Source of the DNA: Agarophyton chilense | Taxonomy: Eukaryota; Rhodophyta; Florideophyceae; Gracilariales; Gracilariaceae | NCBI GenBank assembly: GCA_030374765.1 | Contig: JARGXX010000006.1 | Location: forward strand, 372,001 to 436,000 | Reading direction: 5' to 3' | Length of the DNA: 64,000 nucleotides | Shown here: positions 1-64,000 of the stretch, piece after piece | Position numbering within the stretch: the stretch's first letter is position 1 | How the letters are laid out: the number at the start of each line of letters is the position of its first letter | The notes under the pieces: model-generated | The model's database searches: none | Seen by the model: the letters and a program-made list of their open reading frames with translations, nothing else | Told to the model about the DNA's origin: nothing | Position numbers and translations under genes: made by a program

Positions 1-1596
1 GTACAATGTCTGGCTTCTATAAAGAACGATATAATTTCGGATGTATATAGAGCGCCGTGTTATCGAAAGTCCTTTCCCGCTTAGAAGGGAACGGCGAAAA
101 GAATGGTCGACGACCTTTCTATCTCCATTCCTGTCTGAACTTTGTTTCAGTGGTATTAGACGAAAGGGCGGGTGAGGATGTGTTGTGTTAGAAGCCCACA
201 CTAGCTTTCCTCCTCACAGAAATTTAACCATTGAAGACTGCAGTTCCATCCATCTTTATTGTTGCAGGGGGGCGGCAGTTTTTCATCCATGTTATTCTCC
301 TTCTTGAGGCGAGGTCAGGCCTTGAGATGTTCGTATTTAGAAGAAAACCACAAATACTTATCATCTCAAAAGTTTTTGTCCTCAGGAGATGATGTTATGC
401 TATCGGGCTTTTGTTTAGCTTCAACAACATTCTGAGCAAGCGTCTTGCGCGTCATTATACCAAATAATGTTTCGTGAACAATCTGCTCTTGACTGAGGTC
501 GGTGGTCAAAAGTTTCCTCTTTTGCCATCAGATACCCTTCATAGTAACGTCATTTTCTGTACGTTCACAAATACATACGAATGTCCCGCGTGGGTCTAGA
601 AGCCCACGACCAAATGATTGCTATTCGTTCAAAGCGAGCATCGAAGGAAGACTCTCTTTCTTCTTATCGTTCGGTCGAGCCCTCCATGCTGTAAGAAGTG
701 AAAGGGAATCCTTTTTTTTTATTTTTTAACAATGGTCTGCCGTTTCTGATTTCGAAGCGGCAGGAGAAGTGCCTCTAAAGGTAATTCTCTCTCTTAAGAA
801 AGGCCAAGGGAATCCTTGTTTCTGCTCAGTATTGACCAGAAGAAGCCACATGTCAAAATTGTATGTCCCTTGCAGTTCGATTTAAAGAGAAGCGTAGAAA
901 GTACAAACATCTGAACGGGAATGTCTGTCGTTTGAATTCGGATTCAACATAGACACTCCACAAGCCCAAAGATAATCCAATCTTCATTTATTGGGGAAGA
1001 AATGAAAAGTTAAATATCGATACATCTCTAGCAACTCATGACGGACTGACCGCTCTGATGGCAGGGCACCATAAACATATCTGAACATTTACCCCGAATA
1101 CTTGTGCGAAGTAAAGGCCAAATAGGACTAAAGCTATGCTTCCTAAACGTGTCATCAAGTCCTGAGTCCCCGAAATGAGCTTCTCGTGAAATTCTAATAC
1201 GTAGGTCTCTTAAGTGGCACGTTCAAGTTTTGTCTTAATGTCATGCAACTCTGCGCGTTTCGCCATGGGTTTTTATGTTCTTCGGTCCAGGGTACCTTGC
1301 TGGCCTACTTCTTCATCGCTGACAGAAATCCGTTCCAAAAACCGTGGTATCGATCTTCCTAATAATGAAGTGGCCCAAACGTAACGCTCTGGAGCCGGAC
1401 CACAAATATAGACAGTACGACAATCACTGGAGGTAGTCTCCAATGTCAGACAGTATGAGACCGGGTACTTAATCTCAGCTTCTCGCTTCGACCAAGACTG
1501 CACAATCCCTTCATCCACTACCGCAGTACAAACAACCACAACCGTCACACAACGATCAACTTTCGCACTCAACACTCGACGCTAATCATCTCAAAC
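1..1596. other. Intergenic, no recognisable gene
   Basis: I see only short open frames (under about 100 codons) with no family resemblance and no tRNA or rRNA. The last 100 bases upstream of the ATG at 1597 are rich in A and C and presumably hold the promoter and 5' leader of the secreted-protein gene; no TATA box is convincing. Confidence 0.5.
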
Positions 1597-2247
1597 ATGA
1601 AATTAGCACTCGCATTTGGACTATGTGTTTCTGTTTCAGGGGCCCTCGCTGCCACACTCGGGGCAGTCGACAGAAACGCCGCTTACCAGGCCACTTCAAC
1701 ACCGACCCCATACGTCACACCAGCTCCAGAATATAAGGCCACGAAACCATCTTCTGCCACTCCAACTCCGCCACCAAATGGTTACATCGCGCCTGAGACT
1801 GGACCTGAATACGTTCCAAGCCCGGCCCCGTACGCGGGTGGCGAATCTCCCTCCATGGACAACATGTGCTGGATGGAAACCAAGAAATGTTGTTACAAGG
1901 AAGAGGCAGATGGATATGAATGTAAGGATTATTATGCCGAAAAATACTCTCGTTGCTACGCTAAATTCAAGTACGTCAGGAAATGTGATAAGGCTGAAAA
2001 CCATGGAAAGCCGGAGAAGCCTAATGATAGGGTTGAGAAGACAAAATGTAATAAGGTTTACTACGACAAGAACTACGGTCCCCACGTTCAGGGATACCCG
2101 TCTGGTGGTGAGAGCGAGTGGTATGGGTCTGAGGAACTTCCGGTGAAGCCATATGGCGTAGAGGGTGAGCCGAAATATCCGACTCCTCGTTATGAAGCTG
2201 AACCAGTCCCAGCTGGTGCCTCCTACGCCCCCCCTGCTGCATACTAG
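1597..2247 (+). CDS. Secreted Pro-rich, Cys-rich protein (paralogue A), family unknown
   Basis: This is a 216-residue intronless frame starting at the first ATG. The first 18 residues form a clear signal peptide (hydrophobic core, ending ALA). Residues 25-85 are rich in Pro, Thr, Ser and Tyr, like an extracellular-matrix linker. Residues 90-150 hold a Cys-rich module with a CW, a KKCCYKE stretch, GYECKDYYAEKYSRC and a later C. A conserved tail follows with YGPHV.GYP, GESEWY and PVKPYGV. The same module and tail recur in the gene at 5459, so the two are diverged tandem paralogues. I do not recognise the family; export to the cell wall or matrix is inferred from the leader and composition. There is no transmembrane segment after the leader. 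Confidence 0.8.
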   Translation: MKLALAFGLCVSVSGALAATLGAVDRNAAYQATSTPTPYVTPAPEYKATKPSSATPTPPPNGYIAPETGPEYVPSPAPYAGGESPSMDNMCWMETKKCCYKEEADGYECKDYYAEKYSRCYAKFKYVRKCDKAENHGKPEKPNDRVEKTKCNKVYYDKNYGPHVQGYPSGGESEWYGSEELPVKPYGVEGEPKYPTPRYEAEPVPAGASYAPPAAY

Positions 2248-5200
2248 TAATTCTAAAAGCTTGCTGATGTGATCGGCAGAGCTGCTCTGTACAGCTCAGA
2301 ATGCGACGTAGATTAGACATCAAGTGGACCCTACCACACTTTGAGAGCGTATTACGAGCTGTCATTCATACTCTCATTAAAACAAATGGTGCAAAATACC
2401 TCGCTGAAAAAGGGCTATTGATACCCGTTCCAAAACTCTGGACCGTTGTTCGCAGAAATCACTCTGTAGCAGACCATGTATCCAGATGTTTATTTTTCTC
2501 TCTGTTAAGAAGGATTTACTCCAGCTTATGAATAAGTTGGGAGGAATTCTTTCATCGAAAGTCCAACACTTGCTCTGGCCTCTTTTTAACAGTATCGTAA
2601 ACATACTCTCTGACGCTTGACGGTCGCTAGCGGGAAGTAATCATTCTCACCTTCATCGTTTACGTTTGAAATACAGGCGATTCACTACGTGTACGAAGGT
2701 ACATTCTCAACTGTCTGTGCAGCGAGGCCAGGCACATTTGTTTCACAGTGACCTTCCATAAAGCTATTGCATACAGTAGATACAGTACTCGGGAAGTATG
2801 ATATGACCAGTAGCTTTATTACAGAAAGCGGAACATTTATGGCCTCAAACGCTCTGCACAAGGAGATCCCGTCTATATCTCAGACATTTCCGGTAATCTC
2901 ATTACACAGTAACTGCTCTCTGAGCGGATGCGACCCCAAAGGAGATGGTCATGGTAAATTCCTACGAACAGGTACGGAAGAGTCGGGTCTGCTCTTTCGA
3001 AGCGCCCTACATGCTCTGGAAACTGTCGGTGTGGACGTGGGCGAAGCTCAATGGGTGGTCACCGGGAGAACCATCAGACTCGTCCGAGCGGTTGACGTGC
3101 TTGCCAGTCGTAGTACGGACATGATAGCGTATCCATTAAAAGCTCCTTTACAATTTATACAGAGCCATGAAGTCACGAGCCGCTTCCAAGAAAAGAATAT
3201 ACCCCGCTTCCTTGATTTCCCTCCCCCTACAATAAGTTTACAACTGACAGGAGCTTCACAGATGTTTCCTCGAAGCTTTTATGATACGTTCAGAGAGCGA
3301 TAGGAGGCTAAACGCTGATTCTCCATTTCGATATTGCCAGCGCTACAGGTCCGGATGAAGAAGAGATCTTCAAGGTCTTCTTGGCGGCAGAACCTTACTT
3401 ATGTGGTGCCCTGCTACATATCCTTTGTTGAAAAGTGTTGTCGGACGCTAGCAAACTCATGCGTTCCGCAGAATATAAGTATGCTTATAATTAAAATACA
3501 ACAATAGCCAGCAGAATTCCAATTCTCCAAGGTTGTAGTTGATACAGACTATTTTTGCCTCCTTTGTCGGAATCTCGACCATGATACTTCTCTCCAACAA
3601 AGAAAATCTTATCTTTCCTGTTTCTGGAGAATTGTGACCACCTGTAGAAGCGAAGCTGTGATTAATGACTGATCGGTATAGGGAGAAATTAGTCACAAAA
3701 TCGCGAGAAACCGAGTTTTTGCTGTGACCACTTTTTGCAGAGGTTTACTTAGAAATCATCATCCCGAAACAGCATGATTTCAAAAATAAGTTCTTGACAG
3801 GCCATGTTGCTGTCGCTAAGAAAAACATGAGCTAACTCCAATTTGAATACAGACACAGACACACAGAAACGAATTCCTGGCCCACAATGAGAGAAAGGTT
3901 AAAAAAAAGAGGCCTAGATGGTATTCGAAGAGAACAAACGAACACGCTTTTACTTCATGATGTTAGGACTGTCTTCAGGCATAGAAGGGAAGCTTCGCCT
4001 TGTAAAAACATTATATTCATGCCGAAACTGAGCAACACGCCTTTACTTCATGATATAAGGTCTGTATTTATAATACTGTTTTGGGAATCTACAGAAATGA
4101 AGAGCACGGTAATGGAAATAGCAAGCGGTGTGGATTCTAGCGCCCTGCTGAGGGTATCGATACAAAAGAGCCGCACAACTGTCTTTTTTCCGCATTTCGA
4201 CTATCTCCGCGACAAGACTGGCCCACCCCTCGCCAGTATCTCCTTGAAAGACAGCGCAGACGGCTAGACTGAGGCGCGGACGTCGGGAGTATAAGGACGG
4301 CAGCACCCAACCGCAAGCCCCACACCAGCACTTCTATGTCCATTTCTTTCCCACCCCAACCTGGTCAGAATATCCGTGCCCCCAATTCCCCCCCCATGTA
4401 ACCATTTCTTACTTTCCAACTGTCCCGTAAAGTTATAGTTTTAAAAAACATTCGACGGGGACATAAAGCAACTAGAGACATGTCCCCATATTTGGTAAAT
4501 AGAGAAAAATCAGTCCTTCAACCTTTCTTCAAGAATAGAAGGGAAGCCACGCTTTGTGAAAAAATTAAATTCGTGCCGGTTTTCTGCATAACCTGACTTT
4601 TGTTTTTATAGGACGTTCAGCATTCACTCGCTGATCGAACTGCCAGGGAACGTTTAGAAGACACCAGTTTCAGGACTTAGAAAGATTTCCAACAGATATA
4701 AATACTTCTGATCTTCGGCAATTCTCGATTCTAAAACTGTTTTCCAGATATTCGTTATTGTTTAAGCCGAACTCGTGAACCCAATATTGCACTCAGCATC
4801 ATACAGAGATAGCCCAGTCTTCCTGTGATATGGATTCGAGAACATGTCCAGCCTAGATACGCGTGGGCATCTTTAAAATAAGGGAATAAGGTCAATCATT
4901 CTGACTCTTTCCACACAAAAATTGACCGGGCCCTTCCCCCCCGGAGCTCCCCATTTTGGTTTGATGTAGTAATAGTGCCAATATGAAGCGTAATCAGAAT
5001 TAACGTCTGGACCACTGGTTGCAATTGGAAAGCAGCTGTAGGTTAAACGTATGTTGCAATGTGTGCTAAACTCTGTTAAAAAAGAAAAGCATTTGCGCAC
5101 ACCTTCCGAGCAAAGATTCTTACACATTTCCCGAGATAGAAGCCATGAGCTTTGCGGGCGCTTCAAGTCTTTCTTCTAACTAGGGGGAACAGAATTAATT

Positions 5201-5458
5201 GATCGCTGGTGTCCCATACAATTGCGATCCGCAGGCTTGTTACGCTGGACATTGGAACCAATCCACTTTTATGAAATACACTGCAATCCTGGTATGCAGC
5301 AATTCCCGACCTCGGTCCAGTGACAGTTGGGACAAATTGTTTTGCTTGTTGGACCAATTCCTGCTCACCATAATCCCTGCCAAGAGCACATTTAAGAAAC
5401 TGCTTGCCTCCTGCGAAGCAATTGTTCGCTCACCATTAATCGTCAGAAACGTCAACTC
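2248..5458. other. Spacer between the two secreted-protein paralogues
   Basis: About 3.2 kb without a recognisable gene. The longest frame runs from about 2767 to 3303 on the plus strand; its first ATG is at 2803, which would give about 166 residues. It has no signal peptide and resembles nothing I know, so I treat it as doubtful. Two pairs of short imperfect repeats at 3930-4070 and 4525-4595 are listed separately. Confidence 0.45.
3935..4595. repeat. Short imperfect dispersed repeats in the spacer
   Basis: The motif ACGCNTTTACTTCATGAT occurs near 3940 and again near 4036. The motif ATAGAAGGGAAG with flanking similarity (then TTGT, AAAAA, ATTNAATTC, TGCCG) occurs near 3979 and again near 4535. 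Together they suggest a locally duplicated, decayed unit of about 100 bp. No terminal structure is visible, so I cannot assign an element type. Confidence 0.45.
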
Positions 5459-6619
5459 ATGATGATTTGCTACAGTTCAGTGACCATTGCGCTTTGTTCT
5501 ATGATCCTTCCCCTAGTCGGAGGCTTGCCTTTTTCATCCATTGGACTCGGGGTTGGAAAAGCTTCACAGGGGGATGTTTTTGGGACTTCGAATGTCTATG
5601 GTAGCGGAAATTTCGCGAGCATCGGAACAGGAGCGTCAGGAAAAGGGGTGAGTGGGTCAACTTCTGTCATTTCTCCAGTACAGGCAACAGATAAGGATGT
5701 ATCCCTTCCCATTGGAAGCCCGGAAGCAGCAATAGACATTGAACTTTCTTCTATTCTCAACAGAGGATTGCAAGCTGCCGTACCTGATTACAGAGATACC
5801 TCTGGGTCTTCTGAAAAATCATACGCGACTGGTGCCTCCGAAAACAAGACTTCACACCCCAATACAAGAGATTCTTCGGAAAAACCAGGAATTGCCAACC
5901 ATCCAAAAGTATGTTGGACAATGTCAAAGCGGTGTTGTTATGAAGAAGTGCAGAAAGGATACGAATGTAAGGACTTTTACGCACACAAATATACAAGATG
6001 CCACCCGGTCATTGAATATGAAGCAGTTTGCGGAAAAATTGAAGAACGGCCTGCGCATCATCCTCGACCAAAGGGGCGGGTCAAATATGAAGAAACGGTG
6101 CTAAAAAACTACGACGCAAGATATGGGCCGCATGTAACCGGCTATCCGGAGAACGGAGAGAGTGAATACTACAAAGTAGACACTATTCCGGTCAAGCCTC
6201 GAGGAGTTTCAGGAACTCCTGTTTCCGCGCCTCAATCGTATCAGTCAAAAAGTGGAAGTACAACAAATGAAGCATACATGGCTGAAGAGGACGGGGAGGA
6301 TATCGTTTCCATTGTCCCGTATGAGACGAAATCAAATAGAGACCAGCAATACGGAGCTCTCGGAGATTCAAAAGGCCATGAGAAGAAAGCGGCAAACCTC
6401 ATTCCGAAGAGTACAGAAAACGCCACCGCCGGCGCAGAGGGTTCGTACGAGGTAAAACCGCAACCCACATCAGTCCAAAGTTTGAGTAAGACCTCTGCAG
6501 CCAACGCCGACACAGGCAGTGGGGGAAATGGGCCGGGCGTTTCGGAACAATCGCTGGAGACTTACAACGTCGGAACTGCTCAGGGAGGCAACGGTCCTTC
6601 ATACAGGATACTGAAATAG
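5459..6619 (+). CDS. Secreted Cys-rich protein (paralogue B), longer tail
   Basis: This 386-residue intronless frame has two adjacent ATGs at 5459 and 5462; either gives a signal peptide of about 20 residues ending near GGLP. A Gly/Ser-rich segment follows (about residues 25-140), then the same Cys module as the gene at 1597: KVCWTMSKRCCYEE, GYECKDFYAHKYTRC and a later Cys, then YGPHVTGYP, GESEYY and PVKPRGVSG. The C-terminal 125 residues are polar, Ser/Gly/Glu-rich and absent from paralogue A. The shared spacing of Cys, GESE and PVKP motifs shows common ancestry. Location is predicted extracellular; the role is unknown, with a matrix or cell-wall component being plausible. Confidence 0.8.
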   Translation: MMICYSSVTIALCSMILPLVGGLPFSSIGLGVGKASQGDVFGTSNVYGSGNFASIGTGASGKGVSGSTSVISPVQATDKDVSLPIGSPEAAIDIELSSILNRGLQAAVPDYRDTSGSSEKSYATGASENKTSHPNTRDSSEKPGIANHPKVCWTMSKRCCYEEVQKGYECKDFYAHKYTRCHPVIEYEAVCGKIEERPAHHPRPKGRVKYEETVLKNYDARYGPHVTGYPENGESEYYKVDTIPVKPRGVSGTPVSAPQSYQSKSGSTTNEAYMAEEDGEDIVSIVPYETKSNRDQQYGALGDSKGHEKKAANLIPKSTENATAGAEGSYEVKPQPTSVQSLSKTSAANADTGSGGNGPGVSEQSLETYNVGTAQGGNGPSYRILK

Positions 6620-9600
6620 GAATGTTCCATGTCGGGCTATTCCTTTTTCTGCTTATCATGCCTGATATAGATCACAATGTACATATAAGGTCCCGTATTC
6701 TTGTCGTTTGGTTTGCTTCGATATTGCGGGATGTAAACAAGTTTTTCTTTCTTGTGGCCAATTCAATCTTGAAAAGTTCTATTGAAAGTAGGGGGTCAGA
6801 GAACATTTTAAAATATACAGAACAAGTCCAGTTTTGAAGTGATACAAACTTTTCTTTGGGATGAAATGACAACAATGCCGTCTTTTGAAGAACAACCTTC
6901 GCGCCTTGCACAGAAGATGGTTGGTCGTTGGAAGGGGGATGAGAATCACCTTGATCACCTTTTCGACTGTCTACTTTTATCGTTGAGATGCAATTAAGGT
7001 CCTTGTTTTTCTGATGCGTTTTCTCGAATTTTTGCACGCGAGCCCTGAGAAAACGCATCGAAGACGCAGATCAGCTACGTCCGTTCTCTACTCGAAAACA
7101 ATTCATTTTCACACATATAGCAGCCACGAAACCGAAAAAGGTACTCCTTAAGTAGGTTTTAGCCCTTCTTTGCAGTGGAAACTATATCTTTCCATGTAGG
7201 TTTCTATCATGCTCTGGAGAGAAATGAGAAACTGAGGTGACCCGAGATTTTGTCTATCTCGCCCATGCGGTCCGGTCCACAGACGATCGAATAAGTGCTC
7301 TGAAAAAGAAAGAACTGGAGTGCAGAAAAGAAGAGGGGGAGTATTTCGAACACTCCTCAAACAATGCTGATAGTCGCCAGAGAAGTAGGGGTATAAAGCC
7401 GAGTAATGTTTCAGGGTCTTGCAGGCGGTTTTTGAGATGGGCAGCGAAATGGCAATTGGTGATAAATCTTGCTTTCACGAGACAATTACAGCATGATCAT
7501 CATGCTGCTGTTTAACAAGAGCAATGATGGACTGGTCCCCATGGCGCCTACTTCCCGCACTGGGTTCCGCGCTGCAACGCAAATGTTCGAACGAACGCAT
7601 TGCGAAGCAGCGCACTACCGTTGGTGCCCAATTTATTATTTTGGAAGAGGTGGCAATTTGGATTGTGCTGTTGTCTCGAAAAACGAAATAGAGAGCATTT
7701 TGAAAGGTATCCTAATAAAACGCGAGGAGTAAGGTTGAAGTACAACGGTATTGGCTGTATACTATCGGCTTCTCTCTTTGGTTAGGGTTGTACTGCACTG
7801 GCAAAGCTGAATGTGAGTCAGCAAGAAAGATGTTCACTATTTAAGGGAGTTCGAAATAGGGCATACATTTCCACCAACGTCAATAAGATCTATGCGAAAC
7901 AAGAACAGCGCGGATAACCACCAAGTAAAGAGAAATTGGTATCGGCACGTGAAACTCTGCGTTCTTGTGAATATGTCGGCGTCGTGATACATACACAGCC
8001 CTAGTTGGTTCCATTCGAGCAGATCAGATATTCAACAATGATAAACCCCAACCCCCCCGACATACAGCAAAAAAAACTTTGGCCTCCTCCTTCTCCTTTC
8101 GGTCCATCTTGGCTTCTCCTCGGGCTCTTTTCAGCAACCCTTCCAGTTCATTCTTGACCTGAGCGAGGAAGGCTTTCTAGACCAGAGGTGGTTTCGCTTC
8201 CTCTCATTCTCACGACAGCAATGCTTATCCTCTCCACGCTTTGGAACGTCAAAGGTGGTCCAATCATGACTATGGGATCATAGAATACCTCGGAGGTTTC
8301 AAGAAGAGTAGGGACTAAACTCAAAATATGTAACAAGGTCAGACGCTGTCGTATTTGCATAACACTATAACTTAGGGTCCAAGGTTAAGCCAGTGGATGT
8401 TCAAGCTTCCGATCCATCCGAAGCCTGCACAACATTCTCGACGTAGTGCTGTAAAAATTCGCAACCACCTCAAAACAACTGCTGAGTTCAATCACACATC
8501 CATCGTCAGACCTTGTCTTGAAAATCAATTGCAGTTCAAGCTCAGTGTTCGTGACGCCAACCAAAACCCTTCCTTATCAGCTCGTCTTCTCATTCCCATG
8601 GTGTTCAACATAGATTGGCTCAGTTGGACGAGAAGTGGCCCCATTTCAACCTCAACTCAAACTTTGATACGTATTGTACATGTACATAAGACGTTAACCA
8701 TAAAATAAACCATACATACTGTTCGAGAGTCTCACCCAATTGGACAAAGAAGCCAGCTCCTCATCCTATTTCGAATGTCAAATGTCACCCGCGCTGGAAA
8801 AGACAATCAGTATTCGCGGAGTCAAATATCTTTAAACACTGGACATCATTGTTGTCTCGTTGTTCTTGTCCCGTCCACTGTTCACGTCACGCTATTCTAC
8901 TTCTCACAACGAGGATAGGGTAGCCAAAAGTTCTTTGGAAGCAGCATCTCGAATGGCATATTCTTTGAAAGCATTGCGACTGTGATGATGGGTAACTGGC
9001 GGCAGAGATAATTGGATTGTTCCATGTTCGCTGCAAGATAGATTTAAGTGAAGGAAGTCTCAGACCTTCGAAGCTCTCAAGAATGTCGAGCATAAGCATC
9101 TGTTGTTGTTCAATTGAGATGAGCTTTTGAGGCTTGTTTAGAACCTCATAGTTTCCTCATCATGGCTGATTGTCCAATTATGCTGGGTCCTTTGGTCTCT
9201 TCAACAGACGTGTCACCTTTCTACAAGGGCGAAAGCAGAATAAGGCGATGCATACGGCAATCCCCGAAAATCTCTTTAGTTTTTGTTTTTGCTGTCATCA
9301 TGTATGCGCTTCTCGTAGTCCCAATTTCTCCAGACCGACACCATTTCGCAACGATGTACACTTTGAAGGGACGGGGGAAGTCGATGCCGGTCACAGTTGG
9401 AAACAGCACACCGTCTCCGAGGCATTCAAGCACGCGTGGGTTTGATGGCGCGGACCGCATGGAAGATTTACAACAAGGGTGGCCATGGACTACTGAACCA
9501 CCAACGACGCATACCAATGCGCCTGCAGCACCACGACAGGGTTAAGGGCTCCCATTTACATCGCCTGGTGGGTCTGCAATACCTCTCAACCACGATTGTT

Positions 9601-9808
9601 GAAAAATATTTTACAAGACTGATCCGTAAATACAACTGATTACCAGTTTTCATTTCTTTTGAACACATATGTTCACTCCTTTGTTCGTAAAACCGCCAAG
9701 CATAACTAAATGCGTCTTTTTCTTTGTATTCCATTATGCACACGGCGTTGCTCAGAGAGGGCAATTTGAGGTAGTATGCCAAGAAGAAAGAGAGAGATGC
9801 CTGCCCTA
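6620..9808. other. Gene-poor stretch with possible transposon relic
   Basis: About 3.2 kb with only short frames. None has a family signature except the possible integrase relic on the minus strand at 9221-9517 (separate entry). Base composition is close to that of the preceding spacer. Confidence 0.45.
9221..9517 (-). pseudogene. Possible decayed retrotransposon integrase fragment
   Basis: A minus-strand frame contains the string TVTGIDFPRPFKV followed some 20 residues later by TTRSAYMM. In Bel/Pao and some Ty3 integrases the first catalytic Asp lies in a similar setting (TGIDFAGPF, then a Lys/Thr-rich stretch and AY). The Asp is present, but no zinc finger, second Asp or Glu can be placed in the same frame. 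This is family resemblance over a short stretch only, so it may be chance. Confidence 0.25.
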
Positions 9809-10951
9809 TCAATGCTCGTGCGCTTGTTCAACTAGAGAAACAACGAAGACCCCAATACTCGCTAAACTGAATGCAAGTAGTGCTCTGCAACACAATCGAG
9901 GAAACGATATCTGTACTTGTTTTCCATCAATACGGTATGGTTTGGAGATGTCGTGCACGACATGCGGTAAAACGGTGCAAAAGGTCATGTACATTAGAGC
10001 ACCGGCTGCGAAGGGCAAGATGTAAATGTGTGCATTTTCCGAAACGGAACGAAGTCTCAGCGCGACGAAGGTTCCTAGCAGCGCTGTACATGCACAGATT
10101 ACATTGGCGAAAACAGCGATGGGACGACTGAATCCGGCTCTCAATAAGACGGCAAAGTCGGCAAGCTCCTGTGGAATTTCGTGGAGGATCACGGCAATAG
10201 TGGTTGCTATTCCCATAGAAGACGACACCAAAAATGCTGCAGCAATAGAGAGTCCATCACAAAAATTGTGCAAAGCGTCGGCAGCTAGATTGATGTATGC
10301 ATCTTTTCGGGCGTGTAGGTCGGAATGGTCAGGTGGACTGGATATTACCGACTCTTCTGATGACAGGTGGTGGCTGTGGTCGTGATCTGAAAAGCGCTGG
10401 AGAACAGCGTCCAAGAGCGCAAATAGAGCGATGCCAAGAAGAAGCGGTGCCACGGGTGCTGCGGCGGCGTATAAATGAGGTAAAAGATGGTTACATAGAT
10501 CTGACAAAAGCGCTCCAGCAGCGAATGGGAGAAGAATATTTGACAGAGAGGCAGAAAAGGGAAGCAGTAGCACAGATACAAGTGAGACAGATGAGGCTAT
10601 AAGTGATGCAGTGAATGCTGCCGATTCCGGAGGCAAATTGTGAAGCGGTTCTAATGAGTGACGCATAGAAGTCAACCAGGCGTTGGGAAGGATTGAATAA
10701 CGCTCCGTGTGCACGCATTTTTGCGAAAGTGATGACTGATCTCCATGAGCCTCATGTTCACAATGGGTTGTAGAAACATGATTGTCGGTGGAGTGCGAGT
10801 GTGAATGCGAATGCGAATGCGGATGCGGTTGTGGATGAGAGTGCTTATGGGCTGCAGCGACGCTTAAATAAAGCAATAGGACACAGAGCGGTAAGGTTGG
10901 AGCAAGGAGTCGGTAAGACCTTTGAGACGCGGACGCGACAAATAGGGCCAT
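9809..10951 (-). CDS. ZIP (LIV-1/ZIP7-type) zinc transporter
   Basis: The product is a 380-residue membrane protein of the ZIP metal-transporter family. From the ATG at 10951 the N-terminus has a hydrophobic leader (VLLLYLSVAAA) followed by a His/Pro/Ser-rich tract, as in LIV-1 type ZIPs of the endomembrane system. The metal-site helices are clear: ALHNFCDGLSIA in helix IV and ILHEIPQELADFAVLL in helix V. A second His-rich loop (DHDHSHH) lies between helices III and IV, and several more hydrophobic helices follow. An upstream in-frame start would add 24 residues ahead of the signal peptide, so I prefer 10951. It is divergent from the carrier gene at 11396, so the 445-bp gap is probably shared promoter DNA. 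The likely role is zinc (or iron) efflux into the cytosol from ER or Golgi. Confidence 0.88.
   Translation of the reverse strand: MALFVASASQRSYRLLAPTLPLCVLLLYLSVAAAHKHSHPQPHPHSHSHSHSHSTDNHVSTTHCEHEAHGDQSSLSQKCVHTERYSILPNAWLTSMRHSLEPLHNLPPESAAFTASLIASSVSLVSVLLLPFSASLSNILLPFAAGALLSDLCNHLLPHLYAAAAPVAPLLLGIALFALLDAVLQRFSDHDHSHHLSSEESVISSPPDHSDLHARKDAYINLAADALHNFCDGLSIAAAFLVSSSMGIATTIAVILHEIPQELADFAVLLRAGFSRPIAVFANVICACTALLGTFVALRLRSVSENAHIYILPFAAGALMYMTFCTVLPHVVHDISKPYRIDGKQVQISFPRLCCRALLAFSLASIGVFVVSLVEQAHEH
10783..10850. repeat. Hexanucleotide-like repeat coding the ZIP His-rich tract
   Basis: A run of GAATGC-like hexamers on the plus strand reads as alternating His and Ser/Pro on the minus strand. 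This is coding repeat DNA that could vary in length between strains. Confidence 0.6.
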
Positions 10952-11395
10952 CCTACTAGGCGCTGATGGATGTGATTGCGAGAGACTGGCGCGATGTGGC
11001 TCAGAGATGAATATCACGCACATGCTGGAACGACGAGGACGCGGGCGTGTTCCGAAGAGGTCTCTGCTGCTGGCGCGCTGCTGAGTGGCTCTCCCGAGAG
11101 GTCAAAAACGCGTTGGAAAGCGATTTCACGAGGAATCGTGTCGCACGCGATGACCACGTCACCAGCCACAGCGCCCTCCATCTCCACCCGACATCAGTGG
11201 CTTGCACTGGCCGGTCTCCTTCTTTCGGTTAGGGTTTTCCGACCCCAGTCCACTTGAGCCGACACTTCTACACCCGACCTCCCACATTTCAAGCTCCACG
11301 AAAAAGATTCGTCGTGGGACCTTGAGGCGCTCATCGGGCTGCGCGTAGTCGTGCGCGACGAACATTGGAGTCACGTCTTATCTTTCAAACCAACA

Positions 11396-12304
11396 ATGAC
11401 CGAGACAGCGCTTGACAAGATTCAACCCGAGAAGGAGCCTATTATTCAGCAGCTCAAGTTATTATGGAACACTGTTCAAGGCAGTGTCAAAGACGGAACC
11501 TTGCCCAATGTTGCCGTTGCTCGCCTCGCGTCGGTGTTGCTGCTTCACCCGTTAGACACGTTCAAATCTCGTCTACAACAAACATCCGCCACTTCTGTGC
11601 GTGCCATCGGTGCCTTTGCGCGCAGTGCACCGCCATTCTCAGGCCTTCCCGCAGCCGTCCTAGGACAGGTACCGTACACAGCTGTATCACTCGCGCTTTT
11701 TCTACATCTCAAAGACCGTTTACATCAAGTACCGGAGAGAAGAAGAATGATCACCGCCGCGCTGATTTCCGATAGCGTTGCAGCACTGTGGTTGACACCG
11801 TTTGAAAGCATGAAACTACGAGTGCAAACGAGTGTACAGCCATGTGTTCGAACGGCATTTCAAAGCGGCGGTTTTTATGCGGGACTCAATGCACAGCTTT
11901 TGAGAGACGTTCCCTATCGAAGCGCGTATCTAGCTCTCCTTACGGCTCTTGCGATCCGTAACGAACGACGTGATGTACGCGGTACCTTTGGTAGTGCGTG
12001 CATTGCTGCGGCGATTGGAATGGTAACAACACCATTGGACGTGATTCGAACAAGAGTGGTGTCTCAAAAGGTAAACAGCGCGGCTCGAGTCTACTCAGGA
12101 GCGTTGCACTGTGCGAACAAGATTCTGAAGACTGAAGGCGTCAATGCGTTGTTCAAGGGTGTAGTACCGAGAGCGGTTTACATGGGTGCTAGTGTTTTGG
12201 TTTTCTCTGCAGCTTTTTCAGCGGCGGAACGATTTGAAAAGAAGGTTTGGAAGAAAAAGAATGCTGCGATGTTATCGCAACCTAGCGAGAAAGACACGAA
12301 TTGA
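11396..12304 (+). CDS. Mitochondrial carrier (SLC25), SAM-carrier-like
   Basis: The 302-residue product has the three repeats of the mitochondrial carrier family, each with a Px[D/E]xx[K/R] signature: PLDTFKSRLQ, PFESMKLRVQ and PLDVIRTRV. GFYAGLNAQLLRDVPYRSAY resembles the second-repeat segment of S-adenosylmethionine carriers (GLYAGYGSFLLRDLPFDAI type), so SAM/SAH exchange across the mitochondrial or plastid envelope is the best guess. Substrate assignment by eye is weak. Start: the ATG at 11396 is the first that gives a normal-length carrier; an upstream in-frame non-ATG extension is unlikely to be used. The gene is intronless and ends at a TGA in the sequence ACGAATTGATG. Confidence 0.85.
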   Translation: MTETALDKIQPEKEPIIQQLKLLWNTVQGSVKDGTLPNVAVARLASVLLLHPLDTFKSRLQQTSATSVRAIGAFARSAPPFSGLPAAVLGQVPYTAVSLALFLHLKDRLHQVPERRRMITAALISDSVAALWLTPFESMKLRVQTSVQPCVRTAFQSGGFYAGLNAQLLRDVPYRSAYLALLTALAIRNERRDVRGTFGSACIAAAIGMVTTPLDVIRTRVVSQKVNSAARVYSGALHCANKILKTEGVNALFKGVVPRAVYMGASVLVFSAAFSAAERFEKKVWKKKNAAMLSQPSEKDTN

Positions 12305-13210
12305 TGCGGATTCCAGTGTTGCATTACTGAAGCGCGCAGAATTACGTTTTACTAGTTATTCAGTTTTCCGAGAAGGCGTTGATGATACTCACTCAACAGT
12401 GGAGTGATTGTGTTTGTTTGTAAAGATGTTGACAGAGTTTAAGGCTTATTGCGGGTGCGCTTTGCAGATCAGCATCCAGATGAAGGGTGGAGCTAGAGAC
12501 GAAAATATGAAATCGTTGCAAGATGTTGTGCTGTGGAGTTGCTCATGCCTTAGAGTGACCGATTCGCGCGATGGCTGGGGTACATACAGCGTCATATTTT
12601 ACCTACTTGTCCCTGAACCGCGTGGTCTTGACATTGTTTCGACGGATGTAACGAGCTACGAACGGTATCTATGTCGTTCATCTCTCGGTATACATCGCAT
12701 TTTGGCATCCGGACTGCATCTTTCATCTGGGTATTCCCGGACCGAAGTGGCTCCTGTGGAATCTGTCCGTTTATCTCAGCATTGCAAAGCAATTGGTTGA
12801 TCTTCTGCCATTAGCGCTAATGCTCAACAACGAAGCGACGTTTCAAATATTTCGTGAAAAAGAATTAATATTAATAACATGATCTGTTCACTGAAAGTCG
12901 TGTGGCGCCAAGTGGCAGGATCTTTGGGGCTGGACAACGCAAAACCAAAATTTGAGCTCACCGCATGTTTTTGGTTTTAGGATCTCCGAAAGTAATACCA
13001 CTCATCCACGATTTTGGAAGGAACGCTGTATCGCCTTCGTCCTACACTCGACGCCTTCATTACTGGACTGCAAACATTCTACCACTTTCATGGTCTTCTG
13101 ACAACATCCCGGACGCTCATGAACGCTTGCTCGCAAGTCCAAGCGCCCGCTCCATGATTGTTCCACGTCGAGCCAAATCATTCTCATCTCAGGCGTCTGT
13201 ATCACATACT
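12305..13210. other. Spacer before HST
   Basis: It contains a 130-codon plus-strand frame at about 12408-12800 without recognisable similarity, and, from 12965, an in-frame N-terminal extension of the HST frame that may or may not be translated. Confidence 0.4.
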
Positions 13211-14338
13211 ATGCAATTGATTTCGAGCCATTTCGCATTCGCTGTCTCTGCGCTGCCAACCATTGAGTTCACTGCTTCACATACCGCAAAAAGATGTTCA
13301 GTGACGCATTCTCTGAGAAGAGCGCTGTTTTCTCGTGGAAAGCAAAGGATAAAAGCTCCACCAAAACGTTCTCGAACAGTTCGTACTATGATAACGTGTT
13401 CAGCCCTAGCGGAAGCCAATGGGGCTGAACAACCGCCAAAAACAACTATTGCTGAAGCTGTGTTCAAGTTCACTAGACCACACACGATTCGCGGTACCAT
13501 ACTTGCAGCCTTTGCGGGTTGCGCGCGTGCTCTCATGGAATCGTCAGCCTGTATTGATTGGGCTCTATTTCCCCGAGCGGTCGTCGGTCTGCTGGCCTTG
13601 CTGCTAGGGAATGCGTTTATCGTCGGGATCAATCAAATCTATGATGTCCGTTTGGACAAAATCAACAAACCTTTCCTTCCGCTGGCTGCCGGAGAGATGG
13701 GCGGATCTCTTGCATGGGGAATAGTTCTTTCTAGTGCCGTCATCGGCCTGGCCATTGTTCGCACCTGCTTTTCGCGCCTCATCTTCGGACTGTATGCTTT
13801 TGGTATGACTTTTGGAGCCTTGTATTCCGTACCACCGTTCAGATTTAAGAGGTATCCCCCTTTAGCAGCTATTACCATCTCATGTGTTCGAGGTTTTCTG
13901 TTGAACTTTGGTGTATACCATGCGACAAAATCTGCTTTGGGTGTCCCATTTGCGTGGTCGCCACCAATCACGTTTCTGGCCGTATTTATGACCGTATTCG
14001 CATGCGTGATTGCTCTGTCAAAAGACCTGCCTGACATCAAAGGAGACAAAATGGAAGGGATTCCAACATTTGCTTCTAGAATTGGGCCTTCAAAGATGGT
14101 CAAATTGGTCGTCGCCATGCTGCTGATGAATTACTGTGGAGCAATTTTGACAGCTATTGTCGCACCGCCGGGAGCGTTCCGAAGATATGTGCTGCTCTTT
14201 GGGCACCTTTTCCTTGCTATTTGGCTTGTTCAATATCAGCGAACAGTCAAACCGAACAGTCAAGATTCCATCAAGGCGTTTTATGCGTTTATCTGGAAGC
14301 TATTCTATTCGGAATATATGATTTTCCCGTTCATCTAA
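13211..14338 (+). CDS. HST: Homogentisate solanesyltransferase, plastid
   Basis: This UbiA-family prenyltransferase condenses homogentisate with a long-chain prenyl diphosphate in the plastid, on the way to plastoquinone-9. The first Asp-rich motif is NQIYDVRLDKINKPFLPLA and the second lies in KDLPDIKGDKMEG. The segments VRGFLLNFGVYHATKSALG and the C-terminus FIWKLFYSEYMIFPFI match the solanesyltransferase (HST/PDS2) branch rather than the tocopherol phytyltransferase branch. About eight hydrophobic helices follow the motifs. The frame is open from an ATG at 12965 (457 residues). I prefer the ATG at 13211, which leaves a basic, Ser-rich plastid leader of about 80 residues ending near MITCSA. 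It is convergent with the kinase gene, with 222 bp between stops. Confidence 0.87.
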   Translation: MQLISSHFAFAVSALPTIEFTASHTAKRCSVTHSLRRALFSRGKQRIKAPPKRSRTVRTMITCSALAEANGAEQPPKTTIAEAVFKFTRPHTIRGTILAAFAGCARALMESSACIDWALFPRAVVGLLALLLGNAFIVGINQIYDVRLDKINKPFLPLAAGEMGGSLAWGIVLSSAVIGLAIVRTCFSRLIFGLYAFGMTFGALYSVPPFRFKRYPPLAAITISCVRGFLLNFGVYHATKSALGVPFAWSPPITFLAVFMTVFACVIALSKDLPDIKGDKMEGIPTFASRIGPSKMVKLVVAMLLMNYCGAILTAIVAPPGAFRRYVLLFGHLFLAIWLVQYQRTVKPNSQDSIKAFYAFIWKLFYSEYMIFPFI

Positions 14339-14560
14339 GCCGCATCGCATCACGTCGCCCACGATGCCTGATTCTAATTGATATTGTGGACCGCAGCGTT
14401 CGGCAATGTTTTCGCACCTGTACAGATAATAATATTATTCTTTATGTCCTGCGCAAGTCAAAAGGTTCAGCGATGTGCTCTTTGTCGGAAACGCAGTGCC
14501 AGTTAGTCGTGGGGTGCAGTAAGTTTCAAAGTAAAACTATTATGTACACTATGACTACAA

Positions 14561-17128
14561 CTACTTGAACCACGGAAATATTTTGTTGCGCCTATGTTCT
14601 CCCATGCCGATCATGACTGGGGTTCGACTGTCGCTACTACTGCTAGCCCTTCCCCACTTTCCCCTGGATATCAGTTTGCGGGCATGATTAGACATCTTTC
14701 GCACAACTCCGCCGTCTCCGCGGGTTAGTGAGCGACCTAGCCTGCCGCTGTGGCTGTTGTAGCCTCGGGCGGGCATGGGAGTGGTTTCGGTTCTTACAAG
14801 ACCTGAAGCAAATTCTTGAGTAACCAATGGACCTCTCTGCCGTTGAGGTCTCGGCCGCTCATTCGAAAATCGACTAACGTCTTCATTGCTTCCGTACAGT
14901 GTTTCAATAGAGGGCAAAACCATTGAAGTACCATTGTCAACTTCTGGGACGGTCGGTAGCAGGAGACGGTGCGACAAATGGGACACTGCGTTGTTAGTTC
15001 GGCTCGTCCCTTGATCAGAGTATGATACTGAGGTGGGTGGCATAGAAGAAGCAGAAGTCATTAAATTTGTGAGAGGGGTAAGCTTCGTTTCCACTGATTC
15101 TTGTTCGCTGCTTGAACTCGAAATTCCGCGAGATAGAAACGGACTTGGATAGTAGCTCGGACGGTATCCATCACCTTCGTCACTAGGTCGCTGTACCGCA
15201 ACGACTTCGACCTTTTCAGCCGAAATATCATCCAATTCGTCTGCGATATGGGGCTCGCGACTTAATTCGATCATACGATGGAGACGGTTCATCGCCTTGA
15301 CACCCTGTATTGCCTGGCGCCATCTCTTACGATTTACAAATGACTTGATGTTGGATTGAGCCACATCTAGCACGTTCATAGTTGCCGCCTCGCAATTGTT
15401 TCGAAGCCAATCGTGTTCCAAGGCCTGTTGTGCTGTCATCCGATTCGATGCATCTTTGTCGAGGAGGTTGGCGAGAAATTCCTTGGCTTGTGATGAAATA
15501 AGCTTCCACTCTGGACCATCAAACTTGACCGGACGAAATTTGATCTTCTTGACCAGTTGCACGATATCATTATCGTCAAATGGAGGGTACCCGACTAACA
15601 TGATGTACACGATGACGCCAAGCGACCAGAGGTCTGCTTCTGCTCCATACGGCTGTCGGAGAAGAACCTCGGGGGCAACATACAACGGCGTGCCGCACAA
15701 AGTCTTGCACAGCGCAGTTGGATCCTCAGAGTAGTAGGCAATTCCAAAATCAGTGAGCTTCACATCTGCATCGTCGCCGTTTGGTTCGGTAAACACGAAG
15801 TTTTCGGGTTTGACATCACGGTGAGTGAGATTATGCCGGTGGCAAAACGCAAGACTGGCCAACATGGATACGACCAAATTTGCAGCGTCGCGCTCAGTAT
15901 ATTGACCCCTCTCTGCTATTCTTACAAATAGTTCTCCGCCTTGAAGAAGTTCCATGACCAAATAAACGTTCTCGTCGTCCTCACAGACCTCGTACAACTC
16001 CACTATGTTGGCGTGTCCGCCCGCGAGTTCGAGGAGTCGAAAACTGAATACCTCACGACTGACCATTTTCTCGTTGTACATGTCTGCGTTTCGCTTGGAG
16101 ATAATCTTGATGGCTGCTAAGCGATTCTCCGGCGGTGGTTGGCCCGGCAGTGGATCCTTCCTTCTTGAAAGTCGGACAACGGCATAGCCGCCTTCTCCAA
16201 TCTTTTGAGCGAGTTCCCAGCGCTGCGCAAGGGGTTGCTTGTTGTACAGGTCCCCACCGGCAACTTGAATTGAACTTTCGCCGTTTTCCAGCTTTGGCTG
16301 CTCCTCACTGCAGAAAATCTTGGAGTAGTCGCGATGCAATTTAGTGGCTTCGGAATAACCCAGGCTCTTCCACGAGCTCATCTTGTTGAAAAATGAATTG
16401 GCTGCAAAGTCTAGTAGTGTGGAGGGTGGACGCGCATCTCTACGCGGGTCAAGGCCCGAGCTGGCAGTTGAAGGCAAATGGGCGTCGTCTCCAATTTCGA
16501 GTTCAGGCAGCAAGGGGTTCTTGTAGGCGGAAAGGCGAGGCCTACTTGTAGCACTAATGGTTCTGGACCTTGAGCGTGGAACTTCTTCGAAAATGTGATC
16601 AGGCTCCTCATCGGAGTATACCTTCCTGTCACCCAAGCCGTCGAGAAATTCGGAGCTGGCTTGTTCGGATAGAACGTTTCTCGACCTGCGCGTGAGATAG
16701 TCATTGAGATGTTGCAGGCGCTCCAGCAGCCACGGTAGAGTGCTATGTGAGGAGACGGGTCGAGGGGGTTGGAGTATTCCGGCGGAATAGTAAACGCGCT
16801 GCGTGGCGGAGACTAGGGCATCTAGGAGGGCGAGGTCGGGTTGTGGGGAAGTGGGAATGCTAACAGCGTTGGGGGTAGGGGGGGGGGCGGGCGGGGGTGT
16901 GCGCGCCACCGGTGAGAGCGATAGCTCAGACTGCATGTTGAGGAGCGCCAGGGGGGTGGGGGGTGCGGATCTGGCGATGGTGGGTGGCTGGTGGAGGGAA
17001 GGGGGGGGGGGGGGTGGTGGGAGCAGTAAGCGGCAGTTGGGAGAGCGCTCTACGCGAATGGCACGTATCAAAAAAGGGTTGACGGCCTGGACAAGCCTTC
17101 CCAACCGCCGACTGCCGCTGTGCGGCAT
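14561..17128 (-). CDS. CaMK-family Ser/Thr protein kinase
   Basis: The 855-residue product has a Pro/Ser-rich N-terminus (about 1-300) and a kinase domain at roughly 304-575. The domain shows a Gly loop (IGEGGYAVVRL), the Lys in LAAIKIISK, THRDVKPENFVF, LTDFGIAYY and YVAPEVLL, so it should be active. The insert and substrate-side motifs (VMELLQGGELF, GYPPFDDND, ALEHDWL) are those of the CaMK/CDPK group. A basic amphipathic stretch after the domain (FVNRKRWRQAIQGVKAMNRL) looks like a calmodulin-binding or autoinhibitory helix. I see no EF hands, so it is not a canonical CDPK. The last 200 residues are Ser-rich and low-complexity. Two upstream in-frame ATGs exist, one inside a CA microsatellite; 17128 avoids coding through the repeat. 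Confidence 0.85.
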   Translation of the reverse strand: MPHSGSRRLGRLVQAVNPFLIRAIRVERSPNCRLLLPPPPPPPSLHQPPTIARSAPPTPLALLNMQSELSLSPVARTPPPAPPPTPNAVSIPTSPQPDLALLDALVSATQRVYYSAGILQPPRPVSSHSTLPWLLERLQHLNDYLTRRSRNVLSEQASSEFLDGLGDRKVYSDEEPDHIFEEVPRSRSRTISATSRPRLSAYKNPLLPELEIGDDAHLPSTASSGLDPRRDARPPSTLLDFAANSFFNKMSSWKSLGYSEATKLHRDYSKIFCSEEQPKLENGESSIQVAGGDLYNKQPLAQRWELAQKIGEGGYAVVRLSRRKDPLPGQPPPENRLAAIKIISKRNADMYNEKMVSREVFSFRLLELAGGHANIVELYEVCEDDENVYLVMELLQGGELFVRIAERGQYTERDAANLVVSMLASLAFCHRHNLTHRDVKPENFVFTEPNGDDADVKLTDFGIAYYSEDPTALCKTLCGTPLYVAPEVLLRQPYGAEADLWSLGVIVYIMLVGYPPFDDNDIVQLVKKIKFRPVKFDGPEWKLISSQAKEFLANLLDKDASNRMTAQQALEHDWLRNNCEAATMNVLDVAQSNIKSFVNRKRWRQAIQGVKAMNRLHRMIELSREPHIADELDDISAEKVEVVAVQRPSDEGDGYRPSYYPSPFLSRGISSSSSEQESVETKLTPLTNLMTSASSMPPTSVSYSDQGTSRTNNAVSHLSHRLLLPTVPEVDNGTSMVLPSIETLYGSNEDVSRFSNERPRPQRQRGPLVTQEFASGLVRTETTPMPARGYNSHSGRLGRSLTRGDGGVVRKMSNHARKLISRGKWGRASSSSDSRTPVMIGMGEHRRNKIFPWFK

Positions 17129-17189
17129 TTTGCATTCGTATGTTTTGGGCTCAAAACGGGTGCAGCTCATTAAGGGGGATCCGCCACTA

Positions 17190-17216
17190 TACACACACAC
17201 ACACACACACAGAAGG

Positions 17217-17249
<33 letters not shown>

Positions 17250-17270
17250 AGAGAGAGAGGGAGAGAGAGA
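17190..17270. repeat. (CA)n-(GA)n compound microsatellite upstream of the kinase gene
   Basis: About 22 bp of CA dinucleotides are followed by about 60 bp of GA/GGA repeats, immediately 5' of the kinase start. It may form part of its 5' leader. Confidence 0.9.
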
Positions 17271-17282
17271 AGAGTAATGTGA

Positions 17283-18499
17283 CATAGGCGCGCACATTCT
17301 CAGGGCTTTTACCCCCCTCGCGCGCTCGGCCTCGCCTTCTTTCCCCCCGTTCTACACATGCAGCCGCGTGCACAAGTGTTTTCCTCCTCGCGAGTGTGCT
17401 GCCACCCGGACGTTGGCGGGAAAACGACTGTCGTGAACGGGAGGTGGTATTCTACACGCACGCGCTGCGTGTTTTTGCGTTTGTGAGGCGATGCGATGAA
17501 AATGGGCAACGTCGTTGGTGCGTGTCAAAAGTGTGCGAGACCAAGCACAAGGTTTTTGCGGAGCATGTTATGACAAGGTTGGTAGTGTACTTGGTTGTTG
17601 CGCGGCGATATTGGGTTGTGTGCTGGTATGTATCATACTTTTTCTTTTTTTCTTTTTCCACACACACACACAAGTGTCTCGCGAGTACAAAGGAACGCTT
17701 GGTATGTTAAGTTACTCTGTGACTTATGGGGGAGTGGTTGAGGATTACATTTTTGCGGCACATTGGGCAGGGCGCTCGGCGGCTTTCAACATGGAATGCA
17801 GCCAAGTGAAGCGCCGCACCAACAGAAGCAATATCGACAAGCAGTCATGTATGAGATTGGTCGTGGCGCTTTTCGTTGTGCTTGGAGGGTTGAATGAGGC
17901 TTGCGGCTGCAGAAAGTGTTTTGGCTTGCATACAACCATTGTGATGAAAGGCGGCGTCTGCGGTGGCCACCTTGGCGCCCAAGCACGCGCGTACGTTTGA
18001 GTGTTGACACGTCGGAACGATTGCTTTACAGCACTGTTGCGGCTCGTCTCCTCTCACACTTTGCGTCTCTTTCTCAGAGATGTCATCATCATCATGCGAG
18101 AAAGGAGCACTGCACTTGAAGAAGAAGAAGAAGAAGACGATACATAGCGAGTTGCTGCCACACACAAAAGCACAATAGGGTCGCACGCGCGCTCTGTAAG
18201 CTTCGCAACATGCTGTAAGCTGCGCAACAGGCTGTAAGCTAGGCAACGCGCTGTAAGGTGGGTGCGGCGTTGATCTGATGTGCGCGCCAATCACAGCGCA
18301 GCACTTTTACATCTGTGGCTGGCACGCTGCGCCGAGCTGCCGCAAGATCGGTGCGCGGAGGGAGGAGACCGGGGGGGTTTTGAGAGCCAACGAGGGGTGC
18401 GCCTGAGATAATTACTTGGTGAGCTCTTTCCTTTCTTCCTCGCTCGCTACCTTGTTTGCTTTCTTTCTTGCTCGTCGTTTCTGGTTCTGTTACACCGTC
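17283..18499. other. Intergenic region with simple repeats
   Basis: No recognisable gene. It holds short CA, CAT and GAA microsatellites (near 17660, 18085 and 18118) and a tandem repeat of about 18 bp at 18190-18257. Several frames of 100-160 codons cross it on both strands, but they are biased, overlap one another and resemble nothing I know. Confidence 0.5.
18190..18257 (+). repeat. 18-bp tandem repeat (GCTGTAAGCTNNGCAACA)
   Basis: Roughly four imperfect copies of an 18-bp unit centred on CTGTAAGCT and GCAAC lie about 250 bp upstream of the plastid-protein gene. They could be a promoter repeat; nothing more can be said from sequence. Confidence 0.6.
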
Positions 18500-19243
18500 A
18501 TGCAGTCGTCGTCCGCCTTCGTCCACCCGTCCTTCTCGTCGACCTTCACGCCGTGGCGCGGCGGCGCGCCGCGCGTGCTCGCAGTGTCGTCGTCGCTGCC
18601 GCCGTCGCGCACGCGCGTGGCCGCGCCGGTGCGCACAATCGTCATGCAGGAGAAGGACACGCAGAAAAAGCCGCTGTTCCGCAATCCGTTCGCATCCAAG
18701 TCGGACAAGGGGGACCAGTCGTCATCATCGGCGTCGTTCATGGAGCCGCAGCCAGGCGACCCGGGCTACATGCAGTACATCACAGCCGACGACGAGAAGA
18801 AAAAACGCGGGCTTGACCTACTCAAGGAGGACATTCTCAAGAGCGCGCCGGAGCGTGCCGGTGTTGGACGTCAGGACGCCGACTCGGTGCTTATGCGTCC
18901 GCAAGCGGGCGAACCGGGTTACAAGCCCGCGGCGTATCAGACGGTGAGGGTGTCCACACTTGGCATTTCTACCTTTTCCGATGATAAGAACTATGTGAGC
19001 AAGGTGGGTGGTATAGACGCTGTCAAACAGGCGGCCGTTGATATACAGACCGGCACCAAGACGGGAAAGGACATCAAGAAGGAGGTTTTGAACAAAGCTA
19101 ACAATCGCCCGCTCAACACGTTCCAAAGCACTTTGCAGAGGCCATCCGCGTCGCCGCAGCCCAACGTGGACAATTTGCCCGACTACCTCAAGCCGCTGCC
19201 GGAGGACACGCCGCGAAAGGGCATGTCGTGGAAGAACTACTGA
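18500..19243 (+). CDS. Plastid-targeted protein of unknown function
   Basis: The 247-residue product starts with MQSSSAFVHPSFSSTF, a Ser-rich leader with an early AFV, as in many red-algal plastid transit peptides; cleavage is likely near VRTIVMQ (about residue 50). The mature part is hydrophilic and Lys/Asp-rich, with no transmembrane helix and no Cys. Two related motifs occur about 50 residues apart: EPQPGDPGYM and RPQAGEPGYK. The C-terminus is LPDYLKPLPEDTPRKGMSWKN. I do not recognise a family. A soluble stromal or thylakoid-associated linker-like role is only a guess. An upstream in-frame ATG at 18416 would put a hydrophobic stretch before the leader; I chose 18500 because the leader then fits the red-algal pattern. 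Confidence 0.72.
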   Translation: MQSSSAFVHPSFSSTFTPWRGGAPRVLAVSSSLPPSRTRVAAPVRTIVMQEKDTQKKPLFRNPFASKSDKGDQSSSSASFMEPQPGDPGYMQYITADDEKKKRGLDLLKEDILKSAPERAGVGRQDADSVLMRPQAGEPGYKPAAYQTVRVSTLGISTFSDDKNYVSKVGGIDAVKQAAVDIQTGTKTGKDIKKEVLNKANNRPLNTFQSTLQRPSASPQPNVDNLPDYLKPLPEDTPRKGMSWKNY

Positions 19244-19286
19244 GATTGCGATATATATATATATAATAGTTTTTGTTTGTGGGGGT

Positions 19287-19287
<1 letters not shown>

Positions 19288-19332
<45 letters not shown>
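19288..19332. repeat. (GT)n microsatellite
   Basis: About 21 GT dinucleotides lie in the 150-bp gap between the convergent stops of the plastid-protein gene and UPRT. Confidence 0.95.
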
Positions 19333-19338
<6 letters not shown>

Positions 19339-19396
19339 TGTACTAGGAAGGTAGTAAAAAAAAGCAAACGCGTTTTTACGTAATACGTTTTGTTTA

Positions 19397-20161
19397 TTAA
19401 TCCATAGATAACTGCGGATGCGTGCCATAGTAGCGGTCACCGAAATCACCCAACGACTTTCGTATGTACTTTTGCGAGTTGAGCCCGTCGGCAATGGTAG
19501 CAGTACACAACTGCATGGCCGGGTGCGCGGTGAGCAAAGCGCGCACACCCTCCGGCGCCGCCACCACGTTGACAAACACAATATTACGCTCGGGCACTCC
19601 GGCATGCAACAGCTTGTCCACGGCAACAAGCGCCGAACCACCCGTAGCCAACATGGGGTCCATAAGCAACACGTGACGCGTGGCAACATCATGTGGTAAT
19701 CTGGCCATGTAGTAGCGTGGGGCGGCTGTACTATGATTTCGTTGTACTAGAATCTTTCCAAGACGTACGTTTCGACAACATGACCGAAGCGCTGTCTCCA
19801 TTGCCTCGCCTGCACGCACGATGGACACACCTACGATGCGGCCTGCAAACTTGACGCCGCTCAATGGCTCGGCGTCCACGGGCGTCGTCACGTGGTGCGG
19901 CTGCACCGGCAAGAAGTTGAGCGCAAACTCAACCATCATACTACGTACGACATTAGTGGCAGGGGAGGTGGCAGCGGAGGTGGCAGCGGAATACAATATA
20001 TATATGACGTCAACTCACCGATTGACGCGATCGGCCGTGAAAACCCAGTCGGACGGGGCGCAGTTGGAGTCGCACAGCGTCGTCATGAGACAGCGCAGCT
20101 GCGCCGTCTGTTGGTGCACGTGCAGCTGCGGCCAGTGCTGACCGTCGACGTCGAAGCCCAT
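19397..20161 (-). CDS. UPP: Uracil phosphoribosyltransferase, two exons
   Basis: UPRT converts uracil and PRPP to UMP in pyrimidine salvage. Exon 1 (20161-20019) encodes the N-terminus with QLRCLMTTLCDSNCAPSDWV and TADRVN; exon 2 (19940-19397) has MMVEFALNFLP, GVSIVRAGEAME, the PRPP-binding loop VLLMDPMLATGGSAL and the C-terminal GDFGDRYYGT, all typical of the family. Between them, 20018-19941 is a 78-nt intron with donor GTGAGT and acceptor GTAG; splicing fuses ADRVNR to MMVEFAL in frame, exactly where other UPRTs are continuous. Without splicing the frame stops at the TGA overlapping the donor. The spliced product is 228 residues, normal for the family. The start ATG at 20161 lies about 20 nt downstream (in gene sense) of a G-rich minisatellite. 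Confidence 0.88.
19941..20018 (-). other. 78-nt spliceosomal intron of UPRT
   Basis: On the minus strand it begins GTGAGTTGACG and ends CGTACGTAG. It is phase 2: the split codon is CG|T (Arg). Retaining it introduces an immediate in-frame TGA. It is the only intron I could place in the window. Confidence 0.85.
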
Positions 20162-20180
20162 GTGGAGGTCGGCGTTGCGC

Positions 20181-20300
20181 GCGGAGGGAGGCGGAGGGAG
20201 GCGGAGGGAGGCGGAGGGAGGCGGAGGGAGGCGGAGGGAGGCGGAGGGAGGCGGAGGGAGGCGGAGGGAGCGAGGGAGCGAGGGAGCGAGGGAGGGCGGG
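20181..20300 (+). repeat. 10-bp G-rich minisatellite (GCGGAGGGAG)n
   Basis: Nine perfect copies span 20181-20270, followed by degenerate GAGGGAGC units. The strand has regularly spaced GGAGGGAGG runs, able in principle to form G-quadruplexes. It lies right upstream of the UPRT start and would be C-rich in that transcript. Confidence 0.92.
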
Positions 20301-20835
20301 GAGGCGACGACACACACTCGGTGGGGCTGGGCGGCCAACGCGCGGAGGCGACGAGACAGCTGGTCGGCCCGCGTGGCCAGCTGTTCACGTGGTACGCGAT
20401 GGCCAGCTGTGCACGAGGTACACGATGGACAGTTGCGCACGTGGACACGATGACCAGGTGCGCACGTAGTACAGCTGAACAGGTGTGCACGTGCGCTATC
20501 ACGCGCCAAGAGCGCGCTGCCACTTCGCCACGGCGGCGCTCATGCCAACGTCGCCGCCACCGCCACCGCCGCCGCCGCCGCCGCCGCTGCGCTGCGCGCG
20601 CACTTCACGCGATCGCTTGCAAGAAAGCCACCGGCCGTTTCGCGAGCGCGCGCCCACAACGTGCGCCAAGTCAGTCAGTGTCTGTCGCCGACCGTCGTCC
20701 AGCGGCCGTCCCCGCGCCCCGTCGCATCGCAGCGTCGCGTCTTCGCCATGCGTCGCCCCGGTCCGTTGCGCCCGCCGCGTCGTCCACCCGCGCGCCCTCG
20801 TCCTCGCCATTCTCGTCGCCCGGCCCGTCTACATC

Positions 20836-20900
20836 CCCCCGTCCCAACCCCGTCCCGACCCCGTCCCGACCCCGTCCCGACCCCGTCCCGACCCCGTCAC
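20836..20900 (+). repeat. 11-bp tandem repeat (CCCCGTCCCGA)n
   Basis: About five or six copies of an 11-bp C-rich unit lie in the F-box gene's upstream region. Confidence 0.85.
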
Positions 20901-21021
20901 CCCCCCCGTCATGCCCCCGTTTAAAGCGCCATCGCGCGCCCGCGCCCGCGCCCGCGTCCACGCGCGTCGCGTCTCTCCGCCTCCCGCCGCCGCGCCCTTG
21001 CGAGCGTCGCTCTGCATGTTT

Positions 21022-21054
21022 TGCTCCTCCTCCTCCTCCTCCTCCTCCTCCTCT

Positions 21055-21088
<34 letters not shown>

Positions 21089-21092
21089 GCAA
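21022..21092 (+). repeat. (CTC)n and (GCC)n trinucleotide runs
   Basis: A CTC run of about 10 units is followed by a GCC run of about 10 units, 200 bp upstream of the F-box ATG. Confidence 0.9.
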
Positions 21093-21294
21093 GAGAAAGA
21101 TTGCCGTATCTTTCGCCGCCGTGTCTCACCCTCGTTCCGCCGCACACGCCCTCGTTTGCTCCACCGCGTGTGCCGCCGCCGCCGCCGCCGCCGTTGCACC
21201 GTTTGCCGTGTCGTGCCTCCCGGCGAAACGTCCGCGTCGTCCACGTTCGAGTTCGCGTTCGCGTTCGCGTTCGCGTTTGCGTCCCCGACCCGCT

Positions 21295-22440
21295 ATGCGA
21301 TTGCTTGACCTTTCGGACGATGCGCTGGCACTCGTCGTCTCCCATCTTATGAATCCCGCGCGCGAGGGCGCGCGTGCCATTGTCACTGAGCAAAGTCTGC
21401 GTGTTAGTCTGCCGCTCGCGCTCACATGTCGTGCTTTGCATGCCGTGTGGCGTCGTTGTTTGACTGACCTGGAGCTGTGGGTGTCCGGCTCCCTCACCGA
21501 CCGCGGACTTGTGTCCATCTGCGCCGCCGCCGGTCGCTCGCTTCATCGTCTCGGTCTTCGTCGCTGTCGTCTCTCACTCTCGGCCTTTCGCGCCATCCCG
21601 CGCTTCTGCCCACGTCTTCGTAGCCTCGATCTGTCGCACACCCCCGTCACCGACGACATCATCCTCTCCTTGGTTGCGCGCTGCGGTCCCACGTTACAAT
21701 TTCTCGCCTTGCACGCCTGTACTTCGCTCTCGTCGCGCGCGCTACGCGCTATTGCCGACAATTGCTTGCATCTGCGCTTTCTGGATGTGGGCGCCGTGCC
21801 TGCTGTGGACGACGATACACTTGCGTATTTGGTGCGTGTCAGAGGTGCTTGTTTGCGTACGCTTGTGCTGTCGCATTGTGATAAGCTATCTGATACTGCC
21901 ATGCTACACATTGGCACGCACTGCTCCGCGCTCATGTCGCTCACCGTGCGCTCGTTGGTTTCCGTCACTGACCGTGGATTACAAACGCTGTGCCAACGCG
22001 TGGGACATCGTCTACAGATTCTGGACGTGCTGGACTGCACAGGGCTCACATTGGGCGGCTACTTTTCTACCATGGAGGCACATTGTCCGCATGTGTTTCG
22101 CTACCTGCAGGAAAGTAATTACGTGGATCATCTTGGCGAACGTTGCCTGCGTGACAACATTATTGCCACAATGCCGGGCCTTATCTACCGCATTTCGGCC
22201 ACCGATGCCATCCGTCGTCTGCCTGCGCTGTACTTTCTGCTGCTGGACGAGAGCACGTTGCGGCCGTTTCGCGTGTCGGTGCAGAGCAAATCTCTCAATT
22301 TGAGTGACTTTGGTACGGTGCTCATTTCTAACTTTGGAAAGAAACCTACGCACAAGACAAGAAGCGTGCTGCTTAGTCGATTCGGGTACGACAGCCCGTG
22401 TGACTCTGAGTCGGACGATGAGTCGTGTGTGAGGGAGTGA
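21295..22440 (+). CDS. F-box protein with leucine-rich repeats
   Basis: The 381-residue product has an N-terminal F-box-like segment (LLDLSDDALALVVSHLM, then ALTCRALHAVWRRCL) followed by six or seven Cys-type LRRs (for example CPRLRSLDLSHTPVTDDII, LVLSHCDKLSDTAM and SVTDRGLQTLC). This architecture is that of FBXL/AMN1 substrate receptors of SCF ubiquitin ligases: the F-box binds SKP1 and the LRR arc binds the target. The C-terminal 100 residues have no LRRs and end in an acidic tail (DSESDDES). The frame is open far upstream, but that part is low-complexity; the ATG at 21295 sits directly before the F-box and is the natural start. No intron is needed. Confidence 0.8.
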   Translation: MRLLDLSDDALALVVSHLMNPAREGARAIVTEQSLRVSLPLALTCRALHAVWRRCLTDLELWVSGSLTDRGLVSICAAAGRSLHRLGLRRCRLSLSAFRAIPRFCPRLRSLDLSHTPVTDDIILSLVARCGPTLQFLALHACTSLSSRALRAIADNCLHLRFLDVGAVPAVDDDTLAYLVRVRGACLRTLVLSHCDKLSDTAMLHIGTHCSALMSLTVRSLVSVTDRGLQTLCQRVGHRLQILDVLDCTGLTLGGYFSTMEAHCPHVFRYLQESNYVDHLGERCLRDNIIATMPGLIYRISATDAIRRLPALYFLLLDESTLRPFRVSVQSKSLNLSDFGTVLISNFGKKPTHKTRSVLLSRFGYDSPCDSESDDESCVRE

Positions 22441-22507
22441 GCCGCGCGGCTGGCGTCGGCTTTTTTCGCTTTGCACCCAGTGCGTCCGACACCGGTTGAA
22501 ACCTCCC

Positions 22508-22636
22508 CCACAGCTACAACTACAACTACAACTGCAACTACTACCACAACTATTACCACAACTACTACCACATCTACTACCACATCTACTACCACATCTA
22601 CTATCACATCTACAATTACTACGCATGCTACTATTA

Positions 22637-22670
<34 letters not shown>

Positions 22671-22672
22671 AA
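22508..22672 (+). repeat. Trinucleotide repeats (ACA/ACT)n then (ATT)n
   Basis: Imperfect ACA/ACT triplets run for about 110 bp and are followed by about 12 ATT triplets just 3' of the F-box gene. Confidence 0.9.
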
Positions 22673-23070
22673 CTTGTACCCGACTACTACAAACGAGACG
22701 CAGAAGCAGGCAGGGATGCTTTGAACAACAAACAACACCAGACTTGGACAAGCTGAGACCTCAGCTCGTGTGCGCTGATGGTTAATACTCATTCACGTGG
22801 GCCCGCCCTCCGCTCTTTTTCGATTTGCATCTGGGTGAGACAAGCCAAACCAAGCCAAGCCAACCCAAGCCAACCCAAACCAAACCAAACCAAATCAAAC
22901 CGCTTCTCGCCGTTGACGGCAATGTACCCCCACCCTCCGTCGCCGCACCGCTTCCATTGGAGCAGTTTCGCAATGCGCGACGAGACTTGCAAAAAGTTTT
23001 AAGAAACCAAAACGTAAAAACACCTCTTTTTTCTTTGAAAGTCACACCGCAACACAAACGGTTTCTCCCT

Positions 23071-23105
<35 letters not shown>

Positions 23106-23349
23106 CTTGCACGCTTTGTCCGTTGGTTGGCGTGTTTTTGTTTCCTGTTGTGCGACGTACACGTCGGGGCCCCGTCCGTCTCTCTCTCTCTCTCTCTCTC
23201 TTACGCGCGCCTCTGTACATGGGCTGGCGCTGCTATGTATACTTGACGCTTTGCACGTAGCGTTTGTGTGTTGCGTGTTGTGTGCTTTCAACGCATGGCG
23301 CACGTATCGTGTGCATGCATCGTGCTTGTTTCCATATTCATTACGTGCA

Positions 23350-24012
23350 TTGCATTGCATGCATCTTGCATCGTACCGCATGCATCATGCATCGCAGCAA
23401 TTGCATCTTGCATCTCACCGATTGCATCTTGCATCGCAGCAATTGCATCTTGCATCGCAGCAATTGCATCTTGCATCGCAGCAATTGCATCATGCATCGC
23501 AGCAATTGCATCATGCATCGCAGCAATTGCATCTTGCATCGCAGCAATTGCATCTTGCATCGCAGCAATTGCATCTTGCATCGCAGCAATTGCATCTTGC
23601 ATCGCAGCAATTGCATCTTGCATCGCAGCAATTGCATCATGCATCACACCAAATGCATCATGCATCACACCAAATGCATCATACATCTCAGTACATGCAT
23701 TATGCATCGCAACACATGCATCTTGCATCACAGCACATGTATCATGCATCACACAACATGCATCTTGCATCACACCAAATGCATCTTGCATCACAGCACA
23801 CGCATCATGCATCACACCAAATGCATCATGCATCTCAGCACATGCATCTTGCGTTTAGCACATGCATTATGCATCACATCACATACATCTTGCATCACAG
23901 CACATGCATTATGCATCACATCACATGCATCTTGCATCACAGCACATGCATCATGCACCCCATCATGCATCCCATCACATGCATCCCATCACATGCATCG
24001 CTTCACATGCAT
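23350..24012 (+). repeat. 21-bp satellite (CGCAGCAATTGCATCTTGCAT)n
   Basis: About 30 tandem copies of a 21-bp unit with TGCAT cores. The left half is nearly uniform (CGCAGCAATTGCATCTTGCAT); the right half is variant (CACAGCACATGCATCATGCAT, CACACCAAATGCATC). All frames stay open through it because 21 is divisible by 3, which explains the long spurious open frames here. Each unit contains the palindromes ATGCAT or CAATTG. Confidence 0.95.
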
Positions 24013-25028
24013 CATGTACCATGCACACGCTGTCGCCCTTCGTGCCGCGCAATCTCATAATCGTCCTCAACGAGCCGGTTTGCGTCCCTCGTTTCCAAAT
24101 CACTCTGTCCCGGACCCCATGCTCCTCTGAGCTTGCCCATCCGCCGCTCCGCGGCTGCCGCCTTCGCTTTACGGGTGGATATGCTCCTCCTGCAATGACC
24201 GTCTTTTCTACTGATTGTGGGGCAGCCACGGCCCAAATCCCATCCGTCGCCCTCGCCTCCACGGTCCGCCCTCTTTCCGACACTGTCCGCGGCGCGCCGT
24301 TTTCTGGTTCCGAACCAGTTGCCGTCCCATGACAACACACTCTTGCCGCTGCCGCCTCCGCCACATCATGTGCGCTTGTGTGGCCCCTGCTGCTGCCTCC
24401 AACGACTCGTCGTAGGTGTGGCCGCGCTCCTCCGTGCCGCAAACTTTGACTGAGACAGTGCTAGAGCAACGAGAAAAATGGGGACGCTAACGGACTGGTT
24501 CAAAGCCGACGAGTGTCAGAGGAATGCTGGCTGGCTACCTGGTAGCCAACACAGCCTGTGTCTCAGCACATCAAAGTTCGGTTTTCGGCAATTGCTGGCG
24601 CCGCAATCATGACGTAAGTGAGCATCGTCCCCGATCGCAATGGGCGCCTTCTGTTGCTGACGCTGCCGACTATGTCGCGCATTCGGTTTGGTGCAACATC
24701 TCTGAAACAATCGGTGTCCACGTGCAACTAAGATGGACAACGATGACACGGTGTGAAAACAAAACCTGCTACTGTACGCGCGGAGATGCTCAACGTCTGG
24801 CAGAGCTCCGCGCTGCCGTCACAAACAACCCTTGTCATTATCTCTCTGTGCTACCAACGTAGATATCTACCGATGGGACAATGGAAAACATTCCATAACG
24901 CTCGTCTCACCACATCCGTCGGCCCCACTCCGTACGCGTCCCCGCGCCTTTAACACACCGCCTATCGCCTCCACCTTGCCCTACCTCCCGTCCTCCCTCT
25001 TCACCGCGGCTCGCTTTTTCTGCTCTAA

Positions 25029-26195
25029 ATGAGCCTCAATTCCCTCGCCTTCACCGCACACACCCCGCTACCGCCCTCACGAGCCCCCCGCCTTCCCGCC
25101 CAACCCAGCTCACACCGCCGCTCCACCCGTCCCACATGGCTGCCGTCGCATCCGCGCGCCACCGCTGCGTCCAGCCCCAGCGACTCTCCACCCGGTGGCT
25201 CACCTCCCCTCCCGCACCACTTCACTCGATACGGCGTTCTCACCGACTCCGTCTTGGAGATAAAATGGAGGGTGGAGCAAACCCCACCGCAGTCCTCGCG
25301 TTCCCGCCAGCGTCAGGTGTGCTATGTGGACAACGCTGATTTGTCTGCCAGTGATCCGTACAAATCGTTTGCAAGGTTTACCAGGATTGCCGCCCCGACT
25401 GTCACGTTGGGAGTCTCTCGTGCGCCACGCGACGTTTCTTACTCCTCCGCCGCAATCGCACAGCGCTTGCTTCAGTATGCCCATGCTAAGGATAATTTGC
25501 AACATTTCCTCAAGTTCTTTACTGGCGAGTTTGATAACTATGACCAGATATGTGGGGAGAGGGCACAGGGCATGTATCCCGGAGAAGGCGGTGGCCATGA
25601 GCATATCCATTGTTCGATCAAACAGATTGCTCCCGATTTGCTGTTTGCCAAGTACTACTTTAATGGAAACCCGCGCATTGTGTTCCGCTCGCGCTTGTAC
25701 CAGCTCCGCGCCAGGGATTTTTCTGATAGAGGTGTGATTGAAATGAGAATTCTTCGTTTTTATGAGGAAACTGAACGCCTGTTGAAGACAGCAAACTACC
25801 AAATCGATGATATACACTGGGATGCAAATGACGTTTATGACTGGATGCAAGGCTGTGAAGTGTTCTGGGAGCGCTATGTTCCACCGAGTGACCAAAGTGA
25901 CGAAGCCTGCCAAGTACTTGGTATCGAAGGGGGTGCCCGTTTTGTCGGATACATGAAAGGGGGCGGTTGTGAGGTTTATTCCAGAGATATTGGTGCTCAC
26001 ATCAAGGTAATGGATGACTTGTTGTTGACCAGCGACGATTTGTGGGTTGCAGATCGTGGCTTTGACCTTAATGATCAGTTCATTTACGGGAACCGGCTTG
26101 GTGTACCCTATAAAATGAGACGCGTATCACCAGGCAGCTCTTGTGAGTGGACTGTGTCAAAGCAATATTCACCACCGGAAGGGTATATTCCATAG
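25029..26195 (+). CDS. CpcT/CpeT-family phycobiliprotein bilin lyase, plastid-targeted
   Basis: The 388-residue product has a Ser/Pro/Arg-rich leader of about 70-100 residues (starting MSLNSLAFTAHTPLPPS), suited to plastid import. A CpcT/CpeT domain spans about residues 150-360: LKFFTGEFDNYDQ, HIHCSIKQIAPDLLFAKYY, PRIVFRSRLYQL, MQGCEVFWERYV and DDLWVADRGFD. This family attaches phycoerythrobilin or phycocyanobilin to the beta-subunit Cys of phycobiliproteins, or acts as its chaperone. Which subunit is served cannot be told from sequence. It is strong support for a phycobilisome-bearing alga. The start is the first ATG of the frame. It is tail-to-tail with profilin, with about 60 bp between stops. 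Confidence 0.88.
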   Translation: MSLNSLAFTAHTPLPPSRAPRLPAQPSSHRRSTRPTWLPSHPRATAASSPSDSPPGGSPPLPHHFTRYGVLTDSVLEIKWRVEQTPPQSSRSRQRQVCYVDNADLSASDPYKSFARFTRIAAPTVTLGVSRAPRDVSYSSAAIAQRLLQYAHAKDNLQHFLKFFTGEFDNYDQICGERAQGMYPGEGGGHEHIHCSIKQIAPDLLFAKYYFNGNPRIVFRSRLYQLRARDFSDRGVIEMRILRFYEETERLLKTANYQIDDIHWDANDVYDWMQGCEVFWERYVPPSDQSDEACQVLGIEGGARFVGYMKGGGCEVYSRDIGAHIKVMDDLLLTSDDLWVADRGFDLNDQFIYGNRLGVPYKMRRVSPGSSCEWTVSKQYSPPEGYIP

Positions 26196-26254
26196 ATGGA
26201 AGAGAGCAACAGCACAAGTTTATCGGTTTTGTTAAAACCCAAGTTAGTGGCGAC

Positions 26255-26683
26255 TCAGAAACTCATCGCGATCAGAGTCTCGGCAAGCTGAAACACGGCT
26301 ACTTTTGCACGCCCAAACGATTGACCATCACTGTAAACGGGATCATGAATTCCAATGATAATGCTCTTTGCCGTCTTTGCCACAACAGCGCCGCGTGCCG
26401 GTTTCCCAGCTTTTTTGCATCGCCCAACGAGCATTCTCAAATCATCCTCTGCATCGTCGAGCTTGTTCAGAGCGTATGGCATTGTGCACAAGGCAAACCC
26501 AGATTGTCTTATCGCTTGTACCGCATCTGCGTCATCCGTCAAAACAGAGTGAAGACGGATGATTTCTTTGGGTTGCATCTTGAAATTTGGAGTTGTTCCC
26601 CAGATGTGTCCGTCATGCCCCGCTATGCAAGCGTGGTGAAAGCCGGCTTCCACCAGCGTTTGTACGTACGGGTCCCAGCTCAT
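26255..26683 (-). CDS. PRF: Profilin
   Basis: The 142-residue product begins MSWDPYVQTLVEAG, the standard profilin N-terminus, followed by GHDGHIWGTTPNF and the mid and C-terminal profilin pattern (ALCTMPYALNKL, GRAKVAVFQLAETLI). Profilin binds G-actin, poly-proline and phosphoinositides in the cytosol. The frame is open 26 codons upstream, but MSW is the conserved family start, so the ATG at 26683 is chosen. Length is slightly over the usual 125-135. Confidence 0.87.
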   Translation of the reverse strand: MSWDPYVQTLVEAGFHHACIAGHDGHIWGTTPNFKMQPKEIIRLHSVLTDDADAVQAIRQSGFALCTMPYALNKLDDAEDDLRMLVGRCKKAGKPARGAVVAKTAKSIIIGIHDPVYSDGQSFGRAKVAVFQLAETLIAMSF

Positions 26684-26961
26684 GTTGATGAGAGTCGTGC
26701 GTGAGGCGCGTGGAAAGTGCAAGAGGTGTGGGAGTGTGCGCGAAATACATAACAAAAGCACTTTGGTCCGGCCTGGTGGTCCAGTGTTAAAGGGTTAGCA
26801 ATCCCAACAGTCTAATTTGGGACACCTTTCGCATCTAAAAAATATGGGAGATTTCAGGATTCGTAGCGATACACCCGTGTTTTCTGCATACAAAGGGGAG
26901 TGAATCTGTCAAATGTGGCAAAACAGCAGGGCGATTTACACATGAATAGAAGAACAACTCA
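26684..26961. other. Boundary between the gene region and the transposon cluster
   Basis: Upstream region of profilin. A tRNA-like A box at about 26773 was considered and rejected. Nothing else is seen. Confidence 0.4.
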
Positions 26962-27117
26962 TTTCATCCTACTGAAGACCGAAAGGTTTTTTGTAATGAA
27001 AATATACACGGTTGACACGTGGACACCGTGGAAGTTAAGGTGATAACACGCCGGCAGAGGTCGTCCCCAACCTGACCTCTGCTGGTATGCCTTTGTCCTC
27101 GCCGAGTACGTTTTCTC
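26962..27117 (+). repeat. Left 156-bp terminal direct repeat of the DIRS-like element
   Basis: It begins TTTCATCCTACTGAAGACCG and ends GAGTACGTTTTCTC. It matches 43270-43425 with few differences and no length change. Confidence 0.88.
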
Positions 27118-27193
27118 GACGAAGATTCTCCGAGTTCCACCTGGACCGGTAGTAGGCCTTTTTCAACCACGTTGCCAGTCAACATACTTCCTG

Positions 27194-27867
27194 ATGGGAA
27201 GCACTTCGGACAAGGTCAAGAGCACCATAGCGCGGCTTAAAGACAAGTTTGTACTATGGGATCGAAATAAAGATGCTAAGGAAGCGGATCTATCGGGGTC
27301 AGACGCAAGGGAGTTGGGTCGGATACTGGAGGCCTACAAGCTGAGGCGAGTGCTGGGGCGTAGTGAAAGATTTTCAAAGCCGCCGACCGTGAGTGTGCTT
27401 ACGCCGGGGTACTTCAGGATGGAGGATTCTGTAAGGAGGCAGAAGTCGATGAGTGAGGTACCGTCGGTGGGGAAGCATGAGATTCACTACGTGAATGCTG
27501 CGTGGTACTGGCTGGTGTTGATGGACGTGGCACAGAAGTTGGCCTTTGACACGGAGACTGATGATGAGAGTATTTTGAGGTGTCTCGCATTTGAAGTTGT
27601 GTCTGGAATGGTGTCGAAGAGGGTCTTGACAATGAGGATGTACTACATCAACTTTCTTTGTCTTCTGGTGCTGCGTTTGCGGCCCAAATGGCCAAGACGG
27701 TAGAGGCTCCGATTCTGGAAGTGGAAAGTTTGGAATACTCCGTTGCTACTCCGGAGTACCAGAAGGCGCTGGCCCACCAGGTGTTCAAGGCTACTGCACA
27801 TGGAGAAGCGGCCAGGTCAGTGCGAGCCCAAGGCGAAGGGCCCGGGCCTGCCGCTGGTCGACATTAA
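27194..27867 (+). pseudogene. DIRS-like element gag-like ORF, frameshifted
   Basis: It starts at an ATG at 27194 (MGSTSDKVKSTIARLKDKF) and stays open about 150 codons; the likely continuation (AAFAAQMAKTVEAPILEVES) is in another frame, so a frameshift lies near 27640. I assign it as gag by position before the reverse transcriptase; there is no zinc knuckle. Shortly after 27867 the coding signal is lost until the RT. Confidence 0.5.
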
Positions 27868-28161
27868 TGGCCTGTCAGTGGGAAAGGGCGCCTTGGAGTA
27901 GGGTGGCGCGCAGGGCGGTGGAGTGAGGTGAGGTCCTCGGTGTTGGAAAATTGTTTGAGGGGACGCTGATGCATGGGATCCGGGATCTACCGACGAGGGT
28001 GGTGTTGGGAAGGGGTGTGATGCCAGAGATACCCCAGAGCGATAAGGAGTTGGAATTTGGTAGGAAGGCGCTCGAGGAGGGGTGCGGAGAGGCGGAATAC
28101 TACGAGGAGATCACGGCGTCAGCAGCGGGAGAGAAGTGGGCACATGGTGTAGTCTGCCTTT

Positions 28162-29859
28162 GTGCACTGGGAGGGAGATATGGAGGGAGGTCAGCGGAAG
28201 GGAAGGTTTGTTCAAGACTTACATCTGCAGTCGGAGCAGTGGGAAAAGAAGGGGACACGTATGGAGACTAAGAAGGCCTTTGCCTCACTCCTGAGGGAAG
28301 GTGATAGATTGTTGTCGTTTGATATTAGATCGGGCTATAGGCACTTTCGTCTGCATGAGGACATGATGAACTACTTTCTGTTTCGTTACGATGGTCGCTT
28401 CTTTAGGTGTAGGGCGTTACCGTTCGGATGGGGTAGGAGCGCATTCTGGTTTGTCAATCTGTTGAAACCGTTCGTGGGGTACATCCGGGAGGTGATGGGT
28501 TCGCGGGTTCTTCCGTACATTGATGACTTTCTAGTGGCGCCTTCAGTGGGAAGGGTGAGTGGAAGGGAGGACTGCGTGAGGGTGTCAGGGGAGATCGAGA
28601 GGCTGATGCGGCGATTGGGATTGGAGAGGCATCCGAGGAAAAGGGTGTTGGGGCAGGGGGGCACGCGGTTGGAGCACCTGGGGGTGGTTTGGGATACTGG
28701 AGAGATGGAGTTCACTGCTACCGCGGCCAAGGTGCAGAAGAGCCGTGCGAGTGCGAAGAGTTTGATGTCGGAGGTTAGGGCGGGGAGGAGGTGGGTTCCC
28801 AGAACGCGGCTGGCATCTTTCTGTGGGGTAGCTGTGTCGATGATGTTTCCCATACCCCTGGCACGGTTCTACACGAGGGGCTTGCATGACGCTCTGACGG
28901 ACTCGACAAAGGTGAGGGACAGTGCGTCTAGGAAGGGGCAACGGACGAGGTTATCGAACCGGGCGGTGGCTGACCTGAAGGTGTGGAGGAAGATGGGAGA
29001 GGGCGGGAGTCTGATGCAAGAGGAGAGGCAAGGGTGTGACCTGGGTGTGCATACGGACGTCGCAGAGCTGGGGTGGGGTGGGACGGTGGGGAAGGACGTC
29101 GAGGCTGGAGCTCCTGGAGAGATGGAGGTGAGAGGGGTGTGGGATGTGGCGGAGCGGCGACAGTCTATAACATGGAGGGAGTTGAGGGCGTTCAGGATGT
29201 TGTTGGAGAGCCAGTGTGGCGAGGTGATTGCGGATGACAGAGTGAGAAAGGTGCAGTTACACTGTGACAACGTGGCAGTGGTGTATATTGTGAGGTGTAT
29301 GGTGAGTGCGTCAAAGGTGATTATGAAAGAGCTTCGGTTTTCGGAGCGGTTGCTTAGGTCACTGAATGTGAAAGTGGAGACAAGTTGGCTACCGTCGGCC
29401 GAGAACGCACACGCTGACCGGCTTTCCAGACAATGGGACCCAGGAGACGTGCAAGTGACGCGGCGCGTGCTGCGATCGCTGAAGGATTCGTTTCGTCTAG
29501 GCGAAGGAGGAGAGGTGTTCAAGTAGCGCCCGTTGGGGCTACCGCCCGCGGCGCAGAGGAAGGTGGCGGTGGCGGCGCTGAAGGAGAAGTGGTCAGACGG
29601 GGAGGCGAGGCTGTACAACCCGACGCCAGACATGGTGAGCTTGACGTTGGGGAAGATGCGGAGGGAAGTGGCGAAGGGTTGGTGGTGGTACCGGCGTGGG
29701 AGAAGGCACCGTGGATGGGGGAACTGAGGGAGATGGCAGGGGTAATGACGATCCTGGAAGAGCCGGTGAGGAGGATGTTGGCGGGGAGGCGGAAGATGAA
29801 CGAGAAATGGGCGGTGATGGTGGCGGAAGTGGATCTGCCGGAATGGGAGTCGGAGAAGT
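28162..29859 (+). pseudogene. DIRS-like reverse transcriptase-RNase H, broken
   Basis: The RT motifs are readable: RLLSFDIRSGYRHFRL (motif A Asp), RALPFGWGRSAFWF and VLPYIDDFLVAP (YxDD). RNase H follows, with GVHTDVAELGWGG, ITWRELRAF, QLHCDNVAVVYIV and ENAHADRLSR. A TAG at 29524-29526 ends the main frame. Homology continues in the same frame (LPPAAQRKVAVAALKEKW), then after a frameshift near 29685 (VVVPAWEKAPWMGELREMAG), up to the insertion point at 29859. The N-terminal part of the RT lies in other frames upstream of 28162, which has no ATG. All catalytic acidic residues are present. Confidence 0.78.
29855..29859 (+). repeat. Target-site duplication GAAGT, left
   Basis: Repeated at 41923-41927 directly after the 3' LTR. 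Removing one copy plus the element restores the recombinase reading frame. Confidence 0.93.
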
Positions 29860-30798
29860 TGAAGTGCAACCCTCGTGAGGGCCGTTTTCTAGGACTTTGT
29901 TGTTTTTCCGCCTCGGGCGATACTTGTGAGATCTATGAGTAATACCGCTACTAGCGGGCTGGCGTAGCCAGGTATATACGCGTTGTACGCGAAGTGCACC
30001 GGCGGCCGTTCGCCGTGGCCCCGATTCGGGTGTGACTTACCCACGTGTACCACGGATGGCCCAGGACAGGTTGGCACAGCATAGCTCGACATTTCTCTAT
30101 TTATTGAGCTTTATTACACTAGGTTAGGGAGCTCTCTACAGTATTCTACACTATATAGTGCCAGGGCGATCTCGCCCTGACACTCAGTAAACCTCCCCAA
30201 CCAGGGTTCTTGGCTCTAAGTCTTTTTCCGCTTTCGCGAGTCTTCCACACTCTACGGAGGTGAAGCCGCGTTACTAACGGTAGACTTATCCACCTTGCGT
30301 CAACAGGAGACTCACCGCCGTTAGCGTGTATATCTTTCATACCAACCAGGGTTCTTGGCTCTAAGTCTTTTTCCGCTTTCGCGAGTCTTCCACACTCTAC
30401 GGAGGTGAAGCCGAGTTACTAACGGTAGACTTATCCACCCTGCGTCAACAGGAGGCTCACCGCTGTTAGCTTGTATATCTTTCATACCACTGCCATGTTC
30501 TCGCCCCAGTATTGGGTTTGCTACATATTTCTTTTGGCTCTCGTGGCCCATGCCCCCGATCGCCCTCACTGGGTGGTCCCCCCTTTATCACTTGCCCACT
30601 CCCGTGGAATACAGCTAATACCTGGTCTGCTCCCTTCTAGCATCCCGCACTCTCCCCGCTTGGCGTGCCGGTGAACCTCGGCCTTACACCCCGAATTAGT
30701 CGTGTTCACTCCGGAGAGGCTCCGTCGCCGTGCTACCCTCCGTGGAGGAAGACTCGGACATCTCCGTGTGTTTCCGCCGCTTTTGGCGTTGCACTACA
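29860..30798 (+). repeat. Element 1 5' LTR (939 bp)
   Basis: TG...CA ended. It contains two tandem copies of a 145-bp unit (30197-30341 and 30342-30486) that begin CCAACCAGGGTTCTTGG; the same duplication is in the 3' LTR. Confidence 0.95.
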
Positions 30799-30801
30799 AA
30801 C

Positions 30802-30815
30802 TGATCTCCCGACTT
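30802..30815 (+). promoter_or_regulatory. Element 1 primer-binding site
   Basis: TGATCTCCCGACTT begins 3 nt after the 5' LTR. It matches the sites of elements 2 and 3 (TGGTCTCYCGACTT) except for A in place of G at position 3. It is complementary to a tRNA 3' end of the type CGGGAGACCA, which resembles tRNA-Tyr. Confidence 0.75.
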
Positions 30816-31170
30816 AGAAGGCTAGGGGGACCTGGTTTAGTTGTTTTTCACATTGCTGTGCTGTCTTCTCTCGTTGAGATCTGCTTTCCAATTTCTTGGT
30901 TTGGTCCCACTCGTTGGAAGCTTTTGTTGTCCTATTTTTAGTGGTCAACGCTACAACCATATCACGACTACCGTCGGAAGCGGAACCCGCGATCACGCGG
31001 AGCCGTTCCGTCAATGACGTGGTGCCTGCGGACCCTGGAAGGGTTCCCCCGCCGTTACCTCAAGCCGCTCCGAAAGGCAAGAGTAAGGGGTCGAACTCCT
31101 CCAATAACAACAAGCTACCGCCTAAGGCGTCGAAGAATGGACCCAATTCTGGTCTGGACCGGCCCCTGCC

Positions 31171-33087
31171 GTGGATGACCTGGCTCCTGCCGACGAAAAT
31201 GCCCAGAAAAACGAGTTCCACATCGACACCAACTCAAGTGTGAGGCAGCAGATCCGCGTAATGCGGGAAGCACACAATGCCTTCGTGGAAGAGTTCGAAG
31301 CCCTGCGTTCCAGGTGTGATGGCTCTTCTATGAAGGAAGTGGTTGACGACCTCCGCTTGTTGCGGGCGGTCGTCAACACCCTGTTGGAATGTTTTGGTGG
31401 TCCCGCCGCTTACGTGGAAGGTGTCGAGACCCGATTCATTCGTGTTAGCGCCCGTCTCCAGACGTTAGAGCAAACCATCTTGATGGAAGACGTCCCGGAG
31501 AAGCCGGTTGCTTTGTCGCACCAAGCGAAACACGAGAGGAAAAGGGACGATACCCGCCGTCGGCGTGGAAAGCGTGACAGCGATGACTCGGACTCGTCGA
31601 ACTCCTCACGGTCGTCGCGTGGCTCTCACCATTCAAATGGGTCGGACTCGTCAGATTTGTCTTCTGACGATGGCCATCGCAGGCGTTCATCCCGTTCTAA
31701 ACGGTCGTTTGCCACCCAAGGTGTGATCCGCGCCCGCGAGAAGAGAAGGAAACACTCCGGGTTGAAAGAGCTGAAATGCACCAACCCCCTGTACAAGAAG
31801 TTGGTTTCTTACCGATACTATCGGCTAGAGAACTCCTCTTTGGATCGCACGCCCCGTGGCACGGGTAGAGTGAAGGATTGCATAACGCGTATGCAACTGT
31901 CCCTCAGGAACCAGAGCTTTTCTGGAGAAGACCCCATTTTGGTGTTGGATTTCCTTGCGAGGTTCGTCGCCGAAGCGGATATTCTCGGTATGACCGAAGG
32001 ACAGGCGTTTATTGCACTCCCGTACTTTATGAAAGGCCTCGCCGAGGATCAATACAACTCTGTAAGAGGTTCGTCTAGAGCCTCCGAAGGAGGGGTAACC
32101 TGCTGGCCAGAAGCAGTACAATACCTCTTGAGGTCCTGCGCCACTAATTACGGGATTCAGTCGGCCATTCTCGCTCTTCGCGATACGCGCCAGAAGTCTA
32201 AAGAAACGGAAACCGAATTCTCGGTGCGCCTGAACAAGGCTTTCCACCGTAGTGGGAACGTACACTCCGCCGGAGAGCGCTGCACCATGTTCATCGATGG
32301 ACTGGACCCCGCTATCCGAACACTTGTGGCCCGTTACCGGGAAGACCGAAGGAAGACCACGTATCTGGAGTTGGTCCAACACGCGCAAGCGGAAGGTGAC
32401 GCTTTAAGAGCCCGTGCCCCCGGACACAGGTCGCGAACCGCCAAGGCGTTGGTGATGGAAACGAAGTCGCCATCCCTATCGCTGGTTGCGATTGAGCGCC
32501 CCCAACAGGAGTACGACAACGTACACTTCGCCCGAAGCGATATCCATTCGGTCCCAGCAACCGAACTACCGTCAACGACGGACGACTCATATGACACGGC
32601 CCAGGATGGACCCCTGCTGTACGCAGACTCTCCCCGTGTTCACGGACCTCGCATCCCGTATTCAAACGGTGCGCTCCGACAGAGTCGCCCTGGATGGAAG
32701 GATACCCGCCAAGCGGTGAAGTTCACGGATGCTCGCTCCGGTTTGCAGCCCTCACGCCCGGGACTCATATGCCACATATGCTACGAACACGGTCACATTT
32801 CACCGGACTGTATCCTCACCATGAGGGAAGTAGCCCGAGTAATCGGTAATTATGAGGCGTTGACCCCAGTGGAAAAGCGGATTGTTCCGATGACGTCGTA
32901 TCTTCGAGCGAAGATCGATTTTCCACGGAGTATTCCGGAGGCGAAACCGCGCAATGCGTTGCTTTACCCTGCCGAGCAGGCTCCCGACCACCGCCCCGTT
33001 CCTTCAAACCCCGCCGCTGCCGCCCCATTGCTAGTGGTTCAGGATTCTGAGGCCCCGCCCCAGGCGGATGGGACTCAGGAAAACTGA
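31171..33087 (+). CDS. Element 1 gag
   Basis: The frame is open from 31126 to the TGA at 33085-33087; the first in-frame ATG is 31261 (609 codons), while the 31171 codon is GTG. It has a coiled-coil-like N-terminal part, a Ser/Asp/Arg-rich tract (about residues 125-200) and a capsid-like core matching element 2 gag (CTNPLYKKLVSYRYYRL, RFVAEADILGMTEGQAF, VQYLLRSCAT). A zinc knuckle, C-x2-C-x4-H-x4-C, lies at about residues 534-547 (CHICYEHGHISPDC). A further N-terminal stretch, rich in Pro and basic residues, is open in another frame (30896-31150). The true start is therefore unclear, and a frameshift near 31150 is possible. Confidence 0.85.
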   Translation: MDDLAPADENAQKNEFHIDTNSSVRQQIRVMREAHNAFVEEFEALRSRCDGSSMKEVVDDLRLLRAVVNTLLECFGGPAAYVEGVETRFIRVSARLQTLEQTILMEDVPEKPVALSHQAKHERKRDDTRRRRGKRDSDDSDSSNSSRSSRGSHHSNGSDSSDLSSDDGHRRRSSRSKRSFATQGVIRAREKRRKHSGLKELKCTNPLYKKLVSYRYYRLENSSLDRTPRGTGRVKDCITRMQLSLRNQSFSGEDPILVLDFLARFVAEADILGMTEGQAFIALPYFMKGLAEDQYNSVRGSSRASEGGVTCWPEAVQYLLRSCATNYGIQSAILALRDTRQKSKETETEFSVRLNKAFHRSGNVHSAGERCTMFIDGLDPAIRTLVARYREDRRKTTYLELVQHAQAEGDALRARAPGHRSRTAKALVMETKSPSLSLVAIERPQQEYDNVHFARSDIHSVPATELPSTTDDSYDTAQDGPLLYADSPRVHGPRIPYSNGALRQSRPGWKDTRQAVKFTDARSGLQPSRPGLICHICYEHGHISPDCILTMREVARVIGNYEALTPVEKRIVPMTSYLRAKIDFPRSIPEAKPRNALLYPAEQAPDHRPVPSNPAAAAPLLVVQDSEAPPQADGTQEN

Positions 33088-33096
33088 TTTCGGGAG

Positions 33097-33112
33097 TCTC
33101 CCCTTCGGGAGA
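33097..33112 (+). promoter_or_regulatory. Possible recoding stem-loop at the gag-pol junction
   Basis: TCTCCC-CTTC-GGGAGA forms a perfect 6-bp hairpin, 10 nt after the gag stop. Pol is in the -1 frame relative to gag and is open from 33051, so the two frames overlap by 37 nt. There is no canonical slippery heptamer; GGAAAAC overlaps the last gag codons. Confidence 0.4.
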
Positions 33113-33125
33113 GGCGTCCCCAACA

Positions 33126-36100
33126 GTGAGGTTGACGACGCCCGAGGCGTCTCCGCCTCGCTCCCCGGTCACAATCCTCACGAGGAAACAGGCCGTCTCA
33201 GACGTGGACTCTGAACACTTTGGTGTTCTACGTCGACCGTGGAAACGTGTTCTTAACCGCCGGTTCCCGGATAGAGTCTTAGTAATGGCCAAGCGCAATT
33301 ACAAGGTGTATGCCGACCTTGGCCTTTCTACCCAGTTTATGGTTCGAGTCCTTACTGTTTTGGACACAGGTGCTGGTCTGAATTTCATCGTGGAGTCGCT
33401 GTTGTCCCCGCCCTTGCGGTCTCAGATCCGCCTTGGCGTGGCGCCCGACGTCGCGGACGCGAATAACAACCCGTTGTCAGCGATTGGAACCGTCGCTCTC
33501 GTCGTTCGCTTGGGCTCCTTCGTGGTGAAACTCGACTTTATTGTATGCCGGAAATTGGCTGCCCCCCTCATCTTGGGATGTGACTTCTGTGACAGATTCG
33601 TTGACGCCATAAGGCCCCGCTTAAAGCGTGTTGAGATGGAAGACGGCTCGTCGGTCCCGATTGTCCGTCGTCCGCTGCGGCGTGCCTCCAAGAAGCACGT
33701 ACCGCTCCCTGCCGCGCAGGAACCTCCACCCGCTTCTCGGGAGTCTACCAAGCTCCGCGTGGCTGCGTCTGTCCGAATCCCTCCAGAGTCCCAAGTATGG
33801 GTGCGTGTCACTTCCCGTCAACACGGTTTACGAGTCATTCAGCCTCTCTCATCTCTGTACGATGGATATCAACTCGCCGTGGCGAATGGAGTCGCGCAGA
33901 TTGTCCCATACAAGCCTTTCACCGTGCTCGTTGCCAATCTGGGCTCCACCCGACAGTCAATGGTGAAAAACCAAGTTATTGGATCGGTAATGCCTCACCC
34001 CACCGCGATGGTCCCCACTAGGCTGACCGCTGCCGAAGTCCTCGGTCTCGTTCACTCTAAGGAGGGGGAGGAAGCTGCCGTCCAATCACCGAATGATTCG
34101 GAATCGCAACCTGCCGAAACAGAAAAGAAGCCCGTTCCGACGAGTTACGCCCGGGTAGACCCCGTGAAAGAACTCGAGAAACTCGACCTCGGTCATGTAC
34201 CGGAGTCACACCGTGAAAGTCTGCGTGAGATGTTACGAGAGTTTACCACAATGTGGGATGACTCTCTTGGTGAGATAAATACAACGGAACACCGGATAGA
34301 TTTATTGCCGAACACCCGACCGGTTGCTCAACACCCTTACAGGGCAGGCCCCAAGGCTCGAGAAGAGGAACAGTTCCAAGTGAACAAAATGATCCGAGCT
34401 GGAGTGATCGAACCGGCTCAGTCGCCGTGGGCATCCCCAGTGGTACTGGCCCCGAAACCCGATGGGTCCTGGCGCTTTTGCATCGACTACCGTCGCTTGA
34501 ATAATGTTACCGTCAAGGACGTGTATCCGATCCCACGAATGGATGATTACATCGACTCTCTCGGCACTGCTACCGTGTTCACGGCTTTGGACGCCAATTG
34601 GGGATATTGGCAGGTTCCCGTTAGGGAGGAGGACCAAGATAAGACTGCGTTTGTCTGTCACTCGGGACTCTACCGTTTCAAACGGATGCCTTTTGGTCTA
34701 ACCAATTCTCCCGCTACCTTTCAGCGTGCTATCGACATTTTGTTGGCCCGCTTTAAGTGGCGTACTTTCCTCGTCTATTTGGACGATATCATTGTATTCT
34801 CAGACAATCTGGATGACCATCTCACCCATGTCAGGGACATAATGACCCCGCTACGTGATGCTGGAATAACCCTCAAACTGAGGAAATGTGAGTTCTTTAC
34901 CGATACTGTGAAGTATCTCGGGCACATTATCCGTCCTGGACGTGTAATGATCGAGGAAGCTCGAGTTAGGTCCCTTCGCAAGGCAAAAGAACCCGCTACC
35001 CAGACGGAACTGCGCTCCTTTCTAGGATTGGTCAACGTCTACCGACGGTTTATTCCTAACTTCTCTGACATCGCGGCCCCCTTGAACGCGCTTCTGCGGG
35101 AAGGTCAACCACCTAAACTGGACCCCTTTACGTCCGCCCAGACGGATGCTTTTAACTCCCTTAGGGAGGCTGTCACATCAGCACCGATTCTATCGTTACC
35201 GAAACCCGGACTACCGTTTTCCGTGGACACAGACTCTAGCGACTACCATGTAGGCTGTGCGCTCTTTCAAACTACTCCCGAAGGAGAACGCAAATCCATT
35301 GGGTACTGGTCCCGCTCGCTCAATGTCCACGAGCGGAACTACTCCGTGTCGGAGAAGGAGTGCCTCGCAGTTGTGTGGGCCCTCTCTACACTCCGCCCCT
35401 ACCTCATGGGTGTGCACTTTACCGTTTACACGGATCACTCGTCCCTACGATGGCTCATGACCATCTCGGAGCCGTCAGGCCGCTTAATGCGTTGGAGACT
35501 CCGCCTCGCGGAATATGACTTTGAAGTGATCTACAAGAAGGGCACTCAGAACGCGCAAGCGGACGCGCTTTCGCGTTTACCCACGAATGGGGAAGCTCTA
35601 GCCGTCGATGACGAGGATATACCTTGCTTCGTCGTAGACGATGGAACACCGGGAAACCCGGATTGGTTACACGATAAATGGAACGAAAGCCCGGAATCGG
35701 ACGATGATATTGACGCATTGCTCGTCTCGGACGATTCAGAGAAACCCCCGCCGGGTAATTTTGTGCCGATACCCCCGGAGGAGATGGTCAGAGAACAGCA
35801 GGGTGACCCCTTCTGTACGAAGATTCGCGCCTGGCTTAATGGCGGTGCACAACTCTCTTTCGAGGTGAACGATCTTGGATACCTCGTCAGGACGGTTCAG
35901 TCATCCCCACAAGTCGTGGTGCCGCATACTCTACAGTCTAGAGTTTTGCATCTATCCCACTATGCAAAACTTGGTGGACACGCTGGTGGACGGAAGCTCT
36001 ACCTCACATTGCGAAGGAATTTCTACTGGCCCGCCCTGGCGGTGGATTGCTACGCAACGGTGCGGTTTTGTACCGAATGTGCTAAGAATCGGGTGAAACT

Positions 36101-38831
36101 TCGCAAGTACTCAACGAAGTTGAAACTATTCCCGGCACGGGCTCCTCTCGAGTTTGTCGCCATTGATATCCTCGGCGAGCTCCTCACCACACGACGTGGG
36201 CATAAGTTTTTACTCGTTATCACGGATCGTTTCTCAAAACTGGTTCGGACCGTACCTTTACGGAAGATATCCGCTTTCACGGTTGCACAAGCATTTGTAA
36301 CCCATTGGGTATTCGTCTACGGCCCGCCGGTTAATCTTCTATCCGATAACGGAAAACAGTTCGCATCACGATTCTCCGAGGACGTGTGCAGGATTCTTAA
36401 CATCAAGAACCTGTTCACAACGACCTATCACCCCCAGTGTAATGGGCAAGTGTTGCGGTTTAACCGAACGCTATTGGCGTCTCTCCGTTCTTACATTGCC
36501 GACCACCCAATGACATGGGATTTATATACCGACGCCTTGACGTTCGCGTACAATACGCAGGTACACCGTACTACGGGCTTGACTCCATTCGAACTGGTCT
36601 TGTCCCGCCCTCCGCACGCTGTCGCGTTAGAACCCCAGCCCACGCTAGATGCGTTCCCTTCCGTGAAGGATTATCGCCACAGGTGGAAAGAGTGGCTTAC
36701 GAAGCTGATCCCGGTCGCCCGAAGCTCGATGGCTTGTGCCCAAGCCGCTTACAAGCGTGATTTCGACTCTCGCGTACGCGGTAAGGCCCCGCCAATCAAA
36801 GCCGGTGACTTCGTGTTCGTCCGTAAGGAGTACTGGAACCCTGAAAAGGAAAAGAAGCACAAGCTTTCTTCCGTCGCGGACGGTCCTTACAAGGTCATTT
36901 CGGTGAAAGACGACACCATCGTGGTGGAAATTGTCGACGATCATGAGCGGATCTCCCGCGACCGCGTTGTACTCGCCCCTCTACCGACGTTGGAAGTAAC
37001 CGAAATGGGTCACCAATCCCTCTCTGAGGATGACGGTGCTTGGCACACAACAGTGGCTCAGCCCACTGCCGTGGTTTCCAGACCTTCTGCGTTACCACAC
37101 CCTACCCGGGGACTCTCTGACTTGCCGATCTTATCGGATCAAGGCCAGAATGGCCTCTCTTCTCTCACGCCACGGCGCAGTGTCTACCCCCGCCCGTTGG
37201 GCGTTCCAACCACTCCCCATGCCGCTCCGTCTCAGGAGGGGGAGGAGGCTCATAACTCTCGTCGAGAGACGGAAACCGCTTCGTCGCGTCATGACAACCG
37301 TGGTGCACGGACTCCTGGACACACCAGCAAGAACAACGGTGATCCGGACGTCCCGTCTACCGACGTTCCATCTCCGCATTTGCGCGCTACAGCCGTTGCG
37401 GAACCCTCTATGGGAAGCGCCACCGCCTCTGCGTCTGATTGCACTCCCCACGGGGACTCTACTCGACAGGGCGCACCACGTAGTGGAAACCCTCTCGCCG
37501 AAGCGAAACCGAAATCGTCGCAGGATGCTGTTCGCCCTCGCGATACTGGACCGGCTATGCCGTCGAGCGTTGACCTGCAGCCCGTGGGTCACGGTTCGTC
37601 GACAACAGCTACGCTGGAAAACTTAGAGCACGCCCTCGCAGGCCCCTCTAGGCCGAATCGATCGGAAGTGGTCCCTCGTACTGTACGGCAGGACACACCG
37701 GCTAAGCCGGGCAAGCACACCGTAGCAGACGGGAGATTCACACCCAGCGCGCTTGATGCTGGTTCAGAACCCGCGCGCAGTGGCGGACGCACTCCGAGTG
37801 TCTCTGTTGACCCCGACCGCGTTGTCGAAGGCGCACCGGTCAACCCGGAGAATGTGCCCGTCAAGGACGGAAGCACCTCGTCGCCGAGTGAAGTTGAACC
37901 CTCGAAAGGGATAGTTGAGGACGAACTCGCTCCCCGCAGGGGTTCCTCGCCGCGCACTTCGCCGCCCGTTGGTGAGGAGGGCACGGTTTACCCGGAGTTG
38001 CACGCCCGTCGCGGTACTTTGTCGCCAAAGCGAGCAGACATACCGGCAGCGCCGTTGCACACGCCCTCACGTGAGGAGGCGGAACGCAGCACTGCGCGGA
38101 GTACTCCCAGCCATCAGCCGGACAGGTTACGTGACCAGACGACACCCGGCTCGGGAGATACGCCAATCCACGCCCAAGGCGGCTCACCCGGCAAGGCACG
38201 ACGCCCCGTGATGAAACCGCCTCCCGCGTCAAGTCCAGCACCGTCGCGACGGATTTCACCCCGACGACTCGCGGAACGCGACCGCAAAACCCAACCTTGG
38301 GATGATTACGCGTTCCCCCGAAGGGTGGCCTCTGCACGAGAACTCTTGGAAAGCATTCCGACCCAAAAACTGGGAGAATTGCCCCACGGGAAGGCCTCTG
38401 GCCGAAGCCGTCGAACTGACGCTCTTCGTCATGACGCCTTGGCGGAAGCAACCCGCCAAGCGGCCAAGGCAACCCGGAACCCGGTTCGTTCCCCTACCCA
38501 GGGCATGGAAAGGCAACGCCAACCCATGGACCTCTCGGGGGAAGGGCACAGTAGCCCACACGCACCTGCGGACGTAACCCGGTTTGGTCCGGTGACGAGT
38601 ACACCGCAAGGGCGGGAAGTCTACGAGAAGGAGTTCGTGGTCGACCACATAGTGGAGCACTCATACCATCCGGATGGTTATATTCAATACCTCGTCCGTT
38701 GGTACGGTTTAGGGCCCGAATGGGATTCGGATGAGCAGATGGAACATCTCCCACGTTCGAAGGTGGTGTCATATCACCGCAGAACGCGGACGGGAATCCC
38801 GGCATCGGTTGTTAAAGCCCAGGTGGGATAA
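33126..38831 (+). CDS. Element 1 pol polyprotein with chromodomain
   Basis: It is one open frame of 1901 codons from a GTG; the frame is open from 33051 and there is no ATG at the start, so expression from gag by frameshift is likely. Protease: TVLDTGAGLNF (Asp 80). RT: FTALDANWGYWQVPV and LVYLDDIIVFS (Asp 553/554). RNase H: SVDTDSSDYHVG, SEKECLAVVW and YTDHSSLRWL. Integrase: HHCC finger starting at HLSHYAKLGGHAGG, first Asp 1014 (FVAIDILGE), second Asp 1074 (LLSDNGKQF). The position 36 residues on, where Glu is required, is Leu 1110 (GQVLRFNRTL, codon TTG at 36453). A linker of about 540 residues rich in Pro, Ser, Thr and Arg precedes a C-terminal chromodomain (FVVDHIVEH, YLVRWYGLG, WDSDEQMEHLP). 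Confidence 0.93.
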   Translation: MRLTTPEASPPRSPVTILTRKQAVSDVDSEHFGVLRRPWKRVLNRRFPDRVLVMAKRNYKVYADLGLSTQFMVRVLTVLDTGAGLNFIVESLLSPPLRSQIRLGVAPDVADANNNPLSAIGTVALVVRLGSFVVKLDFIVCRKLAAPLILGCDFCDRFVDAIRPRLKRVEMEDGSSVPIVRRPLRRASKKHVPLPAAQEPPPASRESTKLRVAASVRIPPESQVWVRVTSRQHGLRVIQPLSSLYDGYQLAVANGVAQIVPYKPFTVLVANLGSTRQSMVKNQVIGSVMPHPTAMVPTRLTAAEVLGLVHSKEGEEAAVQSPNDSESQPAETEKKPVPTSYARVDPVKELEKLDLGHVPESHRESLREMLREFTTMWDDSLGEINTTEHRIDLLPNTRPVAQHPYRAGPKAREEEQFQVNKMIRAGVIEPAQSPWASPVVLAPKPDGSWRFCIDYRRLNNVTVKDVYPIPRMDDYIDSLGTATVFTALDANWGYWQVPVREEDQDKTAFVCHSGLYRFKRMPFGLTNSPATFQRAIDILLARFKWRTFLVYLDDIIVFSDNLDDHLTHVRDIMTPLRDAGITLKLRKCEFFTDTVKYLGHIIRPGRVMIEEARVRSLRKAKEPATQTELRSFLGLVNVYRRFIPNFSDIAAPLNALLREGQPPKLDPFTSAQTDAFNSLREAVTSAPILSLPKPGLPFSVDTDSSDYHVGCALFQTTPEGERKSIGYWSRSLNVHERNYSVSEKECLAVVWALSTLRPYLMGVHFTVYTDHSSLRWLMTISEPSGRLMRWRLRLAEYDFEVIYKKGTQNAQADALSRLPTNGEALAVDDEDIPCFVVDDGTPGNPDWLHDKWNESPESDDDIDALLVSDDSEKPPPGNFVPIPPEEMVREQQGDPFCTKIRAWLNGGAQLSFEVNDLGYLVRTVQSSPQVVVPHTLQSRVLHLSHYAKLGGHAGGRKLYLTLRRNFYWPALAVDCYATVRFCTECAKNRVKLRKYSTKLKLFPARAPLEFVAIDILGELLTTRRGHKFLLVITDRFSKLVRTVPLRKISAFTVAQAFVTHWVFVYGPPVNLLSDNGKQFASRFSEDVCRILNIKNLFTTTYHPQCNGQVLRFNRTLLASLRSYIADHPMTWDLYTDALTFAYNTQVHRTTGLTPFELVLSRPPHAVALEPQPTLDAFPSVKDYRHRWKEWLTKLIPVARSSMACAQAAYKRDFDSRVRGKAPPIKAGDFVFVRKEYWNPEKEKKHKLSSVADGPYKVISVKDDTIVVEIVDDHERISRDRVVLAPLPTLEVTEMGHQSLSEDDGAWHTTVAQPTAVVSRPSALPHPTRGLSDLPILSDQGQNGLSSLTPRRSVYPRPLGVPTTPHAAPSQEGEEAHNSRRETETASSRHDNRGARTPGHTSKNNGDPDVPSTDVPSPHLRATAVAEPSMGSATASASDCTPHGDSTRQGAPRSGNPLAEAKPKSSQDAVRPRDTGPAMPSSVDLQPVGHGSSTTATLENLEHALAGPSRPNRSEVVPRTVRQDTPAKPGKHTVADGRFTPSALDAGSEPARSGGRTPSVSVDPDRVVEGAPVNPENVPVKDGSTSSPSEVEPSKGIVEDELAPRRGSSPRTSPPVGEEGTVYPELHARRGTLSPKRADIPAAPLHTPSREEAERSTARSTPSHQPDRLRDQTTPGSGDTPIHAQGGSPGKARRPVMKPPPASSPAPSRRISPRRLAERDRKTQPWDDYAFPRRVASARELLESIPTQKLGELPHGKASGRSRRTDALRHDALAEATRQAAKATRNPVRSPTQGMERQRQPMDLSGEGHSSPHAPADVTRFGPVTSTPQGREVYEKEFVVDHIVEHSYHPDGYIQYLVRWYGLGPEWDSDEQMEHLPRSKVVSYHRRTRTGIPASVVKAQVG

Positions 38832-39009
38832 CACCCACCTCGGTGGAAGAGAAAAGAGAAGTAGGTTTGCTTGAGAACAGGCTAGTGAAGTAAGGTTTTG
38901 GGTTACACAAGTCACTTGGTTTTTATTCGAAGCTATCGATGGAATACCGAGCACTCGGGATACTCCTCTAAGTCACAAGGGAAACTCCCCATCAGGATCG
39001 CGTGCCCCG

Positions 39010-40575
39010 TCACGGGTTCGGCTCACCGCCCCCAAGTTGGTTACCTCCCTGGAGGCGGGTGATCAAGGCCTCGCGCATCGCGGCAACATCGCCACTCGCT
39101 GCGTTGGTCCCCAGCCCCACCTGTCGCAGGAACTGGGAGATCACGGCCGCCTGACCCGCCGGAGCGGAGCTCGCATCGCCTGGGGCGGACGCCCCACCAC
39201 TTGGGAGATTCACCGGTGGAACCGGAGGTGGTCCAGCTACCGCGTACTCCGACCCAGCCCCCGCGGGGTTATCCAAATCCACGTAGGGCGTGGCTGATGC
39301 CCCCGCGTTAGAGGGACCTTCCGCTTCGGATCCCTCGACACCCGCCTCGGCGTACGCTTTCCCGTCGTCGGGTTCGTTGTACACCATTGGATCGTCGCCG
39401 TCGTAGAAGTGGTAATATTCATCTGCGTCCACTAAATCGATCGGATGCCCCTCGGGGATATGGCGCGGTGCAAACCGGAGTTCGTTCGCTTCCTCCGCGG
39501 AGATTTCGTGCCCTTCCCAAGGGTCAAAGTATACGAAATCACCTCCCAAGGGAGTAAGCCTTCCTGGTGACAGGTCCTGACCCCGGCTACCCACGGTGCG
39601 CCCGCTTTGTTCAATCGGAACGGTGGTCCAGTCCAACTGGTCGATGCAATCGAGAAGTCCCGCCACTTCTTCGGCGTTGGTTACTCCACCAAGTGGGATG
39701 CTCAGGTCCAGGCTGCGAATCGCGGACCTCAACCGGAACGGGAGGAACCGCAGTCTGTACTGGTCATACACCTCCCAGAGGATGAACACCGCCGCGCGGA
39801 CTGCCCATTCGGTAATCACCACGGACCACAGTCCGGACTCGGGATCCTCGATGAGGTACGAACCGTAATACGTGATGACTGGTGGCAGCTCGATGTAACA
39901 GCCCCGGCAGGCCTCGAGGTTCGACCACCACGGTGGAATGAGGACATAGCGACCCCGTCGGTCGGCCACGTGAAGGCGTTCGATCTCCACGTTCTGATAC
40001 AGGACCAAATACCCGAATCGGGATCGTGCTCGACGCTCGAAGCGGATCAGGGCGAGGAAGTTGGCCCGCGCAAGTCGACGCATGTAGCGGAATTCTGCCC
40101 GGATAATCGGTCGCGTCCAGCACATGGCCTCTTGCCGTGCTATCGGGATGCCCCTCCACGAGAGTGTTTCCAAACCCGCCAGGCGGTCGACGTAACCAAT
40201 CTCACCTTGAGTGCAGTAAAGCCGAATGTCGGTGCCGAGACCATCGGAGATGGGATATTCGAAAGGGGCCCGGCGACGCCGTTGATGGCCAAGAAGGACG
40301 AAGGCCGCATGAGCGGAAGCCGAGGTTTCACTACCCCGGCGCGCCACAGCGTAGACCGGAACCGCTACGCGGCGTCGCCAATCCAACGAAGTTGTCACCA
40401 CGGCCAGAATATCGCCCGGCAGCATCCCGTTTCCATCGGTGTACATCGCTATGAGCGCTTCGTTTAACACTGCAATCGGGTGGAACCACGGCGCAAGCCG
40501 GAGAACGGACGCCTGATGCCCAGGATGGCGCCCGACAAGCCTGTCGTATGGCGGCCACCCTCTCGGGGGGAACAT
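39010..40575 (-). CDS. Element 1 antisense ORF (aORF), new family
   Basis: The frame has 521 codons from an ATG at 40575, on the strand opposite to gag-pol and tail-to-tail with pol (178 bp between stops). It aligns nearly end to end with the decayed antisense ORF of element 2 (54698-56379): APWFHPIAVLNEALI/APWFDPVAIRDDALI, RARSRFGYLVLYQNVEI/RTRSRLGYLVQYQMIEI, SLDLSIPLG/ELDLSLVLG, GDFVYFDPW/GDFVWYDPW and, near the end, QFLRQVGLGTNAASGD/QFLLDAGFPVDQVEGD. The N-terminal 350 residues are rich in aromatic and basic residues, with one hydrophobic stretch (WSVVITEWAVRAAVFILW). The last 150 residues are acidic, then Pro/Ala/Gly-rich. Homology reaches upstream of this ATG (GFRSGPLPQ), so the ancestral start was probably 40713; a TAA at 40671-40669 now interrupts it. 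I know of no similar protein; function unknown. Confidence 0.85.
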   Translation of the reverse strand: MFPPRGWPPYDRLVGRHPGHQASVLRLAPWFHPIAVLNEALIAMYTDGNGMLPGDILAVVTTSLDWRRRVAVPVYAVARRGSETSASAHAAFVLLGHQRRRRAPFEYPISDGLGTDIRLYCTQGEIGYVDRLAGLETLSWRGIPIARQEAMCWTRPIIRAEFRYMRRLARANFLALIRFERRARSRFGYLVLYQNVEIERLHVADRRGRYVLIPPWWSNLEACRGCYIELPPVITYYGSYLIEDPESGLWSVVITEWAVRAAVFILWEVYDQYRLRFLPFRLRSAIRSLDLSIPLGGVTNAEEVAGLLDCIDQLDWTTVPIEQSGRTVGSRGQDLSPGRLTPLGGDFVYFDPWEGHEISAEEANELRFAPRHIPEGHPIDLVDADEYYHFYDGDDPMVYNEPDDGKAYAEAGVEGSEAEGPSNAGASATPYVDLDNPAGAGSEYAVAGPPPVPPVNLPSGGASAPGDASSAPAGQAAVISQFLRQVGLGTNAASGDVAAMREALITRLQGGNQLGGGEPNP

Positions 40576-40970
40576 TCCGTACGGAGCAGCAGCCGCGTTC
40601 GCGAAAGGAATCTGCGGCGCAGCCGATGACGCGCTTTGCGGAAGCGGACCGGACCGGAAGCCGGAGAATTACCCCGCAGGGAGACGGTTGGGTTGATTGT
40701 TTTGGTTGCTCATAGGTGAGCGAAGAGGCCGGATGACCGGAAGAGGAGACCGGCGAAGCGAAAGACGATGCCGAGGAATCGGAGGACTGGCACGCAAGGA
40801 TGCGGATTCGGTTGAGATGGAACGTTGAGAACGGTTGTTGCCAGGAGACTGGAGTTTTGCCGCACTGCGTTTGTTGGCATCGGATGAAGTGGATCCCAGC
40901 GAGCTGGTTGCACTCTTATGCATTCGTCTCGGCGCGTCGCCCACCATCGCGGATGTCGTACTCGCGCCTC

Positions 40971-40980
40971 AGGAGGGGGA
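40971..40980 (+). promoter_or_regulatory. Element 1 polypurine tract
   Basis: AGGAGGGGGA lies 2 nt before the 3' LTR, the expected place for plus-strand DNA priming. Confidence 0.8.
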
Positions 40981-40982
40981 TA

Positions 40983-41922
40983 TGAAGTGCAACCCTCGTG
41001 AGGGCCGTTTTCTAGGACTTGGTTGTTTTTCCGCCTCGGGCGATACTTGTGAGATCTATGAGTAATACCGCTACTAGCGGGCTGGCGTAGCCAGGTATAT
41101 ACGCGTTGTAAGCGAAGTGCACAGGCGGCCGCTCGCCGTGGCCCCGATTCGGGTGTGACTTACCCACGTGTACCACGGATGGCCCAGGACAGGTTGGCAC
41201 AGCATAGCTCGACATTTCTCTATTTATTTAGCTTTATTACACTAGGTTAGGGAGCTCTCTACAGTATTCTACACTATATAGTGCCAGGGCGATCTCGCCC
41301 TGACACTCAGTAAACCTCCCCAACCAGGGTTCTTGGCTCTAAGTCTTTTTCCGCTTTCGCGAGTCTTCCACACTCTACGGAGGTGAAGCCGCGTTACTAA
41401 CGGTAGACTTATCCACCTTGCGTCAACAGGAGACTCACCGCCGTTAGCGTGTATATCTTTCATACCAACCAGGGTTCTTGGCTCTAAGTCTTTTTCCGCT
41501 TTCGCGAGTCTTCCACACTCTACGGAGGTGAAGCCGAGTTACTAACGGTAGACTTATCCACCCTGCGTCAACAGGAGGCTCACCGCTGTTAGCTTGTATA
41601 TCTTTCATACCACTGCCGTGTTCTCGCCCCAGTATTGGGTTTGCTACATATTTCTTTTGGCTCTCGTGGCCCATGCCGCCGATCGCCCCCACTGGGTGGT
41701 CCCCCCTTTTATCACTTGCCCACTCCCGTGGAATACAGCTCATACCTGGTCTGCTCCCTTCTAGCATCCCGCACTCTCCCCGCTTGGCGTGCCGGTGAAC
41801 CTCGGCCTTACACCCCGACTTAGTCGTGTTCACTCCGGAGAGGCTCCGTCGCCGTGCTACCCTCCTTGGAGGAAGACTCGGACATCTTCGTGTGTTTTCG
41901 CCGCCTATGGCGTTGTACTACA
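40983..41922 (+). repeat. Element 1 3' LTR (940 bp)
   Basis: Counterpart of 29860-30798; one extra T near 41708 and about 17 substitutions. The 145-bp internal duplication is at about 41320-41464 and 41465-41609. Confidence 0.95.
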
Positions 41923-41927
41923 GAAGT
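41923..41927 (+). repeat. Target-site duplication GAAGT, right
   Basis: Partner of 29855-29859. Confidence 0.93.
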
Positions 41928-43173
41928 CACGGAATCTGAAGGACCGGAAACCGAAGCAAGCAGTCGGGATCGCTGTAGCACAGGGGAGGGGGTCGGGTGG
42001 GGTCCAAAGTTTTTGGCGGGGAGGTCGAAAGGGGCCAGGGAACGCTATCCGGAAGGCCGTCTGGGGCCTCCAGCGGGAGCCGTGCTGGAGGAGGTTCTAA
42101 GTGTGCAGGTGACGTCCCAGGAGGTATCAGAGGCGGTATGGGAGGCAGTATCGAGGTCGACACATGCTGTGGTTGGCGAGAGGGTGGGAGGAGAGCAAGT
42201 AGCAATGCTGCTCAGTGACCACGGCGATGCAAAGAGGACAATGAGCGCAAGGACGACGGAGTGGAGGGCTTTCTGTGAGTACCGACTGGAAGTGGCCAGG
42301 GGTGGGGGTGGAGGTACTGAGGCGGTGGATGGGATTGACTTGGTCTGCTTTGTTGGCTGGCTCTCACAGCAACGCAAGAAGGGCAAGCGTAAGGTTTCAA
42401 GTCTTTCTTTGCCGCAGTACCGCTCAGCGGTACGCACGATGCATTCTAAGCTCAACCTACCGCTGCCTCCGACGCCGACGGAGTACCCCCCTCTCCCGAG
42501 GGTGATCAAGGCGTACAAGAAGTGGGAGAGTGAATTGTTCCCTCTCGCAGATGTGCGGGTGGGGATGGGTGCTGGGCTGGCGAGACAGATCTGGAGGAAG
42601 GGGATGGCGGCGGGGACAAGTGCGACGTGCGTGCGAGATGCAGCGATGGTGGTGTTCGCCTTCATATTTGGCCTGAGAGAGTCAAGTGTCCTGCATATCA
42701 AGGTTGAAGATATCTACGTGCTTACGTCCCACCGGTGTGAGGTGCTAGTGCGGTTTTTGAAGGGAAGGACAACTGATGAGGCGGTTCTGAGGGGTCCGAG
42801 GAGCTATGTGCCGCCGGGTCAAGATGAAGTGGAGATGCCGTTGTCTTTGGTGGTGAAGCATCTGTCGATGCCTGGGTCGGACTCGCAGTACCTTTTTTCT
42901 GGAAGGCGCCCGATTGCGGGATGGATGCAGCAGCGATTGCAACTGCTACTGGAGTCCGAAGGAGTCCGCGCGCCGGAGGGTTATTGCGACTCGTCGCATA
43001 GCATGCGCCTGGTGTCATTGACGGAACGAATTCTGCGTGGAGGATCGGTCGTTGAGTTACTCGCTCTCTACGATTGGGCATCCTCTTCACAGGGTATGCT
43101 ATCTGTCTACTTTGACCGAAGGATATCTACGACGCCGGACTCAAGGTGGTTCTTTTCTCAAGGTGGTGTGTGA
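41928..43173 (+). pseudogene. Tyrosine recombinase of the DIRS-like element (3' part, split by element 1)
   Basis: The C-terminal half has the tyrosine recombinase pattern: first Arg in FGLRESSVLHIKVEDI, HxxR in DSSHSMRLVSLTERIL, and a Trp/Tyr end in YDWASSSQGMLSVYF. The frame is intact to its TGA. Its 5' end lies on the other side of element 1: a frame with an ATG at 29696 runs open to 29859 and continues in phase at 41928 when the inserted element and one GAAGT copy are removed. The gene was therefore one frame overlapping the end of pol before the insertion. Confidence 0.8.
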
Positions 43174-43269
43174 TGGACGGCCGGCCAGGTAGGGAGAAGT
43201 GGCTATTCCGGCTCTCTACGCGAGTCTCTTGGGGCTTGACAATCCCCAAGACAGGAGGCTGTTTGGACT

Positions 43270-43425
43270 TTTCATCCTACTGAAGACCGAAAGGTTTTTT
43301 GTAATGAAAACATACAAGGCTGACACGTGGACGCTGTGGAAGTCAAGGTGATAACACACCGGCAGAGGTCGTCCCCAACCTGACCTCCGCTGGTATGCCG
43401 TTGTCCTCGCCGAGTACGTTTTCTC
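43270..43425 (+). repeat. Right 156-bp terminal direct repeat of the DIRS-like element
   Basis: Same unit as 26962-27117. A 7-bp inverted repeat (CTTGGGG ... CCCCAAG, 43228-43250) lies just upstream, after the recombinase stop. Confidence 0.88.
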
Positions 43426-43613
43426 CCTCCCTAACCCACCCGTCCTTTTAGTCTTTCCTGCATGCCTTTGTCCCCGTTCCTTGGTATAGGACCCATGACT
43501 CCCCCGCTTTAGGAATATCTAGCCGTTTTTACATAGTAAAAGCTATTGAGCCAAGTGCCCCATTGAGTACGAAGTGGGCGAGGATCCTCCATTTGGGGAT
43601 CTGAGCTGTTTGT
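43426..43613. other. Unassigned junction sequence
   Basis: C/T-rich sequence between the DIRS-like right repeat and the AT-rich copia fragment. It may be the rest of the DIRS-like 3' end or a copia leader; no repeat partner is seen. Confidence 0.3.
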
Positions 43614-45215
43614 GTGGTAAAATCAATATTTTCAAAGAAACTAAAAGAAGGAGATTTCGCAAAAGAACATAGGGAACAACTGAAACGTTTTAAAACCAAA
43701 TTACATCAACTGGGTGTTCAAAAATCAAAAGAAGTGTATATTATGCGAATATTACGAAGTCTACCAAAATCATACGAAAATTTTATTGTAACACTGGAAA
43801 ACATGGCAGAAAACTTATCAATCGAAGTACTTCATGCCAGAATCTTATGAGAAGAGTATAGAAAATCATTTACATCCGAAAAACAACAAAACGGAAATTT
43901 CCTTCAAAGAAAACATGAAAAGAGAAATACAGAATTCCCTTTCAACTGCCACTACTGTCAGAAAAAGGGCCTTGGAATTCGAGATTGTCCAAAGAAAAGG
44001 ATAGATAAGGAAAATGGTATATACAAAAATAGAAACCAATCAACAAACACATCAAATTATACAGTAAAAAGGGCAAATGTTTTTTAATGGCTTAGAAAGA
44101 AGACTCAAAACTGTCAGGAACATGGTACTTGGAATCAGGAGCATTATTACACATGACAAACAATCAATGGTGGTTTCTACCTAACAGTTTACAGAAAATT
44201 GACCCCATTACGATTAGACTGGGGAATGTAACAAAGTCACTTCAAACATAAAAGGAAATGTTGAAATGCACAAAACTGGAAATAGAAAAACTGAAATTTT
44301 AAAAATCTTTGATGTACTACATTTACCCGGAATTGCTGCAAATATTTTATCTATTGGACAAATCTATGAACGTGGTCATACTGTTCACTTTCAGAGAGGA
44401 TCATGTAAAATAATTTCAAGAAATAACAAGGAAACAATTTTAAACGTTCAAAATGAATCATCAACGTACTGGTTGAAAGCCTACAAAACTAAGGAAAATA
44501 GTTATTTCGCATAGACTGCCACACAAGAAATTTTTGAAATATGGTATACCACACTAAGACAAACTGGAGAATCAGTTTTAAATCAAATAATTTCAAAACA
44601 AACTGCTATCGGAATGCCAACGAAATAAGAACCAAAAAAGGAAAAATTCTTCAAGGGATGCGGTCTGAGGAAAATGGTTTTCAAAGTCAATTAGACCTCT
44701 TAACGACTTACATGAAAAATAAAAACTGGAATTAATTCACATAGACCTCTTTGGTCCTGTGAAAACAATGTCAAAAGGAAAAACATCATATTTTATCATG
44801 TGTACATATGATTACAATAGTAATTCTTATGTCTGTTTCATGAAAAAAGACGAAAAGGTTAAAAAGACGAAGGACATTATTGAAATGGCTGAGAATCAAA
44901 CTGTACAGTCAGTCCAAAGAAGTTGTAGCGACAGAGGGGAAGAATTTATATTTACAGAATTTCAAGAACTCTTTAAATCAAAAGGAATTGTTCATGAGCC
45001 TACAGCTGCTCACCAACCATAACAAAATGAAACTGCAGAAAGACCTAATAGAACACTATATGAAAAAGCTCGTTGTATGCTTTAATATCACAGTGCTTCT
45101 AAAAGTTTCTGGGCCGAGGCAGTACAGACGGCAAACAAAATCAGAAATATAATTGCAACAAAAAACTTAAAAATTTGAGTCCTGAAGAAAAATGGTCTAC
45201 AAAGAAGCCGAACCT
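43614..45215 (+). pseudogene. Decayed, AT-rich Ty1/copia gag-pol fragment
   Basis: Pieces in several frames follow the copia order. Gag: RSLPKSYENFIVTLEN. Zinc knuckle: CHYCQKKGLGIRDCP. Protease site: WYLESGALLHMT near 44125, where the usual DSGA has become ESGA. GAG-pre-integrase: HLPGIAANILSIGQI. Integrase: HIDLFGPVKTMSKGKTSYF, RSCSDRGEEF and HEPTAAHQP. Stops and frameshifts are frequent. Base composition is far more AT-rich than both neighbours. The copy ends abruptly at 45215, where element 3 begins; the RT and RNase H would lie beyond the window's right end. Confidence 0.82.
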
Positions 45216-45874
45216 TGTCGTATAGCGCCAGAAGGTTTGACCTTTGAAGTTGTCAATATCCTACACTGACCTTGTAGGTGATGAATGCGAGGGATCATCG
45301 GCCATGCAGCTCCGGGCGAGCTACCATCTAGGTGTTGCCAGCCACGTGTAGTGTTGACATGTACCTTCTGGTTGAGTAATTGTTAGTAATTGTAATTGTA
45401 ATCATGTTTATTTTAGTACAGTAGTGGAGTGGCCACCTGGCACTGTAGCCAGTGCTGGCCAGGTCTCTGACACTAGGTCAGAGACCTTGCCTTGCTGGCA
45501 CCTCCCGGGTGATCTGGAGAGTGCAGTCCACTACATATAGGGAACTGCACCTCCCCCATCCTAATTTGATAAAGACAGGCACCACTTGGGTCACGACTAT
45601 ACCTTTTGGTTCATCGTTTCTCAACTACCCCACAGGCTTTCCCGCTCGTCGACGCCTACCATCGTTTACCTACACGGTATAGGCTAGTTGCCCCGCCGTT
45701 TGCACCTGCGGGTTTTCACGGTGCTCTGTTACCATCAAGGTTTACTACGTCTACCTTCTAAGGTTGAGCGTCACCACGCTCCCGACGGTTGAGCGTCACC
45801 ACGCTCCGGACGGTTGAGCTTCACCACGCTCCCGAGAAAAGACAGTAGCATACCCCAGAGGTGATTGTACGACA
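45216..45874 (+). repeat. Element 3 5' LTR (659 bp)
   Basis: Limits are inferred from the terminal inverted repeat TGTCGTA...TACGACA, the sharp change from copia sequence on the left and the primer-binding site 3 nt to the right. The other LTR is outside the window, so the limits are not confirmed by repeat comparison. Confidence 0.75.
45762..45836 (+). repeat. Three tandem 25-bp hairpin units in the element 3 LTR
   Basis: GGTTGAGCGTCACCACGCTC plus 5 bases, repeated three times. The core GAGCGT-CACC-ACGCTC is a perfect hairpin in the first two units and has one mismatch in the third. Confidence 0.9.
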
Positions 45875-45877
45875 TTT

Positions 45878-45891
45878 TGGTCTCCCGACTT
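45878..45891 (+). promoter_or_regulatory. Element 3 primer-binding site
   Basis: TGGTCTCCCGACTT, 3 nt after the inferred LTR end. It begins with the TGG expected opposite tRNA CCA. Confidence 0.82.
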
Positions 45892-46021
45892 GGAAATTGT
45901 TTTTAGGTTTCCTCGTACCTTCACGGTTCACATGAGTTTCCGAGAAGGAGTGGACTCTCGTACACCTACTTGGTTTCAGGAAATCCCGCTAAGCATTACG
46001 GGATACCACTATTGGTCACAA

Positions 46022-48246
46022 ATGGAACGACCTAAAAGGAATACGCGTGGTGCGAGCGCCCCACCAAGCCATAAAGGTCTTAAAGGAGCCCCATCGGCTC
46101 AACCGATTCTGGAAAACCTCGAGGAGCTGCTCCGGCACCCTCGGGACGAAACCGTAAAGGTACTTGGTCCGCCGCCTATGGAAACGGAACCTCAAAGGGA
46201 ATTAACAATCGAGGTTGCAGCGGAGGAGCTATAGCCTCAGCTCGTAGAGCGAGCGAAAGCGCTCGTCACCCTCACAGTCGAGGATGCATTAACCTTAAAG
46301 GAGAAGTCGGATACCCGGATGGTTCCGCCCTCAATGGACGTCGATGCATTTACCCGTATTGTGGTTGACCGAGCAGCTCAAGAGCTGTCGGGAAGGATAC
46401 CTGAAATGGGGAAACAGTATCTCTTTACAGATGCCAGGGAGCATGTTTAGCGCGCTGTGCAGGACGTTTGGGTTTCCGAGGGATTCGCAGAATCCCGACC
46501 TACACAGTTGAACATCTCGAAGCGCGTACCACGAGGGTTCCAATTAGGTCATTCTACTCATTCCAAACACTTACCTACTGATAGTGAGTACCTACAAGGT
46601 CCAAGGCAAAGTCAAGAGGTCCCAGGGAAGGTAGATCTTCAAGACATTTACCTGCCACAAATTAAAGGTTTCGTTCAAAAGGATACCCATAGAGGTGGTG
46701 CCTAGGACGATTTGTCTGACTCGTTGGATGAGCGACGAAGAAACCGAAAAGAAAAGAAGCGGAGGACGAAGAGGGGAAAGAAACGAGAGGATGGTTCAGA
46801 CCCCCGACTCGACAGACTCCAGTTCCGATACGAGTTCATCGTTGGATGATGACTGTAAAGGTAAGAAGAAGAAGAAGACGAACAGGTCGACGAAGAAGTC
46901 GTCGAAAAAGAACCGAAAGGGTAAAAAGCGATACAATGAGTCGCCCGACTCTGGGTCGGACACCGAAATGGACCTGGAGGTGTACCAACCGTTGAACGAT
47001 ATGTTCACCAAAGCGGTTGATTACAGGACTTATCGGTTGATCAACAAGTCTTCTTAATACACCCAAGAGGGTGCTCAGAAGATTAATAAGCACCACAAGA
47101 AGCTCAGCTTCCAAATGGGTGACACAACCTTCACAGGTACGGATCCTATTGCGGTAAATGAGTTTCTACAGAAGTTCAAGCTTGCATGTGACCAAAATGG
47201 GTTTTCCGAGGGCACTGTTATGTGGCTATTTCAGTTTTACCTTAAAGTACAAGCATACTACTTGCTGCAGGGTATGCTCCGCGGCAACACCTTAGCGATG
47301 GATGAGGATGGCACAGAGATGTTGGAGTCATGCCCAGAGGTGGTCATTTCCTTTTGGAAACATATGCCACCGATGAGGTTATCCAAGAGGCTTAGTCGGA
47401 AGTCCTCGCTTACCATCAAAGGTCTGGGTAAACCGAATCGGAGTTTTCGCTCGCGCTTTGGAATCTGGAAACCCGTTGTGGTAATGTGTTCACTACCTCG
47501 AGGTTAAAGTCGCTATTTGCCGACAATGTCGACAAAGCGATCCGTTCCCAGGTACGCAATTACCTGGTACGCAATTACCTGGCCACTAACCGAAAGGTAG
47601 TCTACAATGGGCTGGCTCGATACTCCCAGGGCCTTGGAGATACTCTTCTGCTGGGAAAGAGACCAGCCGTGCCTCCAACCTTGAAGGATAAACCGAAAAG
47701 GTCGGTCTTGGAAATTGAAGATACCACAACCTCAGAGGGTAGCTCGCACCTCGAAGTACCTACAGGGATCGCTATCCACTGGGTAGGGACCCAGGGGCGG
47801 TTCTCGAATCCGTCGTCGGTAGGAAATTGGTCGTCAACGCGTACACCAACTCGGTACAATCGCCGCCAAGTTCAGTGAGCTCGCATAGGATGCCAGTAGC
47901 GAGCTCCCATAACTCACCACCCACATCCGACGCCACTGCTCCTACCAACCAGGTTTCGAAGCCCCCCTCAATGGTAACGCGAGACCCTCAAACTGGAGGC
48001 CTCGTTTGCTGGTTTTGTCTCGCGACAGACCATTTGGCAAAAAATTGCCCTAACTTACATCCAGGGATGAGAGACCAGTTGATTCAGGCTCGCATGCAGA
48101 ATCACCAACACCTCTATGGGTCTTCAACGCAAGCACCAAATAGGTTCCAACCCCGTACACCGGTACAGATCAATACCATCGAGGAAACACCAAACTTGGA
48201 CTCCACCCCTCCCGTACAGGAGGAAAACACCGAGCGGTTGGCGTAA
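46022..48246 (+). pseudogene. Element 3 gag, broken
   Basis: It starts at an ATG giving MERPKRNTRGASAP. There are several stops (46232, 46448, 47054) and frameshifts. A Ser/Asp/Lys-rich tract (SSSDTSSSLDDD, then poly-Lys) precedes a capsid-like segment (DPIAVNEFLQKFKLACDQNG) aligned with the element 1 gag core. A zinc knuckle, CWFCLATDHLAKNC (C-x2-C-x4-H-x4-C), is at about 48010. The order matches elements 1 and 2. Confidence 0.75.
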
Positions 48247-49443
48247 TGGCCGAACCCAACCTGCAATCGGAAGGCCAATATATACCCAGAACCTTGAAGG
48301 TAGAAGAGAACACGTCACAACCAGTTCCGGTTTGTCATATGAAGTACAACAACTATAAAGTACGTGCTTCAATGTGTTTCTCCGATCGCCTTGCGGTTCC
48401 GGTCACCTGCATGTTGGATACGGGGGCCCGCCCAAACGTGCTGAACTCCCGCGTCATACCTAAGGCGGTACTTCGGAACTTGAGCCGACCTCCCGAAAAC
48501 AACCCGCTGGTGGATGTAAAAGAGCGCCCATTAAACCTTCGAGGTATGCTCACCCCTTTGGTGCAGCTCGGACACCTCAAGGTAAGACTGCAATTCTTTG
48601 TTGTCGACCGTTTACCGACAGACTGCCTACTAGGTACGACCTTCATTGACAGACATGTCAAAGCAATCCTTCCTGGTTCCCATACAGTCGCCCTACGTCA
48701 CGGGGGACGAATTTCCATTTTAGGTAATACGGAAACCAAACGGGGATGGTTCGTCAAACCGAAGAAGAGGATATCCACCGAAACGGTCTCCAACAAAGTG
48801 TGCATTACCAAACAGGTTGTTATCCCGCCAATGCACCAAATATTGGTACCGGTGTCGTTTGCGACCCCCGGGCTGGTCATATTACAAAACCATCCGAGGT
48901 TGGCACATTGACATCTCACCTTGATGGCCAACGGGATTGTCGACATCATCCCAAATCAACCCTTTAAGGTGTGTCTCAGCAACTTCAGCAGTCATGACGT
49001 GAAGTTGCCGAAAATTACCAATGCTGGCATCGCACTACCGGCACCACAAGGTTTCTTCACCGTAGCTCACACTGATCTCGGCGAGGTCGCCCTCGATAAG
49101 GAAGGGGGGTGCGCAAATGCGTCCACAACCAGAAAGGTATCGATAAATACCAACTTGGAAGCGAAAGTAATCGATAAGGCATCGGTAGACAAAGAAGAGA
49201 AACCGGACCCTGAGAGGCAATGGCAGGATACAGTCCAGATCGGTGAAGAAAACGGCCAACTGCGGGGCCGTATCATCGACCTTCTGGAGGAGTTCGAAAC
49301 CATGTGGTCAGGCCATCTGGGCCAAATTAAGGCCACACCGCATCGCATCGAGCTCCTCTCTGACTCGAAGCCGATTTACCAGCAACCATACCGAGCAGGT
49401 TCAAAGGCGAGAGAGATAGAACTCAAAGAAGTGGAGCGAATGC

Positions 49444-50110
49444 TGTAGTATCCGCTCTAACGGAGGGAGCAGACACCTGCGACAGCGTTCGGACTGCCGA
49501 TGGGTCGCTTGCGGCGAAGGAAAAGGGGTGGTAGAGCTACAACACCAGCGAGCTGGAAGTGGGGTGTAAGGCCACTACTCGCCAGCGAGGGTGAACAGTG
49601 CAACTGTAAAACGTTGATGGAACGTAGGTACGAGACGGCTCGTGAAGTGGTTCGGGGCTGGCTATCTATGATAGCTCGTCCGGATCTCTGGTTAAGGCAT
49701 CCTAAGCGAGGAACAGAACAGTCATGATGCCCATGTTGTCTCCTTTACTTGGAGTCGGCGCTCACCTCTGGTACACTACATACTGTGTACCAAGGTGAGT
49801 GCCCAAATAAATATATAAATAATACCCAGTGGTCAGCCACTTAGCCAAACCACTGTATGGGTATGGTCCCTAATGGACGTCTAGCTACAAAGGGTAGTAG
49901 AACCAGCCACGTGGATCGCCACTACATGCGCCGTTGCAAGCCACTCGACCCATGACGCCACGTGTTCCACTAAGAAATTCTGCCTGTAGGCATCCTATGC
50001 GGTGTGCCGTTTCATATCACAATGCTGATGATATCACTCACTTATGAGTTCCAACCGCGACTTCGCGAAAAACCAACCTATCGGATTCCCCGACATAGTA
50101 GAATACTACA
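49444..50110 (-). mobile_element. Solo LTR of the element 2 family in element 3 pol
   Basis: A 667-bp unit, TGTAGTATCC...GAATACTACA, nearly identical (about 98%) to 53864-54529. It is flanked by AATGC at 49439-49443 and 50111-50115. Removing it with one AATGC restores the RT frame (VERML|QEGVIEP). No internal sequence is left, so it arose by LTR-LTR recombination. Strand is given relative to element 2's transcription. Confidence 0.95.
49761..49799 (-). repeat. LTR-internal imperfect hairpin
   Basis: CTCACC-TC-TGGTACAC pairs with GTGTACCA-A-GGTGAG around an 8-nt loop. The 53864 LTR has the same structure at about 54181-54219; its one arm change leaves a wobble pair. Confidence 0.6.
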
Positions 50111-53100
50111 AATGCTCCAAGAAGGGGTAATTGAACCAGCCAACTCAGATTGGGCTAGTCCCGTGGTTCTGGTTCAGAAGAAAGGGGATAACCGTATGAG
50201 GTTTCGTGTGGACTACTGGAGGCTCAATAGCATGACGATCAGAGATTCGTACCCGATACCTAGAATGGATGAGTGCATCGACTTCTTGGGAGATGCGCAG
50301 ATATTTACCACGTTGGATGCCAATTGTGATTATTGGCAGGTACCTGTAAGTGAAAAAGATCGAGACAAGACGACATTCACGTGTCATACAGGTTTTTTTC
50401 GCTTCACGCGCATGCCTTTCGGGTTGCGCAATGCTCCAGCCACCTTTCAAAGGGCGCTGGACATCATCCTTTCGAAGGTTAAGTGGACAACCGCCTTGGT
50501 ATACATCGATGATGTAATAATCTACTCCAGATTGGTAGAAGATCATTTTGCTCACGTGCGCACCGTATTAACCCTCCTAGGTGGGGCGGGGGTGACGCTG
50601 GAGCTACGCAAATGCGTCTTCTTTACCAGAACGGTTGACTCCCTGGGCCACATGATAGGCCCAGGTACCCTAGAGGTTGCGCCGAGCAACATTAGAGCCG
50701 TACAGGAGGTCAAGGTGGCACAATCCCAGACAGACGTACGATCCTTTATAGGTTTATGCAACGTTTATTGTCGCTTCGTGAAGGGATTCGCGAAAATAGC
50801 GGCTCCCCTCAACAAGAAGCTCGAGAAAGGTGAACCTGAACGGTTTGAGAATCTATCGAACGAGGAAATGGATACATTTGAGGAATTGAAACGAGCGCTG
50901 TTGTCGCCGCCAATCTTAGCGTTACCGAAAACAGGTCTACCGTACACGCTGGATACAGATGCATCCCACGCCCAAATTGGTTTTTTTCTCATGCAGGAGC
51001 AGCACAACGCAGACAAGTTATCTATAGGGTACTGGAGCCGCGCTATGAATGATGCGGAGCGGAATTACACGGTAACCGAGAAGGAATGTCTAGCAGTAGT
51101 GTGGAGCATGTTGATGATCCGTCCATACCTTTATGGTGAGCGCTTTACGCTGCGCAAGGACCACGATGCCTTTAAAGGTGGATCCTCGGACTCGCAGATG
51201 CATCTGGTAGACTTGCCCGTTGGAGGTTGAGACTGTCGGAGTTTGAATACGACGTACAGTATCCTCCAGGTATCAAGCACAACATAGCTGATGATATGTC
51301 TCGCTTAAACACCTCAGGGTTAGATACAGAACCTGTGGACGGTGACATCCCTTGCTTTTTGGAGTCATCAAACCAAAATGGTACCGGCGAACACCTAGAG
51401 GGATGTTGGGACTTACCTGAAGAAGGTGCTTTGCGGAACACCGACATGGCAACGCAGATACTGAACCTAGAGGAAACGAACGTCATGCCCGTAACCCGAG
51501 AGAAATTTCTACAAGAACAGGCCCAGGATGCGTACTGCAGAACCCGGGCTGACCAAATTGGTTTCAAAGGATCACCGTTCGATGTGGACCACAATGGGTA
51601 CATCGTGAGAAGGTCAACCTTGGATGGTAGCCTTCAAAAGGTGGTTCCGAAGTCGCTGCGCCCGAGAGTCTTGTATCTCGCGCACTACCCGCGACTATCG
51701 GGACACCCCGGTCCCACCAGGATGTATTACACCTTGAGGCAACAGTTCTACTCGCCTTATATGGTCCAGGATATCTATACCTTTGTAGGTCAATGCGAAT
51801 CTTGTGTTAGTACCCGCGGTGATACTCGAAAGCATCGAAAGTTCCTCAAGCTGTTTCCAGCAGCGGGTCCGCTGGAGTTTGTTGCGATAGACCTTCTAGT
51901 ACCACTTCCTGAAACCAAGAATGGGTAGCAGCACATTCTAGTGATCACCGACAGGTTCTCGAAGCTCACGAGAGCGATACCTTTAAAGGATACGAAGTCA
52001 ACAACGCTGGTGATCGCGTTCCTCAACAATTGGGTCTACCCGTATGGTGCACCCCTGTACCTACTAACTGATACTGGTTCAAACCTTGCATCGAAGTTCT
52101 TCGAAGCAGTCTGTCACCTCCTGGGTATCAAGCACTATTTCACTACTGCCTACCACCTGCAGACCAACGGACAGGTCGAGGGCTTTAACCACACATTTGT
52201 ATCAAGGCTACGACACTATACGGAAGAGCACCAAACTGGGTGGGATGAACTGGTGCAACCGCTCACCTCCTATAACCTTCAGGTACACTGGTCAACGCAG
52301 ACCACTCCCTTTGATTTGTTTCTTTCGCGACACCCCCGACGTATTGTAGTGCAGGGAGATCATACCACCAGCATTGCCGCTGTCGCACTGACCCCTGCCT
52401 AGGTCAAGCGAAAAACCCTTTTGAGGTTGAGAAGGGCTCTCAAACATGCAAAGAGCCGCCTTAATGCAGCCCAGAAGCGGTACAAGGCCGACTACGACCG
52501 TAGGGTAACCAAAGTGGTCTCTGTCTCTTCGGGACAATATGTCTACATAGATAACCCACCTTCAGGTAAAAGACCAAGACCGGGTGATGAAACGGACGAT
52601 GAATCTATTGATAGAGATATCAATTCGAAGCTTCTACCCAAATCATGGGGACCTTATAAGGTATTGAACGCATCAGACCACACCGTTACGGTTGACCAGG
52701 ACGGAATACCGAATACGATATCAATTGAACGTATTCCAGTAGCACCTGAAACGGTTCAACATTGCATGGAGGCGGACACCTCAGCTTGAGAGCCCAGAGC
52801 TGTAGCCCTGCGTACTCGACCCTCGGAGGACCCCACCCCAATTGAGGTGAACGATGACCTACCAAGGGATGATCCGGATTACCACCCTCTAACAGGGACG
52901 GAAATGCAACCTCAAACGGTAACAGCACGAGCTCCCGACCCGGCTCCCACACACGACGCTCCCAACTCGGAGCATATGAACCCTCAAGGTGGCGTTCCCC
53001 CGAAAGATCAGGACCAAACCTCAGAGGAATTTCCCGTTGACCGTCTGGTGGGCCACACGCGAACCTACAATGGTCTAAAGTTCACCGTAAGGTGGTGGAA

Positions 53101-53449
53101 GGTGGTAGGGCTGGGGACCAGAAGGGGACACCCTCGAACCCCCAGAAGCAATACCCCCACACTTCCGTATCAGGTATTAGCGCCGTCGAAAGGAGCCGAT
53201 GCCTGCAGACGGCTAACCTTAGACCGTCGTGGTACTCAGGCCTAAGGAAGGGGGCGAAAAGACGTTTTTTTCCGCTGAAGGTGGACGCATATGCGTCAGA
53301 TTATCTACAAGGGAGGACACGAAAGAACAACCAAATGTGGCAGTAGAAGAGACAAGAAGAGACCACAATTTACTTGAAGAAGGAGACGCTGAGGAAGTCA
53401 AGTGGCAGGCGGCCGCCACAAGAACCTGAAAGGCGAAGCGACAGAAAGT

Positions 53450-53863
53450 CTAGCCCCCGAATCGGAGAGTAGAAGGACCTGTCAGTTGTGGAGCATTGGG
53501 ATCGGGAGGACCCGTGTTATTGACTACCGACGAAGGAAAACTGGCAGGAATGCTATGAGCCATCGACATAGGAGGTAGCGAAGGAGTGGTAGCCTTGCCA
53601 CTGGGGATAGGAGTCGAAACCAAAAGATGATGAACGAAAGGAACCACCGCAACGGGTTGCAAAACCGCAGGGTTCAAGTTAGTACCTAGAAGGGGATTCT
53701 TCAAAGCATCACATGGCGTAGCAGCAGAGACGTTCGCTAGATTGGCAACCTGACCGGTCGCCAGTTGGTACATGTCCAACTGAAATTGATTCCGGAACTC
53801 ACCAAGTTGGTTAAGCGCCTTCATGAATTGCGCATGGCGCGGGTAGAAAACGTTCAAGGAGCG
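53450..53863 (-). CDS. Element 3 antisense ORF fragment (3' end)
   Basis: A minus-strand frame is open for about 137 codons from the element 2 insertion point (53863) to its stop at 53450, on the strand opposite to element 3 pol and tail-to-tail with it (about 200 bp). This is the same place where elements 1 and 2 carry their antisense ORFs. Sequence: LNQLGEFRNQFQLDMYQLATG, then a Pro/Ser/Thr-rich tail. I see no convincing similarity to the C-terminus of the other two, so homology is inferred from position only. Its N-terminal part would lie beyond element 2, outside the window. Confidence 0.4.
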   Translation of the reverse strand, partial: RSLNVFYPRHAQFMKALNQLGEFRNQFQLDMYQLATGQVANLANVSAATPCDALKNPLLGTNLNPAVLQPVAVVPFVHHLLVSTPIPSGKATTPSLPPMSMAHSIPASFPSSVVNNTGPPDPNAPQLTGPSTLRFGG

Positions 53864-54529
53864 TGTAGTATCCGCTCTAACGGAGGGAGCAGACACCTGC
53901 GACAGCGTTCGGACTGCCGATGGGTCGCTTGCGGCGAAGTAAAAGGGGTGGTGGAGCTACAACACCAGCGAGCTGGAAGTGGGGTGTAAGGCCACTACTC
54001 GCCAGCGAGGGTGAACAGTGCAACTGTAAAACGTTGATGAGACGTAGGTACGAGACGGCTCGTGAAGTGGTTCGGGGCTGGCTATCTATGATAGCTCGTC
54101 CGGATCTCTGGTTAAGGAATCCTAAGCGAGGAACAGAACAGTCATGATGCCCATGTTGTCTCCTTTACTTGGAGTCGGCGCTCACCTCTGGTACACTATA
54201 TACTGTGTGCCAGGGTGAGTGCCCAAATAAATATATAGATAATACCCAGTCGTCAGCCACTTAGCCAAACCACTGTATGGGTACGGTCCCGAGTGGACGT
54301 CTAGCTACAAGGGTAGTAAAACCAGCCACGTGGATCGCCACTACATGCGCCGTTGCAAGCCACTCGACCCATGACGCCACGTGTTCCACTAAGAAATTCT
54401 GCCTGTAGGCATTCTATGCGGTGTGCCGTTTCATATCACAATGCTGATGATATCACTCACTTATGAGTTCCAACCGCGACTTCGCGAAAAACCAACCTAT
54501 CGGATTCCCCGACATAGTAGAATACTACA
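53864..54529 (-). repeat. Element 2 3' LTR (666 bp)
   Basis: Ends TGTAGTAT and ATACTACA form an 8-bp terminal inverted repeat. The first 74 bp recur at 63927-64000 with one difference. Confidence 0.95.
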
Positions 54530-54530
54530 T

Positions 54531-54540
54531 ACCTCCCTCG
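54531..54540 (-). promoter_or_regulatory. Element 2 polypurine tract
   Basis: On the minus strand CGAGGGAGGT, 1 nt before the 3' LTR. Confidence 0.7.
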
Positions 54541-54697
54541 TTAAGCGCGAACCATGGGGGACGCAAGAAGCGTTTATACGCAGTCGGACCGGTGTTCCGG
54601 GGACTCATCGTCATCATGAAATCCTCGCCGCCTGACCAACTCTTACAGTTCTCAACAGCATTCTGTTCCTCACCGCTCTTCAGCTCGATCTCTCGCG

Positions 54698-56379
54698 ATG
54701 AATCCGAACGCCTGGTCCAACTCGTTTCAGCCCTCCTCTGAGGATGTGCCTTCTGGGGCTCTGTCCAACACTGCTGGTTATGCGTCGCAGCATACTGCTC
54801 AACTCGGTCCATACCGTTCGTTCCCCACACCGTACACCGGATTCCGGTCGGTACCGTTACCTCAGCCAACCGTGGCTCCGATGCCGAACGCGGCTTACGT
54901 CGTCTCTGCAGGTGTGATTCGAGCCCCTTCCCGTCGTGCTCAGCGGAGCTACCCGCACCCTGCGGATTTCTATGGACGAGATCCTCTCGACAACGTTGAA
55001 CTTTTCGCTGAAGCGCCCTGGTTTGATCCAGTTGCTATCCGCGATGACGCGTTGATAAAACAGTATGTACACGGTAGATACTTCCCTGACGGTATTCCGG
55101 AACACGCGATTTATAGCGACGACTGGGCGAGCCATATTGCTTTGCCAGACAACGCGATTGCGCGATATTCAACGGAAACCTTGTCCGAAGCCCGTACGCG
55201 GTTCCCCAAGCTGATTTATCAGCGACTTCACCGATTCATCAGTACGGTTCTCCTCCCGCAGGACTGGAACTAGATATCTGGAAAGCCCGTACCGACGGTG
55301 AAGGTTACTCGTATATCGAGACACTCGTTGAAGTCGATGTTAGCGGTTGGCGCGGTGTTTGCAGTGTGCGTGATGCAGCTCTCTGCTTTCAGCAACCTCT
55401 TCTCCGTGCGTAGTTCCGCTTCCTTCGAAAGCGTGACATTACCTATTGGGATTATCCTCGTTGGGAACGTCGTACTCGATCACGTTTGGGCTATTTGGTG
55501 CAGTATCAAATGATCGAGATTCACCGCATCCGGCGGAACGCGCGCTTCGGGCGCTACATCGGTATTCCGGAGCATTGGGCGGCGATCGAGAGTCCTCGTG
55601 GTTGCCCTGTGGAGCTCCCACCGGCGATCTCCTACATCGGGTCCGCGTTGGTTAACCACCTGTTCTCGGGATATTGGACGGTGGTTTATACCGAGTTTAT
55701 CGCCAAGATGGCCGTCTTCCTCCTGTGGGATGCTTATGATACCTTTAGAGTTTGGTACATGTCGCCCACAGCGCGAAAGTATGCGAGAGAACTCGATCTT
55801 TCCCTTGTCCTGGGATCCCGTGCGAACCATGCCGACTTCCTCCCTCTTGTGGATTTGATCGACAGTGTCGATTGGTCTGGAGTGCCAGCTGATCAATCCG
55901 CTAGCGGAACCCGTACAAGACACTACGACCATTCTCCTGGACGAACAGCAAGTGCTGGAGATTTCGTCTGGTACGACCCCTGGACGCGCCAGTTGATCAC
56001 CTCCGAGCAGGCTCGCTTTCTTCGGGAGAACCCGCGTGACATGCCACCGAACCAGCTTACTGGATACGTGTACGATGCTACTCCATCCGAGAACGGAGAG
56101 GAACCTTATTAGGAAGCGCCGGGAGCTGAGACTGAACTCGGTTACGAGGACGAGCCAGAGCTGGCAGGCGTAGCGACTTCCGTCTATCAATCCGCAGCGG
56201 AGGGATTTGCTCAAGAGTACTCTCATGGGTCTACCCAACAACCGAGTGCAGTGCCGGTCGAAGATCCAGGCTTGGATCCGCTGAGGCAGTTCCTCTTAGA
56301 TGCGGGCTTTCCAGTGGACCAAGTTGAGGGTGATCGCGCACAGCTTCTTGCGAACCTGCGTGCCCGCACGTCTCTTTGA
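54698..56379 (+). pseudogene. Element 2 antisense ORF (aORF), decayed
   Basis: It starts at an ATG (MNPNAWSNSFQPSSED) 168 bp from the 3' LTR and would encode about 560 residues, the homologue of the element 1 aORF. Three lesions are visible. A frameshift lies just before the TAG at 55271. A TAG near 55412 stands where element 1 has Glu (RA*FRFL against RAEFRYM). A TAG at 56110 interrupts the acidic region. Between lesions the match to element 1 is continuous (WFDPVAIRDDALI, RRTRSRLGYLVQYQMIEI, CPVELPPAISYIGS, ELDLSLVLGS, DFVWYDPW, LRQFLLDAGF). The hydrophobic stretch is kept as YWTVVYTEFIAKMAVFLLW. It ends at a TGA, tail-to-tail with pol (259 bp). Confidence 0.82.
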
Positions 56380-56462
56380 TAATCCTAGAAAAGACTCCTA
56401 GTCAACAGCCTTGCAGTGATATCTTGATACCAATAAACTCCGGTGACTTCGTGTCTTCACGA

Positions 56463-56625
56463 TCCCTTCTTATCTTCTAGTCTTCCTCTCTTCTCGCTTC
56501 TCGAGTTCTTAACTTCTTCTTCTCGCTTCTCAAGTTTCATACTTTCCTTTTCGCTTCTGGAGTTCTTCAATCATCTCTTCTCGCTTCTGGAGTTCTTCAA
56601 TCCTTCTTCTCGCTTCTCGAGTTGG
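56463..56625. repeat. Pyrimidine-rich minisatellite between the aORF and pol ends
   Basis: About five imperfect units of about 30 bp built on CTTCTCGCTTCTSGAGTTCTT lie between the converging 3' ends of the aORF and pol. Confidence 0.8.
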
Positions 56626-56638
56626 TCCTAGGTGATAA

Positions 56639-59600
56639 TCAGTAAATATCCTGTGCTTGCGTGTTTTCACGTTTCTTCCACATGATTTCTTGTTTTCTTC
56701 TCGCCTTTCGAGTTTTTACTACCTTTGTACCCCATAAATAGAAATGGGATGTGCCCATGAGCTCGACTATCGAAGAGTCGATCTCCCAGGGGAGTGGTAA
56801 TCGCATGCGTCGATGATATCGCACGAGCTGCGAACGGGGGATATAAGCTATAAGTTCCCACGTATCCGCCTCCGGAGGAAAACCGTACCAACGGACTCGA
56901 TACAGTAATTCTCTTGTATCTTCATGCTCGCCATGTTCACATATGCGATCCATAACATATTCCTGGGCGTTTCCCAATGCTTTCGCTTTCGGTGCGAGAC
57001 TCCTGTTAACAGGTTTGAAATACCTTAGGGCTGACCCAAGCGTCTCTGTGTTAGCATTGTCAGCGTCGCTAAGCGTTCTCTCGTCGACTAACTGCCGTTC
57101 TGCCGGCAGGGGCAGTGTACTCATTCCTTTAGAACCTTTTTCAGATAAAGAGCTATCCTGTTTTCCAGGTTCCATAGAAGCGTACTTCTTGCTACTTCCC
57201 AATTCCATTCGTGGATGAACTTCCTTCGGTTTATCCGATTCTGACCGCTGTTCGGTGGACGATGGTGCTTGCACCACGACAGATGGCGATACCTCTTCTT
57301 CTTCCTGCCCACGAGGGATGGGAGCCGATATCGGCGGAACAGCGAGTGGCGCTTCACCTGACGGTTCAGCCTGAAGCGGCAAAGGCGCGTTTTCGCGTGC
57401 ACTCGTTTCAAAGTCCTTGGGGCCAAATTCCAAAACATCTTTCCTGTTTTCAGGTTCCATTTCTTTACATACGGGTGTGCGCGTGCCACGGGGCATATCC
57501 CGATATTTTGGAAGCTGTCCGTGATTGGCGTACGCAACGGCCGGCGGTAGGAGATCTGGAGCTTTCTCCTCCGATCGAGCCATTGGTGGCGGTTCACTCT
57601 CCCCAGAGTCACTTGGGCTTTTGACTTGACGTTCCGTCGCTCTTGCCTCCTTAGTTCTACCAGATACCTGGACTTCCACTTGCGGGTCAGGCACGACTTC
57701 AATGCGATCGCGCGATACACGTTCAACGTCCTCACCTGTCTTGATGACCACTGCGTCTTCATCAAGGTTCACCACTTTGAAGGGTCCATCCGCTATCGGG
57801 AACAACTTATGACGAGGTTCTTCCTGTTTGTCCGGTCTTTCAACTCGCACGAAGACGTGACCTCCTACTCGGATTGCCGGATTTCTTCTTCGCCTTCTGG
57901 CGTCATAGTTTCGCTTATAGCGAGCTTGCGTCTTTGATAACTCCTTAGCGGCTTCTTCCGCTCTGGCCTTCAGGTCATTCTTCCACTTCAGATGGTACTC
58001 AGCCGGGGTCGGCGCGTCCAATTCTGTCTCGTCGTCGAGCGCAACCGGTAGAGCCGGAGGGTTACGTGAGAGCACGAGGTCGAACGGTGCCGTCTTTGTA
58101 GAGGTATGCACTTGCGTATTGTACGCGTAGCACAGAGTATCTGTAAACATGTCCCATTCTTTCGGGTGGTCCGCAATGTAGTTTCATAGTGCTGCTATCA
58201 GCGTGCGGTTGAAACGCTCCACCTGACCGTTGCATTGCAGATGATAGGTCGTGGTAAACACGTTTCGAATGCCCATAATGCGGCAAACATTCTGAAAGAA
58301 CTTCGCAACGAATTGCTTCCCATTATCTGATAACAAAACTTCTGGTGGTCCGTATATAAATACCCAGTGTTTGATAAACGCCTGTGCGATTACGGTTGCG
58401 GTTATACGCTTCAGCGGCACAGTCCGCACTAGCTTCGACAAGCGGTGGGGGATTAGCAATAGGTAGCGATAACCTCGCCATGAGCGAATCAATTCCCCTA
58501 TGATGTCGATACTGACGTATTGTAAAGGCGCTTTCGCCTGGAATAACGTCATCGGTTTCCGCTTCCTGTAAAGCTTCACGCGATTCTTCGCACATGTTGT
58601 ACACAACCTCACTGTAGCATGGCAGTCCATTGCCAAAGTACGCCAGTAAAAATCTATTCTTAGACTCATGAACAACTTCGTTCCTCCTGGATGACCAGAC
58701 AGCCTGCTGTAGTGTGCCAGATGGAGTACTCGACTCTTCACGACGTGTGGAATCACGATTTGATCATGCTTTTCGACATGTCTTAACAGTATTTTTCGTG
58801 AATCGAGTGAAAAGGGGAGCTCCTCCCCCCCGTTAAAACGAGAGCGTATCGACGCACAAAACGTATCAGCGTGTTGCTCATTGAGGAGCTCAGTGCACGA
58901 GATTCGCTCAAGTTGAACTGAAGGGTCAGTGTCTGCTAATGCAAGGAACGGGTCTGCATCCGAATTATCATCAAGGGTCTCTTGTTCCTCTTCTTCAAAA
59001 GATGGTGAATGGGTCTCCATGTAGAAGAAAGGAATCTCTTCATCGATTTCGCCTTGGGTTTCGCCCAGTGCTTTGAGTCGCGATAGCGCGTCAGCTTGGA
59101 CATTGGCCAATCCCTTCTTATACTTCACTTCGAAATTGAATTCAGAAAGGCGTAAGCGCCATCGTGTGAGACGACCAGACGGGTCTGTAATGGACAGTAA
59201 CCATCGTAGAGACGAATGATCCGTGCTGACGGTAAAACGTTCTCCTTGGAGATACGGTCGCAATGTGGTTAGAGCCCAAACGACTGCAAGGCATTCCTTT
59301 TCTGAAACTGAATACTTCTTCTCAGCTGCGTTCAGCGATCTTGACTAGTAAGCAATGGGTTTGCGTTCACCATCAGGGTGTCTTTGAAAAGGGGCACACC
59401 CTACTTAGTACTCGCTAGAGTCGGTATCCACTGAGTATGGCAGGTTGGGGATGGGCAGAGCCAAGACTGGGGCTGTAATAATCTTTGTCTTCACCGTTTC
59501 TAACGCTTCCACTTCACCTGGTCTGAATTGTTCCAGCTGTACTGGTTGTCCTTTACGCAGCTTTGCGTTGAGCGGTGCCGCTATATGCGATTATCGCGGC

Positions 59601-61516
59601 ACGAATCGTCGGTAGACGTTGCACAAGCCGAGGCAAGAATGCAATTGCTTCTGTGTCGACGGAGGTTGTACTTCGCGGAGAGCCGCAGTTTGTGCCTCTT
59701 GAATGGCACGCTGTCCCGCCTTGATCACATGTCCTAAGTACCGGACGGTGCCAGCGAACCATTCGCATTTCTTGAATTTCAAGGTGATACCTGCGCTCTG
59801 TAATGCTTTGAAGATCTCCTCGACATGCCGTAAATGGCTTTCCACATCCTGGGAAAAGATGATCACATCGTCCAAATAGACTAAACAAGTCTCCCACTTG
59901 TATCTTGAGAGCAAGATGTCCAGAGTACGCTGGAAAGTAGCCGGTGCATTCGTTGAGCCAAAGGTCATCCTTTTGAAACGGTAGAGACTGGCGTGACACG
60001 CAAATGCGGTTTTATCTTGGTCTTCTTCCACTACAAGCACCTGCCAATAGCCAGAGTTGGCGTCCAACGTGGTGAACACGTTCGCTTCTCTTAAGCTGTC
60101 AATACATTCGTCTATTAGAGGCAACGGGTATGTATCCCGAACTGTAACTGCGTTCAGTTTTCGATAATCGATACAGAATAGTAAAGAACCATCAGGTTTC
60201 GGAACCAGCACCACTGGTGAGGCCAAAGCATATTTAGCTGCTTCGATTACTCCTTCTTCCAGCATTTTGCTGACATTCTCCTCCTCGATTTGGCGAGTTC
60301 GCGGTCCCGCTCTGTAGGGTGGTTGGGAGATGGGTCGTGACCCTGGGACCAAATCAATGTGGTGTTCCGTAGCGGAGATCTCTCCTAGTTTTCCACTCCA
60401 CATGGATGTATACTTCTTCAGCATAGACCTGATCTTCGTTCTGTAGTGTTCCGACACATGTGCTAAGTCTAGCTCATCGACCAGGCTCTCTGGATCCTTT
60501 GCCGTTTGCAATTGATCTCCAGACGGAGTTTGCAGTTCTTCGTCTGTGTCACCGACATGGGTTAATCCCAATACTTCTGCAGTAGAAATATGAGTAGGGA
60601 CCACCACTGTGGGATGAGGCAAAGCTGTTGCAACAACCTGATTCTTCGGTATCTGATAATCGTTTTCGGTGAAGTTACTCACTAGTATCCGAAAGGGGCT
60701 ACCAGGATCAACCTGAACAATGCCGTTAGCGACTAGCAATCCACGGGATTCGTACATCCAAGTATTCGGTTGAATTACCACGAGTCCGTGTCGTTCTGTT
60801 CTTACTTGAACCCAAGTTTGGGTTTACGCCTTCAGCATGGCACTCTACGCTACTCGAATCCTCGGCGAGACACGCCCTCGGGATTTCCCGTATTCCATAG
60901 ATGGTGGAAGTGGAGGTGCTTCGGGGCAACGACGCATTGGCTTGCGAACAATTGGTACCATTGATCCATCATCTAGTTCCATTAGTTTTCTTCGCGGGCG
61001 AATGGCTTCGACAAACTTCTAGCAATAATCACATCCCAGTACCACTGGTGCAGCTAATGTCTTACAGACGATGAAGTCGACTAGGACTACAAAGCGTCCC
61101 AAACGCACCACGAGTCGAACTGTTCCCAGTGTCTTCACAGCATTCTTGTTGGCATCCCGGATGTCCGGTAAAGGACCGTATCGAATACGTTCTAAGTCAG
61201 CAGGAGCGAGCTCCGATTCTCGTATAAAGTTCGGACCAGCACCTGTGTCCAAGATAGTCAATCGACGAGATAACAGATTCCTGTCAGATCCGATGTCGGC
61301 ATAGACCTTGTGGTTTCTTTTAGAAATTACCATGAGATATCTTTCCAGTTTTGACGGACAAGTATAACGTCTCCAAGGACGATGTAACTCACAGTCAAAC
61401 TGTACTCGCTTTCCGTCCGGCGGATTGATTCCGTACGGCGGAAATTTGGGAGGCCTCAAGAGAATCTTGGGCTTCCAAGCTCGGGAGCAGGGAGGCGAGC
61501 TCTCCCTGGTCAGCAC
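56639..61516 (-). pseudogene. Element 2 pol with chromodomain, broken
   Basis: Read on the minus strand. Protease: LTILDTGAGPNFI (about 61280), ending at a TAG at 61019. RT: 60781-59591 with FTTLDANSGYWQV and LVYLDDVIIFS. RNase H remnants, then 59263-58184 with STDHSSLRWLL. Integrase: HHCC finger, VSIDIIGELI, LLSDNGKQF and GQVERFNRTL; all three catalytic acids are kept. After a stop at 58184, a frame to 56639 carries the integrase C-terminus, a Pro/Ser/Glu-rich linker and a chromodomain (YVMDRICEHGEHED, LLYRVRWYGFPPEADTW). At least five stops or frameshifts separate the parts. Confidence 0.85.
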
Positions 61517-61822
61517 TACGGGATCGACTAGTGCCGACCCCCTACGGGCTCCCTCACTTAGTTTTCCGGTTGCACCGGCTTATTCGCCTCAAAGGCGCCT
61601 CTTCCTACCGGGGTTCCGGGTTGTAACACTTCAGCATTCTGAGCAACCCGCTTGTCCGTCCGGCGCATTGGTGTCTGAGAAAACCAACTTTTGGCTTTCC
61701 AATACATGCCCGCCGGTACGCGGCTGCTTTCCTCTTCTGAGAGTGCTTCGTAATTCGTCATGATACGACTCAGATCCTTTACAGGAAGCGTGCATTCTGC
61801 ACTCAAATGGTGTTTTCCATAT

Positions 61823-63711
61823 CATGAATAACATATCAAACCGTCACGACGGTTGGTCAACATAGGTTGTGAACGGTATGCCGTGCGAGTATCCACCCAT
61901 CCGGATTTCTTGTTCTTAAAACCTCCTTGTGGTGGCACCGTGTAGGGACGGTACATAGGGCGACGGCCCTCCATAGCCATTAGGGCTTCCTCGTCCTGAG
62001 ACTCCGAGTGTGGGAGATCCACTGTAGGTACAGAAGAGTCCGTATATTCCATTAAATGGACCGCATCCTCATGCGAGTCACTCCCTTTGGGTGCCAACGA
62101 CGAATCTCGCGAGTCAACTGGAGATTCCAGATGTAGCAGTTTGCTGCGCTGATTAACTCTGGCGGAGATTTTCTCCTTACCCATTGAGGTTCCAAAAGCC
62201 ACTGAACGACGGGGGCTACCACGCGCTCTGGCCGCGTCTCCTTCAGCTTTCGCAAACTGAACTAACTACAAAAAGGAGACTTTTCCATGCTTCTCTTGAT
62301 ATCGAGCTACCAACGACTTGATGCTCAGGTCCAGCCCGTCGATGTACAAGGTAATCTTGTCCTCCGTCGAGTGGACGTTTCCACAGCGGACTGAAGCTTT
62401 GTTAAGCCTTGAGCTGTACTCAGCTTCGCCCTTCTCAGGCTTTTGGGTCACATCCTTTAGGTCCAGGATCGCCTGACGTATCGCGTTTGAAGTCGCGTAA
62501 CTGCGCAGCAAATACTGCACCGCATCTGGCCATGAGGTAACGCCGCCTTCATCGGCTGTCAATGATCCGCATACGGAACGATATTGCTCTAAAGCAAAAC
62601 CCTTCAGGAAGTGTGGTAAAGACACAAATGCCTGTGGTTCAATCATCTCTAGAGTGTCTGCTTCGGCAACGAATCGAGTGAGAAACTCGATAACGAGAAT
62701 GGGGGTTTTCCCATCAAATGTTAAATCATTAAGGCCGATCTTCAATCGTTTGATGTGATCCTTCACCTTCGCGGTTTCGCATCCTGAGCGCTTCTTGCTC
62801 TTCCCCTTCAGACGGTAGTACCTGTAATTCAGGACCTTCCGATAAAGCGGATTCGTGCACGGGAGCACCTTCAATCTTCTGTAAGGTGAGCCTTTTTTTC
62901 TCATTAACCACGAAGACGTGTTCTTCTTCCGAGATCGGGCCCTTCGATGACCATCATCACTGTCGTCGTCATCTGACGTATCTGAATCATCAGAATCATC
63001 AGTACTGGAACTGAAGCCCTCCGTACTTGACGATTCATCAATCGTATCACGTGCGGACTTCCGCTTCTTACGTCGTGACTTCGACTTCTTCGAACGAGAT
63101 TCCTCCAAAGAAGCTCCTTCCTCTTCCAGCACGACTGGTTTAGCAGCAGTCTGCGCATGAACTGCCGCCTCCAGGCGTTCTAAACGAGGGTTAAATCGAG
63201 TGAGGACTTCCTCTACATCCACGGTTAAGCCTGGTAGCGCATCGGGCGTATTCCCGTACCTCTCCAGTAGATGGTTCAAATCCTCACGTAGTGTTTTCAC
63301 TGATGCAGAGACCTGCTTCCCATCGTCTTGACGAACGAGTGCTTGGTGCGCACTGCGTAATTCTTCGACATCAGCGATAAGAGCAGCGATCTGCGATTCC
63401 AACGCAACCATGCGCAGACGTGAAGCGCTTGACTCAGACTTGAGACGACGCACTTCCCTGCGCGAATCATCCTCTTCTTGAGATCCGACGACCTCAGGGT
63501 CAACTACGGCTTCTGTGGTGGGCGTGACTGCCGCTGCCACAGGGGCCGGTACATCTGAGAGATCTCGTTCATCATTCACCCAGCGTGAGCGCGACATCGC
63601 TTGACGATACAGCCGCTCTCCGGCTTCAACAGATGAGGCGAGCCTCGGTTTCGGGGGTAGTCCCGCAGGACCGGGGCGACCAGTACTCGACTGGCTTCGG
63701 GTCTTCGGCAT
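61823..63711 (-). pseudogene. Element 2 gag, with nonsense codon
   Basis: It starts at the ATG at 63711 (MPKTRSQSSTGRPGPAG). There is a coiled-coil region (LESQIAALIADVEELRSAHQ), a Ser/Asp-rich tract and a capsid-like core (CTNPLYRKVLNYRYYRL, RFVAEADTLEMIEPQAF, VQYLLRSYAT) clearly homologous to element 1 gag. A TAG at 62268-62266 replaces a Glu codon (FL*LVQF against YLELVQH). Homology then continues to the start of a zinc knuckle near 61826, where another stop lies. Confidence 0.82.
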
Positions 63712-63910
63712 CCGAGACCAAACCTGAGTCCAGGTGCGAACCAAATGGTGTCGTCGACTTCTTGACCACGTGTTCAACCACGATGAATTCCGCAATTGCC
63801 GGAGGTGGTTTGATAAACAATAACTGTAGTGATTCCATTTGTTCCAAGTATCGATATCGATTCCACGTTCCAGGAACGAATTGTTTAGTGCAGCTGACCA
63901 CAGTGGTTCT

Positions 63911-63924
63911 AAGTCGAGAGACCA
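63911..63924 (-). promoter_or_regulatory. Element 2 primer-binding site
   Basis: On the minus strand TGGTCTCTCGACTT, 2 nt inside the 5' LTR. It differs from the element 3 site by one base. Confidence 0.82.
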
Positions 63925-63926
63925 CT

Positions 63927-64000
63927 TGTAGTATCCGCTCTAACGGAGAGAGCAGACACCTGCGACAGCGTTCGGACTGCCGATGGGTCGCTTGCGGCGA
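63927..64000 (-). repeat. Element 2 5' LTR, truncated by window end
   Basis: The first 74 bp match 53864-53937 with one substitution (GGAGAGAGC for GGAGGGAGC). Confidence 0.92.

Follow-up and report, generated by a model that had tools for sequence, protein, structure and literature searches.

Ty3/gypsy elements in the genome of the red alga Agarophyton chilense carry, on the strand opposite to gag-pol, a protein-coding gene that is kept by purifying selection. This gene, here called the aORF, was found in a window of 64,000 nt (contig JARGXX010000006.1, positions 372,001 to 436,000), and is shared by at least five element families in the genome and by two proteins of the red alga Gracilariopsis chorda. 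Its product is probably a nuclear regulator of the elements or a factor that counters their silencing, as judged from where the gene lies and how it would be expressed.

Two elements with an antisense gene

Element 1 is a complete LTR element on the + strand (29860-41922), with TG...CA ends and the target site duplication (TSD) GAAGT on both sides (29855-29859 and 41923-41927). The 5' LTR (29860-30798) and the 3' LTR (40983-41922) are 98.2% identical, and in both of them about 145 nt are tandemly duplicated (30197-30489 and 41320-41612). Between them lie gag (31261-33087, 608 codons), which matches the Pfam models Retrotrans_gag and zinc knuckle, both far below the cut-off, and pol (33285-38831, 1848 codons), where Pfam matches give the order RT, RNase H, integrase, followed by a long linker and a C-terminal chromodomain. 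A polypurine tract, AGGAGGGGGATA (40971-40982, +), named by its position and composition, abuts the 3' LTR.

Element 2 lies on the - strand and is cut by the window end. Its 3' LTR (53864-54529, TSD GAGCG at 53859-53863) is 97.0% identical to positions 27-693 of the adjoining stretch L063, where the 5' LTR, truncated in the window (63927-64000), is complete. Since gag (61672-63360, 39-43% identity to element 1 gag) and pol (57659-61327, 53% identity to element 1 pol over 1245 positions) are also common to both, the two elements are, by sequence comparison, sister Ty3/gypsy families. Element 2 pol ends in a chromodomain (56780-56965, -), which is seen at the C-terminal end of pol in three families, with 30.8 bits in family 2, above the Pfam Chromo cut-off of 25.1 bits, and 24.7 and 20.9 bits in families 1 and 3, both below it. 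The assignment of the host elements to the chromoviruses, as originally proposed, is based on this domain and on the domain order in pol.

Both elements hold an opposite-strand reading frame between pol and the 3' LTR, as the original prediction had stated, and the frames are found within LTR-bounded elements. In element 1, aORF1 spans 39010-40947 (-), a frame of 645 codons whose extent, including the start at 40947, was determined by comparison with intact copies; 23 nt separate this start from the polypurine tract. The window copy is broken by a TAA at 40669-40671 (codon 93 of the 645), which leaves an open part of 521 codons from an in-frame ATG (39010-40575, -). The gene had been placed at 39010-40713, with a length of about 560 codons. 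Position 40713 is indeed an ATG, but the TAA ends that frame 14 codons later, and the proposed length is too short for the intact gene. In element 2, aORF2 (54554-56379, +) runs antisense to gag-pol and starts 24 nt from the LTR. This copy is also damaged: its reading frame shifts near 55255-55270 and is interrupted by stops at 55411-55413 and 56110-56112. Thus, of the proposal that two diverged elements each keep the frame, homology of the two aORFs stands, but both window copies are interrupted. The two proteins share the motifs quoted in that proposal and align with 43% identity over 264 positions and 35% over a further 98 (tblastn E = 1e-66).

The window also contains a more distant Ty3/gypsy element, element 3 (about 45216-53863, continuing at L063:694-2204, with a TSD AACCT identified by eye), into which element 2 has inserted and in which no homologue of the aORF was found. 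Between its pol and 3' LTR, the antisense strand has two stop-free frames (137 and 102 codons) without a match to the aORF, which are perhaps the remains of another antisense gene. An apparently solo LTR of the element 2 family (49444-50110, 97.6% identity to 53864-54529) lies within the pol of element 3. Element 1 is flanked by an RT ORF (RVT_1) and a second ORF, at 28180-29526 and 42205-43173, the second of which resembles a tyrosine recombinase by eye and has no Pfam match. These ORFs are enclosed by a 156-nt direct repeat (26962-27117 and 43270-43425, 94% identity), and the flanks are possibly, by their sequence features, a DIRS-like element split by element 1. Further observations in the window are a cluster of tandemly related segments at 23314-24030 (about 73-82% identical) and a gene of the CpeT/CpcT family, which has a phycobiliprotein-lyase role. 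Like the G. chorda homologues of the aORF, this gene speaks for a red-algal origin.

Conservation across copies, families and hosts

The genome (79.8 Mb in 135 contigs) was searched with protein queries, and as only the best candidates were scored, all counts are lower bounds. The family 1 aORF protein gave at least 83 matches, and a 200-residue piece of aORF2 at least 150. At least 75 matches at 49-52% identity to the database protein P0002 were the source of family 3, family 4 was recognized by matches that share 57-71% of their residues with a G. chorda protein, and family 5 was found with P0009 as the query. The layout of family 3 (L062) is the same as in the window, with integrase and chromodomain on the + strand and the aORF on the - strand; the pol side was seen in families 1 to 3, and families 4 and 5 are known from the aORF side alone.

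Absence of the ORF from other family members had been named as a point that would speak against the gene. When copies were collected with a 601-nt family 1 integrase probe, an aORF match lay on the opposite strand, 2371-2868 nt downstream of integrase, in 40/40 scored copies (40 of 836 candidates), although some of these matches were partial. The whole frame is open in 17 of 30 family 1 copies, one of the 17 lacking the first ATG; the 30 are the best-scoring ones fetched, and the set is therefore biased to well-preserved copies. Counted from the first Met in 2-4 copies per family, intact proteins are 645 (family 1), 608 (family 2), 618 (family 3), 591-597 (family 4, where one copy lacks the first Met) and 622-650 residues long (family 5).

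Among the best candidates scored from a database of 5.8 billion proteins (in part 8000 only), nine relatives were found, two of which are annotated in G. chorda (Rhodophyta, Florideophyceae). In a tree of 18 proteins, family 4 groups with the G. chorda protein P0001 (support 100/100), and family 3 with P0002 (100/99). These pairings suggest that the aORF lineages had already separated when the two hosts split, unless elements have moved between hosts. The tree also bears on the possibility that the aORF is a host gene captured and carried by the element. Gene capture is known for LTR elements (PMC7264820), and the database relatives may include a homologue that is a host gene. However, the presence of the aORF in at least five families and the sister position of family 4 and P0001 indicate a gene that is old in the elements, again unless these moved between hosts, and we consider capture very unlikely.

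Selection acts on the protein

Across families, a codon model of 12 sequences and 518 ungapped codons gave an omega of 0.248 (lnL -10727.2, compared with -10989.8 at omega 1, where kappa was fixed at 2 and not refitted), which bears out the suggestion that selection acts on a protein. The third codon position is the most divergent between families; for families 1 and 3, for example, the differences at positions 1 to 3 are 0.48, 0.42 and 0.67. Between families the aORF dN is 0.69-0.84, and dS is 2.7 or more and often saturated. The original prediction had pointed to an overlapping sense frame as a possible source of the constraint. The other five frames contain 7-26 stops per sequence, and the similarity within them was matched by at least 26 of 300 synonymous-codon shuffles in every case, so no other frame is under clear extra constraint. 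In a neutral simulation with 30% change, 0 of 1000 frames remained open.

A chance open frame, or the shadow of a gene on the sense strand, might still be suspected, as many family 1 and family 2 copies have sense frames (298 and 271 codons) that overlap the aORF. This explanation is refuted by the frame, selection, linkage and simulation tests, and we assign it a negligible probability.

In the stretches that could be aligned between families 1 and 2, pol has a dN of 0.39, gag one of 0.64 and the aORF one of 0.61-0.73; over the whole aORF it is 0.80-0.81. In the same pair, residues that are identical use the same codon in a proportion of 0.39, compared with 0.31 after shuffling (sd 0.035), and the excess is smaller in the other two family pairs. 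There may thus be a mild constraint at the nucleotide level besides that on the protein, as far as codon usage can indicate it.

Within family 1, the ratio of nonsynonymous to synonymous variants relative to expectation falls from 0.90 for singletons through 0.69 (doubletons) to 0.59 among variants found in at least three copies; for this last class it is 0.37 in the core of the protein. All of these values come from small counts. The shared variants amount to 22 nonsynonymous and 15 synonymous changes, i.e., a weak signal, and the same test gave no selection signal at the 3' end of pol.

A folded core between charged tails

AlphaFold2, run with 15 alignment rows, predicted a confident core at about residues 127-509. 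Stretches at both ends of the protein are disordered in the model, and a helical piece near the C terminus (596-632) is weaker. Modelled alone (384 residues, 18 rows), the core is mostly helical, with a mean pLDDT of 89.4 and a pTM of 0.89. The original prediction had remarked that the protein resembles none known to its author, which agrees with our searches: the sequence has no match in Pfam, PHROGs or the PDB sequences, the model has no solved PDB chain with a matching fold, and the full-length model has no match among viral models. Compared with these solved chains and viral models, the predicted core may be a new fold. No DNA-binding or other recognized domain was found in the protein.

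The tails differ between families. The N-terminal tail has a pI of 10.8-12.0 in families 1 and 2 and in both G. chorda proteins, but it is not basic in family 3 (pI 4.9-5.0), P0002, P0008 and P0009; families 4 and 5 lie outside the computed set. A basic, nuclear-targeting tail is therefore not universal. The C-terminal tail is acidic in 13 of 15 rows (pI 4.1-4.4). Within this otherwise variable tail, families 1 and 3, P0001, P0002 and P0003 share a short stretch similar to DDPMVDNEP, which is maybe a binding motif. In the C-terminal tail of one distant homologue, P0009, the stretch VIEISSDED resembles the consensus of a SUMO-interacting motif.

The slot between pol and the 3' LTR is where retroviruses have env (PMC7264820), and a membrane, envelope or movement protein that serves cell-to-cell spread is one conceivable product. 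Genes for env are read in the sense direction, i.e., opposite to the aORF, and the full-length model has the viral comparison against it as well. A hydropathy window of 19 residues usually indicates a membrane segment at 1.6. Family 1 peaks at 1.7, just above this threshold, but the stretch is predicted as a helix inside the confident core, and the maxima of the other 14 rows are 0.93-1.57. From hydropathy and model, a membrane segment is unlikely, and an envelope-like role is very unlikely indeed.

The protein could also be structural or particle-associated, in which case it would bind Gag, RNA or cDNA and help packaging, reverse transcription or nuclear entry. A globular, mostly helical core with charged tails would fit such a role, as would divergence at about the rate of gag in the aligned stretches. 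On the other hand, the aORF shows no relation to gag of the same element (hhalign probability 0.4%), no solved chain shares its fold, and separate antisense expression would leave its dose untied to that of Gag. We regard this as an unlikely explanation, and packaging and movement, two of the roles that the original prediction had offered next to regulation, have no specific support.

Expression and possible function

The start codon lies 35 nt from the 3' LTR in family 1, 24 nt in family 2 and 79 nt in family 3 (the last counted by eye), and the polypurine tract sits in this gap. Such distances leave little room for an internal promoter, which makes the LTR the most likely start of the mRNA. 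From this geometry only, we infer that the 3' LTR of element 1 is the site of the antisense promoter. At the other end, AATAAA is found on the aORF strand 52-82 nt past the stop in families 1 and 2, including one at 38922-38927 (-), 82 nt beyond the aORF1 stop, which may be the poly(A) signal for the antisense mRNA. Within 200 nt of the stop it is present in 28/30 family 1 copies and in both family 2 copies examined, and it was not seen past the stop in two family 3 and two family 5 copies, one of the latter with only 109 nt readable.

The arrangement suggests a separate antisense mRNA that would be transcribed from a DNA copy, from the 3' LTR to near the pol stop. With an antisense start in the LTR, the protein would be made from DNA copies rather than from the element's own RNA, and apart from Gag-Pol. 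Production apart from Gag-Pol would suit a trans-acting regulator, or a factor countering silencing, better than a coat protein. The protein would then be soluble and trans-acting, and its most likely site of action is the nucleus; the folded core would serve as a binding module between charged, disordered tails. In the nucleus, the protein might govern whether element copies are transcribed or silenced, or what becomes of their RNA. Taken as a whole, i.e., a selected antisense gene with an mRNA from the 3' LTR and a nuclear, trans-acting product that regulates element copies or their RNA, this reading has in our estimate a little less than an even chance of being correct.

A narrower role would be that of a suppressor of host silencing. 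The aORF and pol are arranged tail to tail, and convergent, complementary transcripts are therefore expected; silencing by dsRNA has been raised for the antisense genes of plant elements (PMC7264820). The aORF protein might counter the small-RNA or chromatin silencing that sense and antisense transcripts together provoke. This idea is pure deduction, the protein resembles no Pfam or PHROGs family, and we consider the idea rather unlikely.

The regulatory reading may be extended to an independently acquired strategy similar to that of HBZ in HTLV-1, in which a novel-fold protein, expressed antisense from the 3' LTR of integrated copies, would control how far its own family is silenced or how many copies the family has. 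At least five families would then have kept the protein from a time before their hosts separated. We put this forward as a tentative proposal that is doubtful at present.

Comparison with known systems

HBZ is a bZIP protein, and the predicted aORF product is large and globular. HBZ of HTLV-1 and its relatives is likewise encoded by an antisense gene, has its promoter in the 3' LTR and is a nuclear protein (PMC7264820; PMC11963269); it differs in hosts and element class, and the two are here compared by description. Among retrotransposons, antisense ORFs are described between pol and the 3' LTR in the plant elements Grande, RIRE2, Retand and PvRetro13 and in the fungal element Boty (PMC7264820; PMC11963269). 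By position, the aORF belongs to this class of antisense accessory ORFs of LTR elements, termed aORF-3R: the antisense slot is occupied in families 1 to 3, and the ORF is present in every scored family 1 copy.

A close parallel in layout is with the Retand lineage of plants, including Retand, Grande and RIRE2, which are Ty3/gypsy elements with an antisense ORF in the same slot. The antisense ORFs of Retand encode TRP28 (PF04195) and are called regulatory by analogy; within the Retand lineage such an ORF occurs in nearly all clusters, with its function described as unknown and regulation proposed (PMC11963269). Retand is, however, a non-chromovirus lineage of flowering plants, whereas pol of the aORF hosts ends in a chromodomain, and the TRP28 Pfam model covers 69 positions compared with about 384 residues in the aORF core. 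Eight aORF members gave no hmmscan match to TRP28 at E up to 1, and a six-frame genome search with PF04195 also gave none, which is uninformative as the control genomes were silent too. The same eight members had no match to the Plant mobile domain (PF10536), for which the control genomes gave no match in the genome search either. In Grande, the promoter lies upstream of gene23 (PMC7264820), whereas for the aORF we infer a start in the LTR.

The gene brtn of Boty/BcGypsy1 is likewise an extra antisense gene of an LTR element, but its host is the fungus Botrytis cinerea and the likeness is one of description alone (PMC7264820; PMC8365987). ORF2 of PvRetro13 from Phaseolus is antisense in the same slot and is said to carry an SMC domain (PMC7264820), while the aORF has no SMC match in Pfam. 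Judged by title and the start of the abstract, none of the open-licence matches listed reports an antisense gene in red-algal elements, and in PMC6317226 neither "antisense" nor "red alga" occurs. The aORF protein family and its chromodomain hosts appear to be new.

Reports of antisense accessory genes in LTR retrotransposons go back years and leave the function of these genes unexplained (PMC7264820; PMC11963269). The aORF brings together a selection test, linkage in every scored copy, families that seemingly predate the split of their hosts, and a confident structural model. With its well-folded core of 384 residues, it offers a compact and testable case in which to ask what makes a selfish element retain an antisense gene. 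It also raises the question of whether the antisense genes of plant, fungal and red-algal elements and of retroviruses are convergent answers to one problem.
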